In this document: piece after piece, positions 1 through 38,511 of the stretch
How the letters are laid out: each line of letters starts with the position of its first letter
Position numbering within the stretch: position 1 is the first letter of the stretch
Virus record (IMG/VR): IMGVR_UViG_3300028844_005055
Location: 1 to 38,511 of that record
Source: a virus
Direction: 5' to 3' (one strand)
Length of the DNA stretch: 38,511 nucleotides
Made by a program: the position numbers and the translations under genes
The notes under the pieces: generated by a model
What the model saw: the letters and a program-made list of their open reading frames with translations, nothing else
Database searches by the model: none
Told to the model about the DNA's origin: nothing

Positions 1-80
1 TTGATCTCATGTATGATACGCCTGATCAAGATATCAAGGAACTAGAATTGACATCAGAGCACTTTGGTAATACTGGCTAA
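1..80 (+). CDS. 3' end of an unidentified gene (partial)
   Basis: An open frame (codons from position 3) runs from the window edge through 25 sense codons to TAA at 78-80. The visible tail ends in ELELTSEHFGNTG and is acidic. I do not recognise it. It reads into a promoter that starts about 30 bases later, so it is probably the last gene of a preceding unit. Only its direction and end can be stated. Confidence 0.45.
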   Translation, partial: DLMYDTPDQDIKELELTSEHFGNTG

Positions 81-110
81 GTTGTTGTAAACATTGAGCG
101 ATTTTGACAG

Positions 111-162
111 TTGACAATCCTGATAAACTTGGTATAATGGTTACATAATCGAGAGAACAGAG
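111..162 (+). promoter_or_regulatory. Sigma70-type early promoter and conserved leader, copy 1
   Basis: TTGACA (111-116), a 16-base spacer and a perfect TATAAT (133-138). A second TTGACA sits at 104-109. The element recurs at 2300-2353: an identical 18-base run tataatggttacataatc (133-150 and 2324-2341), followed by (g/a)agagaac(a/g)gag and a short gene. A repeated promoter plus leader is typical of phage early genes read by unmodified host polymerase. Confidence 0.8.
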
Positions 163-171
163 ACTGACAAT

Positions 172-261
172 ATGAACAAAGCGCAACATGAGAAATGGCT
201 GAGGAAGCAAGGTCTGCTTCCTTCACAGGTCAAGGAAAAAAAGCTTGACAATGATACTTAA
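172..261 (+). CDS. Small basic protein, 29 residues
   Basis: ATG at 172 opens a 29-codon frame ending at TAA 259-261. The product, starting MNKAQHEKWLRKQGLLPSQV, is charged and lysine-rich. It resembles very short, uncharacterised phage proteins with a WLRxxGxxPxQ(I/V)K pattern, though I recall this only loosely. It lies directly behind a perfect early promoter whose leader carries GAG-rich sequence, but no strong ribosome binding site. The same arrangement (promoter, leader, short gene) is found at 2300-2456, which supports its being a real early gene. No function can be assigned. Confidence 0.5.
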   Translation: MNKAQHEKWLRKQGLLPSQVKEKKLDNDT

Positions 262-278
262 TAATGATAATATATAAT
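245..278 (+). promoter_or_regulatory. Possible promoter for the 164-residue protein gene
   Basis: TTGACA at 245-250 lies inside the end of the 29-residue gene. Possible -10 boxes are TAATAT at 268-273 (17-base spacing, imperfect) or TATAAT at 273-278 (22-base spacing, too long). A strong Shine-Dalgarno follows at 289-294. Plausible but unproven. Confidence 0.35.
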
Positions 279-300
279 ATATTAAATTAAGGAGAAGTAA

Positions 301-330
301 GTGGAGACTTGCTCAAGGTTATTAATATGA
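301..330 (+). CDS. Possible 9-residue leader peptide
   Basis: AAGGAG at 289-294 is ideally placed, six bases ahead of GTG at 301. That frame encodes METCSRLLI and stops at TGA 328-330, overlapping the ATG at 327 of the next gene as ATGA. The best ribosome binding site of the locus therefore serves this tiny frame, and translation of the downstream gene may be coupled to it. Alternatively an in-frame TTG at 309 could be used by the larger gene. Confidence 0.3.
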   Translation: METCSRLLI

Positions 331-821
331 AAGTTAGAATAGGACCTTATAGAAAGAACAGGGCGGTCAATATAGAAATTGAGCCTTTTGATACTTGGAG
401 TATGGATCGTACTCTTGCTCTTATCATTCTACCCATGCTCAAGCAACTAAAGGATACCAAGCACGGTGCTCCTTATGTTGATTCGGAAGATGTGCCACGT
501 GAACTCCGTCCAGGTGGTGAAGAACTTCGTGCCTATAACAGAGATGGAACTACTGACGAACATTTCTTTGAACGTTGGGATTGGGCATTGGACGAAATGA
601 TCTTTGCATTTGACAGCAAGGTCAATGACGGATGGGAAGAACAATTTGAAACTGGAACTAGCGACATCCAGTGGAAAACGCTAGAAGGCGGAATGTGCGA
701 AATGATTCGCGGACCCAACGATACCAAAGAGTATGACTTGGAAGGTCGCAAAAAGTACGAAGAGCGTATTTCAAACGGATTTAGACTGTTTGGAAAGTAC
801 TACTCCTCGTTATGGGATTAA
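327..821 (+). CDS. Conserved T4-like phage protein, 164 residues, unknown function
   Basis: The product starts MKVRIGPYRKNRAVNIEIEP and contains DTWSMDRTLALIILPMLKQL (about residues 22-41), a segment I recognise from uncharacterised proteins of many T4-like marine phages. The middle is rich in Asp, Glu and Trp, followed by a basic C-terminus (GRKKYEERISNGFRLFGKYY). It has no signal peptide or membrane helix. ATG at 327 is preferred because this protein family begins near MKVxIG; an in-frame TTG at 309 would add six residues. The gene is separated from gp32-A by about 200 bases, and its stop overlaps that of a small minus-strand frame. The role is unknown; early expression is suggested by the upstream promoters. 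Confidence 0.8.
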   Translation: MKVRIGPYRKNRAVNIEIEPFDTWSMDRTLALIILPMLKQLKDTKHGAPYVDSEDVPRELRPGGEELRAYNRDGTTDEHFFERWDWALDEMIFAFDSKVNDGWEEQFETGTSDIQWKTLEGGMCEMIRGPNDTKEYDLEGRKKYEERISNGFRLFGKYYSSLWD

Positions 822-925
822 CTTTTACAATGCTCGTTATGGTTCTTATAGAAGTTAGGCGATTGTTTAGCAGTATGTCCGCATTTAGTACAAGTCTGGC
901 CGTCCGTACCAAAAATAGTTGACAC
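818..925 (-). CDS. Putative zinc-finger microprotein, 35 residues
   Basis: A minus-strand frame starting with GTG (923-925) and stopping at TAA (818-820) encodes a 35-residue protein with a C-x2-C-x13-H-x3-C arrangement: C12, C15, H29 and C33. The motif (TCTKCGH ... NFYKNHNEHCK) looks like the small Zn-binding modules common in phage proteins and near homing endonucleases. Its stop overlaps the stop of the convergent 164-residue gene by four bases. No Shine-Dalgarno is visible and the only starts are GTG or TTG. It may be a real microprotein, a zinc-finger fragment left from a larger gene, or chance, though four correctly spaced ligands make chance less attractive. Confidence 0.4.
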   Translation of the reverse strand: MSTIFGTDGQTCTKCGHTAKQSPNFYKNHNEHCKS

Positions 926-947
926 GAACAACAACACGTGATACTAT
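919..947 (+). promoter_or_regulatory. Probable promoter of gp32 copy A
   Basis: TTGACA at 919-924, a 17-base spacer and TACTAT at 942-947 (four of six matches to TATAAT). It lies about 75 bases ahead of the gp32-A start, leaving a long leader. Confidence 0.5.
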
Positions 948-963
948 ACAAACATAATACGAA

Positions 964-1014
964 TAGGGTGATGACCTACCATCAATACAATGCTAATACG
1001 ATGCAATACAAGGA
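964..1014 (+). promoter_or_regulatory. Structured, repetitive gp32-A leader; candidate autogenous operator
   Basis: TGATG (969-973) can pair with CATCA (980-984), while TAGG (964-967) can pair with CCTA (975-978), an interleaved pseudoknot-like arrangement. It is followed by repeated AATAC units (about 985-1020) and the ribosome binding site AAGGA (1010-1014). T4 gp32 represses its own mRNA by nucleating at a leader pseudoknot and spreading over unstructured repeats; this layout is similar. The one-base linkers make the pseudoknot sterically tight. Confidence 0.35.
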
Positions 1015-1021
1015 AAATACA

Positions 1022-1933
1022 ATGGACTTTAATAAACTCAAGAAGAACCGCAAAGCAGCTCTGAACAAGCTCCAGAATGAGCTGAACGAATCATCGGATG
1101 GTGGCAACAAGAAGTCATATCAAGATGATCGTTACTGGCAGCCAGCCACTGACTCTGTTGGTAATGGCTATGCGGTTGTTCGCTTCCTTCCACCTTCTGA
1201 TCCTGATGGTGACTGCTGGGTTCGCTTGTTCAGCCATGGCTTCAAAGGCCCAACTGGCATGTGGTACATCGAGAACAGCCGTACAACACTCGGTGAACAA
1301 GATCCTGTTGGTGAACTCAACAACCAACTGTGGAACTCTGGACAAGAAGATGAAGCACGACGTCAGAAGCGCCGCTTGCACTTCATTTCCAATGTTCTTG
1401 TTGTTAAGGATACTGCTAACCCTGAAAACGAAGGTACAGTTCGCCTCTTTAAGTATGGCAAGAAGATTTTCGAAAAGCTGAACCAGGCAATGAATCCTGA
1501 GTTTGAAGACGAAGAAGCATTGAACCCATTTGATATGTGGGAAGGTGCAAACTTTGCAATCAAGATTCGCCAGGTCGAAGGCTATCGTAACTATGACAAG
1601 TCAAGCTTCATGACACCATCGCCAGTTGCTGATGATGACAGTGAGATTGAAACTATCTGGAAGCGTTCACATGATCTGAACGAATTTATCTCTGAAAAGA
1701 ACTTCAAGTCATACAATGAGCTAAAGGAAAAGCTAAACAAGGTTCTTGGCCTTGGTTCAGTTACTCCTGCAGCACAGGTCATGGTTGAAGATGCCAAGGA
1801 AGATGTTGTTGCAGCTCCTGCACCTGTTGCAAAGGCTGAACCAGCACCTGCTCCAAAGGCAGCAGCTGCTCCAGCAGCGTCTGATGACGATGACCTTGAT
1901 CTTGATGCACTCCTGAAGGATCTGGATGACTAA
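1022..1933 (+). CDS. 32: Single-stranded DNA-binding protein gp32, copy A
   Basis: This 303-residue protein coats single-stranded DNA during phage replication, recombination and repair. It shows the gp32 layout: a basic N-terminus (MDFNKLKKNRKAALNKL) for cooperative binding, an OB-fold core with NGYAVVRFLPP, HGFKGPTGMWYIENS, QKRRLHFISNVLVVKD and FKYGKKIFEKL, and an Ala/Pro-rich linker leading to an acidic tail (DDDDLDLDALLKDLDD) like the T4 protein-interaction domain. The T4 zinc-ligand cysteines after WYIE are replaced (ENSRTTLGEQDPVGE), so it is probably zinc-free. ATG at 1022 is chosen over an upstream ATG in frame because AAGGA lies seven bases before it and the family starts at MDF. Its coding DNA is much richer in GC than copy B (33 of 60 bases in 1201-1260). 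Confidence 0.96.
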   Translation: MDFNKLKKNRKAALNKLQNELNESSDGGNKKSYQDDRYWQPATDSVGNGYAVVRFLPPSDPDGDCWVRLFSHGFKGPTGMWYIENSRTTLGEQDPVGELNNQLWNSGQEDEARRQKRRLHFISNVLVVKDTANPENEGTVRLFKYGKKIFEKLNQAMNPEFEDEEALNPFDMWEGANFAIKIRQVEGYRNYDKSSFMTPSPVADDDSEIETIWKRSHDLNEFISEKNFKSYNELKEKLNKVLGLGSVTPAAQVMVEDAKEDVVAAPAPVAKAEPAPAPKAAAAPAASDDDDLDLDALLKDLDD

Positions 1934-1961
1934 TGCAACAGCTAGTGGTTGCTGTGAAGAA

Positions 1962-1982
1962 GGATTGGGCTGGGCCCAATCC
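1962..1982 (+). terminator. Strong hairpin after gp32-A
   Basis: GGATTGGGC (1962-1970) pairs perfectly with GCCCAATCC (1974-1982) over a three-base loop. No T-run follows, so it is not a canonical intrinsic terminator. It could stabilise the gp32 mRNA end, act with Rho, or limit read-through into the next gene. Confidence 0.4.
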
Positions 1983-2008
1983 GATTCATCTGTGAGAGGG
2001 ATAATAAA

Positions 2009-2281
2009 ATGTCACTTATTACTATTAAAATCAAGCGTTCTAAAAAAGATATCGCTAGTGTTATCAAGAATGTTGAGACACTTGATGATGCGATCGATGT
2101 GCTGCGCAAAATTTGGGATACGAAAGGTCCTACTGCCGAAATGGCTGTTAGGCCTATTACAAACGCTCAACTGAAAGAAGCACATGATTCGATCCATGAC
2201 TACCTTCCGTCTGACGTGGAACCTGATGAAAATGATACGCACCAAATTGATGAAGTTACGGGTATTCCTAAGTGGTTGTAA
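2009..2281 (+). CDS. Hypothetical protein, 90 residues
   Basis: The product begins MSLITIKIKRSKKDIASVIK, continues with a predicted helical stretch (DDAIDVLRKIWDT) and ends in an acidic tail with VTGIPKWL. Composition is soluble, with no membrane segment or cysteine motif. AGAGGG sits about nine bases ahead of the start. It follows gp32-A by 75 bases across the hairpin and is followed by the second early promoter. I do not recognise a family. Confidence 0.65.
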   Translation: MSLITIKIKRSKKDIASVIKNVETLDDAIDVLRKIWDTKGPTAEMAVRPITNAQLKEAHDSIHDYLPSDVEPDENDTHQIDEVTGIPKWL

Positions 2282-2299
2282 ACGTTATGATAATTTGAT

Positions 2300-2353
2300 A
2301 GTTGACAATCACCTCAGATTTGATATAATGGTTACATAATCAAGAGAACGGAG
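2300..2353 (+). promoter_or_regulatory. Sigma70-type early promoter and conserved leader, copy 2
   Basis: TTGACA (2302-2307), a 16-base spacer and a perfect TATAAT (2324-2329). It shares agttgacaatc, the 18-base run tataatggttacataatc and the agagaac leader core with the element at 109-162. GGAG at 2350-2353 doubles as the ribosome binding site of the short gene at 2361. Confidence 0.8.
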
Positions 2354-2360
2354 CACAGAT

Positions 2361-2456
2361 ATGAAGAAACATGATGAAACCTTTTCCATATTAATGGGCG
2401 GCTTGGTTATAGCTTCTATCTGTGCCCTACTAATCTTTTTGGCACTAGCAAGGTAA
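2361..2456 (+). CDS. Single-pass membrane microprotein, 31 residues
   Basis: The ATG at 2361 follows GGAG by seven bases. The frame encodes a charged N-terminus (MKKHDETF) and one hydrophobic helix rich in Leu, Ile and Ala (about residues 9-30), ending ALAR. It is the first gene after a strong early promoter. Short early membrane proteins of phages often affect host envelope or superinfection, but nothing here shows that specifically. Confidence 0.55.
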   Translation: MKKHDETFSILMGGLVIASICALLIFLALAR

Positions 2457-2461
2457 AAACC

Positions 2462-2707
2462 ATGACCAAGTATGATAACATTCGTGAACAGTTAGAAGAC
2501 ATGGGCATTGATTGCAAAACAACACAGGATGCCAGTTTGCCAGATGAGTATGCTCGTTATATCGCGGTAATTAATGGTCGTTATTCATATGCAGCGTCAT
2601 CACCACTGGCTATACAAAACTATTGTGAGGATCTAAAGCAAGTTGGTATTGAAGCAGACAATATACCACTTGATGATGGATTTTGGGCAGGAGTGCGTAA
2701 CCAATAA
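2462..2707 (+). CDS. Hypothetical protein, 81 residues
   Basis: The product starts MTKYDNIREQLEDMGIDCKT and reads as a small soluble alpha/beta protein with the segments DEYARYIAVINGRYSYAASSPLAIQNYCEDLKQVGIEAD. It has two cysteines, no recognisable metal-binding arrangement and no membrane helix. It lies five bases after the 31-residue gene, so both are probably read from the promoter at 2302. I do not recognise a family; its early position suggests a host-takeover or accessory role, which is inference. Confidence 0.6.
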   Translation: MTKYDNIREQLEDMGIDCKTTQDASLPDEYARYIAVINGRYSYAASSPLAIQNYCEDLKQVGIEADNIPLDDGFWAGVRNQ

Positions 2708-2710
2708 ATA

Positions 2711-2767
2711 ACATTGTGACGTAGTGCTATTAAAAGGTGTACGTCTTTATTGTAATTCAAGCAATGT
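2711..2767 (+). promoter_or_regulatory. Possible RNA structure ahead of the phosphate permease
   Basis: ACATTG (2711-2716) can pair with CAATGT (2762-2767), enclosing GACGTA (2718-2723) that can pair with TACGTC (2740-2745). The inner hairpin is followed by a T-rich stretch. The outer stem closes just ahead of GAGG, the likely ribosome binding site of the permease. It may be a leader structure or a weak terminator. I saw no clear promoter here. Confidence 0.25.
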
Positions 2768-2779
2768 GAGGTAATAGTC

Positions 2780-3742
2780 ATGTTTGATTTAACTCTATGG
2801 ATGTGGTTAGGTTTTCTCTTAGCTGCTTATTCTGTCATAGCGAATGACAGTGTACAAACTCTTGGAACATGGATGGCATCAAACCGTTCCGTTTCAAAAC
2901 TTTACATGTGGGGCGCAGCATCATCAGTATTGGTATTCACTCTCTTCTATGGTTGGTATATTAATAATGGTGATATTAGTTATGGTCGATTGAACAAAAT
3001 TCCTTTTATTGAAGTTCAATGGTATCATGCCTTGGCACCTGCATTACTTTTATTGTTAACTCGATTTGGTATTCCTGTATCTACTAGTTTTCTTGTTTTA
3101 AGTGCATTTGCATCCACTTTTATTTTGGAGAAAATGTTACTTAAATCAATGGCAGGATATGCAGTGGCAGCAGTAGCAGCATATGTTCTATGGATTATTA
3201 TTACATATGTTTCTAATAAAATGCCAATCGGTCAAATTAATGATAAAGGATATGGTGAAAATCATAATAAATGGGTAGTTGCTCAATGGGTAACAACTGG
3301 TTTTCTATGGTACACTTGGTTGAGTCATGATATTGCAAATATTGCTGTGTTTCTACCACGTGAAATTTCACTAGATTTACTTCTGGTCATTTGTTTTGTT
3401 TTTGTTGTTGCTCTTGCATTCATGTTTCGTGAGGGTGGTGGTAAAATTCAAAATATTGTAATTGAAAAAGATAGTACTCGATATGTCAGGTCAGCAACAC
3501 TTATTGATGCTGCATATTTTGTCATTCTTTATATTTTCAAAGAAGTAAACGATATTCCAATGAGTACAACTTGGGTATTTGTTGGTCTATTAGCAGGACG
3601 AGAATTTGCAATTGCTTCACTATCTGGTAAAACAAAATTCAAGAAAGTTTTCCCACTTATTGGTATGGATTTTCTAAAAATGATGATTGGATTATCAGCA
3701 TCTGTTGCTATTGTTCTATTAATTCACTTAGTCTTGTCATAA
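2780..3742 (+). CDS. PiT-family inorganic phosphate permease
   Basis: This 320-residue integral membrane protein has about eight to ten hydrophobic segments and the duplicated signatures of the PiT/PHO4 family: YSVIANDSVQTLGT (about residues 18-31) and SHDIANIAVFLP (about 183-194) correspond to the GANDVAN repeats, while GIPVSTSFLVLSAF (about 97-110) and DIPMSTTWVFVGLLAG (about 257-272) match the PVSTTH repeats. PiT proteins import phosphate with H+ or Na+. In a phage this would be an auxiliary metabolic gene raising phosphate supply for DNA synthesis in a phosphate-poor sea. It stands alone between a possible leader structure and a strong terminator. It is more AT-rich than gp32-A. Exact substrate and coupling ion cannot be read from sequence. 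Confidence 0.85.
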   Translation: MFDLTLWMWLGFLLAAYSVIANDSVQTLGTWMASNRSVSKLYMWGAASSVLVFTLFYGWYINNGDISYGRLNKIPFIEVQWYHALAPALLLLLTRFGIPVSTSFLVLSAFASTFILEKMLLKSMAGYAVAAVAAYVLWIIITYVSNKMPIGQINDKGYGENHNKWVVAQWVTTGFLWYTWLSHDIANIAVFLPREISLDLLLVICFVFVVALAFMFREGGGKIQNIVIEKDSTRYVRSATLIDAAYFVILYIFKEVNDIPMSTTWVFVGLLAGREFAIASLSGKTKFKKVFPLIGMDFLKMMIGLSASVAIVLLIHLVLS

Positions 3743-3749
3743 CAAAAAC

Positions 3750-3789
3750 AGAGAATGCCATGTACAAAACAAGATTCATGGCATTCTCT
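3750..3789 (+). terminator. Terminator after the phosphate permease
   Basis: AGAGAATGCCATG (3750-3762) and CATGGCATTCTCT (3777-3789) form a perfect 13-base-pair stem with a 14-base loop, followed by an A/T-rich stretch ending in TTATTTTA. It separates the permease from the tmRNA promoter. Confidence 0.85.
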
Positions 3790-3810
3790 AAATTATTTTA
3801 ATAATATTGG

Positions 3811-3841
3811 TTGACAAATGATTTTTCATATGGTATAAATA
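3811..3841 (+). promoter_or_regulatory. tmRNA promoter with both sigma70 and T4 late signals
   Basis: TTGACA (3811-3816), an ideal 17-base spacer and TATAAA (3834-3839). The -10 region reads TATAAATA (3834-3841), which is the exact T4 late promoter consensus. Transcription would start near 3846-3848, at the predicted 5' end of the tmRNA acceptor piece. Confidence 0.8.
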
Positions 3842-3846
3842 TACTT

Positions 3847-3910
3847 GTGATTGTTTGAGGCAATCTTGAAACTAGACAGGACCCGAGTGCAATTCTCGGC
3901 ATCTCCACCA
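3847..3910 (+). ncRNA. ssrA: tmRNA acceptor piece (permuted, two-piece ssrA)
   Basis: This is the tRNA-like 3' half of tmRNA, lying upstream of the coding half as in circularly permuted genes. Visible parts: a hairpin GATTG/CAATC (3849-3865); a P2 strand (3871-3879) complementary in two blocks to 3982-3989; a T-stem CCGAG/CTCGG (3883-3899) with seven-base loop TGCAATT; and the acceptor strand CATCTCC (3900-3906), which pairs with GGGGATG at 3963-3969. An encoded ACCA ends at 3910. The mature RNA would be charged with alanine and rescue ribosomes stalled on broken messages. The exact 5' end is inferred from the promoter. Confidence 0.88.
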
Positions 3911-3962
3911 AAGGACATAGATGATTAGTGATGGGAATACAGATGCGGTCTGTGTCTTTTGG
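3911..3962 (+). other. Excised spacer of the permuted tmRNA precursor
   Basis: A 12-base-pair hairpin with two wobbles joins 3910-3921 (AAAGGACATAGA) and 3949-3960 (TCTGTGTCTTTT). It sits directly on the acceptor stem, so the precursor folds as one long rod. In bacteria with two-piece tmRNA this intervening segment is removed by tRNA-type processing, leaving two RNAs held by base pairing. Confidence 0.75.
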
Positions 3963-4129
3963 GGGGATGAATTAGGATCGACTGATAGTGTAGGGAAAGT
4001 TTAGATCACCGGCATGATACCACCGTTATCGGGTCCGTTAAATAGTTGCAAACGATAATGCACCTCTTGACTATGCTCTAGCAGCCTAGTCTGGGTCCGG
4101 TGGGAACCTGGAAACAGAATCCCACCACT
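3963..4129 (+). ncRNA. ssrA: tmRNA coding piece with proteolysis tag ANDNAPLDYALAA
   Basis: The piece opens with GGGGATG, pairing with the acceptor strand, and the conserved tmRNA segment ending GGATCGACTG. It continues through the P2 strand (3982-3989) and a structured stretch (hairpin GATA/TATC), then AATAGTT directly before the resume codon GCA at 4048-4050. The tag reading frame (4048-4089) encodes ANDNAPLDYALAA and stops at TAG. The ALAA end is the signal recognised by ClpXP-type proteases in bacteria. A hairpin GGTGGG/CCCACC (about 4098-4126) closes the piece. ANDN...ALAA resembles alphaproteobacterial tags such as that of Caulobacter. No terminator separates it from gene 33. Confidence 0.9.
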
Positions 4130-4146
4130 TAACTATGGAGATTGTT

Positions 4147-4389
4147 ATGAAAAACATAAATTTAAATGAAAACTTTACTCATCAAAATATTCTAAATGAA
4201 ATACAAAAATATTGTATTGATAAAAAACTTGAATACATTGATGGTGTAGTTTCTTGGTGTGAACAAAATAATGTTGAGGTTGAACTTATTGCAGGTTTAA
4301 TCAAAAAAGATCCAGTTATGATGTCAAAACTTCAGTATGAAGCAGAAGAATTGAACATTCTAGAGAAACCAAAAAGACTTCCCCTTTAA
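4147..4389 (+). CDS. 33: Late-transcription coactivator gp33-like protein
   Basis: In T4, gp33 bridges host RNA polymerase and the sliding clamp so that late promoters fire. This 80-residue product has the short helical form of marine gp33 proteins, with IEYIDGVVSWCEQNNVEVE-like and MSKLQYEAEELNIL segments. The identification is strengthened by the order 33-59-32, which is the T4 order. ATG at 4147 is preferred over 4135 because GGAG (4137-4140) lies six bases ahead. The stop overlaps the start of gene 59 by one base, implying coupled translation. Read-through from the tmRNA transcript is likely because no terminator intervenes. Homology is by pattern, not full alignment. Confidence 0.75.
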   Translation: MKNINLNENFTHQNILNEIQKYCIDKKLEYIDGVVSWCEQNNVEVELIAGLIKKDPVMMSKLQYEAEELNILEKPKRLPL

Positions 4390-4964
4390 TGACACCATTC
4401 GAAGCATTTTCAATGTACATTGCATTGAAAAATCACTTCACTCAGAAGAGATTTGACTACCTAAAATACAATGGTAAGTCACGAATGACTCAAAAATCAT
4501 TCGAAAAAAGAAAAGATAAGATATTTTTTCAGAAATTAGCAAAACACGAAGATGTTCAAGGGTTCCTTATTGCTAATTTTATCAAAAATCCCAAAAGTTG
4601 GATCAAAGAACTTGTCTACTCTGAAGAATCAGAGAGAGAATATAGGTCTTGGTTGAAGAAACAACAGTCTTTGACTTATTTGTTTAAGCAAGACCTATCA
4701 AAACTTGATGATGACTTCAATCAAAACCTAAAAATAGAGCAAAATCAACACCCAATAGTGTTAAAACTGTATTTGGGTAACAAAATATCGTTAGAAACAC
4801 TCTGTATACTGATTAAAATGACAAAAACTGAAAAATATTTTCATAAAAATCTAAAAGATGAACCAATATGGGAAGAAATTGAGTTAAAAATTAAAAAATA
4901 CACACCATTTATTCAGTATAATGAAGAAAAATTAAAGAAAATAGTCCTTGACTACTTTAAATGA
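4389..4964 (+). CDS. 59: Helicase loader gp59
   Basis: This 191-residue protein loads the gp41 replicative helicase onto gp32-coated forked DNA. The N-terminal region matches T4 gp59 closely: FSMYIALKNHFTQKRFDYLKYN (about residues 7-28) and KSFEKRKDKIFFQKLAKHED (about 36-55) correspond to the T4 stretches YKLYLMIKQHM...DVIKYN and YQKRRDKYFFQKL. It is all-alpha, basic and lysine-rich. The length is near the T4 value of 217. It lies between genes 33 and 32 as in T4, and so next to its partner gp32-B. The start overlaps the gp33 stop by one base. Confidence 0.92.
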   Translation: MTPFEAFSMYIALKNHFTQKRFDYLKYNGKSRMTQKSFEKRKDKIFFQKLAKHEDVQGFLIANFIKNPKSWIKELVYSEESEREYRSWLKKQQSLTYLFKQDLSKLDDDFNQNLKIEQNQHPIVLKLYLGNKISLETLCILIKMTKTEKYFHKNLKDEPIWEEIELKIKKYTPFIQYNEEKLKKIVLDYFK

Positions 4965-4980
4965 TTATGTTATATATAAT
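4948..4980 (+). promoter_or_regulatory. Candidate promoter of gp32 copy B
   Basis: TTGACT (4948-4953), a 17-base spacer and TATATA (4971-4976), extending into a second -10-like TATAAT (4975-4980). It lies at the end of gene 59, about 60 bases before the gp32-B start. Confidence 0.45.
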
Positions 4981-4982
4981 CT

Positions 4983-5034
4983 TGACTCAAATGAGTCATA
5001 TTCAACACTCAAACACTCAAACACTCGAAAGGAA
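4983..5034 (+). promoter_or_regulatory. gp32-B leader with hairpin and 8-base tandem repeats
   Basis: A six-base-pair hairpin TGACTC/GAGTCA (4983-4998, loop AAAT) is followed by three 8-base units, CAACACTC then AAACACTC twice (5003-5026), then GAAAGGAA ahead of the start. Each ACTC could also pair with GAGT of the hairpin. T4 gp32 regulates its own translation by binding a leader structure followed by unstructured repeats, and this leader has that form. Confidence 0.4.
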
Positions 5035-5039
5035 ATACT

Positions 5040-5933
5040 ATGGACTTCTCTAAATTGAAAAGTATGTCTGGAAAAAAGTCAATGGAAGCTCTCAATGCAG
5101 AACTTTCAAAGATGGCAAATCAAGACAGTGGTAAAAAAGGTGCAGATGAACGGTTTTGGACTCCTACAGTAGATAAATCAGGTAATGGCTACGCTATTAT
5201 TCGTTTTCTACCACCTCCAAGTGAAGAGGATGTTCCTTTTGTTCGTCTTTATGACCACGGTTTTCAAGGACCAACTGGACTTTGGTATATTGAAAACTCT
5301 TTAACAACAATTGGTAAACCAGATCCAGTTTCTGAGTATAATTCAAAACTATGGAACTCTGGTGTAGAGTCTGATAAAGAGATTGCTCGTAAGCAAAAAC
5401 GTCGTTTGCACTTTATTAGTAACATTTATGTTGTCACTGATTCTGCAAAACCAGAAAATGAAGGAAAAGTATTCCTTTACAAGTATGGTAAGAAAATCTT
5501 TGAAAAACTAAATGAAGCTATGAATCCACAGTTTGCTGATGAAGAGTCAGTAAACCCATTTGATTTATGGAATGGTGCAAATTTCAAACTCAAGATTCGT
5601 AATGTAGAAGGATATCGTAACTATGACCGTTCAGAGTTTGATTCTCCATCTGCTTTGAGTGAAGATGATTCTGAACTGGAGCGTATCTGGAAATCAGAAA
5701 ATTCTTTACAAGAGTTTGTAAATGAATCCAATTTTAAGTCCTATGAACAGTTGAAGGACCGTCTTATGCGGGTTCTTAATATGGAACAAAAACAAGAACC
5801 AGTATATCGTCCAGAGATGGATATTCCTGAAACTAAACAACCTGAATTTTCTAATACTGATTATCAGGTTACTAGTAATAACGACGATGGTGATGAATCA
5901 TTGGAGTTTTTTCAAAAACTGGCAAATAGCTAA
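5040..5933 (+). CDS. 32: Single-stranded DNA-binding protein gp32, copy B
   Basis: This 297-residue protein is clearly homologous to copy A across the OB core (NGYAIIRFLPPP, HGFQGPTGLWYIENS, QKRRLHFISNIYVV, LYKYGKKIFEKLNEAMNPQF, GANFKLKIRNVEGYRNYD). Like copy A it lacks the T4 zinc cysteines (ENSLTTIGKPDPVSE). The main difference is the C-terminus: no Ala/Pro linker and no DLDALLKDL-type acidic tail, but a longer variable segment ending ESLEFFQKLANS. In T4 that tail recruits gp59, polymerase and helicases, so the two copies may have different partners. Copy B sits in the canonical 33-59-32 operon and is AT-rich like the rest of the window, so it is the likely resident gene. A strong terminator follows. 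Confidence 0.96.
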   Translation: MDFSKLKSMSGKKSMEALNAELSKMANQDSGKKGADERFWTPTVDKSGNGYAIIRFLPPPSEEDVPFVRLYDHGFQGPTGLWYIENSLTTIGKPDPVSEYNSKLWNSGVESDKEIARKQKRRLHFISNIYVVTDSAKPENEGKVFLYKYGKKIFEKLNEAMNPQFADEESVNPFDLWNGANFKLKIRNVEGYRNYDRSEFDSPSALSEDDSELERIWKSENSLQEFVNESNFKSYEQLKDRLMRVLNMEQKQEPVYRPEMDIPETKQPEFSNTDYQVTSNNDDGDESLEFFQKLANS

Positions 5934-5939
5934 GTTTAA

Positions 5940-5962
5940 GGGGAGCAATGCTCCCCTTTTTT
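5940..5962 (+). terminator. Intrinsic terminator of the 33-59-32 operon
   Basis: GGGGAGC (5940-5946), loop AAT, GCTCCCC (5950-5956), then six T (5957-5962). It overlaps the 3' end of the convergent minus-strand gene, whose stop is at 5961-5963, and may also slow transcription from that side. Confidence 0.92.
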
Positions 5963-7610
5963 ATGTATCGCCCATATGTGCTTCTGAGTCTATTTGTGGT
6001 GTAGGATCTATTGGAGTTTTCGGAGAAGGTTGTGGTGTACGATCTATTGGAGTACGATATTCTTTTATTTTTCCAAAAGAAAGTTGTGCTGGTGATGTTG
6101 ATATTGATGTTGCTGGTGTTCCCACTAAAAATTCTGCTATTGCTCTCATTTCATTATTAGATAATGGTGGTATTTTGCTATCAGGAACTTCTGTTGGTAT
6201 ATCTTTTCGTTTTGATGGAACAACTTTTCCACCTCCTCTTGGTTTAGGAACAGGGGGTGGTGAAGTTTTACCTCTTCTTGATTTAGGAACAGATGGACTT
6301 CTTAATCGTTTAACCTGTTCTCTTAAAGTTTTAAGGTGTTTTTTTCTTATATATTCTAATTGTGGAGTTGCTTCACCCCTTCCACCATAATAACCTACTC
6401 TTTCTCTATCTCCACCACCGTGTAAGTGAGAACCTCTATCTCTTACTATTTGAGAGTGTGTCGTTAATTGTTCTAATGATCCAGGTCTTCTAGCAAAAAA
6501 TCTAGCTAACTCACCACTTTCAACTGCTCCGTCTATACCTTCTTTACTAAATCCACCAATAAAACCAAGAGATGTAAAATTACGATTTACATTTGCACCT
6601 GAAGAAGTTCTTCCTTTTGTGTGATAAGTTCTTTGTTCTGGGTTTGCTGTTTCTATAACTCTACCATCCTTTGTTATAACAGCAGAATATCCAAGTCTAC
6701 TTCTATTACCAAGTCCACCTGATTGAAACTTTAATTGTTTTTCAAGTGTTTGATACCCAGCATCGTGTAAAACTGTTCCTCTGTAAGTTTCTCCTTTTTC
6801 AAAATTCATTGTTCCTGCACCAGATCTAGCATAACTTTGTTGTGATGGTTGGTAAACTTCTACATCTTTATTCTCAACATTAACTTCACTTGGTGATGGT
6901 TGAGTATCACCATAACTAGGAGAAGAACTTTCTGGTGATGATTGTCTACTCTCAGATGTATCTTCTGGCAGATTAAAATCTCGGTTTGTTCTTGCTTGTG
7001 GTGTTCTAGGTGATTCTTTTGTTAACCCAAGACTTTTACCAACTGTTGCTGCTAATGCAGGAACAGAACCTAGAAGTAATCCTACTAAAGCAGAAAGTAA
7101 AGATGGATTCTGTTTTAAATAGTTTATAATATCATCTTTTGTTATTGATGATAAACCTTTAAGTCTGTTTCTTAATGATGTAGATCCCTTTTTTTCTTTT
7201 TGTGTTATTTTTATAGAATCAACATTTTCACTAATATTTAAAAAATTAGCACTTAATGAAGAAATGTTTTCAACAATAGAACTAGATAAATTGTTTTCTG
7301 TTGAAGATATACCAGTTATTCTTTCACTAATAGTATTGAGTGTCTGAAATAATCTTTCTAATAAAGAACTATTTTTGTCTAATGAACTAGATAAACGAAC
7401 GATAGATTTATCAATGTTTTTAAGTTTAGGATCTAGTTCATTTAGTTTTCTTAACTTCAAGTCTAAAACACGAGATAATAATCTTAGATATCTTGAAATT
7501 TTATTATTATTTCTTTGTGCTTCAACTCTAAACAAGTTAATGCGTGTTCTAGTATTTCTTGTTTTAGAATTTAATAATGCTGATACTTTTTGAAGATCTG
7601 ATTCTAACAT
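5961..7610 (-). CDS. Virion protein with coiled coil and amidase-like domain
   Basis: This 549-residue protein starts with a Ser/Asn/Leu-rich coiled coil (about 1-135), followed by a hydrophobic patch LLSALVGLLLGSVPALAATV (about 171-190) and a TPQA...DFNLPEDTSESR linker shared with its neighbour. Residues 270-425 look like an N-acetylmuramoyl-L-alanine amidase (T7-lysozyme-type) fold: VLHDAG (H282), GYSAVITKDGRVIE, H330, NFTSLGFIGGF, and THSQIV (H385) with SHLHGG. A basic, Pro-rich C-terminus follows. It would cleave peptidoglycan when the tail penetrates the wall, or take part in lysis. It is the last gene of the minus-strand baseplate operon, three bases after the M15-domain gene. The exact zinc ligands are uncertain. 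Confidence 0.6.
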   Translation of the reverse strand: MLESDLQKVSALLNSKTRNTRTRINLFRVEAQRNNNKISRYLRLLSRVLDLKLRKLNELDPKLKNIDKSIVRLSSSLDKNSSLLERLFQTLNTISERITGISSTENNLSSSIVENISSLSANFLNISENVDSIKITQKEKKGSTSLRNRLKGLSSITKDDIINYLKQNPSLLSALVGLLLGSVPALAATVGKSLGLTKESPRTPQARTNRDFNLPEDTSESRQSSPESSSPSYGDTQPSPSEVNVENKDVEVYQPSQQSYARSGAGTMNFEKGETYRGTVLHDAGYQTLEKQLKFQSGGLGNRSRLGYSAVITKDGRVIETANPEQRTYHTKGRTSSGANVNRNFTSLGFIGGFSKEGIDGAVESGELARFFARRPGSLEQLTTHSQIVRDRGSHLHGGGDRERVGYYGGRGEATPQLEYIRKKHLKTLREQVKRLRSPSVPKSRRGKTSPPPVPKPRGGGKVVPSKRKDIPTEVPDSKIPPLSNNEMRAIAEFLVGTPATSISTSPAQLSFGKIKEYRTPIDRTPQPSPKTPIDPTPQIDSEAHMGDT

Positions 7611-7613
7611 TTT

Positions 7614-10220
7614 TTAAAAATCTTGATTTAAAGTATCAGGATCAATATATTGATTGAGTTTGATCTTGTGTTTTGGTGGTGGTGCTGTATTAACACCATT
7701 TCCAGGTTTATTTTCTCCTGGTGGAGGAGATATATCATTGAAAAATCCTCGTCCTGCTAAAGGACCTGCAACAGGTTGTCTTAGTGTTTGTGCTTGCGAT
7801 TCTTGTTTTTTTGCTTCTTCTTCTACTTTTCTAGCTCTTTTTAATATACCATCTAAAATTTTATTCATTTCATCTTTAGTTTTAGGTGGAGTAAGATCAG
7901 CATCGTCCATACTTTGAAGCATTTTAGATTGCTCCATTAACTCTTTCATTCTTTTTTCATCAACATATCTTTCATATCCAAGCATTCTTCCAAAATCAGA
8001 TGGTTCTCTTAAAATGTCTCTAAAATTAAGAAGTGGTTGTTTTTTTTCAATTCTTCCAAGAGCAGATGGTTTTAGTGGTTGTTTTTTTTCAATTCTACCC
8101 TCAATATCCTTACCTTCAGGCATAGCAGTTGCTTTATAGAATCCTTTTAAAAAATCTGGAACACCAGTTAAATCAGGTCTATTTGGTTCATAATCTTCAT
8201 CATCCATACCTTGATATTGTGTAGGATCGGCATCAGATGGATAATATGTTCTCATAAACTGATCTTCTTCATCTCTAAAGACACTTTCATTCTGTGAAGC
8301 TTTTGCTTGTGACACTCCTGGTATGAGTGATCTTAGTATATCTCCTGTTGTTACTGGTGCTTTATCTGTACCTGGTTGTGACACATCTGGATCAGGTTGT
8401 GTTTTAGCATCAGGTTGTCTTTGTCTCTCTCTTTGTTGTTTTGGTAAATCGTCTCTATTAAATCTACCAGACATATGTGAACGGATAACACGCCTTGCCC
8501 ATCCAGGTAAACTATTTCCACTATAGTTAGGTCCCCAATATCTTCTTGAACCCATATCTAAATGTATGCTATTAGCATAAACTCCAATTCCTTTGTAACC
8601 AAGTGCACTGGCATTTTTTATCAATTCTTGTCTTTGTTCTATAGATAAATGTCTAACATCTATATCGATAGCATTGCCGCTTGTGTGTTGTGATTTTTTT
8701 GCACCACCAACTCTTCTATTATAACTTGGCGATCTATAACCCGATATAACTTTAAGAGGTCCTACAAATCCTTGTAATTCATTAAATCTTGAAGTAACTT
8801 CTTCATTTGCACCAGATAATTTTCTTTGTGATGGAAATTGTCTAGGTTGTTCTTGTGATGGTTCTCTTCTAGCATCAGGATGAGGTGCTGTTTCTTGTCT
8901 TGATTGTTGTTGTCTTTCCTGTTCAATTCTTTTTTGATATTCTTGTGCTCTTATTCCGTGTTTTGTTCTATATCTTCCAGCACCTATACCACCACTATAA
9001 TAGTAATCTTTTGTTATATCTTTTTTACCAACACCAAGATATTGACCGTGTGCACCTGCTTGCATTCTTCTTCTTGCAACATCTAATGATGCGTTATCTG
9101 TTGCCATACTTGTATTATTTGCACCAGACATAGTTTTGTTTATAACACTTTGCTTAAATCTTTCTAATTCTTCTGGTGAAGGATTGTAATTTTTTACTAC
9201 AGGATAATAACCCCCTCTTACTCCTTCAGATCTAACTGAAGACATTGTTGAAGATAGAGATCTGCCTCTAAACATAGATCTATTAAAAACAGTTTCAGAA
9301 AATAGTTGTTGATTTATTGGATTTTTTCCAACTTCAGATCTAGATAAATTGTAAAGTCTTCTTATTACAGCAGGATTTTCTAATTCTTTTTCAAATACTG
9401 CTTTTCTATCTCTTGCTAGACTACCGCTATATTCACCAGAACTAGGAGTTGTACCAGACGGAGATAATGATGGTCCTTGGTCTGTTTGGCCGCCTGTTCT
9501 TCTACTTCCAGATGTATCTCGTGGTAGATTAAATTCTGCATCACTTCCTGCTTGTGGTGTTCCAGGAGGTTCTTTTCTTAAAGCTGCAGCAGTACCTAAA
9601 GCAGCAGCACCTAAGGCTAGGGGACTTGTTAAAATGCCTTTAATTCCAGATAATACTGAACCAATAAGACTCTGTTTTGTTTCTTCACCAGCTCCTGTGG
9701 CATCAGCAGCTGCTACACCAGAAACAGTTTTTCCAGTAGCAGGGTCTACAACAACTGTTCCTCTAGCACCTTCAACTGCAGCAGTTCTTGCTTCTCTCTC
9801 TTGTTGAAGAGAAAGTTTATCTACTTTTTCAGTTATATTTTGAGATTGGTTGGATAGATATGTTAGTTGGTTACTTGTAACTGTGGATAGTTTTTCAATG
9901 TTCTGAGAAACAGAATCTACAGTTCTTTGTAGTTGGGTTTGTTGTGATAATATATTATCAATTTTATTATTTGTGGCAGATACATTATCTGCCACATTTT
10001 GAACACTTGTTTGTATTGAATTTATCTCAGAAGAAATTTGATCTATTTTTGATAGTTTTTCATCAATAACAGATTTAATTGAACCTATAGTATTTTCAAG
10101 TGTTTGATTATTATTAGATGCTTCTTGTCTAAAATTATTAAGATTTGTAGATAATTCATCAACTTTTGAATTTATTAAATCACTTATCTTACTTAAAATT
10201 TCTTCTGATTCTACTGCCAT
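7614..10220 (-). CDS. Large virion protein with coiled coil and M15 peptidase; tape-measure or hub candidate
   Basis: This 868-residue protein has a long N-terminal coiled coil (about 1-145), a hydrophobic Ala/Leu patch (about 185-214), a TPQA...FNLPRDTSGSR linker (about 221-240), a SleB/muramidase-like region (about 281-340: SRSEVGKN...SETVFNRSMFRG) and an M15 peptidase domain (about 470-570) with SGYRS, QHTSGNAIDID (H512, D519) and IHLD (H553), the expected zinc ligands. A disordered tail includes GRIEKKQPL twice. M15 enzymes cut peptide cross-links in peptidoglycan. Its position after gp26-gp51, where T4 has 27, 28 and 29, and its coiled coil make a tape-measure or hub role plausible, but this is inference. 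Its last codons lie close to the next gene. Confidence 0.65.
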   Translation of the reverse strand: MAVESEEILSKISDLINSKVDELSTNLNNFRQEASNNNQTLENTIGSIKSVIDEKLSKIDQISSEINSIQTSVQNVADNVSATNNKIDNILSQQTQLQRTVDSVSQNIEKLSTVTSNQLTYLSNQSQNITEKVDKLSLQQEREARTAAVEGARGTVVVDPATGKTVSGVAAADATGAGEETKQSLIGSVLSGIKGILTSPLALGAAALGTAAALRKEPPGTPQAGSDAEFNLPRDTSGSRRTGGQTDQGPSLSPSGTTPSSGEYSGSLARDRKAVFEKELENPAVIRRLYNLSRSEVGKNPINQQLFSETVFNRSMFRGRSLSSTMSSVRSEGVRGGYYPVVKNYNPSPEELERFKQSVINKTMSGANNTSMATDNASLDVARRRMQAGAHGQYLGVGKKDITKDYYYSGGIGAGRYRTKHGIRAQEYQKRIEQERQQQSRQETAPHPDARREPSQEQPRQFPSQRKLSGANEEVTSRFNELQGFVGPLKVISGYRSPSYNRRVGGAKKSQHTSGNAIDIDVRHLSIEQRQELIKNASALGYKGIGVYANSIHLDMGSRRYWGPNYSGNSLPGWARRVIRSHMSGRFNRDDLPKQQRERQRQPDAKTQPDPDVSQPGTDKAPVTTGDILRSLIPGVSQAKASQNESVFRDEEDQFMRTYYPSDADPTQYQGMDDEDYEPNRPDLTGVPDFLKGFYKATAMPEGKDIEGRIEKKQPLKPSALGRIEKKQPLLNFRDILREPSDFGRMLGYERYVDEKRMKELMEQSKMLQSMDDADLTPPKTKDEMNKILDGILKRARKVEEEAKKQESQAQTLRQPVAGPLAGRGFFNDISPPPGENKPGNGVNTAPPPKHKIKLNQYIDPDTLNQDF
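8031..8098 (-). repeat. Tandem 42-base repeat inside the M15 gene, each with an A8 run
   Basis: A segment of about 26 bases at 8031-8056 recurs with one change at 8073-8098, a 42-base period. On the coding strand each copy has eight consecutive A within the codons for GRIEKKQPL. This explains the duplicated peptide; the homopolymers are also sites where polymerase or ribosome slippage could occur. Confidence 0.8.
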
Positions 10221-10405
10221 TATACTAGACTTTCTTGTTCTCTTTCTTTTCTTTGTTCATCAAGATGTCTTAATAGCATATTCATATAGATATCCCGCTC
10301 AAATGGTATTAAGTTTTCTATTTCTGTAATAGAATATTTATGGTGTTGAGCCATTGAGAAAATTACATGATAATAATTCTCTAAACTATTATGACTCAAC
10401 GCCAA
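10220..10405 (-). CDS. 51: Baseplate hub assembly protein gp51-like
   Basis: This 61-residue all-helical protein contains YYHVIFSMAQHHKYSITEIENLIPFERDIYMNMLL, the pattern of the small gp51-type or tail-chaperone proteins that directly follow gp26 in T4-like phages. In T4, gp51 acts catalytically in assembly of the baseplate hub and is not retained in the virion. Its start lies inside the end of gene 26 (10-base overlap), and its stop overlaps the start of the next gene by one base, so translation is coupled through the cluster. Assignment rests on size, position and the HKYSxxEIExxxPxE pattern. Confidence 0.65.
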   Translation of the reverse strand: MALSHNSLENYYHVIFSMAQHHKYSITEIENLIPFERDIYMNMLLRHLDEQRKEREQESLV

Positions 10406-11103
10406 GTAAAAAAATCATTTAATGAGTTGAACTCTATAGTCCTTTCATTACCAAGAGAATTTTTATATCTAATGGTGTGTTGTAACTTTGGACAATTTTC
10501 AAAAAACTCTTGAACCTGTTCAAAAACTTTAACACTAAGGTTTTCAAGAAAGTCTTCAATTTCTTGATTTGAATAATCACTTAGTTCATAAACTTCATCT
10601 CCATTATAAATCTTATCTACACATCTAACAATTAGTTTAAACAAATGTTCATCTTCTTCATTTAAGAATTCTTTATCATCATAAAGTTTTGCAGATGGAT
10701 ACTTCATAATCATTCCAATATTATCAGAAATTTTAATAATTTCTTTCTTATCTTTTGGAACATCAACTTTAATATTCTTTAAATTTACTTCAAAATCATA
10801 AACTTTATCATCTTCATAATCTCTATATGAAACTTTTAAAACTTCTTCTACTGATATTGCTCTTAACTGTAGAAAGATATATTCTAAATCAAATATTGCT
10901 AGACTATCAATATCAAGGTCACTATCCAAAGAGCAATTATTCACTATCTGTTTAATTGCTGTAAGAATGTCTTCGGGTTCATCAGACTCTTTTGCCATCA
11001 GAAGAAGTTTTTCTTCTTTTACAAGAAAGGGTCTGAAGTTTTTCTTTTTACCAAGTGAAGGCACTTCAATCTTATATGACGGGTGTGATATTTTAGGTAA
11101 CAT
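10396..11103 (-). CDS. 26: Baseplate hub subunit gp26
   Basis: The 235-residue product begins MLPKISHPSYKIEVPSLGKK and continues FRPFLVKEEKLLLMAKES, the hallmark N-terminus of the T4 gp26 baseplate hub family. The rest is acidic and helical with a Lys/Asp-rich centre. ATG at 11101-11103 is chosen because GGAG lies six bases ahead; an upstream in-frame TTG would add four residues. T4 gp26 is needed to build the central hub that nucleates the baseplate. It is followed by gp51 as in T4, and both lie in the minus-strand operon starting at gp4. Confidence 0.9.
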   Translation of the reverse strand: MLPKISHPSYKIEVPSLGKKKNFRPFLVKEEKLLLMAKESDEPEDILTAIKQIVNNCSLDSDLDIDSLAIFDLEYIFLQLRAISVEEVLKVSYRDYEDDKVYDFEVNLKNIKVDVPKDKKEIIKISDNIGMIMKYPSAKLYDDKEFLNEEDEHLFKLIVRCVDKIYNGDEVYELSDYSNQEIEDFLENLSVKVFEQVQEFFENCPKLQHTIRYKNSLGNERTIEFNSLNDFFTWR

Positions 11104-11118
11104 TATATTCTCCAAATA

Positions 11119-11766
11119 TTATTGTAATAAATCAGTAAGTGTTTGTTGTCTTCTTAAATTAGTTCCTACGATTACATATTCTCTATAATGTGCTGATAAA
11201 GTTAATTCTACAATTCCTGGGTCTGCCCAAGAAATAGGCACCTCTGTTATAACTACAGGATATGCATCAAACAAATTAAATCCAACAGCATTTTCACCTT
11301 CTGGTGTGAATAATTTTAATTCAAATGTAGAAGAATAATCTTCTCTGAAACCAGCATCATAGTTAGGCAATTCATTTATATTTCCAGATCTTTGATCTGC
11401 ACCACCAGTAGCATCAAAAACTTCTCTTACCCAGTTATGCCAAAATCTCCAAACATCTCCCAACTTATCACAAGTTACAGTAAATATGATTTCATTGAAT
11501 TGTGTTGAGAACGGATACTTATGAACTGGACCAACACCATATCTTTGAACATTTACAGTAGAAACTGTGATTTGTGGAGTACGAACATTAGCAATTCTAA
11601 ACTCCATCATCTTAGAAATATTTCTTGTATCATTGCCACCTTCAACATTTTCAATAACAGCATTCTGTAATAGTCTAGGCAAATGAATAGTCATATTAAA
11701 CTGGTTCTTTTTCAAATAACCATTATTATGAATTTCTTCTCTAAAAGTGCTTATGTTGAAAGGCAT
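11119..11766 (-). CDS. Tail-tube-fold protein, gp54- or gp19-like candidate
   Basis: This 215-residue protein opens MPFNISTFREEIHNNGYLKKNQFNM, a start typical of myophage tube proteins, followed by beta-strand-rich sequence (MEFRIANVRTPQITVSTVNVQRYG, FNEIIFTVTCDK, WRFWHNWVREV) and a C-terminus PVVITEVPISWADPGIVELTLSAHYREY characteristic of the tube/tube-initiator fold. In T4, gp54 starts the tube on the baseplate and gp19 forms it; both share this fold. Because it lies among hub genes rather than beside the sheath gene, I lean to a tube-initiator or baseplate role. AGGAAA precedes the start. The choice between gp54 and gp19 would need a structural comparison. Confidence 0.6.
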   Translation of the reverse strand: MPFNISTFREEIHNNGYLKKNQFNMTIHLPRLLQNAVIENVEGGNDTRNISKMMEFRIANVRTPQITVSTVNVQRYGVGPVHKYPFSTQFNEIIFTVTCDKLGDVWRFWHNWVREVFDATGGADQRSGNINELPNYDAGFREDYSSTFELKLFTPEGENAVGFNLFDAYPVVITEVPISWADPGIVELTLSAHYREYVIVGTNLRRQQTLTDLLQ

Positions 11767-11783
11767 TTAAATTTCCTGTTTGT

Positions 11784-12323
11784 TTATCTTTTATATACCC
11801 ATTGTGCTGTTTGTAGAGGAACTACATTTTCCCATTCATCTACTGGTATTCTTATGAATCTACTTCTAATGTGTCCTCTAAGGTAATGCTTTACACATAA
11901 TCTCATTAATGGGTCTTTACTATCAAAATTAACATTTAATCTAAAATTAGGAGGTATGTCTTTTCTGTCTATACCTGTTAAATTAAATAGAAACTGTAAT
12001 CTCATTTTAGGGTCTTCTATATAATGAAGATTTAATCCTAAAAATCCACCTTTTGCTGGTCCCAATGGAATAACAAGAGGGAATCTATCCCACATTGGTA
12101 ATGTATCTTTATGTTTAGCATCATAGTAAAACATAATTAGATTACCTTGACCTCTGTTTCCAGAAGTTTTTAGTATATTAGTTCCTTTATCATCAGGGTC
12201 TGTAGGAAGTCTATTATAACCAGTAAGTTGTCCGACTCTATTTTGAAACCATTCTGCTGATTTTTGTCTTAGACTCTCTAGTGTTTTTCTGTTTAATAAT
12301 TTTAACAGATTTGAAAAATTCAT
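11784..12323 (-). CDS. Conserved T4-like structural or assembly protein, 179 residues
   Basis: The central part reads LIMFYYDAKHKDTLPMWDRFPLVIPL then GGFLGLNLHYIEDPKMRLQFL, a segment I recognise from many T4-like myophages without an established role. The N-terminus is a basic helix and the C-terminus ends NVVPLQTAQWVYKR. There is no enzyme motif or membrane segment. It is the second gene of the minus-strand operon; its start overlaps the gp4 stop by one base. Position among gp4, tube-fold protein and gp26 suggests a late structural or assembly role. Confidence 0.7.
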   Translation of the reverse strand: MNFSNLLKLLNRKTLESLRQKSAEWFQNRVGQLTGYNRLPTDPDDKGTNILKTSGNRGQGNLIMFYYDAKHKDTLPMWDRFPLVIPLGPAKGGFLGLNLHYIEDPKMRLQFLFNLTGIDRKDIPPNFRLNVNFDSKDPLMRLCVKHYLRGHIRSRFIRIPVDEWENVVPLQTAQWVYKR

Positions 12324-12763
12324 TATTTAATTCCTAACTCTTTTTCTGTGAAGATGTGAAAGGTCCATTTTCTATCTTCACAGAATTCTTTAGCTGCTTT
12401 CCACTTTGCTTCATTTACACCCCAATTTTTTACCTCAGATAAATATCTTTTGGTAATCTTTTCTTTTTTCTTTGGTGGTCTAGTTTGATTTGCTGGTTTC
12501 ACTTCTATTAACACCGTTTCTTTCTTACCATTTCTATTTATCTTATTTACTATAAAATCAACAAAATAACGATGTATTCTATTATCGATAGGTGAACGGT
12601 ATGGTATGACTACTTCTTCAGAACCCCAAGATACTATACTTGGGTCTTCATCAAGTCTTATCATTAATTTCAATTCCCAACTTGAACGATAAATAATGTT
12701 AGTTGGGTTTCCCATATACTTATCTGGATTTTTTGGTTTAAAAAAACCTTTATACTTGCTCAT
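12323..12763 (-). CDS. 4: Head completion nuclease gp4
   Basis: The 146-residue product matches gp4 of T4-like phages: MSKYKGFFKPKNPDKYMGNP, IIYRSSWELKLMIRLDEDPSI, SEEVVIPYRSPIDNRIHRYFVDF and ETVLIEVKP, followed by KYLSEVKNWGVNEAKW-type sequence (here RYLSEVKNWGVNEAKW). The E...D...ExK arrangement (WELKLM, RYFVDF, VLIEVKP) is that of a TnsA/restriction-like endonuclease. gp4 acts after DNA packaging to prepare filled heads for tail joining. The start at 12763 is preferred to the in-frame upstream ATG at 12817 because the family begins here, GGAAA precedes it, and the upstream start would lie before the late promoter at 12786-12793. Confidence 0.93.
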   Translation of the reverse strand: MSKYKGFFKPKNPDKYMGNPTNIIYRSSWELKLMIRLDEDPSIVSWGSEEVVIPYRSPIDNRIHRYFVDFIVNKINRNGKKETVLIEVKPANQTRPPKKKEKITKRYLSEVKNWGVNEAKWKAAKEFCEDRKWTFHIFTEKELGIK

Positions 12764-12769
12764 TTTCCA

Positions 12770-12777
12770 TATAAATA
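12770..12777 (+). promoter_or_regulatory. T4-type late promoter, plus strand
   Basis: A perfect TATAAATA, 33 bases ahead of the gp48 start, heading the rightward tail operon. It is read by host polymerase carrying the phage late factor and gp33. Confidence 0.8.
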
Positions 12778-12785
12778 AATAAAAG

Positions 12786-12793
12786 TATTTATA
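12786..12793 (-). promoter_or_regulatory. T4-type late promoter, minus strand
   Basis: TATTTATA on the plus strand gives a perfect TATAAATA on the minus strand, 22 bases ahead of the gp4 start. It is back to back with the rightward late promoter, only eight bases apart. Confidence 0.78.
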
Positions 12794-12810
12794 CAATAAG
12801 TAGGAATCAA

Positions 12811-13575
12811 ATGCCACTAAGATATTCAGGCGGAGTGCCTAGAAATATTCCACAAAAACCACAACCTCGTAGAACAGGAAGTTCTGTGTTTCCTAGTGAT
12901 TTAATCACTGGCAATAGAAGATATTACATACAAATTCAATTTGTTAACTATAAAAGTGAGCCATTTAGTAATATTTCAGGTGCACAAACAAGAGATCCAA
13001 GCGGTGGTGTTATTCTCCCAGTTCCATCAAGTTTAGCAGATGTAAGTATTTTAAATTGGGAGCAAACAAGTATTGTAAAACAGGGTGGAGAAATTACAGG
13101 CAGTTTTTTACCCGAAAGAGCTGCTGATTTTGTAAAACAGTATGGTAAAGCAGTAAGTGGTGCCGCTGCTATAGCAGGAGCTTATGCTGGAGTAACAGTT
13201 AATCCTGGGTTATTTATGGTATTTACTCAACCTAATTTTAAAGAATATGTATTTAATTGGGATCTAGTTGCTAATAATGAAGACGAAACAAGAAGAATAG
13301 CTGATATTGTTAATTCATTTAAATACGCTGCTGCTCCTACTTCTCAGGGATTTTATTATGATTATCCAGATATTGCAATAATGAAATTGTTTCCAAAGGA
13401 CTATTATACCTTTGTAATGAAACCAGCAGCAATCACATCAGTTCAAGCTCAGTATAATGGTGCTGGACAACCAGCATTTTTAAGAAATGGTGCTCCAGTG
13501 AATGTAAAATTAGCAGTTCAATTTAAAGAAATCCAAATATGGGAAAAGAATAGTTGGAGTAGAGGAACTAGTTAA
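12811..13575 (+). CDS. 48: Baseplate tail-tube cap gp48
   Basis: This 254-residue protein fits the gp48 family: NPGLFMVFTQPNFKEYVFNWDLVANNEDETRRIADIVNSFK (about residues 130-170) is the characteristic core, followed by YPDIAIMKLF and a C-terminal VNVKLAVQFKEIQIWEKNSW. An Ala-rich hydrophobic stretch precedes the core (about 110-128). In T4, gp48 caps the baseplate hub and starts the tail tube together with gp54. It is the first gene after the rightward late promoter, with TAGGAA seven bases ahead of ATG. It overlaps gp53 by one base. Confidence 0.82.
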   Translation: MPLRYSGGVPRNIPQKPQPRRTGSSVFPSDLITGNRRYYIQIQFVNYKSEPFSNISGAQTRDPSGGVILPVPSSLADVSILNWEQTSIVKQGGEITGSFLPERAADFVKQYGKAVSGAAAIAGAYAGVTVNPGLFMVFTQPNFKEYVFNWDLVANNEDETRRIADIVNSFKYAAAPTSQGFYYDYPDIAIMKLFPKDYYTFVMKPAAITSVQAQYNGAGQPAFLRNGAPVNVKLAVQFKEIQIWEKNSWSRGTS

Positions 13576-14453
13576 TGCCAGAAGATAGATATTTCGATAA
13601 GTTTCCACAAATACAATATTCCAATACTGCTTCTATTGATATCACAAGAAGAGTAACAATAACTGATATTGCTTACTTTAATCCTTATATTTTCTATACT
13701 TATGATATTTCAGAACACGAAAGACCAGATCAGTTTAGTTATAGATATTATGACGACCAGTTTAAAACTTGGTTAGTATATCTATCAAATAAAATTGTAG
13801 ACCCTTATTATGAATGGTATTTGTCAGACGACGAGTTCAATTCCTTTCTCACTACAAAATATGGATCTGTTGTAGAATCCCAACAAAAGATTGATTACTA
13901 TAGAAACGATTGGACTAACAGTGACCCATTAGAAACAAATGGATATGAAGCACTTGCTTTCTCATTGAAAAAATATTGGCATCCAGTGTATGATGATTTT
14001 GGTAATATACTAGAGTATAAAAGAGTACCAAAAGATTGGAAGATAACAACAAATAAAATTGTTTCTTATGAAGTAAGCAACACTAATTTTGTAGAAAATG
14101 AAATATGTGATATTGTATTTACAGCATCAAATACTGGTTCTGGGCAAGTTATTTCTTCTTCTAATACGAGAGTGTATTTAAAACATTTATCTGGAACACA
14201 TTTAGAAAGTAATACTATTACTATTTCAGGTTCAAGTTACATATACGGTAGAGAAAGTGAGATAAATACAATTTTTACATCTGCAACTCTTGTATCAAAT
14301 AATATAGCACCAGAAGAAGAAGTTTATTGGAAAGGTATTACACACTATGATGATGAGATTGAAAAGAATGAATTTAACAGAACTATTAAAGTTTTAGACA
14401 GTTCGTTGGCAGGAAATGCTGTTATAGGTTTACTTGACTTACTTGAGGAATAA
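13575..14453 (+). CDS. 53: Baseplate wedge protein gp53
   Basis: The 292-residue product has the gp53 N-terminal domain: YFDKFPQIQYSN, DITRRVTITD, NPYIFYTYDISEHERPDQFSYRYYDDQFKTWLVYLSNKIVDPYYEWYLSDDEFNSF and KYGS. In T4, gp53 is the last wedge component and joins wedges around the hub. The C-terminal half is a beta-rich extension (ASNTGSGQVISSSNTRVYLKH) longer than in T4 (196 residues), as is usual in marine relatives. It is coupled to gp48 (overlapping TAATG) and closely followed by the hub gene. Confidence 0.88.
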   Translation: MPEDRYFDKFPQIQYSNTASIDITRRVTITDIAYFNPYIFYTYDISEHERPDQFSYRYYDDQFKTWLVYLSNKIVDPYYEWYLSDDEFNSFLTTKYGSVVESQQKIDYYRNDWTNSDPLETNGYEALAFSLKKYWHPVYDDFGNILEYKRVPKDWKITTNKIVSYEVSNTNFVENEICDIVFTASNTGSGQVISSSNTRVYLKHLSGTHLESNTITISGSSYIYGRESEINTIFTSATLVSNNIAPEEEVYWKGITHYDDEIEKNEFNRTIKVLDSSLAGNAVIGLLDLLEE

Positions 14454-14455
14454 AT

Positions 14456-15649
14456 ATGCCTAAAGAAAATCCAGGACAAATATCAAGCTTACAAGTTACC
14501 ATTGGTGGTCAGACAGTAGACCCTGCTCTTGTTGCTGGTATTATGATAAAACAGTGTTTATCACAAAAATTTGGTCCTATTGGTAGAATATCTGTAATTG
14601 ATGCAGAAAGAAATTTAGCAAAGATAAAAGGTGATGGGTCAGAGACAGCAGAAGTTACTTGGACAGACCACAACGGTCAAAGGTTTAACTTTGAATTTAT
14701 GGTTGATACTGGGCAAAATATAGATTCTCATAGTGATGGGAGTGATACAAACAATTCTGCAAGAAAACATAACACTTATATTTTTACTTTAAATGGAAAA
14801 GATACAAAGAAGGTAAATGGTGGAGTTGTTTATGGTGCTAAAGATAAACCTGTGGAAGAACATTTAAAAAAGATTTATGAAAAATTAGGAACTAAGTGTT
14901 TTAAATCAGAAGTAAAAACTGACCCAACTTCTCTCAATTTTAATCAAATGTCTTTTTCTGATGCAGTTCAAAAGGGTCTGAATAATTCTAATATACGAAA
15001 AGAAAAATCTTCTTATGTCGTGGTTTATTATGATAAAGATGGATGTCCAGTTTTTAATAGTTATGAAAATATGTTTAGTGGATCGCCTGTTGCAAATTTT
15101 ACAGAAAGTGCAAAAAATACAGTTCCAGATGATAGATTTATTATTAATGTTTCACCATCTAATATTTTTATGAATTCAGCAAGTATTAGAGGAGGTAATG
15201 CAGATATGAGTCAATTTAATGGATTAAATGGTGGACTTAGATTAGGAGTAAAATCTGAAACAAATAATTTTAGAACTGCTGGTAGAAATCCTGGTAAAAA
15301 AGGAGCAGATAATGAAAATAATACAATTCATAATTATCCAGACCCTTTAAATAATATATTTAAACAAGGTAAATATTCTACGCCAACAGATAGATATAAT
15401 TATCAAACCCGCCATTTAAACGATAATGCTTCTGAAATTACAGTTTTTTCTAGACCTGGTGTTGATCCAGGGAAAGTTATTATCACTTCTATTCTAGCAA
15501 AAGATGATAAAAATACTACTACTGGAAACCCAAAAACAAATGGAAAAATGTTAGTGAGGACTATTATACATAGAATTGGTGCTGTTGGAGAAGAACCAAG
15601 ATATACCCAAGTACTTCAAACTTTAAAAGGAGATCCAGAAGGGAGATAA
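14456..15649 (+). CDS. Baseplate hub protein, gp27-like
   Basis: This 397-residue beta-rich protein starts with ISSLQVTIGGQTVDPALVAGIMIKQ and a domain of the gp27/phage-hub type (ISVIDAERNLAKIKG, AEVTWTDHNGQRFNFEF), then PVEEHLKKIYEKLGT and SYVVVYYDKDGCPVFNS. gp27 forms the trimeric ring linking spike and tube. Position between gp53 and the spike genes supports this. Similarity to T4 gp27 is not obvious by eye and the family is highly divergent, so the assignment is from context and fold-like pattern. Confidence 0.55.
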   Translation: MPKENPGQISSLQVTIGGQTVDPALVAGIMIKQCLSQKFGPIGRISVIDAERNLAKIKGDGSETAEVTWTDHNGQRFNFEFMVDTGQNIDSHSDGSDTNNSARKHNTYIFTLNGKDTKKVNGGVVYGAKDKPVEEHLKKIYEKLGTKCFKSEVKTDPTSLNFNQMSFSDAVQKGLNNSNIRKEKSSYVVVYYDKDGCPVFNSYENMFSGSPVANFTESAKNTVPDDRFIINVSPSNIFMNSASIRGGNADMSQFNGLNGGLRLGVKSETNNFRTAGRNPGKKGADNENNTIHNYPDPLNNIFKQGKYSTPTDRYNYQTRHLNDNASEITVFSRPGVDPGKVIITSILAKDDKNTTTGNPKTNGKMLVRTIIHRIGAVGEEPRYTQVLQTLKGDPEGR

Positions 15650-15652
15650 TAA

Positions 15653-16129
15653 ATGTGGATGGGACAAATAATTTGTAGACCTTTTGATGGTGATGATACT
15701 GGTGCGAGAGGAGTTAGTGTTGGATATACTGTAAGACCTATTACACAAAATCCAAAAGATATAAAAAAAGAAGACTTGTTACAAGCTAAAGTTGCTAGAC
15801 AAACCGATTCGCCTGATATTGCTGGTTTAGGTTCTACACCATTTCTTCCAATTGGAACTTATGTTTTATGTGAAACAATAAATGGAATTGTACATATTAT
15901 GTCAACTTGTGGTAGACCTTTTGGGTCTAAAAATTATGTTCCTCCTGGAACTAGTAGTTACGACACAGATACTTACTTTGGTAGCCTAGACCCAGAAAGA
16001 GGTGATACACAAAGAACCTCTCAATTAGGAACTCCCTATAATGTAAGATTGGGTGGTAAAAAATATGAAGAACCAGATTGTAAAGATTTTGACACAACAT
16101 CAACGAATAAAATGGTAGATTGGACATAA
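15653..16129 (+). CDS. Hub or spike protein, possible gp5 OB-domain equivalent
   Basis: This 158-residue protein begins MWMGQIICRPFDGDDTGARG and carries beta-rich sequence with PFLPIGTYVLCETINGIVHIMS (about residues 62-83), consistent with a small barrel, then a Gly/Asp-rich tail. T4 gp5 is one protein (OB fold, lysozyme, beta-helix); here no lysozyme segment is present and the beta-helix is encoded two genes downstream. It may be the separated OB part. It lies three bases after the hub gene. No enzyme motif is visible. Confidence 0.45.
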   Translation: MWMGQIICRPFDGDDTGARGVSVGYTVRPITQNPKDIKKEDLLQAKVARQTDSPDIAGLGSTPFLPIGTYVLCETINGIVHIMSTCGRPFGSKNYVPPGTSSYDTDTYFGSLDPERGDTQRTSQLGTPYNVRLGGKKYEEPDCKDFDTTSTNKMVDWT

Positions 16130-16130
16130 A

Positions 16131-17393
16131 ATGGCAAGAAATCCTGCTAACAAAAATATAACAGGTCTTTTAAAAAAAGCTAAAGAACTATATGCACCTA
16201 CAGGAGATATAGGTACAATTGCCGGTGCTTTAAATACTAATTCAATATTAGATGGATTAAATGAAGTAGACCCCCAAAGACTATCTAATATTTTTCCAAG
16301 ATTTTATGATGAAGTGTCTAAAATAACTAAAACACTCTCAACTAAAGGAAATCCTGGAAATAGTTCTGGTGCGGCAGGAAATGATAAAGGAGGACAAACA
16401 CCAACTTCAGGAGTTAAAGAACTAGTAACAGACGCTCTTACAGGAGCATTAAGTATTCTAGTTAAACGGTATGGTTATGGTCCAGTTTTAGTTTCTTTTA
16501 CTTTACCTCTTTTAACTAATTTTGATGATTTATTAGAAGACTATAAAGAGATGGTAAAAGATTCTCTTATGTCTTTGTATATTTCAGTTTTACTTTATGG
16601 TGAAAAGAATCTTCCAGTATCTATTATACCGGAGATAGTATTTGGTGATAACATTCCACCAAATGTAGTAACAACTATTCCTGATTTTTATGTTCAGGTA
16701 TATTATACAAAAGAAAATGATCCATATCCTGGTTATGTTGAATATGAAGGACCAAATCAAGAAAAAGTATATCTTCTCAGAACTTCAGAATATTTGCCTT
16801 TTGATAACTTAGAACAAGAAGTTTATACTAATGCTGAAATTGGATTAGCAACTGATTTATCTCCTTATATTGTTTCTATAACTTTAACAGTGCCCATATT
16901 AAATGAACTATTAGAAAAATATTGTAATCAAGTAGCAGATACAACTGAAGATAAAGCAGCTGGTAAAAATTCTGGTAATTCTACTGATTTAGTTAGTATG
17001 CTTGGTCCAATACTTGGTGGTGCTATAAATCAAGCAAAAACATCCCATTTACCAAATTCATTTTTAGATAATACAAAAATGAATAAATTATTAAATAATA
17101 CTACAAAAGAACATAATGTTTTAAAAAATGTAATTGAAAAATATGCAAATCTTGCTATGAAACCAAATAGTAAATCTAAAAATATGAGTAATAATTTAAA
17201 TAATACAACTTTTTCTGTAAATCAAATAAAGGATGAATCATTAACACATTTGTCAAGAATGTCTAGAAATCCAAATACAGAAGTAGCAGAAATAGATTTA
17301 GAAGATTTTAAAGCAAAGGCAGAAGAATTAGATGCTGTATTTAATGATGTAGATATAGCAAAACTTCTTAACTTTGTAAAGGAAATAGTTTAA
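16131..17393 (+). CDS. Conserved virion protein of unknown function, 420 residues
   Basis: The product is inserted between the hub/OB gene and the spike beta-helix gene and is tightly spaced with both (one base before, overlapping ATG after). The N-terminal third has a Gly/Ser-rich low-complexity stretch; the middle (about 100-260) is hydrophobic and ordered (YGYGPVLVSFTLPLLTNFDDLL, SLYISVLLYGEKNLPVSIIPEIVFG, PDFYVQVYYT); the C-terminal part is Asn/Lys-rich and helical. I do not recognise it. Location argues for a baseplate hub or spike accessory role. Confidence 0.6.
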   Translation: MARNPANKNITGLLKKAKELYAPTGDIGTIAGALNTNSILDGLNEVDPQRLSNIFPRFYDEVSKITKTLSTKGNPGNSSGAAGNDKGGQTPTSGVKELVTDALTGALSILVKRYGYGPVLVSFTLPLLTNFDDLLEDYKEMVKDSLMSLYISVLLYGEKNLPVSIIPEIVFGDNIPPNVVTTIPDFYVQVYYTKENDPYPGYVEYEGPNQEKVYLLRTSEYLPFDNLEQEVYTNAEIGLATDLSPYIVSITLTVPILNELLEKYCNQVADTTEDKAAGKNSGNSTDLVSMLGPILGGAINQAKTSHLPNSFLDNTKMNKLLNNTTKEHNVLKNVIEKYANLAMKPNSKSKNMSNNLNNTTFSVNQIKDESLTHLSRMSRNPNTEVAEIDLEDFKAKAEELDAVFNDVDIAKLLNFVKEIV

Positions 17394-18142
17394 TGAGTAA
17401 TAATGATCATAAACCAAGATTACCAGACGAATCAGGAACAAATGCTGGAGTTCCTACTGTAAATAGACAAGGATCATTTCCAGTTGTTAAAATGGGTCCA
17501 GATGGATCTGTTACTCACGAAACTCGTGATAACTCTAATAATAATGATAATGATCATTCAACTATCGTAACATCTTATGGTGGTTTTTCTTCTAATAACT
17601 TTGATTCAGATACAAGAAGAAATTCTCTTAATGTATCACTAAGTCCGGGCAGTGTAAGAGAATATTCTAACAATAAAAGTAGTACAAAAAATGCTAATGA
17701 TGATAGCAATACTGGAGGAAATAGTAAATGTGGAGTTGTAAAAGAGAGGGGTTGTGAAATTGGAACAAATGATGTAAAAGCAGTTGGTAAAATTGAAGCA
17801 AGAATAATTAATGGTGATACTGTTGATGTTACTCCAAAAAGTTCACAAAATAACAAACAAAAAGTTACTTCAGGAAATGATAACGAGAAAGTTACAGGTT
17901 CTAAGAATTTTTCTGTAGAGGGAGATTCTTTTCATTCTACTGGTGAATCAAGATATGATATAGTAAAAAATGGTGAATATGGTATAAATGTCCAGTCTGG
18001 TAATATGGATGTGCAAGTAAATTCTGGTAAGGCGAGAATATCAGCATCACAAGAAATATTATTAATTTGTGGTTCTTCTTATGTAAAAATTCTACCAAAT
18101 AGAATTGAAATTGTAGCAGATAGAATTGACTTAAATCCATAA
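17393..18142 (+). CDS. Central spike protein with gp5C-like beta-helix
   Basis: This 249-residue protein has an Asn/Ser/Asp-rich disordered first half, then repetitive beta-strand sequence typical of triple beta-helix spikes such as T4 gp5 C-terminus or VgrG: KNFSVEGDSFHSTGES, YDIVKNGEYGINVQSGNMDVQVNSGKARISASQEILLICGSSYVKILPNRIEIVADRIDLNP. The spike pierces the outer membrane under the PAAR tip encoded two genes later. No lysozyme domain is present, unlike T4 gp5. The start overlaps the previous stop. Confidence 0.7.
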   Translation: MSNNDHKPRLPDESGTNAGVPTVNRQGSFPVVKMGPDGSVTHETRDNSNNNDNDHSTIVTSYGGFSSNNFDSDTRRNSLNVSLSPGSVREYSNNKSSTKNANDDSNTGGNSKCGVVKERGCEIGTNDVKAVGKIEARIINGDTVDVTPKSSQNNKQKVTSGNDNEKVTGSKNFSVEGDSFHSTGESRYDIVKNGEYGINVQSGNMDVQVNSGKARISASQEILLICGSSYVKILPNRIEIVADRIDLNP

Positions 18143-18152
18143 AGGTTAATTA

Positions 18153-18389
18153 ATGACACAACAATATAGAGACAAAAATGAGTTTGTTATACTTATAGAT
18201 GGCGAGTTAAAAACATTTGATAAATATGAAGATATACCAGAAGTTTTTGATAATGTTATTAAATTTCTTCCAGCATTTCCACCAGAACCGCATACAGAAG
18301 AACAACATAGAGAATTGTCTCAATGGAATGATAAACTTCAAAAATTAATGGAAAGGGAGAGAAAAAATGCCAGCCGTTTGCAGAGGTGA
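18153..18389 (+). CDS. Small acidic protein between spike and PAAR genes, 78 residues
   Basis: The product starts MTQQYRDKNEFVILIDGELK and ends in a charged helix (QHRELSQWNDKLQKLMERERKNASRLQR). It is soluble, with no known motif. Its last 23 bases overlap the start of the PAAR gene, which lies behind its AAAGGGAGAG ribosome binding site. Equivalent small genes occur here in related marine phages, as far as I recall, without assigned function. Confidence 0.65.
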   Translation: MTQQYRDKNEFVILIDGELKTFDKYEDIPEVFDNVIKFLPAFPPEPHTEEQHRELSQWNDKLQKLMERERKNASRLQR

Positions 18390-18663
18390 TCTCGTAGACC
18401 AAGATGTGGTTCATTGTTCAGTTCCACTTAGATTAGAAAGATCTCCTGATGTGTTTGTAAATAGTATAGGTATTTCTAGGCAAGGTGATAATAATCATCC
18501 ACATTTATTACCTGGAGTTCCTTGTCCAACACATCAAGCTCCAATTACAACTGGTTCTCCTACAGTTTTTATAAATGGCAAAGGTTGTGGAAGAATTGGA
18601 GATGCAGTGACTGCTTGTACATCAGTAGCAACAGGTTCATCGAATGTATTCTGTGGACCATAA
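18367..18663 (+). CDS. PAAR-domain spike tip protein (gp5.4-like)
   Basis: This 98-residue protein has PAAR architecture: an N-terminal MPAVCRGDLVDQDVVHCS, a proline-rich centre (HLLPGVPCPTHQAPITTGSPTVFINGKGCGRIGDAVTACTSVATGSSNVFCGP) with the characteristic S-P-x-V-x-x-x-x-x-x-x-R-x-G-D segment, and several His and Cys residues that bind a metal at the tip. PAAR proteins form the sharp cone on the central spike of contractile tails. It is followed by gp25, completing the spike-wedge order. Confidence 0.92.
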   Translation: MPAVCRGDLVDQDVVHCSVPLRLERSPDVFVNSIGISRQGDNNHPHLLPGVPCPTHQAPITTGSPTVFINGKGCGRIGDAVTACTSVATGSSNVFCGP

Positions 18664-18674
18664 GGAAAAAATAA

Positions 18675-19142
18675 ATGGTAACTAGACCAACAAGAGCAGA
18701 ATCTATTTCACCAAAAGAAAAACAAGGAGAATTTTTCTCTGATTTCTTAAATTCTTTTGCAAAGACTCCTATTGGAGAGCAGCTTGGTCGTGTCACAAAT
18801 GAGAAAGCAGTAAACCAATCATTAAGAAATCTTATTAAAACAAATGTTGGTGAAAGACTTTATCAACCTTTAATTGGATCAGATGTAAATGCATCTCTTT
18901 TTGAGAATAACACAGAAGCACAATTAAGTAAAATTGAATTTTTTATTGAAACTACAATACTAAACAATGAACCAAGAGTAAATCTTATTGATGTATTAGT
19001 TGAATCCTCCTTAGATATAAAAACTAGTCAATCAAATAATCCAATAAGCGAAAACGAAATAGTAGTAACCATTGTTTATACTCTTATAAATAGTGTAGAA
19101 GAGATAGTATTAACAATACCATTACTGAAAAGAGTTCGTTAA
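18675..19142 (+). CDS. 25: Baseplate wedge protein gp25
   Basis: The 155-residue product matches the gp25/TssE-type lysozyme-like wedge fold: ESISPKEKQGEFFSDFLNSF, NEKAVNQSLRNLIKTNVGERLYQPLIGSDV and the conserved core motif NNEPRVNLIDVLVE (EPRV at about residues 112-115) followed by ENEIVVTIVYTLINS. gp25 ties the wedge gp6 to the sheath and starts its assembly. The stop is immediately followed by the ATG of gene 6. Confidence 0.95.
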   Translation: MVTRPTRAESISPKEKQGEFFSDFLNSFAKTPIGEQLGRVTNEKAVNQSLRNLIKTNVGERLYQPLIGSDVNASLFENNTEAQLSKIEFFIETTILNNEPRVNLIDVLVESSLDIKTSQSNNPISENEIVVTIVYTLINSVEEIVLTIPLLKRVR

Positions 19143-20960
19143 ATGGCAAATAGTTCATTAAACATTTCGTCATTAGATTTTGATACACTAAAACAAAATT
19201 TTAAAACTTATCTTCAAAATCAATCTGTTTTAAAAGATTATGATTTTGAAGGTTCAAATATTAATGTCTTACTTGATGTAATGACATATAACTCATATTT
19301 GAATTCTTTCTACTTAAATATGGTTGCGTCTGAAATGTTTCTGGATTCTTCTCAGAAATATGATTCAGTTGCATCACATTCAAAAGAATTAAATTATCTT
19401 CCTATTTCAAATAGATCATCAGTTGCATTTCTTGATTTGACATTTGAAACAACTGGCATTAATGGTCCTCTTACAATTCCAAAAGGAACTAGATTTTCTG
19501 GTTCAAATTCAAATGATTCTTTTGAGTTTGTTACTAATGAAGTAAATATCATTACATCTGCAAACGATACTTACTCTATTTCAAATGTTGAAGTACTAGA
19601 AGGTTCATTTTTTCAAGATTCTTTCATATATGATTCAACAGATGAAACACAAGTTTTAAGATTATCAAATGAAAATATAGATGTTAATACTCTTACAGTT
19701 TCAGTAATAGAGAACAATGGTGCTAATACATATAATTACACAAGAGCAGAAAATCTTCTTGGTATAAACAAAAACTCACAGGTATTTTTCTTACAACCAT
19801 CTGATAATAATAGATATGAAATTGTTTTTGGTAATGATATTTTTGGAAGAAAACCACAAAACTTTGCCACTATAGAAGCAGACTACATTGTAAACAATGG
19901 CAAAGATTCCAATGGTATTTCAGATATCTCTCTTGTTGATGATTTAGGACCAATAAACTCTGGTGAAGTCACAACAGTAACTTCAACAGTAGTTACTAAT
20001 TCAGCAGATGGTGCTTTTCAAGAATCTATAGATGATGTTAAATTTAGAGCACCAAGATTTTTTGCTACACAACAAAGAGCAGTTGCATCAAATGATTATT
20101 CTGCTTTAGTTCTATCTAAGTTTGGTGGTGCATTATCAGATGTTAATGTTTACGGTGGACAAGAAGTAGAACCTAAACAATATGGTAAAGTTTTACTTTC
20201 ATTAAAACCAGCATCAGGAACAATTGCTCCAGATTTTTTAAAGAACGATGTTCTTAATTATCTATTAGATTATATTGCTCTTCCAAATAGAGTTGTCTTT
20301 GTTGATCCAGATTTCTTTTACATTCACGTTATATCATCAGTTCAACTTAATACAGTAACTTCATTAAAATCTGTATCTGATATTAAATCATTAGTAATTC
20401 AAGATATACTAGATTTTGGAACTGATACATTATCAAAATTTGATAATGATTTTAGATATAGTAAGTTTGTTACATCTATTGATGCAGTTGATGAAAACAT
20501 TACAAGTAATGACACACAAGTAAGATTGCTTTCAAGACAAACACCAAAAGTAAATGAAAAAGTAAGTTTTGTTATAAACTACAACAATGAATTAGAAGCA
20601 AGAAAAACTTTATGTACTGGATTTATACACCCATCAGTAGTTCTCACCACAACACAATTTACATTTTTAGATGATGATGATAATGAAACAGAATTTGCTC
20701 AAATAAGAGATGATGGTAATGGTAATCTAGAAGTTTATAAGGAAATTTCTGGACAACTAGTTACAATTAAATCTAATATAGGATCAATAAATTATACTAC
20801 AGGTGAAGTAGAAGTTGATAATATCAAAATAAAGGGATATGATCAATATATCTCATTCTTAGTTAATACTAAAAATAAGGATGTTATTTCTTCTCAAAAT
20901 ATGATTTTACTTATTGATAATTCTAATGTTAATGTAAATGTAATAGAAACAGTAAAGTAA
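19143..20960 (+). CDS. 6: Baseplate wedge protein gp6
   Basis: This 605-residue protein has the gp6 (TssF/gpJ-like) organisation: an N-terminal helical segment with FDTLKQNFKTYLQNQSVLKDYDFEGSNINVLLDVMTYNSYLNSFYLNMVASEMFLDSSQ, then KELNYLPISNRSSVAFLDLTF and a long beta-rich region; the DDVKFRAPRFFATQQRAVASNDYSALVLSKFG segment (about 298-329) is a strong hallmark. gp6 dimers form the ring that holds the baseplate together and triggers sheath contraction. Length is close to T4 (660). Next gene starts two bases after the stop. Confidence 0.95.
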   Translation: MANSSLNISSLDFDTLKQNFKTYLQNQSVLKDYDFEGSNINVLLDVMTYNSYLNSFYLNMVASEMFLDSSQKYDSVASHSKELNYLPISNRSSVAFLDLTFETTGINGPLTIPKGTRFSGSNSNDSFEFVTNEVNIITSANDTYSISNVEVLEGSFFQDSFIYDSTDETQVLRLSNENIDVNTLTVSVIENNGANTYNYTRAENLLGINKNSQVFFLQPSDNNRYEIVFGNDIFGRKPQNFATIEADYIVNNGKDSNGISDISLVDDLGPINSGEVTTVTSTVVTNSADGAFQESIDDVKFRAPRFFATQQRAVASNDYSALVLSKFGGALSDVNVYGGQEVEPKQYGKVLLSLKPASGTIAPDFLKNDVLNYLLDYIALPNRVVFVDPDFFYIHVISSVQLNTVTSLKSVSDIKSLVIQDILDFGTDTLSKFDNDFRYSKFVTSIDAVDENITSNDTQVRLLSRQTPKVNEKVSFVINYNNELEARKTLCTGFIHPSVVLTTTQFTFLDDDDNETEFAQIRDDGNGNLEVYKEISGQLVTIKSNIGSINYTTGEVEVDNIKIKGYDQYISFLVNTKNKDVISSQNMILLIDNSNVNVNVIETVK

Positions 20961-20961
20961 T

Positions 20962-23235
20962 ATGGAATTTTCAATAGAAACAAAAATATCAAATTTTATT
21001 GAAAATCAATTCCCTTCTTTTTATAGAGAAGAGGGACCTACTTTTATATTGTTTATGAAAGCATATTTTGAGTGGATGGAATCTAATGGAAATCCAATTT
21101 ACCATTCAAGAAATCTTTTAAACTATGGTGACATTGATAATACTATAGATGATTTTTTAGTTCATTTTGAGAAAAAATATTTATTTGGTATTCCATTTGA
21201 GACCGTTGTAAATAAAAGATTTATGATAAAGCACGTTTTAGATGCTTACAGATCAAAATCTAGTATACAGGGTCACAAATTACTATTTAAACTTCTTTAT
21301 AATTTAGATTCAGAAATATATATTCCTGGTAGAGATATATTAAAACCATCTGATGGAACTTGGAAAGAACCAAAATATTTAGAGGTTACTGATAATGGGA
21401 ATTTGAATGATTTGGTTGGTAAAGAAATTGAAGGTTCTGAATCAGGAACTCTTGCAGTAGTAGAATCTTTTACAAAAGAATCTTTTGATTCTGACATTAT
21501 TAACACATTGTTTATTTCAAACATTACACCAAAAAATCAAGACTTTACAATTGGTGAAGCAATTGTTCTAAAAGGACAAGCATCAAATACTTCTGCTATT
21601 ACATCTGCACCTATTTTAAAAGGCTCTTTGAATGGTCTACAAATAATTAATGGTGGACAAAATTTTAAAGTAGGTAATATATTAAAAATAGTTAAAAGAG
21701 ATTTGACAAATGATAATATTATTTCTTTTGGCCAAAATGGACTTTTAAGAGTTGCCAATGTTGGTAGAGGATTTGGAACTATAAATTTTGATATTTTATC
21801 TGGTGGATTCGGGTATTTGTCAAACTCTTCTATATTTGTTTATAATGAAACAGACGATACTACTGGAACTGGTGCAGGATTTGAGCTAGATCAACTTACA
21901 AATCAACAATTAATAACATATAATACAGATGTGATTTGTAATTATTCTAATCTACAATTAGATGCAACTGCTTATGGGTTTCCTGGAGATGAGACTGCTA
22001 ATTTAACATCAAATACTGGAACTGCTTTAACATTTATAACAGATATTTTTGGAACAGTATCAAAATTAAATAACATAACAACTGGTAATAATTACACAAA
22101 CGCAACTATAAATTTTGTTAGATCTAATTTACTTTCAAATGGACTTCCTGGGTCTATAAGTTACACTGCTTCTTCAAATACCATAACTGGAACTTCTACT
22201 ATATTTGATTCTATATTTGCTGCAAACGATGTCATTCAAATTCAAGCAAATTCTTCTTTGAATGCTACACAAGAATTACAAGTAATTAAAGAAGTAACAA
22301 ACAGCACTCAAATAATTCTTTATGGTCCACCAGAGAATAGTTCCACAGCAAGTGCTGTATATAGAGCAGCACCTACAATATTGCCTGCTAATTTTGCTAC
22401 ATATGAAACTGTTATGGTAAGAGAAGATGAAACTTTAAACGGTGAAAATGAAAACATTAGAGGCTTGCCATCATCAGGAAATGACATTGTTACTTCAGTG
22501 TCAATAGTTGATTCTGGTAAATCTTATTTAAATGGTGAAGATGTAGATTTATATTTACAGGGTGGATTGAGTAATGTTGTAATTAGCTCTGGTGGTTCTG
22601 GTTATCAAAATAATGAACTAGTTATTTTTTCTGGTGGTGGAACTCCAGATACAGCAAATGCAGTTGTAGGAACTGATAGTAATGGTTCTATAATAAATAT
22701 TCTTTATAATGATAGAGGTTCGGGATATCAAACAACACCAACACTTACAGTGAGAACTTCTAATGGAACTGGTGCACTGTTGTCTGTAAATATAACAGAA
22801 TTTAACATTGCAAGTCTTGTTGAAGGTAAAGTTACTAAAGGTGGTGTTGGTGTTGGTAGAGGTTTTTGGTCAACAACAAGAAGTCATTTAAGTTCTGATA
22901 AATTTATACAAGATAGTTATTTTTATCAAGATTTTTCTTATCAGATAAAAGTTCAAAAAATACTTGCTAAATACAAAGATATAATAAAAGATACATTTCA
23001 TTCTGCCGGTTCTGAATTATTTGGAGAGTTTGAACTTATACAAGACGTAAGTTCTAATATAGAATTATTACATAGTAGTAATACAGCTGTAAAATCTTTT
23101 GATTATACTTCAGATTCTAGTATTTTACTAGCTGATAATAATGTTGTTACTGTGGACAGTTATACTTTCTTTGCTACTGCTGATAGAACTTATACGGTTG
23201 ATAGAATGTTACCATTAGCAGATTTTGTTTCTTAA
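20962..23235 (+). CDS. Baseplate wedge protein, gp7-like
   Basis: The 757-residue product opens with a conserved domain, QFPSFYREEGPTFILFMKAYFEWMES and HVLDAYRSKSSIQGHKLLFKLLYN (to about residue 110), a pattern I associate with the gp7/gpI-type wedge protein that follows gp6 in marine T4-like phages. The rest is a chain of Gly-rich beta repeats (VISSGGSGYQNNELVIFSGGG, INGGQNFKVGNILKI, VDSGKSYLNGEDVD), and the C-terminus returns to an ordered helical region (SDKFIQDSYFYQDFSYQIKVQKILAKYKDIIKDTFHSAG). The repeats could be an elongated arm. Assignment as gp7 is positional plus pattern. Confidence 0.65.
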   Translation: MEFSIETKISNFIENQFPSFYREEGPTFILFMKAYFEWMESNGNPIYHSRNLLNYGDIDNTIDDFLVHFEKKYLFGIPFETVVNKRFMIKHVLDAYRSKSSIQGHKLLFKLLYNLDSEIYIPGRDILKPSDGTWKEPKYLEVTDNGNLNDLVGKEIEGSESGTLAVVESFTKESFDSDIINTLFISNITPKNQDFTIGEAIVLKGQASNTSAITSAPILKGSLNGLQIINGGQNFKVGNILKIVKRDLTNDNIISFGQNGLLRVANVGRGFGTINFDILSGGFGYLSNSSIFVYNETDDTTGTGAGFELDQLTNQQLITYNTDVICNYSNLQLDATAYGFPGDETANLTSNTGTALTFITDIFGTVSKLNNITTGNNYTNATINFVRSNLLSNGLPGSISYTASSNTITGTSTIFDSIFAANDVIQIQANSSLNATQELQVIKEVTNSTQIILYGPPENSSTASAVYRAAPTILPANFATYETVMVREDETLNGENENIRGLPSSGNDIVTSVSIVDSGKSYLNGEDVDLYLQGGLSNVVISSGGSGYQNNELVIFSGGGTPDTANAVVGTDSNGSIINILYNDRGSGYQTTPTLTVRTSNGTGALLSVNITEFNIASLVEGKVTKGGVGVGRGFWSTTRSHLSSDKFIQDSYFYQDFSYQIKVQKILAKYKDIIKDTFHSAGSELFGEFELIQDVSSNIELLHSSNTAVKSFDYTSDSSILLADNNVVTVDSYTFFATADRTYTVDRMLPLADFVS

Positions 23236-23252
23236 TTTAGGAGTCATAAGAA

Positions 23253-23966
23253 GTGGCAAAACAAACAATAGGAATAGGCACAACAGCGAATGACGGAACT
23301 GGTGATCCGTTACGAGATGCTTTTGATAAAGTAAATGATAACTTTGATGAAGTTTATTCTGCCTTTACTTTTGCATCCAATAATGCAACAGTTGCAAATA
23401 ATGTTTTAATTGGAAATTCTACTGTAAATTCTGTCGCAAATAGCACTACAGTTTCAATTTCTAACTCTACATCAGAAGTTACAACAACTTCTGGTTCAAT
23501 TTTAGTTGGAAATTCTACTGTAAATTCTATCGCAAATAGTTCAACTATTGTAGTATCTAATTCTACATCATCTATTACTGTTTCAGAAGGAACAATTGCT
23601 GTTGGTAATTCTACAGTAAACACCACAGCAAATAGTTCTCTTGTAAATGCTACATCTGTGACAGTAAATAGTAATACTGGATTGACTTTAGGAACATCTG
23701 ACACAAGTGCTAATGGATTTACTTATCTTCCTAATGGTCTTATTATTCAATATGGTAGTGTTGATGCTAACACAACTGTAGGTGATATTACTTTTGCTAA
23801 TGTTTTTCCAACAGGATTATATTCGCTTACAGTAACAACAAATATTGCTGGTGCATATGATTCAACATACCAGTCAATTGTAATCGCATCAAATACTTCT
23901 ACTGCAAATGTAAGAACTGCAAATGTAACAACAAAATCAGTAAGTTATACTGCAATAGGTAAATAA
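23253..23966 (+). CDS. Fibre-like structural protein with GNSTVNS repeats
   Basis: The 237-residue product starts (GTG, with TAGGAG ten bases before) with AKQTIGIGTTANDGTGDPLRDAFDKVNDNFDEVYSA, an attachment domain frequent at the N-terminus of marine phage structural proteins. Three imperfect repeats around (V/I)GNSTVN(S/T).ANS follow (about residues 50-135), suggesting a beta-solenoid. The C-terminus (YLPNGLIIQYGSVDAN...FANVFPTGLYSLTVT) resembles fibre end domains with LPNGLIIQxG. It probably forms a short fibre or baseplate appendage. Its position between gp7-like and gp8 genes suits a wedge-attached element. Confidence 0.65.
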   Translation: MAKQTIGIGTTANDGTGDPLRDAFDKVNDNFDEVYSAFTFASNNATVANNVLIGNSTVNSVANSTTVSISNSTSEVTTTSGSILVGNSTVNSIANSSTIVVSNSTSSITVSEGTIAVGNSTVNTTANSSLVNATSVTVNSNTGLTLGTSDTSANGFTYLPNGLIIQYGSVDANTTVGDITFANVFPTGLYSLTVTTNIAGAYDSTYQSIVIASNTSTANVRTANVTTKSVSYTAIGK

Positions 23967-25516
23967 TGTCAAAAATTCTACCTGAATTTAAACAAAATTT
24001 AATACAAGATATTTTGGAAAGTATTGAAGCAAATGTTTCTCATTATTATGCTTTTGCTTCACATCCACTAGAATATTCTAATGGTATACCAACAGCAGTT
24101 GATAGTGATTATGATACTTCTTTCATAAATTCTTGGTTAATGCTATTTGGTAAACAACTTTCAAATACAGATATAGTTCCAGTTATTAAAAATAATTCTT
24201 GGACAGCAAATACTATATATGAAAGATATGATAATACATCAAATACATTATTTACAAATACAAATTATTATACTATCACATCTCCAGATGTTCCTGGTGG
24301 ATATTATCATATTTACAAATGTATTGATAATGCTAATAATGCTAACTCTACTGTAAAACCAAGTTCTATATCTACTCCCACACAACAAACATCATTTCAA
24401 ACTGCAGATAATTATATCTGGAGATATATTTCATCTATATCCACAACAAACTATGATAGGTTTGCAACAACAGATTATGTTCCGCTATTTACTAATTCAA
24501 GTATAGTTGCAGCTGCTGGAAATAACGCTGGTGTGGAAGTTATTGTGATTGCAAATAATGGTGTTGGGTACGATAGACATTCTAATGGTACTGTACAGGC
24601 AGTTATCAATACATCAACAATACAAGTTCAATCTAATACTATAGGTGATAGTTTTCATTATGATACTTGTGGGATATATTTAATAAACAATACAGTTTCT
24701 ACATCTCAGTTATTAAAAGTGGATACTTTTACATCTAATGCTTCTGGTAAGTTTGTTAAATTTACTTCTTCTGCTAATACTAATAATATAACTCCTGGTA
24801 TAACTTTATATTCTATTGCTCCTGATATTGTTATAGAGTCTGATGGTGATATAGTACCAACAGCATTTTGTAATATTAATGCTTCTTCAAATTCTATTCA
24901 CAGCGTAACAGTTTTAACCAAAGGAACTTTTGTTTCTTGGGCGAATGTATCAATAGATAGTCCATCTGGTTCTGGTGCAATTTTATATCCTATTATAAAT
25001 CCTCCTGGTGGTCACGGTTTAAGTCCTGAAAATGAATTGAATGTTCAAGGTTTAGGAATTAACTTTAAATTTTCAAATACCGAATCAAATACAATAGTAA
25101 CATCAAATACACTTTACAATAAAATAGGCATTGTAAAAGATGTTTATTATTTGAACTCTGATTTTTCAAAAGGAAATGTGTACACCACTAGTACTTTTGA
25201 TCAAGTATTAAAAGCAAATGTAACACCAGCACATACTTTTGTTACAGGTGAAAAAATTAAAGGTGCTAACAGTAAAGCAGTTGGTTATGTAGTATTTTCT
25301 AACTCTACTCAAGTTTATGTTGCTGGTGATAAAGATTTTCAAGAAGGAGAATCTGTTACAAATGCAGCAGGAAGCAACACTACAACAATTCAGACAATAA
25401 ATGAAACTGGCGATATTTATTATAAAGATTTAGTTCCTTTTTATACACAAAGTATAAATAATGTAAATCGTTCAAACAATCAAAATGAAGCATATAAGCT
25501 GATTATTAAGTTATAA
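23966..25516 (+). CDS. 8: Baseplate wedge protein gp8
   Basis: This 516-residue protein contains the gp8 core: NSWTANTIYERYDNTS, YYHIYKCIDNANNANSTVKPSS, TADNYIWRYISSISTTNYDRFATTDYVPLF (to about residue 175). gp8 dimers sit on the outer wedge and hold gp7 and gp10. The C-terminal half is Ser/Asn-rich beta sequence ending with NINNVNRSNNQNEAYKLIIKL-like residues (here SINNVNRSNNQNEAYKLIIKL). It is longer than T4 gp8 (334), as in marine relatives. The start overlaps the previous stop by one base. Confidence 0.82.
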   Translation: MSKILPEFKQNLIQDILESIEANVSHYYAFASHPLEYSNGIPTAVDSDYDTSFINSWLMLFGKQLSNTDIVPVIKNNSWTANTIYERYDNTSNTLFTNTNYYTITSPDVPGGYYHIYKCIDNANNANSTVKPSSISTPTQQTSFQTADNYIWRYISSISTTNYDRFATTDYVPLFTNSSIVAAAGNNAGVEVIVIANNGVGYDRHSNGTVQAVINTSTIQVQSNTIGDSFHYDTCGIYLINNTVSTSQLLKVDTFTSNASGKFVKFTSSANTNNITPGITLYSIAPDIVIESDGDIVPTAFCNINASSNSIHSVTVLTKGTFVSWANVSIDSPSGSGAILYPIINPPGGHGLSPENELNVQGLGINFKFSNTESNTIVTSNTLYNKIGIVKDVYYLNSDFSKGNVYTTSTFDQVLKANVTPAHTFVTGEKIKGANSKAVGYVVFSNSTQVYVAGDKDFQEGESVTNAAGSNTTTIQTINETGDIYYKDLVPFYTQSINNVNRSNNQNEAYKLIIKL

Positions 25517-25531
25517 TAGGAAGAAATAAAT

Positions 25532-28500
25532 ATGTCATCTTTAAAAACAAATTTTAATGTTTCTCCATATTTTGATGATTATGATGAAGATAAGAATTTT
25601 TATAAAATTTTGTTTAGACCCTCTGTTGCTGTTCAAGCAAGAGAATTGACACAACTCCAAACAATTTTACAAAAACAAATTGAAAGATTTGGTAACAATG
25701 TTTTTAAAGATGGTACTATAGTTGATGGTGTTGCAATATTTTATTATCCAAATTTAGATTACATATCTATTGAAGACAAAATATATTTTGCAAATGGTGT
25801 AGAATCAACAGTTGTTCCTACTGATCTAAATGTTTACTCATTAGATCCTCAAACATATATTGTTACAAATTCAACAGATTCAAATAATGCTGTTAGAGCA
25901 AATATTAAGTTAGCAAAAAGTGGATTAAAATCAACCGCACCAAATACTAATAGATTTTATCTTGATTATATAACTTTTGGTACAGATTCTTCTAACAATA
26001 AAGTTTCTACATTTTTACCAGGAGACACTCTTTACATATATTCTGAAAATCAAAATGAATTTGGAACATTAGACGCTAATAATTTATTATACACAACAAA
26101 TACTATTGCTACAAATAGTAGTTTTACATCTAATGGACAATCTTATTCTGTAGGTGTTTCAGATGGTATAATTTTTCAAAAAGGATTTTTTTCAAAAGTA
26201 GAACCACAGGTTGTAACTGTTAATGAATTTTCTACAAATGTAACAGGTTATGTTGTTGGTTTTGAGACAGCAGAAAATATTATAAACGACCAAGAAGATT
26301 TAAGTTTAACAGACAATGCTCTAGGATATCCTAATGAAAATGCTCCTGGTGCATATAGATTAAAATTAAATCCGACTTTAGTATCAAAATTAAAAACAGA
26401 CACATCAAATACTAACTTTTTTTCTATTGTAGAATTTGATTCAAATGAACCAACACAGCAAAGAGATATAACTGAATATAATGCTATTCAAAAAGAGTTA
26501 GCAAAAAGAACATATGAAGAATCTGGTGATTATTTTATTAAACCATTCACTGCTGAAACAAGAGTTAATTCTTCTAATTCACAATCTTTCTTTTATGAAA
26601 TGTCTTCTGGTATTGCTTATGTTCGTGGTAATAGAATAGAAAAAATATCCACCGTTAATGTTGAAGCAGATAGAGCAATAGCAACTGAATTTGCGGAAAA
26701 TCAGATTGTTACAGCAAATTATGGTAATTATGTCATATGTGATGAATTTGTGGGCGTTTTTGATACAGAACAACTTTCTGAAGTAACTCTTTACGATTCT
26801 CCACAAAATTCTATATCTGAATATGAAGGAAGTACATCAACTCCAGTTGGAACATCTGTTGGTAAAGCAAATGTTAGAGCAGTTTCGTTTGAAGAGGGCG
26901 TAAAGGGCAGTCCTACCGGAAAATATTATGTATACTTATTTAATATTCAAATGAATTCTGGAAAAAGTTTTTCCTCCGATGTAAAAAGTCTTTATATGTC
27001 TGGTTCTTTTGGTGATGCTAAAGCAGATATTGTATTGGAAGGTGGTATTGCTAAACTAAAAGACACAACTAAAAAATCTTCAGTGTTTGATAGTGGACTA
27101 CTTGCAATAAAAAGATTAACAAATAATACTGGAATTGGTGATACAAACTTTACATATTCTCAGATAAAATCAGGTACTATAAATGGGTCTGGTATATTAA
27201 CAATATCACTTGACACTCCAGCAACTGGTGCTTCAACAGAAAGACTTAATCAATCTTCTGGTTCTGTGTTAACTGGTTCTTTATTGGAAGAATATGATGT
27301 ATTTTTATCAACGAATGCATATTCTGCTAACTTAACAGGAAATGTTTCTATAACTGCAGGTTCTTCTAGTGTTATAGGAGACGGTACAGATTTTACAAAT
27401 GAACTAGCAGCAAACTCTAATATTAGAGTTTATGCAAACTCAACACAAACATATATAAAAAGAATTGTATCTATTGGGAATAGCACATCTTTAACAGTGG
27501 ATTCGTCATTTTCAGAATCTAATACAGCAAGTAAATTTGGTAAATATTTTGTCACAGGAACCCCATTACCACTTGCAAATGTTACTATAAATTCTAATAC
27601 CTCATTTTCTGCTAATTTGGGTTTAACATTGGATAGTGGTTCTCAAACCATTTATGCATCATATATTGTAAATAGAAACCAAGCAAACCCTATACCAAAA
27701 ATAATAAATAAAAATAAATTTGTAAAAATTGATTGTAGTAATAATGTTGCTACTAGTGTAGGTCCTTGGGACTTAGGATTTTCTGAAGTTCATAAAATTA
27801 GAAATATTTATGTTGGTACGACATATGCAAACACAAATCCTAATAGAACAACTTGGTTTAATCTAGACAGAGGCAGCAGAGAAGATGCATTAGAACATTC
27901 TAGATTATTTGTAAAACCTGAATATGCATCTAACATATCAGGATCTACTAAGTTTTTGATAGAATTAGACCACTTTACCGCAAACACTTCTGCTTCAGTG
28001 GGATTCTTTTCTGTTGAATCATATCCTATAGATGATGTTAATACTGCAAATACAAATGCTATACAGACTATAGAATTACCAGTAGAAAACGAATCAGAAA
28101 TAAGAAATTTTATTGATTTTAGATCAATAAAATCAAATACTGCGATTTCTTCTTCTACAGAAGGTTCTGCTACTATAAATCCAGCATTAAATACAAATAA
28201 TTACGTTATACCAGCAACTGGACAACATATGATTGTTCCTGATAGTAATTTTGTAGCAGATTATGAATATTATTTGCCTAGAAGAGACATCATTACTATA
28301 AATCCAATTGGCGAGTTCATAGTAAACCAAGGTGTTCCATCAGAAATACCTCAAGCACCATTTGTTGAAAACGATCAAGTTTTATTAAAAGAAACTTTTG
28401 TTCCACCATATCCTTCTGCTACAAGAAGAGAATATGAGACTTATAAGTCTTCTCAAGAAATAAAAATATTTGATAGGTCTAATCGTAGATATACTATGAA

Positions 28501-31500
28501 AGATATCGGAACAATAGATAGGAGACTAAAAAGACTTGAATATTATACAGTTCTAAATGCTCTTGAGCAAAAAGCAAAAGATTTAACTATACCTGATGTC
28601 AATGGTCTTGATAGATTTAAAAATGGTATATTTGCCGATCCATTCAATTCTCATAAAATAGGAAATGTTTCTGATTTTGAATATAAAATTTCTATCGATA
28701 AAGATGAAACTGTAGCAAGACCTTTCTTTGAAAAACATAATATAGATTTTAAATTTACTCCAAACACATCCTCAGATTCTGTAAAGTCTTCTAATGTTAA
28801 AAGAAGAGGACCATTAGTATTATTAGACTATGAAGATGAAAGATATATATCACAAGAATTTTCAACAAAATATAGAGTTGTTGCAGAATCTGCTTGGCAA
28901 TGGAACGGTATTGTAGATCTATATCCAAATTATGACTATTTTCAAGATGAAACAATTGTTCCTAATGTAAATGTAGATATTGACCTATCAACACCCTGGG
29001 AACAATTTGCCGAATCTCCATTTGGAACCATTTTTGGTGATTGGAGAAATATTTCTAGCACTTCCAGAACAAGACTAATAGGTCAGGGTGTAACTACTAC
29101 AACTTCAACAGTTCAAGAACAAATTATAAACGAACTGCAAGTAAATACTCTAACAGAGAATATAGACTTGGGTGCATATGTAAAAGATGTATCTCTAAAT
29201 CCATATATGAGATCAAGAGTTGTTGCATTCTTAGCAAATGGTATGAAACCAAGGAGTAATATACACGTATTTTTTGACAATGTTAACGTTGATGAGCATT
29301 GTGCTCCTGGTGAATTATCTGGTTTGACTGAGCCACAAGAAGGTCTTGAAGATAGAATAGTAAACCAAGATGGAGAATACGGCACACAATTAGTAGCAAA
29401 TGAAAGCGGAACTGTTGTAGGTCTGTTTAGAATACCAGAAAGAACATTTAGAACTGGCGAAAGAGTTTTTGAATTAAATAATGTTAGAGATATTTCAGAA
29501 GGCGAAGATGCTAGATCAACTATCGCATTTACTACTTATATGGCAGAATCTATTTCTGTTACTAAAGGTTCTACAACACTTGTTGTGAGACAACCACAAT
29601 TATCTACACTATCAACATCACAAAGAAGAACTTTAACTTCAACTCAAACTACATTTATTGCTAGAGAACCAGGTGATGGTGATGGTGATGGTGGTGATAG
29701 CGATCCTATGGCACAATCATTCACTATTGAAAACTTACCAGCCGAAATAACAGGAATATATTTAAATAGTGTTGGTTTATATTTTAGATATAAAGACAGA
29801 ACTGTTGGATGTTCAGTTTTCATTTGTGAAATGGAAAATAATATGCCTGATCAATCTAGAATTATTGGACAGGCCCATTTAACAGAATCTGAAATATCTG
29901 TTTCTAGAGGACCTACTTTTGGAGAACCTTTAGTAGAGACCATTTTTGAATTAGATTTTCCAGTTTACTTAATGTCTAATAAAGATTATGCTTTTATAGT
30001 TCAGCCAGATGGAGGGAGTCCAAATTATGCAATCTGGACTTGTGAGACTGGAGATTTTGATGTAACAACAGACCAACAAGTCTTTTCAAATCCATATTCT
30101 GGAATTATGTTTATCTCAGCAAACAGAAAAACTTGGACTGCTATTCAAAAAGAAGATATAACTTTTAATCTTTATAGAGCAAAGTTTAATCAATTAAATG
30201 GAAATGCTATATTTAAAAATGAAGATGATGAATATTTATCATTGGAAGGATTTACAAGAGCAAATACTTCATTAGGTATATCTGTCGGTGATGTTGTTCT
30301 TACTGTAAATGGTTCAATATCAACTCAAAATACTCTTAATATTTTTTCTAATACTCTAGCAAATTCAGTTTCTGGTAGAGTTCAATACATTAATGAAGCA
30401 GAAGGTGAACTTTGGATAGATTCATCTACAGCAAACACTACAACATATTTCTCTAATACTGTAAATCCTGTTATAGCAGTATATAGAATTGAAACAAGTA
30501 ATACACAAGAATATCACTCATCTATTAGTGAATCAAAACTAATAGCGTATTCTAATGTTACTAGTGTTGATAACTTAAAATATCACGCAGTAGTTCCAAA
30601 GTTTGGTGTTCTTCAGCCATCTAGAACAACTTTAACATATAATTTTAAAGGGACTTCAAATTCAAATATTACAGATTCTGCATATCATAATGTTGTTAAT
30701 GAATACGATTATCAATTTATTGACACTGAACGACACGCAATGTCTAAATCAAATGAAATAAATGATTTGTCATCAAACAAATCTTCAATTTTCGATGTTA
30801 ATTTACAAAGCCAATCTGATTTAACTTCTCCTGCTATAAACTTATCTAGAAAATCTTCATTTTTTATTGAAAACTTGATTAATAATGATTATACAGATGA
30901 ACATACAAGATATGGTAATGCATTATCAAAATACATTTCTAAAAAAATAGTTTTAGCAGATGGACAAGAAGCAGAAGATTTAAAGGTTTATATGACTGCT
31001 TATAGACCTGCAGATACTGATGTTAAAGTTTATGCTAAATTCTGGAATGATCAAGATCCTCAAGAATTTAATGATAAGGTATGGACAGAATTACAATATG
31101 ATAATGGTGGAAGTTTTGTTTTCTCGTCACCAACAGATACGAGAAATTTTATAGAATATGAATTTTCTGTTCCAACTATAAATGCAGTTTCGTTTGGAGC
31201 ATTTGCTAATGTGGGAGTTAATATATATAATCCATTGTCAGGTGGTGTATCAATAGAATCAAGTAATACTACTATATCAGCAAAAGAACACACTTTCAAT
31301 GCTAATACTGATGTTAATAATTCTAATAATACTATTAATATAGCAGATGCTAATACATATTTTTCTGTTGGTGATGAAGTGATTTATAATGTTAATGCTG
31401 GAAATACTGCAATAACAGGTCTAACAGAAAATAATAAATATTATGTTTCTTTTTCTAACACAACACAAATGGCACTTTCAGAATCAAGAACTGGTGCAAA

Positions 31501-31870
31501 TATAGATATATCAGCAACATCTGTTTCTGAAACAGGACATTTCTTTACTGGAACATTCTTTACAGAAGATTTCACAGTTGGTGATAGAATTAGAGTCGAA
31601 TCAACTGATTACTTTGCAGTTAGAACTATAACTAATATTTCAAATAATACTAGTATGATAGTTGATAATGGATTAGAATCAACAAATACTGCTGCTGTAT
31701 ATTATGTGTTTGCATCTGGTGGTGGTGATGGTATAGTAGAATATGAAAACTCTGATGGATCTAGATTTGTAGGATATAAAGAAGTATCATTAAAAATAGT
31801 TCTACTATCATCTAATCCTGTAAGAGTTCCTAGATTAAATGATGTGAGAGGCATTTGTTTACAGGTATAA
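25532..31870 (+). CDS. Giant baseplate or fibre protein with DUF4815-type N-terminus, 2112 residues
   Basis: The N-terminus NFNVSPYFDDYDEDKNFYKILFRPSVAVQARELTQLQTILQKQ is the hallmark of DUF4815 proteins that follow gp8 in marine T4-like phages; they are large virion proteins connecting baseplate and fibres, sometimes compared to gp10. Further ordered regions: a helical segment RRYTMKDIGTIDRRLKRLEYYTVLNALEQKA (about 990-1020), SRVVAFLANGMKPRSNIHVFFDNVNV (about 1228-1253), a short GDGDGDGGDSD linker (about 1383-1393) followed by DPMAQSFTIENLPAEITGIYLNSVGLYFRYKD, and Ser/Asn/Thr-rich beta stretches. It occupies one-sixth of the window. AGGAAG precedes the start. Exact position in the virion is inferred. 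Confidence 0.8.
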   Translation: MSSLKTNFNVSPYFDDYDEDKNFYKILFRPSVAVQARELTQLQTILQKQIERFGNNVFKDGTIVDGVAIFYYPNLDYISIEDKIYFANGVESTVVPTDLNVYSLDPQTYIVTNSTDSNNAVRANIKLAKSGLKSTAPNTNRFYLDYITFGTDSSNNKVSTFLPGDTLYIYSENQNEFGTLDANNLLYTTNTIATNSSFTSNGQSYSVGVSDGIIFQKGFFSKVEPQVVTVNEFSTNVTGYVVGFETAENIINDQEDLSLTDNALGYPNENAPGAYRLKLNPTLVSKLKTDTSNTNFFSIVEFDSNEPTQQRDITEYNAIQKELAKRTYEESGDYFIKPFTAETRVNSSNSQSFFYEMSSGIAYVRGNRIEKISTVNVEADRAIATEFAENQIVTANYGNYVICDEFVGVFDTEQLSEVTLYDSPQNSISEYEGSTSTPVGTSVGKANVRAVSFEEGVKGSPTGKYYVYLFNIQMNSGKSFSSDVKSLYMSGSFGDAKADIVLEGGIAKLKDTTKKSSVFDSGLLAIKRLTNNTGIGDTNFTYSQIKSGTINGSGILTISLDTPATGASTERLNQSSGSVLTGSLLEEYDVFLSTNAYSANLTGNVSITAGSSSVIGDGTDFTNELAANSNIRVYANSTQTYIKRIVSIGNSTSLTVDSSFSESNTASKFGKYFVTGTPLPLANVTINSNTSFSANLGLTLDSGSQTIYASYIVNRNQANPIPKIINKNKFVKIDCSNNVATSVGPWDLGFSEVHKIRNIYVGTTYANTNPNRTTWFNLDRGSREDALEHSRLFVKPEYASNISGSTKFLIELDHFTANTSASVGFFSVESYPIDDVNTANTNAIQTIELPVENESEIRNFIDFRSIKSNTAISSSTEGSATINPALNTNNYVIPATGQHMIVPDSNFVADYEYYLPRRDIITINPIGEFIVNQGVPSEIPQAPFVENDQVLLKETFVPPYPSATRREYETYKSSQEIKIFDRSNRRYTMKDIGTIDRRLKRLEYYTVLNALEQKAKDLTIPDVNGLDRFKNGIFADPFNSHKIGNVSDFEYKISIDKDETVARPFFEKHNIDFKFTPNTSSDSVKSSNVKRRGPLVLLDYEDERYISQEFSTKYRVVAESAWQWNGIVDLYPNYDYFQDETIVPNVNVDIDLSTPWEQFAESPFGTIFGDWRNISSTSRTRLIGQGVTTTTSTVQEQIINELQVNTLTENIDLGAYVKDVSLNPYMRSRVVAFLANGMKPRSNIHVFFDNVNVDEHCAPGELSGLTEPQEGLEDRIVNQDGEYGTQLVANESGTVVGLFRIPERTFRTGERVFELNNVRDISEGEDARSTIAFTTYMAESISVTKGSTTLVVRQPQLSTLSTSQRRTLTSTQTTFIAREPGDGDGDGGDSDPMAQSFTIENLPAEITGIYLNSVGLYFRYKDRTVGCSVFICEMENNMPDQSRIIGQAHLTESEISVSRGPTFGEPLVETIFELDFPVYLMSNKDYAFIVQPDGGSPNYAIWTCETGDFDVTTDQQVFSNPYSGIMFISANRKTWTAIQKEDITFNLYRAKFNQLNGNAIFKNEDDEYLSLEGFTRANTSLGISVGDVVLTVNGSISTQNTLNIFSNTLANSVSGRVQYINEAEGELWIDSSTANTTTYFSNTVNPVIAVYRIETSNTQEYHSSISESKLIAYSNVTSVDNLKYHAVVPKFGVLQPSRTTLTYNFKGTSNSNITDSAYHNVVNEYDYQFIDTERHAMSKSNEINDLSSNKSSIFDVNLQSQSDLTSPAINLSRKSSFFIENLINNDYTDEHTRYGNALSKYISKKIVLADGQEAEDLKVYMTAYRPADTDVKVYAKFWNDQDPQEFNDKVWTELQYDNGGSFVFSSPTDTRNFIEYEFSVPTINAVSFGAFANVGVNIYNPLSGGVSIESSNTTISAKEHTFNANTDVNNSNNTINIADANTYFSVGDEVIYNVNAGNTAITGLTENNKYYVSFSNTTQMALSESRTGANIDISATSVSETGHFFTGTFFTEDFTVGDRIRVESTDYFAVRTITNISNNTSMIVDNGLESTNTAAVYYVFASGGGDGIVEYENSDGSRFVGYKEVSLKIVLLSSNPVRVPRLNDVRGICLQV

Positions 31871-31871
31871 T

Positions 31872-32057
31872 ATGAAAGAAACAGAAGATAGTTTTGTAAG
31901 AGACAATAATAATACAGGATGTGTTTTAAATACTGATAATAATGCTTTAAAAGCATATAAATTAAAAAAACAAAAAAATAAGGAAATAGATAATCTAAAA
32001 GAAGAAGTTAAAGATATAAAAAATATGTTAACTTTAATTTTAGAAAATATGAAATAA
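31872..32057 (+). CDS. Small coiled-coil protein, 61 residues
   Basis: The product is hydrophilic; residues 28-61 (KAYKLKKQKNKEIDNLKEEVKDIKNMLTLILENMK) form a clear heptad-type helix. It starts one base after the giant protein's stop and is likely co-translated with it. Small coiled-coil proteins at this place could aid fibre folding or trimerisation, but I recognise no family. Confidence 0.6.
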   Translation: MKETEDSFVRDNNNTGCVLNTDNNALKAYKLKKQKNKEIDNLKEEVKDIKNMLTLILENMK

Positions 32058-32076
32058 TTTTATTGAGATTTATGAT

Positions 32077-32745
32077 ATGAATAAAAATGATATTTCTGCA
32101 TTTGCTATACCAATTAGATATGGTATGTTAAATGTTAATGATTTGAATAAAAAATTAATAGAAGATATATTTTTAGAATTGAATAATAACGGAAACGAAA
32201 AAAGAAGTGGTGTAGGTGTTTATCAAACCAAATCTGGTTTAGAAAAAAAATATGAAAGTTTTAAAACTCTTTCTGAAAAAATTAAATATTTTTTGTTAGA
32301 TTTTATGAAGAATGTTAAAGTATACGATGAGTTTTTTATTAAAGATGTATGGGGCAATATTAATAATGATCCATTTGCTTTTCATATGCCTCATTCACAT
32401 GGTATAAATAATTCTTGTATTTTTACTGGAGTTTATTTTCCTACCTCTGGGTATCTTGATAATGATATATCAAAAGAATGTAATAATTCTAAGTCTCCTA
32501 TAATTACATCTAAAACACAACCAAATCCTGGAGATTTAGTTTTATTAGATCCAAATGAAAATATAAAAACGGCAATAGCAACTAAAAAAACTGAAAAATA
32601 TCCTTTTTTTGGAAATCCTATTTGTATAACTCCTATTAAAAATACTATAGTTGTTTTTCCGTCTTATTTGAATCATATGGTTACACCATCCAAGAAAGAA
32701 AATTATACTAGAATAAGTATAGCATATAATGTGAGTGTTTTATGA
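32077..32745 (+). CDS. 2OG-Fe(II) oxygenase
   Basis: This 222-residue protein belongs to the 2-oxoglutarate/iron-dependent oxygenases of the type often seen in marine phages: FAFHMPHSHGINNSCIFTGVYFP (about residues 100-122, with the H106-x-H108 pair of the HxH/D motif), GDLVLLDP (152-159) and IVVFPSYLNHMVTPSKKENYTRISIAYNV (191-219), giving distal ligand H200 and 2OG-binding R212. All catalytic elements are present. Substrate is unknown: protein side chains and nucleic-acid bases are both known for the superfamily. Its stop overlaps the carbamoyltransferase start (ATGA), making it the first gene of a coupled four-gene cassette of very low GC content. Confidence 0.85.
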   Translation: MNKNDISAFAIPIRYGMLNVNDLNKKLIEDIFLELNNNGNEKRSGVGVYQTKSGLEKKYESFKTLSEKIKYFLLDFMKNVKVYDEFFIKDVWGNINNDPFAFHMPHSHGINNSCIFTGVYFPTSGYLDNDISKECNNSKSPIITSKTQPNPGDLVLLDPNENIKTAIATKKTEKYPFFGNPICITPIKNTIVVFPSYLNHMVTPSKKENYTRISIAYNVSVL

Positions 32746-34229
32746 GAATTTTATCTGCTGCTTTAGTAAACCATGATACTAATTTTTGTTTTTATGATAA
32801 CGGAAAAATTAAATATCATAAATTAGAAAGAACAAAACAAGAAAAAAGATATGTTCTTTATCCTATACAGAGATGGAAAAAAGAAGTTGAAAATTTATGG
32901 AATATAAAAATTGATGAAATTGACGATATTATATTTCAATTTGATCCATATACTATGTTACCAAACCATTTGAAAAATAAAATATTTAATTCAGATTTTT
33001 TACAAAAATTAGATAGTGATGTTTGTTCTTATCTTGGAGTAAAAAGTGCTTGGTTTATAGGCCATCATTATTCACATGCAAAAAGCACTTGGATGATGGA
33101 AGATAAAAAAAGTGATATACAAATTGTTATTGATGGTCTTGGAGATGGTAGACCTTGGACCATATATAAAGATAATGAAATTTTAGATTTTGGTGATATA
33201 AAAAAAGGATCAATAGGATGGGGAATGAGAGATGCTGGTAAATTTTTGGGAATAAGAGCAATACACCAAAATGATATAGCAGGAAAACTTATGGGTCTAC
33301 AATCATATGGTAATGTTGATTATGATTTTTTAAATAAACTTTCTATCTATAATATGGACGATATTAATACAATATTTGATAAGTCATTGTGGAAAAATGA
33401 ATCATCATATATTGACTGGATAAGAACTATTCATTTTAAGATTGGAAATTTGCTTGTAGATTTTTTTAAAAAATATACTAATAAATATGATATAATTTCA
33501 TATTCTGGTGGTGTTGCGCAAAATGTTGTTTGGAATACACAACTAAAAAACAATTTTCCAAATATTATAATACCACCACATTCTTCTGATGAAGGGATTA
33601 GTTTAGGTGCTATAAAAGTTTTACTTGATTATCATGGTATAACTATTTCAAAAATAAATAATTTTCCTTATTGTCAATCAGATATTGCACCACCAAAATC
33701 ACCGTCTGATAAAACTATTGATAGGATAGTTGAACTTTTATCAAATAATAAAACTGTAGGTGTTTATTTTGGTAATGGTGAAATAGGACCACGAGCACTT
33801 GGAAATAGATCTATATTAATGAACCCTAAAATAAAAAATGGTAAAAACAAAATAAATGACATAAAAAATAGAGAATACTATAGACCTTTTGGTGCAGTAA
33901 TTTTAGAAAAATATTTTGATAAATATTTTAATGGTTTTGCTGATGAATATATGTTATACACATCTGAATTTAAAAATAGTTCTTATGTGTATGATTCTAT
34001 ATCTCACATAGATAATACTTGTAGATTACAAATATGTAAAGATGGTAATATGAAAAAAATATTAGAAAAGTTTAATGAAAAAACAGGTTGTTCAATGTTA
34101 TTGAACACTAGTTTAAATTTATCGGGTAAACCAATAGCAGGGTATCCACAAGATGCCTTTTCTTTATTTAAAAGTTCTAATTTAGATTGTGTCGTTATTG
34201 GAGATAAAATATATGAAAGTAAATTTTGA
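32742..34229 (+). CDS. NodU/TobZ-type O-carbamoyltransferase
   Basis: This 495-residue enzyme has both parts of the family. The Kae1-like N-terminal domain shows NHDTN (10-14), HHYSHA (108-113), DGLGDG (131-136) and SYSGGVAQN (253-261); the C-terminal YrdC-like domain shows GEIGPRALGNRSIL (346-359), REYYRPFGAVI (377-387) and NTSLNLSGKPIAGYP (455-469). The family transfers a carbamoyl group from carbamoyl phosphate, via carbamoyl-adenylate, to a hydroxyl group. Known acceptors are sugars and antibiotics, and in some phages hydroxymethylated DNA bases. All signature residues look intact. It overlaps the oxygenase gene and lies beside two PRPP-type proteins, so an oxygenase-made hydroxyl is an attractive acceptor. 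GC content is very low (14 of 60 bases in 33361-33420). Confidence 0.93.
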   Translation: MRILSAALVNHDTNFCFYDNGKIKYHKLERTKQEKRYVLYPIQRWKKEVENLWNIKIDEIDDIIFQFDPYTMLPNHLKNKIFNSDFLQKLDSDVCSYLGVKSAWFIGHHYSHAKSTWMMEDKKSDIQIVIDGLGDGRPWTIYKDNEILDFGDIKKGSIGWGMRDAGKFLGIRAIHQNDIAGKLMGLQSYGNVDYDFLNKLSIYNMDDINTIFDKSLWKNESSYIDWIRTIHFKIGNLLVDFFKKYTNKYDIISYSGGVAQNVVWNTQLKNNFPNIIIPPHSSDEGISLGAIKVLLDYHGITISKINNFPYCQSDIAPPKSPSDKTIDRIVELLSNNKTVGVYFGNGEIGPRALGNRSILMNPKIKNGKNKINDIKNREYYRPFGAVILEKYFDKYFNGFADEYMLYTSEFKNSSYVYDSISHIDNTCRLQICKDGNMKKILEKFNEKTGCSMLLNTSLNLSGKPIAGYPQDAFSLFKSSNLDCVVIGDKIYESKF

Positions 34230-34245
34230 ATTAGAAGAATATAAA

Positions 34246-34824
34246 ATGTCAAATAAACAATATATCTCTAAAATAATTTCAGAACAATGTGTTGAAAAAG
34301 CAGATGGTTATTTCTTTGGAAAAATGCCAGGAACTAGATATTCTTCTCAATTTTATTTATCAAGAGCACTATATAATACTGATTTTTTAAATTGTGTAGC
34401 GGAAGAATTTTATAAAATAGTTGAAAATGAAATAGGAAATTTTGAATTTCAGATTACAGGACAAGAGTTTTCATCAATACCTCTCTTAGTTTCAATTCCT
34501 ATTTTATTAGAAAAAAAATATGACATTAAATTAAATTCTTTTATGATTAAAAATGAAAGAAAAACATATGGCATACATAACTATATTGAGGGAAATACTT
34601 TAGATTTGCCTGTTCTTATTATAGGAGAAATGTGTAATTCTACCAATACATTTTTACATTGTCATAATGTATTAAAATATCAAAAATTTGTCATTTTACC
34701 TTATATTTTTGCAGTTCTAAATAAATATGGGTCTAAGTTTCCAAATTGGAACTCTGAAGATAGATATTTAAAAAGAGATTTTAAACCATTGACAATTTTA
34801 AATAGAGATGATTTGAAAATATGA
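34246..34824 (+). CDS. Orotate phosphoribosyltransferase-like protein, likely inactive copy
   Basis: This 192-residue product has the order of a PyrE-type enzyme: PGTRYSSQFYLSRALYNTDFL, FEFQITGQEFSSIPLLVSIPI, FMIKNERKTYGIHNYIEG, then the PRPP-loop position PVLIIGEMCNSTNTF (122-136). In active enzymes this reads like VxxVDDxxxTGxT; here the two Asp are replaced by Gly127 and Glu128 and the Gly of the loop is missing, so PRPP binding is doubtful. ATG at 34246 is chosen because it aligns with the neighbouring paralogue; starts at 34189 or 34213 would overlap the previous gene. The stop overlaps the next start (ATGA). It may act as a non-catalytic partner of the following protein. Confidence 0.75.
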   Translation: MSNKQYISKIISEQCVEKADGYFFGKMPGTRYSSQFYLSRALYNTDFLNCVAEEFYKIVENEIGNFEFQITGQEFSSIPLLVSIPILLEKKYDIKLNSFMIKNERKTYGIHNYIEGNTLDLPVLIIGEMCNSTNTFLHCHNVLKYQKFVILPYIFAVLNKYGSKFPNWNSEDRYLKRDFKPLTILNRDDLKI

Positions 34825-35531
34825 TAGAGTCTGAAAAAAAGTTAGAAATCAAAAATAAAATACAAAAATTTATAGATGAAGATTGTATTTTTAGGTGCAA
34901 TCCTGAGATTGAATATGTCCCTAAACATATAAAAGGAGTTATTCCAGGAAAATATAAAGATAATAAATATCAATTTTTTCTGAGAAAACTTTCACATAAT
35001 TCTACTATGCTTTATTATAGTAGTTTATTGTTGTTAGATGAGATTTTATTAAGATATGTTCAAGAAGAAAAAGAACCATATTTTCAATTGTGTGGATTAG
35101 AAACTGGATCTTTACCTTTAATTACTGGAATTCAACAAAATGCTTTAAAATTTAATATAAATATTAATAGTTTTTCTGTTAGGAAGAATAGAAAATCTTA
35201 TGGTCTTTTTAATTTTGTAGAGGGCATCCCAACAGATGCTCCAGTAATTATAGTAGATGACTTGATAAATAGTGGTGGTAGTTGTTTTAGATGCTTAGAT
35301 GTGTGTAAATATGAATTAGGATTAGAAGTTGTGAATGAGTTTTATTCAATAATGACTTTTCTTGACGACCCATATCGTATTAATTTTAAAGATATTGATT
35401 ATACTATAAATTCTTTATTTGTAAAAAGTGATTTTGATTTAAATTATGATCCTGATAAATATTGGATTCCAGATGATTGTGATAAGAGTATAAATAAAAG
35501 ACCAGAGTATCAACAGGGAATTCTTTATTAG
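34821..35531 (+). CDS. Orotate phosphoribosyltransferase-like protein, apparently active
   Basis: The 236-residue paralogue of the previous protein keeps the PRPP motif PVIIVDDLINSGGS (141-154, D146-D147), plus YFQLCGLETGSLPLITGI (87-104) and FSVRKNRKSYGLFNFVEG (118-135), the flexible catalytic loop with Lys/Arg typical of PyrE. An extra C-terminal segment ends KYWIPDDCDKSINKRPEYQQGILY, partly replacing the usual end. PyrE makes orotidylate from orotate and PRPP; with a carbamoyltransferase next door, another acceptor such as a modified base is equally possible. It is the last gene of the cassette and holds a candidate late promoter for the following fibre gene. Confidence 0.85.
   Translation: MIESEKKLEIKNKIQKFIDEDCIFRCNPEIEYVPKHIKGVIPGKYKDNKYQFFLRKLSHNSTMLYYSSLLLLDEILLRYVQEEKEPYFQLCGLETGSLPLITGIQQNALKFNININSFSVRKNRKSYGLFNFVEGIPTDAPVIIVDDLINSGGSCFRCLDVCKYELGLEVVNEFYSIMTFLDDPYRINFKDIDYTINSLFVKSDFDLNYDPDKYWIPDDCDKSINKRPEYQQGILY
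35489..35496 (+). promoter_or_regulatory. Candidate late promoter for the fibre genes
   Basis: A perfect TATAAATA lies within the last codons of the second phosphoribosyltransferase-like gene, 58 bases ahead of the fibre gene at 35554. It would let the fibre genes be transcribed late and independently of the cassette. AT-rich background makes a chance match possible. Confidence 0.45.
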
Positions 35532-35553
35532 TGTCTAAAAAAGAGAAGATTAA

Positions 35554-36327
35554 ATGACAATAACAGTAGCAAATACAGCAAACACTAATACATTTGACTA
35601 TTGGAGAAATAGAACAAATGAACTAGCAGATGCTATGACAAATAAAACAGTAACAGTAGATTCTAATACTGCTACTGGTAATGCTGCTATTACTGGAACA
35701 TTTTCAGCAAATGTTTTATTTTTAGGCAACACCACAGTAAACTCAACCTCAAACTCTACCTCTATCACATTTGGAAATACTGTACAAAATACTGTTGTCA
35801 ATACTTCTTCTATCACATTTGGAAATACTGTACAAAATACTGTTGTCAATACTTCTTCTATCACATTTGGAAATACTGTACAAAATACTGTTGTCAATAC
35901 TTCTTCTATCTTTATATCAAACTCTACATCAAACTTAACTATTTCAATACCTACAACATCTCAGTATGCAAATGGTAAGTTTTTTCTAAATGCAAATGGT
36001 TCATTTACTTTAGTTGAAGCCTCTATTAAGGGAAATATTGAAACTTCTGGAACAACAAATACAGAAATCAATAACTATTTAACAAATACATTCGCATCAG
36101 CAGAATATTTGCTTGCTGTAAAAGATAATAACGCTAATAATTATCAGTCTTCTAAAATATTAATTACTCACGATGTAGATAATGCATATTTGTCTGAATA
36201 TGCAATAATAGTTTCAAATAACTATGTTGGTTCATTTTTTGCAAATTCAAACACATCTCATGTTAGATTATATTTTAATCCAACATCAACAAACACCACT
36301 ATTAACTTTACAAGAGTTGAAGCATAA
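35554..36327 (+). CDS. Fibre-like structural protein with 16-residue tandem repeats
   Basis: This 257-residue protein contains an N-terminal NTFDYWRNRTNELADAMTNKTVTVD attachment-like segment, then LGNTTVNSTSNSTSITFGNTVQNTVVNTS with three exact copies of a 16-residue unit (about residues 70-117) and a C-terminal domain (TNTEINNYLTNTFASAEYLLAVKD...ILITHDVDNAYLSEYAIIVSN) common in marine phage fibres. The GNTTVNS motif links it to the protein at 23253. AAGAGAAG precedes the start. The repeats would form a beta-solenoid shaft; copy number can vary by recombination. Confidence 0.7.
   Translation: MTITVANTANTNTFDYWRNRTNELADAMTNKTVTVDSNTATGNAAITGTFSANVLFLGNTTVNSTSNSTSITFGNTVQNTVVNTSSITFGNTVQNTVVNTSSITFGNTVQNTVVNTSSIFISNSTSNLTISIPTTSQYANGKFFLNANGSFTLVEASIKGNIETSGTTNTEINNYLTNTFASAEYLLAVKDNNANNYQSSKILITHDVDNAYLSEYAIIVSNNYVGSFFANSNTSHVRLYFNPTSTNTTINFTRVEA
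35761..35904 (+). repeat. Three perfect 48-base tandem repeats
   Basis: Units begin at 35761, 35809 and 35857 with tctatcacatttggaaatac and are identical across 48 bases; a partial fourth copy follows at 35905. Identity at the DNA level, not only in protein, indicates recent amplification or gene-conversion. They encode the shaft repeats of the fibre protein. Confidence 0.95.
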
Positions 36328-36656
36328 TGGGCACTAAACAAAATCTTGTAATAGATCAAGGTGCAACATTTTCTGCTAATCTAGTAATAAAGGATTCTGC
36401 TGGCGATTTGTTGGATTTAACAAACTATTCAGCAAATTCTCAAATGAGAAAGCATTACACTTCTACTACATCTACATCCTTTACTACTGCAATAAATACA
36501 ACATCATCAATTGTAACTATTTCTCTTACAGCAAACGAAACTAGTAATGTTGTATCTGGTAGATATGTTTATGATTTAGAAATAACCAGTAATACTGGAA
36601 TTGTCACTCGTTCTTATGAAGGAATAGTTACTGTAACTCCAGAAGTGACTAAGTAA
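36327..36656 (+). CDS. Ig-like structural protein, 109 residues
   Basis: The all-beta product contains [40 protein letters not shown] and ends [33 protein letters not shown], the pattern of small Ig-like or BppU-N-terminal-type proteins found with phage fibres. It overlaps the preceding gene's stop by one base and is followed four bases later by the collagen-like fibre gene. It probably decorates or attaches a fibre. Confidence 0.7.
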
Positions 36657-36660
36657 TAAT

Positions 36661-38511
36661 ATGAAATTTTATGTTGAAAGTGTTGTAAATAAATCTGATT
36701 TAGAAGATGATTTTACAATAGAAGAAAATGTTTTCTTTCAAGATGAAAAAATTGTTATTATTGATAATATGGAATATCACTTAAACCATGGTGATATTGT
36801 TATTTGTGAAGATAAAAAATATTTCATAAATCCCTTTGACATAACAACAGATTCTTTTAAATATGAAATAGATAATATTTGGAATTTAAAAGAAGATAAC
36901 ATTCCCCCTAAAAATAATAAAAAATATTTACTAATTGTTCCAGAGAATGAATATTCTGGACAATCTTTATTGTTTACTGAATATAATAATAAAATTATAA
37001 AAAGAAATGAAAATGGTTCTACTGAAGTATATAATAATTCCACAAATGAATATTTTTTAAAAGAAGAACAGGTTGTTGTTTCTTATGAGGGTGGATCTTT
37101 AGTTCCAGTTGAAAGAAAACATATACCATTAATTTTAGAAACAAATATAAAAAATGAAAAATTATTTGAGACTATAGAAAGAGGTGAACAGGGTCCACAG
37201 GGTATTCCAGGTAAAGATGGTATTCAAGGTCCTAAAGGTACTCCTGGTAAAGATGGTATTCAAGGTCCAAAAGGTGATACAGGTGAACAAGGTCCAAAAG
37301 GTGATACAGGCGAACAAGGCCCACAGGGTATTCCAGGCAAAGATGGCAGCCAAGGACCACAAGGTATCCCAGGTAAAGATGGTATTCAAGGTCCAAAAGG
37401 TGATACTGGAGAACAAGGTCCAAAAGGTGATACTGGAGAACAAGGTCCAAAAGGTGATACTGGAGAATCAGGAGCAAGTGCAGATAATGAACTTATAAAA
37501 CAAATTGAAAAACAATTTAATAAGTTTCAAGAGAACGATAAAGAATATAGACAAAAATTAAATGCACAATTATCAACTCTTGGTGGAGGTGGTTCTACTC
37601 AATTACTAGATAATGATGATGTAATCTACAAACCAATTTCTACATTATCAAATAATACTATCCTATTCTATACAAATACTGATAAAAAATTCAAAACTAT
37701 TACATTACAACAAGCTGTTACAGATGCAGGTATTTCTACAGGTGGTGGTGGAGGAATATCATTAACTGATTTAAGTGTAACAAAAAATGCAGTTGGAACA
37801 GCAAATCTCAGTTATGATAATACTACTGGAGTTTTTAGTTATACACCACCTGATTTAACATCATATCTAACTACAGTATCTTTTGGTGATTTAACAAGTA
37901 CACCAACAACAATTTCTGGATATGGTATTACAGATGCCTTTGATGGTGATTATAATAGTTTATCAAATCAACCAACAATTCCAACTGTTTTAGATTCGGT
38001 TACAAATACATCTATTACACTTGTAGCAGCTGCAAACTCAGTAAAAACTGCATATGATAGTGCTATTGATGCAAATACAAGAGCTGCTAGTGCTCAAACA
38101 GAAGCATCAAGTGCTTATTCAAATGCAGTTTCTTATACTGATACCCAATTAACAAATTATCAAACAGAAGCTGGTTTATCTGCTAATGTTGCTACACTAA
38201 CATCTAATAATTCATTATTCTTAGGTGGAGTTGCTGCAGCTGATTATCAAACTGAAGCAGGTTTATCTGCTAATGTTGCTACTTTAGCTGCTAATTCTGC
38301 AACATATTTAAATGGAAATACTGCAAGTGATTTAAGGTCTTATTCTGATACAACATCTGCTACTGCATATTCTAATGCAGTTTCTTATACTGATACAGAA
38401 TTAGCTAATTATCAAACGGAAGCAGGACTGGCATCCAATGTTGCCACTTTAACATCTAATAATTCTGATAATTTAGGTGGAGTTGCTGCTGCATCATATG
38501 CACAATTAGCA
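36661..38511 (+). CDS. Collagen-like tail fibre protein (3' end beyond window)
   Basis: The frame is open from ATG 36661 through 617 codons to the window edge. An N-terminal beta-rich domain ([20 protein letters not shown]..., to about residue 170) is followed by 33 perfect Gly-X-Y triplets (175-273), then a helical stretch ([22 protein letters not shown]), a GGGGS hinge and long repeats: [18 protein letters not shown]..., [18 protein letters not shown]..., [18 protein letters not shown]..., separated by LGGVAAA and SYSDT. This is a trimeric fibre, with a collagen rod followed by a repetitive shaft; the receptor-binding tip would lie beyond the window. It shows no phase variation signal apart from the repeats. 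Confidence 0.88.
37183..37479 (+). repeat. Collagen-like Gly-X-Y tract, 33 triplets
   Basis: The triplets are uninterrupted and dominated by GPKGDTGEQ and GPQGIPGKD units, as in bacterial and phage collagens where Lys-Gly-Asp/Glu pairs stabilise the triple helix without hydroxyproline. DNA copies are near-identical, especially the three GEQGPKGDT units at the end. Confidence 0.95.

Follow-up and report, generated by a model that had tools for sequence, protein, structure and literature searches.

A two-piece phage tmRNA gene whose acceptor, T-arm and intervening segment appear to have been exchanged as one cassette

The window, by which we mean the whole 38,511-base IMG/VR record analysed here, carries T4-like genes: gp33, gp59 and gp32 occupy 4135-5933, and genes for baseplate, tail and head follow further along. 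Upstream of gp33, positions 3811-4129 of the + strand hold a circularly permuted tmRNA gene of the alphaproteobacterial, two-piece type (Table 1), as a first-pass annotation had proposed from the letters alone. The covariance-model search with alpha_tmRNA (RF01849), which that annotation had named as the check, matched 3793-4129 on the + strand over the full model (1-355) at 130.9 bits (E 1.2e-35; gathering cut-off 50 bits), tmRNA_permuted (RF04321) matched 3847-4089 at 115.7 bits (E 4.3e-22; gathering cut-off 47 bits), and ARAGORN reported a permuted tmRNA at 3818-4180 with the tag ANDNAPLDYALAA, all of which bear the identification out.

Table 1. Features of the tmRNA locus and the genes that follow it (positions in the window).
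Feature	Position	Strand	Basis
Sigma-70-type promoter: TTGACA (3811-3816), 17-nt spacer, TATAAA (3834-3839)	3811-3839	+	
Hairpin, 5′ end of first piece	3849-3865	+	Co-fold
P2-side strand ending GGAC, common to close relatives	3866-3882	+	
Swapped cassette: T-arm, acceptor 3′ strand, CCA, spacer, acceptor 5′ strand	3883-3969	+	blastn breaks
T-arm CCGAG-TGCAATT-CTCGG	3883-3899	+	Rfam alignment
Acceptor 3′ strand (3900-3906), A73 (3907), encoded CCA (3908-3910)	3900-3910	+	Rfam alignment, sequence
Intervening segment (spacer), 52 nt, hairpin	3911-3962	+	
Doubtful 27-codon ORF behind AAGG (3911-3914), ATG 3921, stop 4002-4004	3921-4004	+	Translation
Acceptor 5′ strand GGGGATG, G3.U70 (3965.3904)	3963-3969	+	Rfam alignment
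D-loop motif GGATCGAC	3975-3982	+	
Tag frame ANDNAPLDYALAA and stop	4048-4089	+	ARAGORN
3′ hairpin/pseudoknot region GGTGGGA...TCCCACC	4099-4129	+	Rfam alignment; fold
gp33-like late promoter co-activator	4135-4389	+	phrog_254, E 5.9e-12
gp59 helicase loader	4389-4964	+	phrog_269, E 2.1e-54
gp32 single-strand DNA-binding protein	5040-5933	+	phrog_224, E 1.2e-112

The gene order is permuted, the T-arm and acceptor 3′ strand preceding the acceptor 5′ strand and the tag, and the T-stem, CCA, acceptor strands and tag frame all lie where the first-pass annotation had placed them. The acceptor strands are paired at 7/7 positions and contain G3.U70, the alanine identity pair. A hairpin had been claimed between the two halves, and the segment 3911-3962 does fold as one, continuing the acceptor stem (-13.8 kcal/mol by itself; -38.9 kcal/mol for 3883-3969). 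Co-folding of the two predicted mature RNAs (3847-3910 with 3963-4129) gives an interaction energy of -16.3 kcal/mol (calculated without pseudoknots), which beats 100/100 shuffled pairs (-7.0 ± 3.0 kcal/mol, lowest -14.4); several P2 pairs joining the two pieces are non-standard in the Rfam alignment. The tag ends in a proteolysis-type tail, ALAA being a degradation signal. Conservation of the tag frame in relatives, on which the original proposal had staked itself, was also found: ANDNAPLDYALAA recurs in 9/10 of the loci whose gp59 shows 98% identity or more. None of the 16 tag types in 61 bacterial genes, among the matches listed, is identical to it, and there is no SmpB gene within the 38.5-kb fragment.

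The tmRNA promoter agrees with the consensus at 11/12 positions and has TGG before its -10 element; among the matches listed, a site with at least 10/12 positions stands in 56/90 distinct viral upstream regions, versus a mean of 3.8 in shuffles. A double early/late promoter was also considered, but the T4 late motif TATAAATA occurs 7 times on the + and once on the - strand, against an expectation of 4.4 per strand, and such a promoter is therefore not claimed. Two 12/12 sites (TTGACA-16-TATAAT, + strand) lie upstream of the tmRNA operon at 111 and 2302. We found no terminator-like site in 3500-4500, in agreement with the earlier claim that none separates the tmRNA from gene 33 in this T4-like context. 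A 13-bp hairpin at 3750-3790, terminator-like without a T-run, lies between the promoter and a 320-aa ORF just upstream of the tmRNA (2780-3742; no Pfam or PHROGs match), and the stretch 3740-3800 folds at -20.1 kcal/mol. For gp33, the ATG at 4147, preceded by GGAG at 4138-4141, is a more likely start than 4135.

Both the kind of gene and its position upstream of the co-activator are already known, since they were published for marine T4-like phages in 2022 (PMC9004378): in Melnitz, a marine T4-like phage, the gene of the late-transcription co-activator comes immediately after a two-piece tmRNA, an arrangement that we confirmed in its sequence record (MZ577097). The same paper counts a tmRNA in 402/18,146 phage genomes, describes 53/133 unique phage tmRNA structures as two-piece, 50/53 of them marine or aquatic, and reports permuted tmRNAs in 17/47 Melnitz-related contigs; a tmRNA database contains 79 bacteriophage sequences, according to PMC11915505. 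Among the loci collected here, ARAGORN finds a tmRNA in 23/26 IMG/VR loci identified through gp59, and none in the other three (L012-L014), all of which are fragments. The position before gp33 is the usual one for this phage group: a gp33 match lies at most 4 kb downstream on the same strand in 85/117 viral tmRNA loci among the matches listed, a set in which some contigs stand under two locus ids (e.g. L007/L031) and Melnitz is included. Because of these counts, the argument that such genes are rare in phages and permuted ones rarer, on which the first-pass annotation had based part of its interest, fails. The pattern script found no tmRNA in HTVC008M at 143,000-147,284 and 1-2,000.

Melnitz and the pelagimyophages share with the window a permuted alpha-type tmRNA, a TTGACA-17-TATAAA promoter and a position before the late co-activator and gp59. 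Melnitz differs in having another tag, a glutamine riboswitch after the tmRNA, of which Rfam finds none in the window, and a 142-nt spacer with a 54-codon ORF that stands behind GGAG and reads into the tmRNA. Alphaproteobacterial permuted tmRNAs (RF01849, RF04321) resemble the window's in gene order, acceptor, T-arm, tag and D-loop motif; their spacers, by contrast, are short and their T-arms near-invariant, and the window's T-arm differs from the common bacterial form.

A blastn search of the window tmRNA against isolate phages gave no match, so relatives were compared through gp59 and DNA patterns. When positions 1-8000 of the window were aligned by blastn to L002-L009 and L011, identity was 93.9-98.7% up to 3882 and 94.8-99.6% from 3970, and nothing aligned with 3883-3969 in any of these loci. 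For L007, L008 and L009, the left 0.65-1.2 kb aligned at 97.1-98.0% and the right 2.0-2.3 kb at 95.5-98.5%. The 87 unaligned bases coincide precisely with the T-arm, acceptor 3′ strand, CCA, spacer and acceptor 5′ strand. At this site the close relatives carry a T-arm and an acceptor of different sequence, and their spacers are of at least three types. In L010, which has a 68-nt spacer, the alignment runs unbroken through the block region, yet T-arm and acceptor are again different. Between the window and L002, 8/12 stem pairs are changed on both sides, all of them standard pairs, with G3.U70 kept. By these alignments, 3883-3969 is a block foreign to the close relatives that has been swapped as one unit. 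Seven other viral contigs (L039-L045) match its T-arm, acceptor 3′ strand and CCA letter for letter, their remaining tmRNA parts and tags being different from the window's, and the block as a whole occurs in this one record only. The T-arm/acceptor 26-mer is absent from all genome_contigs records, and a recent bacterial donor was thus not found; together with the seven viral contigs, this points to an exchange between phage lineages or to an unsampled source.

To compare phage and bacterial genes, loci were drawn with one DNA pattern for the tag (at least 120 viral and at least 118 bacterial), from which a pattern script recognised 74 distinct viral and 62 distinct bacterial permuted tmRNAs among the matches listed; the remaining loci were duplicates or unrecognised (contig ends, other tmRNA types, imperfect pairing). 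The script demanded full pairing, so that retained pairing in this main survey is so by construction. In a relaxed scan, which chose the best-paired candidate, favoured U70 in ties and tried only GGG-starting acceptors, all 7 acceptor and 5 T-stem pairs were present in 73/76 distinct viral tmRNAs and G3.U70 in 76/76, among the matches listed. The median spacer measured 80 nt in viral genes (n = 74) versus 33.5 nt in bacterial genes (n = 62; Mann-Whitney p 8e-11) among the matches listed, a p-value that is only indicative because related sequences were pooled, cluster counts being the fairer measure; spacers of at least 100 nt occurred in 25/74 viral versus 2/62 bacterial genes, again among the matches listed.

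Among the matches listed, pairs with mRNA-like halves at least 88% identical (36 viral and 239 bacterial; 93 distinct viral genes used) show a T-arm plus acceptor identity of 0.84 in viral versus 0.98 in bacterial genes, even though the mRNA-like halves in those pairs are more alike in viral (0.96) than in bacterial genes (0.93). The T-arm differs within 12/16 viral versus 1/6 bacterial clusters, and 53 T-arm forms occur in 110 viral genes (some contigs under two locus ids, Melnitz included) versus 6 in 61 bacterial genes, of which 52 carry one and the same sequence; these counts too are among the matches listed, and the pair and T-arm comparisons exclude L001, L028, L322, L047-L049, L165, L199 and short-flank loci. 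A second bacterial sample was drawn from one class, with RF01849 matched in 266/289 genomes; 80 loci were fetched and 55 parsed, the 25 unparsed coming mostly from small genomes. One of two T-arm sequences was present in 46/55, the spacer median was 28 nt, and 1/55 had a spacer of at least 100 nt. Bacterial T-arms are near-invariant, those of phages hypervariable. Some viral pairs (L022/L025, L164/L200) show smaller compensated stem changes with spacer length unchanged. One bacterial permuted tmRNA (L380, 1501-2407) spans 907 nt, with a repetitive spacer and a T-arm near the common bacterial form.

Long phage spacers frequently contain open reading frames. Among the matches listed, 13/25 viral spacers of at least 100 nt have an ORF of at least 25 aa that begins with ATG and follows a motif like a ribosome site (shuffles: mean 1.0 and never above 3 in 200 rounds) and the other 12 have none, and 12/25 have an ORF of at least 40 aa versus 0.2 in shuffles (maximum 2); both bacterial spacers of this length (2/2, among the matches listed) lack such an ORF. 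Three families of spacer ORF occur in more than one locus, and their pN/pS lies at 0.10-0.59 over 14 comparisons with few changes each, exceeding 0.5 in 2/14 (0.54 and 0.59; others 0.10-0.50). Two spacer ORFs have free-standing counterparts in Melnitz. One, the 62-aa ORF of L133, shares 52% of 61 aligned residues with the gene that immediately precedes the Melnitz tmRNA; the other, the 120-aa ORF of L125, shares 53% of 83 residues with a different Melnitz gene. Eight whole long-spacer genes were checked with Rfam, of which seven (L088, L099, L125, L128, L133, L138, L323) pass both the tmRNA_permuted and the alpha_tmRNA cut-offs and the eighth, L096, passes tmRNA_permuted only (52.8 bits vs 47). 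The window's own ORF, which runs from the spacer start into the tmRNA, is doubtful as a gene; such read-out ORFs of at least 20 codons occur in 8/92 distinct viral tmRNAs among the matches listed, a count with no chance control. It is the relatives that point to protein-coding spacers.

Two tmRNA lineages, among the matches listed, carry an HNH gene in the spacer. In L030, L038 and L046 a 207-codon HNH gene stands between CCA and the acceptor 5′ strand, matching the homing endonuclease family phrog_655 (E 2.8e-12); the Pfam HNH score of the L030 protein, 20.0 bits, is below the cut-off of 21.4. The acceptor strands flanking the gene are paired at 7/7 positions with G3.U70 present. Ahead of the L030 HNH gene lies a remnant of the D-region, and the gene itself ends within the tmRNA; its last residues, STDSVGKV, also terminate the window's ORF, because the two ORFs share this part of the tmRNA and the frame in which it is read. 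The L030 copy is the weakest and may be damaged, since it falls short of both Rfam cut-offs (43.0 of 50 and 40.2 of 47 bits) and has a T-loop of 6 nt and a link to the D-loop motif of 3 nt (5 nt in the window). ARAGORN finds no tmRNA in L030, L038 or L046, and long-spacer tmRNA genes may thus escape existing gene finders. In L030 a tRNA-Asn (6192-6267) directly follows the tmRNA, in place of gp33. The second lineage, L096 (and L165, with the same tmRNA), has a 154-aa HNH protein of the same family (phrog_655, E 6.8e-14), 46% identical to the L030-type protein and encoded wholly within a spacer whose ends are complementary. Neither HNH protein nor the Melnitz spacer ORF had a match in 198 bacterial loci. 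An association of HNH relatives with tmRNAs in general was rejected: the pattern script found a permuted tmRNA in 0/34 further HNH loci (L050-L083).

On the strength of these comparisons, we consider it probable that 3811-4129 is a working phage tmRNA whose acceptor, T-arm and spacer are exchanged as a cassette, the spacer acting as an intron-like cargo slot. Transcription would begin early, about 8 nt past the TTGACA/TATAAA promoter, and host tRNA-processing enzymes would excise the 52-nt segment, RNase P cutting 5′ of 3963 and 3′ processing ending at 3910. The two pieces would assemble with host SmpB and alanyl-tRNA synthetase, be charged with alanine and rescue, in an SmpB-dependent manner, ribosomes stalled on broken mRNA during infection, the products being tagged ANDNAPLDYALAA. 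Rescue of ribosomes on cleaved mRNA and tagging that differs from the host's, both of them suggestions of the first-pass annotation, are plausible. Since the permutation sets the T-arm and both acceptor strands around the spacer, a single recombination event can replace the entire unit with every base pair intact. The spacer, being cut out, could hold additional genes as an intron does. In the window's phage one block has been exchanged for another; the blocks of relatives differ from it, and some of them contain small genes or the gene of an HNH homing endonuclease. More tentatively, small protein genes and HNH genes may use the spacer as an intron-like docking site, conversion by homing may have made T-arm and acceptor hypervariable with pairing kept, and the window may be a recent product.

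As to what drives the exchange, homing is possible and deserves weight, short of being the expected answer. A spacer HNH endonuclease would cut tmRNA genes that lack one, repair would copy the block with its flanking stems, and the HNH gene would later be lost, as in the window. Homing would account for the presence of one HNH family in the spacers of two tmRNA lineages, for a left exchange edge at the same base (3882) in the window and in HNH-bearing loci, and for the D-region remnant before the HNH gene in L030. Against this stand the low number of lineages (two, among the matches listed), a window block without HNH trace and the 0/34 other HNH loci with a permuted tmRNA.

Rather unlikely, by our estimate, is an arms race at the RNA level, in which host toxins or nucleases hit acceptors or T-arms, phages escape by compensated stem changes and the spacer genes are passengers. 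Such a race fits the near-invariant bacterial T-arm (52/61 with one sequence, among the matches listed, and 46/55 with two), its 53 forms in phages, among the matches listed, and the compensated changes at constant spacer length in L022/L025 and L164/L200; in the window, however, the block exchange is sharp and takes in the discarded spacer, a change that selection on the RNA would not require. Since the difference within some pairs amounts to a few compensated positions and within others to an entire block, homing and RNA-level selection may act together. Relaxed constraint, under which the tmRNA would be a decaying passenger with drifting stems, is very unlikely: the window scores 130.9 bits when the best bacterial genes reach up to 312.6, and some phage loci have no tmRNA, but paired stems, G3.U70, CCA, tag and promoter are all kept. 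Least credible of all is a metagenome assembly chimera, for although the whole block occurs in one record, full acceptor complementarity is kept across its join, its T-arm/acceptor sequence is present in seven other viral contigs, and the same kind of variation recurs in several other lineages.

The cassette reading has partial parallels. Homing endonuclease genes of the LAGLIDADG type are described in group I introns of the tmRNA T-loop (PMC11915505). Those introns resemble L030 and L096 in placing a homing endonuclease gene in a removed part of the tmRNA; the introns self-splice and sit in the T-loop, whereas L030 and L096 carry HNH genes in the spacer of a permuted gene, where no splicing is needed. 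For the intervening sequence of permuted tmRNAs, that paper reports one case of an inserted tRNA-Ala and a repeat in the longest permuted gene; these insertions occupy the same spacer as the phage ORFs but do not code for protein, and L380 is a repeat case of this kind. Searches of the open-licence literature brought up no account of HNH genes or small ORFs inside a permuted-tmRNA spacer, nor of cassette-type evolution of a permuted tmRNA gene; the available text of PMC9004378 is without the words intervening, homing, HNH, T-loop, acceptor and tag peptide.

tmRNA is a highly conserved bacterial RNA. That its T-arm and acceptor may be rewritten by cassette, with genes in the discarded part, would be a consequence of circular permutation of which the open-licence literature yielded no description. 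The phage blocks offer natural, fully paired acceptor and T-arm variants with which the needs of SmpB, EF-Tu and alanyl-tRNA synthetase could be probed, and the spacer ORFs invite one to ask whether a single transcript acts as pre-tmRNA and as mRNA. The idea is testable in Melnitz, a published isolate whose spacer bears an ORF.

Elsewhere in the window, a second gp32-like gene lies at 938-1933 (phrog_224, E 2e-107), on the same fragment as the gp32 gene of Table 1. An 868-aa protein (7614-10220), encoded near the baseplate hub gene, has an M15 peptidase domain and is possibly a tail-borne wall-cutting enzyme. A 2112-aa ORF spans 25532-31870, and a Nol-like carbamoyltransferase is encoded at 32742-34229 (phrog_1601, E 1.9e-123); a gene so named is also present in HTVC008M.

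Follow-up and report, generated by a model that had tools for sequence, protein, structure and literature searches.

Orotate phosphoribosyltransferase (OPRTase, PyrE), a type I phosphoribosyltransferase (PRTase), is a dimer in which the active sites are shared between the subunits, and the Arg that follows its central strand contacts orotate. TobZ performs O-carbamoylation with ATP and carbamoyl phosphate, and the fungal thymine-7-hydroxylase hydroxylates a free pyrimidine. Among phages, the cyanophages P-SSM2 and P-SSM7 carry a single-gene phosphoribosyl transferase, T4-GC 40, whose P-SSM7 copy follows gp44 in the clamp-loader region, while Nol-like carbamoyltransferases (phrog_1601, NodU/TobZ) are encoded by a gene that is alone in most cyanophages examined and overlaps 2OG oxygenases in the isolate HTVC008M. 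MetaGPA uncovered a 5hmC carbamoyltransferase, with specificity positions W408, G421 and R423, that belongs to the same superfamily and has a thymidylate-synthase-type gene as its partner rather than an oxygenase or a phosphoribosyltransferase (PMC8670742). Carbamoyltransferases and 2OG oxygenases also occur together in the biosynthetic cluster of S-SSM6a, which additionally contains a halogenase and a methylase; the passage that describes it does not mention a phosphoribosyltransferase pair (PMC7824862).

The locus described here lies in a 38.5-kb fragment (38,511 nt, the window) representing the partial genome of a T4-like aquatic phage (IMGVR_UViG_3300028844_005055). Four genes on the plus strand encode a 2OG-Fe(II) oxygenase of 222 aa (OXY, 32077..32745), a NodU/TobZ-type O-carbamoyltransferase of 495 aa (CBT, 32742..34229) and two OPRTase-like proteins of 192 and 236 aa (PRT1, 34246..34824, and PRT2, 34821..35531). 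Upstream on the same strand are gp10L, a 2,112-aa tail protein (25532..31870), and the 61-aa P473 (31872..32057; phrog_473, E 1.8e-6), which forms the left border of the slot. The right border is FIB0 (35554..36327, also plus strand), a fibre-region gene that consistently comes next whether the slot is filled or empty, followed by FIB1 (fibre-assembly-type, phrog_3304/1084) and a collagen-like fibre. The initial annotation had placed an AT-rich cassette of four contiguous genes inside the fibre region, and the tail genes on both sides agree with that placement. Its four reading frames, their AT-richness and their start-stop contacts, including the ATGA at 32742 and at 34821, were all confirmed; the 16-base gap at 34230 holds if PRT1 starts at ATG 34246, but not with an alternative in-frame ATG at 34213, which is preceded by GGAG and would overlap the end of CBT.

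Purifying selection indicates that the four genes are real, with dN/dS of 0.13–0.18 for OXY, PRT1 and PRT2 (against a relative 80–87% identical) and 0.12 for CBT (against a contig 97.7% identical). The GC content of the four-gene stretch is 25.1%, compared with a median of 30.7% over 3,455-bp intervals, and is among the lowest ~1.5%. The third-position GC of the four genes (0.11–0.14) is the same as that of the adjoining structural genes, so that the AT bias, real as it is, stems from the amino-acid content and does not single out a foreign unit; a foreign GC island was rejected on the same grounds. Matches to the T4 late promoter TATAAATA number 8, with 8.05 expected, and are uninformative. 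The fragment belongs to the late structural part of the genome, whereas relatives of these genes reside in replication modules, which speaks against the reading preferred below.

That PRT1 and PRT2 are PyrE-like was borne out by profiles and predicted folds. PRT1 alone has no match in Pfam or PHROG, and its profile matches the OPRTase 3mjd with an E-value of 2.8e-11; PRT2 matches phrog_32468 (E 1.9e-7), and its profile matches OPRTases in the PDB (E 4.4e-8). Both AF2 models have a pLDDT of 86, and their best Foldseek matches (1.9e-10 for PRT1 and 8.5e-10 for PRT2) are all OPRT-type or other PRTases, in keeping with a type I PRTase fold. The two proteins share 33% identity with each other and 10–19% with solved OPRTases in the structural matches. 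With PyrE they have in common the fold, the PRPP motif of PRT2, a (nearly) invariant loop Lys and the profile match of both proteins; unlike PyrE, they are two adjacent diverged paralogues, and PRT2 has an extra C-terminal tail (DKYWxPxDCDKSxNKRPEYQ, encoded by 35423..35531, plus strand) that is conserved at the protein level. T4-GC 40 is a distant relative, with 26–27% identity over half of PRT2, and is more OPRT-like.

The PRPP motif of PRT2 is VDDLINSGGS, and Asp146 and Asp147 are invariant across 11 PRT2 sequences. In the window-clade PRT1 the motif has degenerated to IGEMCNSTNT (VDD to IGE), with loss of the equivalents of both aspartates, which are altered in two other PRT1 sequences; the loop Lys of PRT1 is retained. 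Most PRT1 proteins outside the window clade keep the VDD motif, and PRT1 therefore need not be a pseudo-subunit. The catalytic loop, R-K-x-x-K-x-H in OPRT, reads R-K-N-R-K-S-Y in PRT2 (VRKNRKSYG) and K-N-E-R-K-T-Y in PRT1, the His being replaced by Tyr. The position of the orotate-contacting Arg is occupied by an invariant Lys in PRT1 and has no recognisable equivalent in PRT2; OMP synthesis is therefore not claimed for the pair.

In the tree, PRT1 and PRT2 fall into two sister clades of 14 rows each (support 100/100 and 99/95). The pair is carried by many aquatic phages; its members are adjacent at every locus of these clades, in about a dozen lineages, and their genes overlap slightly at most pair loci; one PRT2 occurs without PRT1 (L242). 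The pair is flanked by gp45 (clamp) and gp44 (clamp loader) in about eight other lineages. Single relatives adjoin nrdA/nrdB, RNase H or PhoH, and indicate that one protein can suffice. A single-sequence search of phage records with PRT1 returned nothing, the relatives having been found with profiles; a genome scan for cellular relatives gave one match, within a 539-aa ORF of a Candidatus Giovannonibacteria MAG. An adjacent, diverged pair of OPRTase-like paralogues across T4-like phages was not found in a literature search.

The family assignments of the oxygenase and the carbamoyltransferase are upheld by profile matches. CBT matches PF16861 (1.9e-45) and PF02543 (1.7e-11), both above the Pfam cut-off, phrog_1601 (E 1.9e-123), and TobZ and its relatives in the PDB (E 1e-24 to 1e-29). 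Its Kae1-like N-terminal domain with the metal ligands and its YrdC-like C-terminal domain are both complete; His108, His112, Asp131 and Asp283 are invariant with S-CAM1, and GPRALGNRS is present. It shares this architecture and the metal ligands with the Nol-like carbamoyltransferases, at 30–37% full-length identity to the closest records. OXY matches PF13759 (E 1.5e-8, 35.3 bits against a curated cut-off of 27) and phrog_81 (E 1.1e-24), and its Fe/2OG residues (HxH 106–108, distal His200 and Arg212) align with those of oxygenases from HTVC008M, P-TIM68 and S-SCSM1. A TET-type identity was rejected: Tet_JBP (PF12851) is absent from the Pfam matches of OXY even at E up to 1. A Tet_JBP search of the whole record also gave no match, as did the control genomes. 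The closest solved structure, a prolyl 4-hydroxylase, is not a significant match (E 0.83).

The four genes occur together only in the window and in one contig 97.7% identical to it, that is, within one phage population, and a neighbourhood comparison with relatives did not uphold the view of a single four-gene functional unit. In the close relative L007, OXY, PRT1 and PRT2 are kept and CBT is lost by an in-frame deletion of 1,338 bp, leaving 28 + 14 codons, which could be an assembly effect, as could a tandem PRT unit in L073; the OXY and PRT genes of L007 are still under purifying selection. In L071 and L077 the same slot holds PRT1-PRT2 without OXY and CBT, and the slot is most commonly empty, P473 being followed directly by FIB0 in 40 of 80 related contigs. 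With one or two of the genes missing from relatives, the set is rejected as a conserved unit, and because OXY and CBT come and go between close relatives, the locus represents exchangeable cargo and not a fixed four-step pathway. The identity profile indicates that the cargo is exchanged as a block with the neighbouring tail gene gp10L: the 97% identity to L071 ends near 25713–25733 and restarts at about 35427. The right-hand breakpoints fall within the conserved 3' end of PRT2 (35427–35486 for L071, 35423 for L005 and L086).

The constant cargo is thus PRT1-PRT2, ancient paralogues kept as an adjacent overlapping pair, with OXY and CBT optional. Our preferred reading, a tentative one, is that of an exchangeable cargo with a two-subunit OPRT-like enzyme at its core and optional tailoring enzymes. 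The side-by-side sister clades, usually at the gp45-gp44 site, suggest a heteromeric phosphoribosyltransferase that acts at the level of nucleotides. In the putative heteromer PRT2 would bind PRPP and PRT1 would lend its catalytic loop; the enzyme would join phosphoribose to a free base, probably not orotate, and its product may contribute to the nucleotide supply of the replicating phage or to a modified nucleotide. More speculatively, OXY might hydroxylate a small molecule, and CBT might cap the new hydroxyl in a TobZ-like reaction that consumes ATP and carbamoyl phosphate.

In 4 of 12 PRT-pair lineages an oxygenase gene is no more than two genes away (p 0.003 against a baseline of 1.3% per gene), and the same holds for 15 of 30 carbamoyltransferase lineages. 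Lineages were separated by eye or by an 85% identity threshold, and the oxygenase families were in part compiled from the neighbours of carbamoyltransferases, so that the oxygenase adjacency test is inflated. Oxygenases thus recur beside PRT genes and carbamoyltransferases in other phages, and the hydroxylate-then-carbamoylate chemistry suggested in the initial annotation stays plausible. The same enrichment, with the gene overlap in HTVC008M, argues against a somewhat less likely explanation, in which unrelated auxiliary genes share one permissive, recombination-prone slot and OXY, CBT and the PRT pair each have their own job. This explanation agrees with the confinement of the full set to one population and with the separate homes of the genes in other T4-like phages, where the oxygenase has its own site between UvsX and gp41 and the PRT pair that between the clamp genes. 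It also accommodates seven cyanophage records in which the carbamoyltransferase occupies several slots without an adjoining oxygenase (two of the seven carry one at a distance of five or six genes). Decoration of a small molecule, glycan or capsule, as in the cyanophage carbamoyltransferase/2OG oxygenase/halogenase cluster of Iyer and colleagues, is unlikely: S-SSM6a does cluster both of these enzyme classes (PMC7824862), and up to four oxygenases surround one carbamoyltransferase in some contigs, but glycosyltransferase, halogenase and methyltransferase genes are all absent from the slot, and the proposal leaves no room for the PRT pair.

The location of the cargo between gp10L and the fibres, and its exchange together with gp10L, would suit a modification of virion proteins, in which OXY hydroxylates a tail fibre or adsorption protein and CBT caps it. 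The collagen-like fibre at 36661, with 33 GXY triplets and Pro and Lys at Y positions, would be a candidate substrate. This is quite improbable given the replication-module residence of the gene relatives and the insignificant prolyl 4-hydroxylase match. L071 has the collagen-like fibre and no oxygenase in its slot, so that the fibre does not require the oxygenase, and the L071 fibre region is 95% identical to that of the window, which deprives the fibre-oxygenase association of independent weight. As the tract is moreover found in only three of 51 slot contigs (the window, L063 and L071), hydroxylation of the collagen-like fibre was rejected. DNA hypermodification of the TET/5-hydroxymethylcytosine carbamoyltransferase type is highly improbable. 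A phage-type carbamoyltransferase of the same superfamily does accept 5hmC as a substrate, in DNA as well as in nucleotides (PMC8670742), and relatives of the genes are located in replication modules, but OXY belongs to PF13759, no thymidylate-synthase-type gene is present within the 38.5-kb fragment of this partial genome, and carbamoyltransferases of unmodified contigs occur in other settings (PMC8670742). A very unlikely route to a modified nucleotide at the base level would have OXY hydroxylate a free pyrimidine, CBT cap the hydroxyl and a PRT1-PRT2 heteromer, derived from OPRT but with altered base specificity, add phosphoribose so that the product joins the nucleotide pool of the phage; in further lineages the pair would be supplied by hydroxylases of other families (PF05118, PF13640).

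One phage occurs naturally in forms without the oxygenase, without the carbamoyltransferase or without either, which offers a ready comparison of the contribution of each gene. A diverged OPRTase-like pair, adjacent across many T4-like phages and at two unrelated genome positions, suggests that phage nucleotide metabolism includes a two-subunit phosphoribosyltransferase that has yet to be described. If the link to the hydroxylases is true, it would amount to a novel phage route to modified nucleotides.

The four open-reading frames at 32077–35531 on the plus strand and their start-stop contacts are present as described in the initial annotation, which had proposed that they form one functional unit. 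The first encodes a PF13759 oxygenase (OXY) with its Fe and 2-oxoglutarate (2OG) ligands present, and the second a complete NodU/TobZ-type carbamoyltransferase (CBT, phrog_1601). The third, PRT1, gave no match when searched on its own; a profile built with 11 relatives matched solved orotate phosphoribosyltransferases (OPRTases) at 2.8e-11, and fold comparison of the AlphaFold model of PRT1 (pLDDT 86) gave OPRT-type phosphoribosyltransferases at 1.9e-10. PRT2, the product of the fourth gene, matched OPRTases at 4.4e-8 by profile and 8.5e-10 by fold, and retains the PRPP motif. The two proteins are paralogues with 33% identity. The GC of the cassette is low, but at third positions the neighbouring genes are equally low, and the bias does not indicate a foreign origin.

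The window, which is virus record G000 (38,511 bp) in its entirety, is a fragment of a T4-like phage and encodes gp32-type proteins, a helicase loader, a baseplate hub, wedge proteins and fibres. Closest to its wedge protein are those of Caulobacter phage Cr30, Sinorhizobium phages and Pelagibacter phage HTVC008M (32–36%). Two gp32-type single-strand-binding genes lie within 5 kb of each other, at 938–1933 and 5040–5933 (phrog_224, 2e-107 and 1.2e-112). A minus-strand frame of 549 residues at 5961–7610 has no PHROG match and adjoins an 868-residue frame with an endolysin/peptidase domain. The fibre encoded at 36661–38511 is collagen-like (33 GXY triplets), a type seldom found among related fibre regions.

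The cassette lies in a slot between the phrog_473 protein gene and a fibre-region gene, FIB0, which follow each other directly in 40 of 80 relatives of the upstream tail gene. OXY and CBT are optional in this slot. All four genes are found in the related contig L063, 97.7% identical to the window; L069 and L007 carry OXY, PRT1 and PRT2 with CBT deleted, L071 and L077 only the PRT pair, and L073 two PRT pairs separated by a PF05118 hydroxylase (ASPH), while L064 ends inside an OXY gene. The alignment of L007 to the window breaks at 32827 and restarts at 34166, leaving an in-frame CBT remnant of 28 + 14 codons, and the flanking genes are still under purifying selection.

The 2,112-residue tail protein gp10L and the cargo were exchanged as one block (25713–35486) between near-identical phages (L071, L072). 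Outside the block L071 matches the window closely, at 97% identity as far as about 25.7 kb and at 95–96% beyond about 35.43 kb, but inside it the two have strongly diverged. On the right the block ends within the conserved PRT2 3' tail, a site reused as a breakpoint in L005/L086 at 35423. L073 equals L071 over 9,937 bp and then carries the extra ASPH-PRT1-PRT2 (9937–11898), which may be an assembly effect, because a 127-bp PRT2 tail is repeated exactly at the contig end. These slot contents and exchanges show that the cargo varies within one phage backbone and that the PRT pair is its common element.

A family search for PRT relatives gave 52 viral loci, where PRT1 adjoins PRT2 in about a dozen lineages. 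PRT1 and PRT2 each form one clade of 14 rows in the tree, and 30 single-copy relatives are placed outside both. Neighbours were named from their sequences, with gp45, gp44 and gp62 alone Pfam-tested. Some eight lineages have the pair placed between the genes for the gp45 clamp and the gp44 clamp loader; single-copy relatives are near nrdA/nrdB, RNase H or PhoH. An exception is L242 (4939–6630), where PRT2 stands alone and its catalytic loop is degenerate; upstream of it lie a 2OG oxygenase and an unidentified 150-residue frame. No description of the pair was found in the literature searched, which left most subscription journals outside its coverage.

Of 12 hand-delimited lineages with the pair, 4 have a 2OG oxygenase no more than two genes away from it, against 1.3% of the genes at other places in these contigs (binomial p 0.003); for the carbamoyltransferase, 15 of 30 lineages have an oxygenase at that distance. 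Oxygenases fill 27/110 carbamoyltransferase-neighbour positions versus 24/191 farther off in the same contigs (p 0.01). Both carbamoyltransferase figures are biased upward by oxygenase families partly defined from those very neighbours. The carbamoyltransferase gene of HTVC008M overlaps one 2OG oxygenase gene, and a second comes next; in seven cyanophage records no oxygenase adjoins the carbamoyltransferase, and two of these records have an oxygenase five or six genes upstream. In L155, L157 and L167 the carbamoyltransferase is surrounded by three or four different oxygenase genes of 2OG type. In many contigs among L197–L217 a radical SAM/SPASM gene follows the carbamoyltransferase, often with a further radical-SAM-like frame nearby. 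Carbamoyltransferases and 2OG oxygenases have been noted in cyanophages (PMC3037559), clustered together in S-SSM6a (PMC7824862), and co-located oxygenases in pelagiphages (PMC9599517); a known 5hmC carbamoyltransferase came from phage metagenomes (PMC8670742).

A joint route in which a substrate would be hydroxylated, carbamoylated and then phosphoribosylated is speculative. The PRT pair does not retain the OPRT arginine that contacts orotate, and this loss makes orotate an unlikely substrate. The established OPRT mechanism, the asymmetric motif conservation and the gene neighbourhoods together suggest that PRT1 and PRT2 would form a heteromer, and that the pair would act at the nucleotide level.
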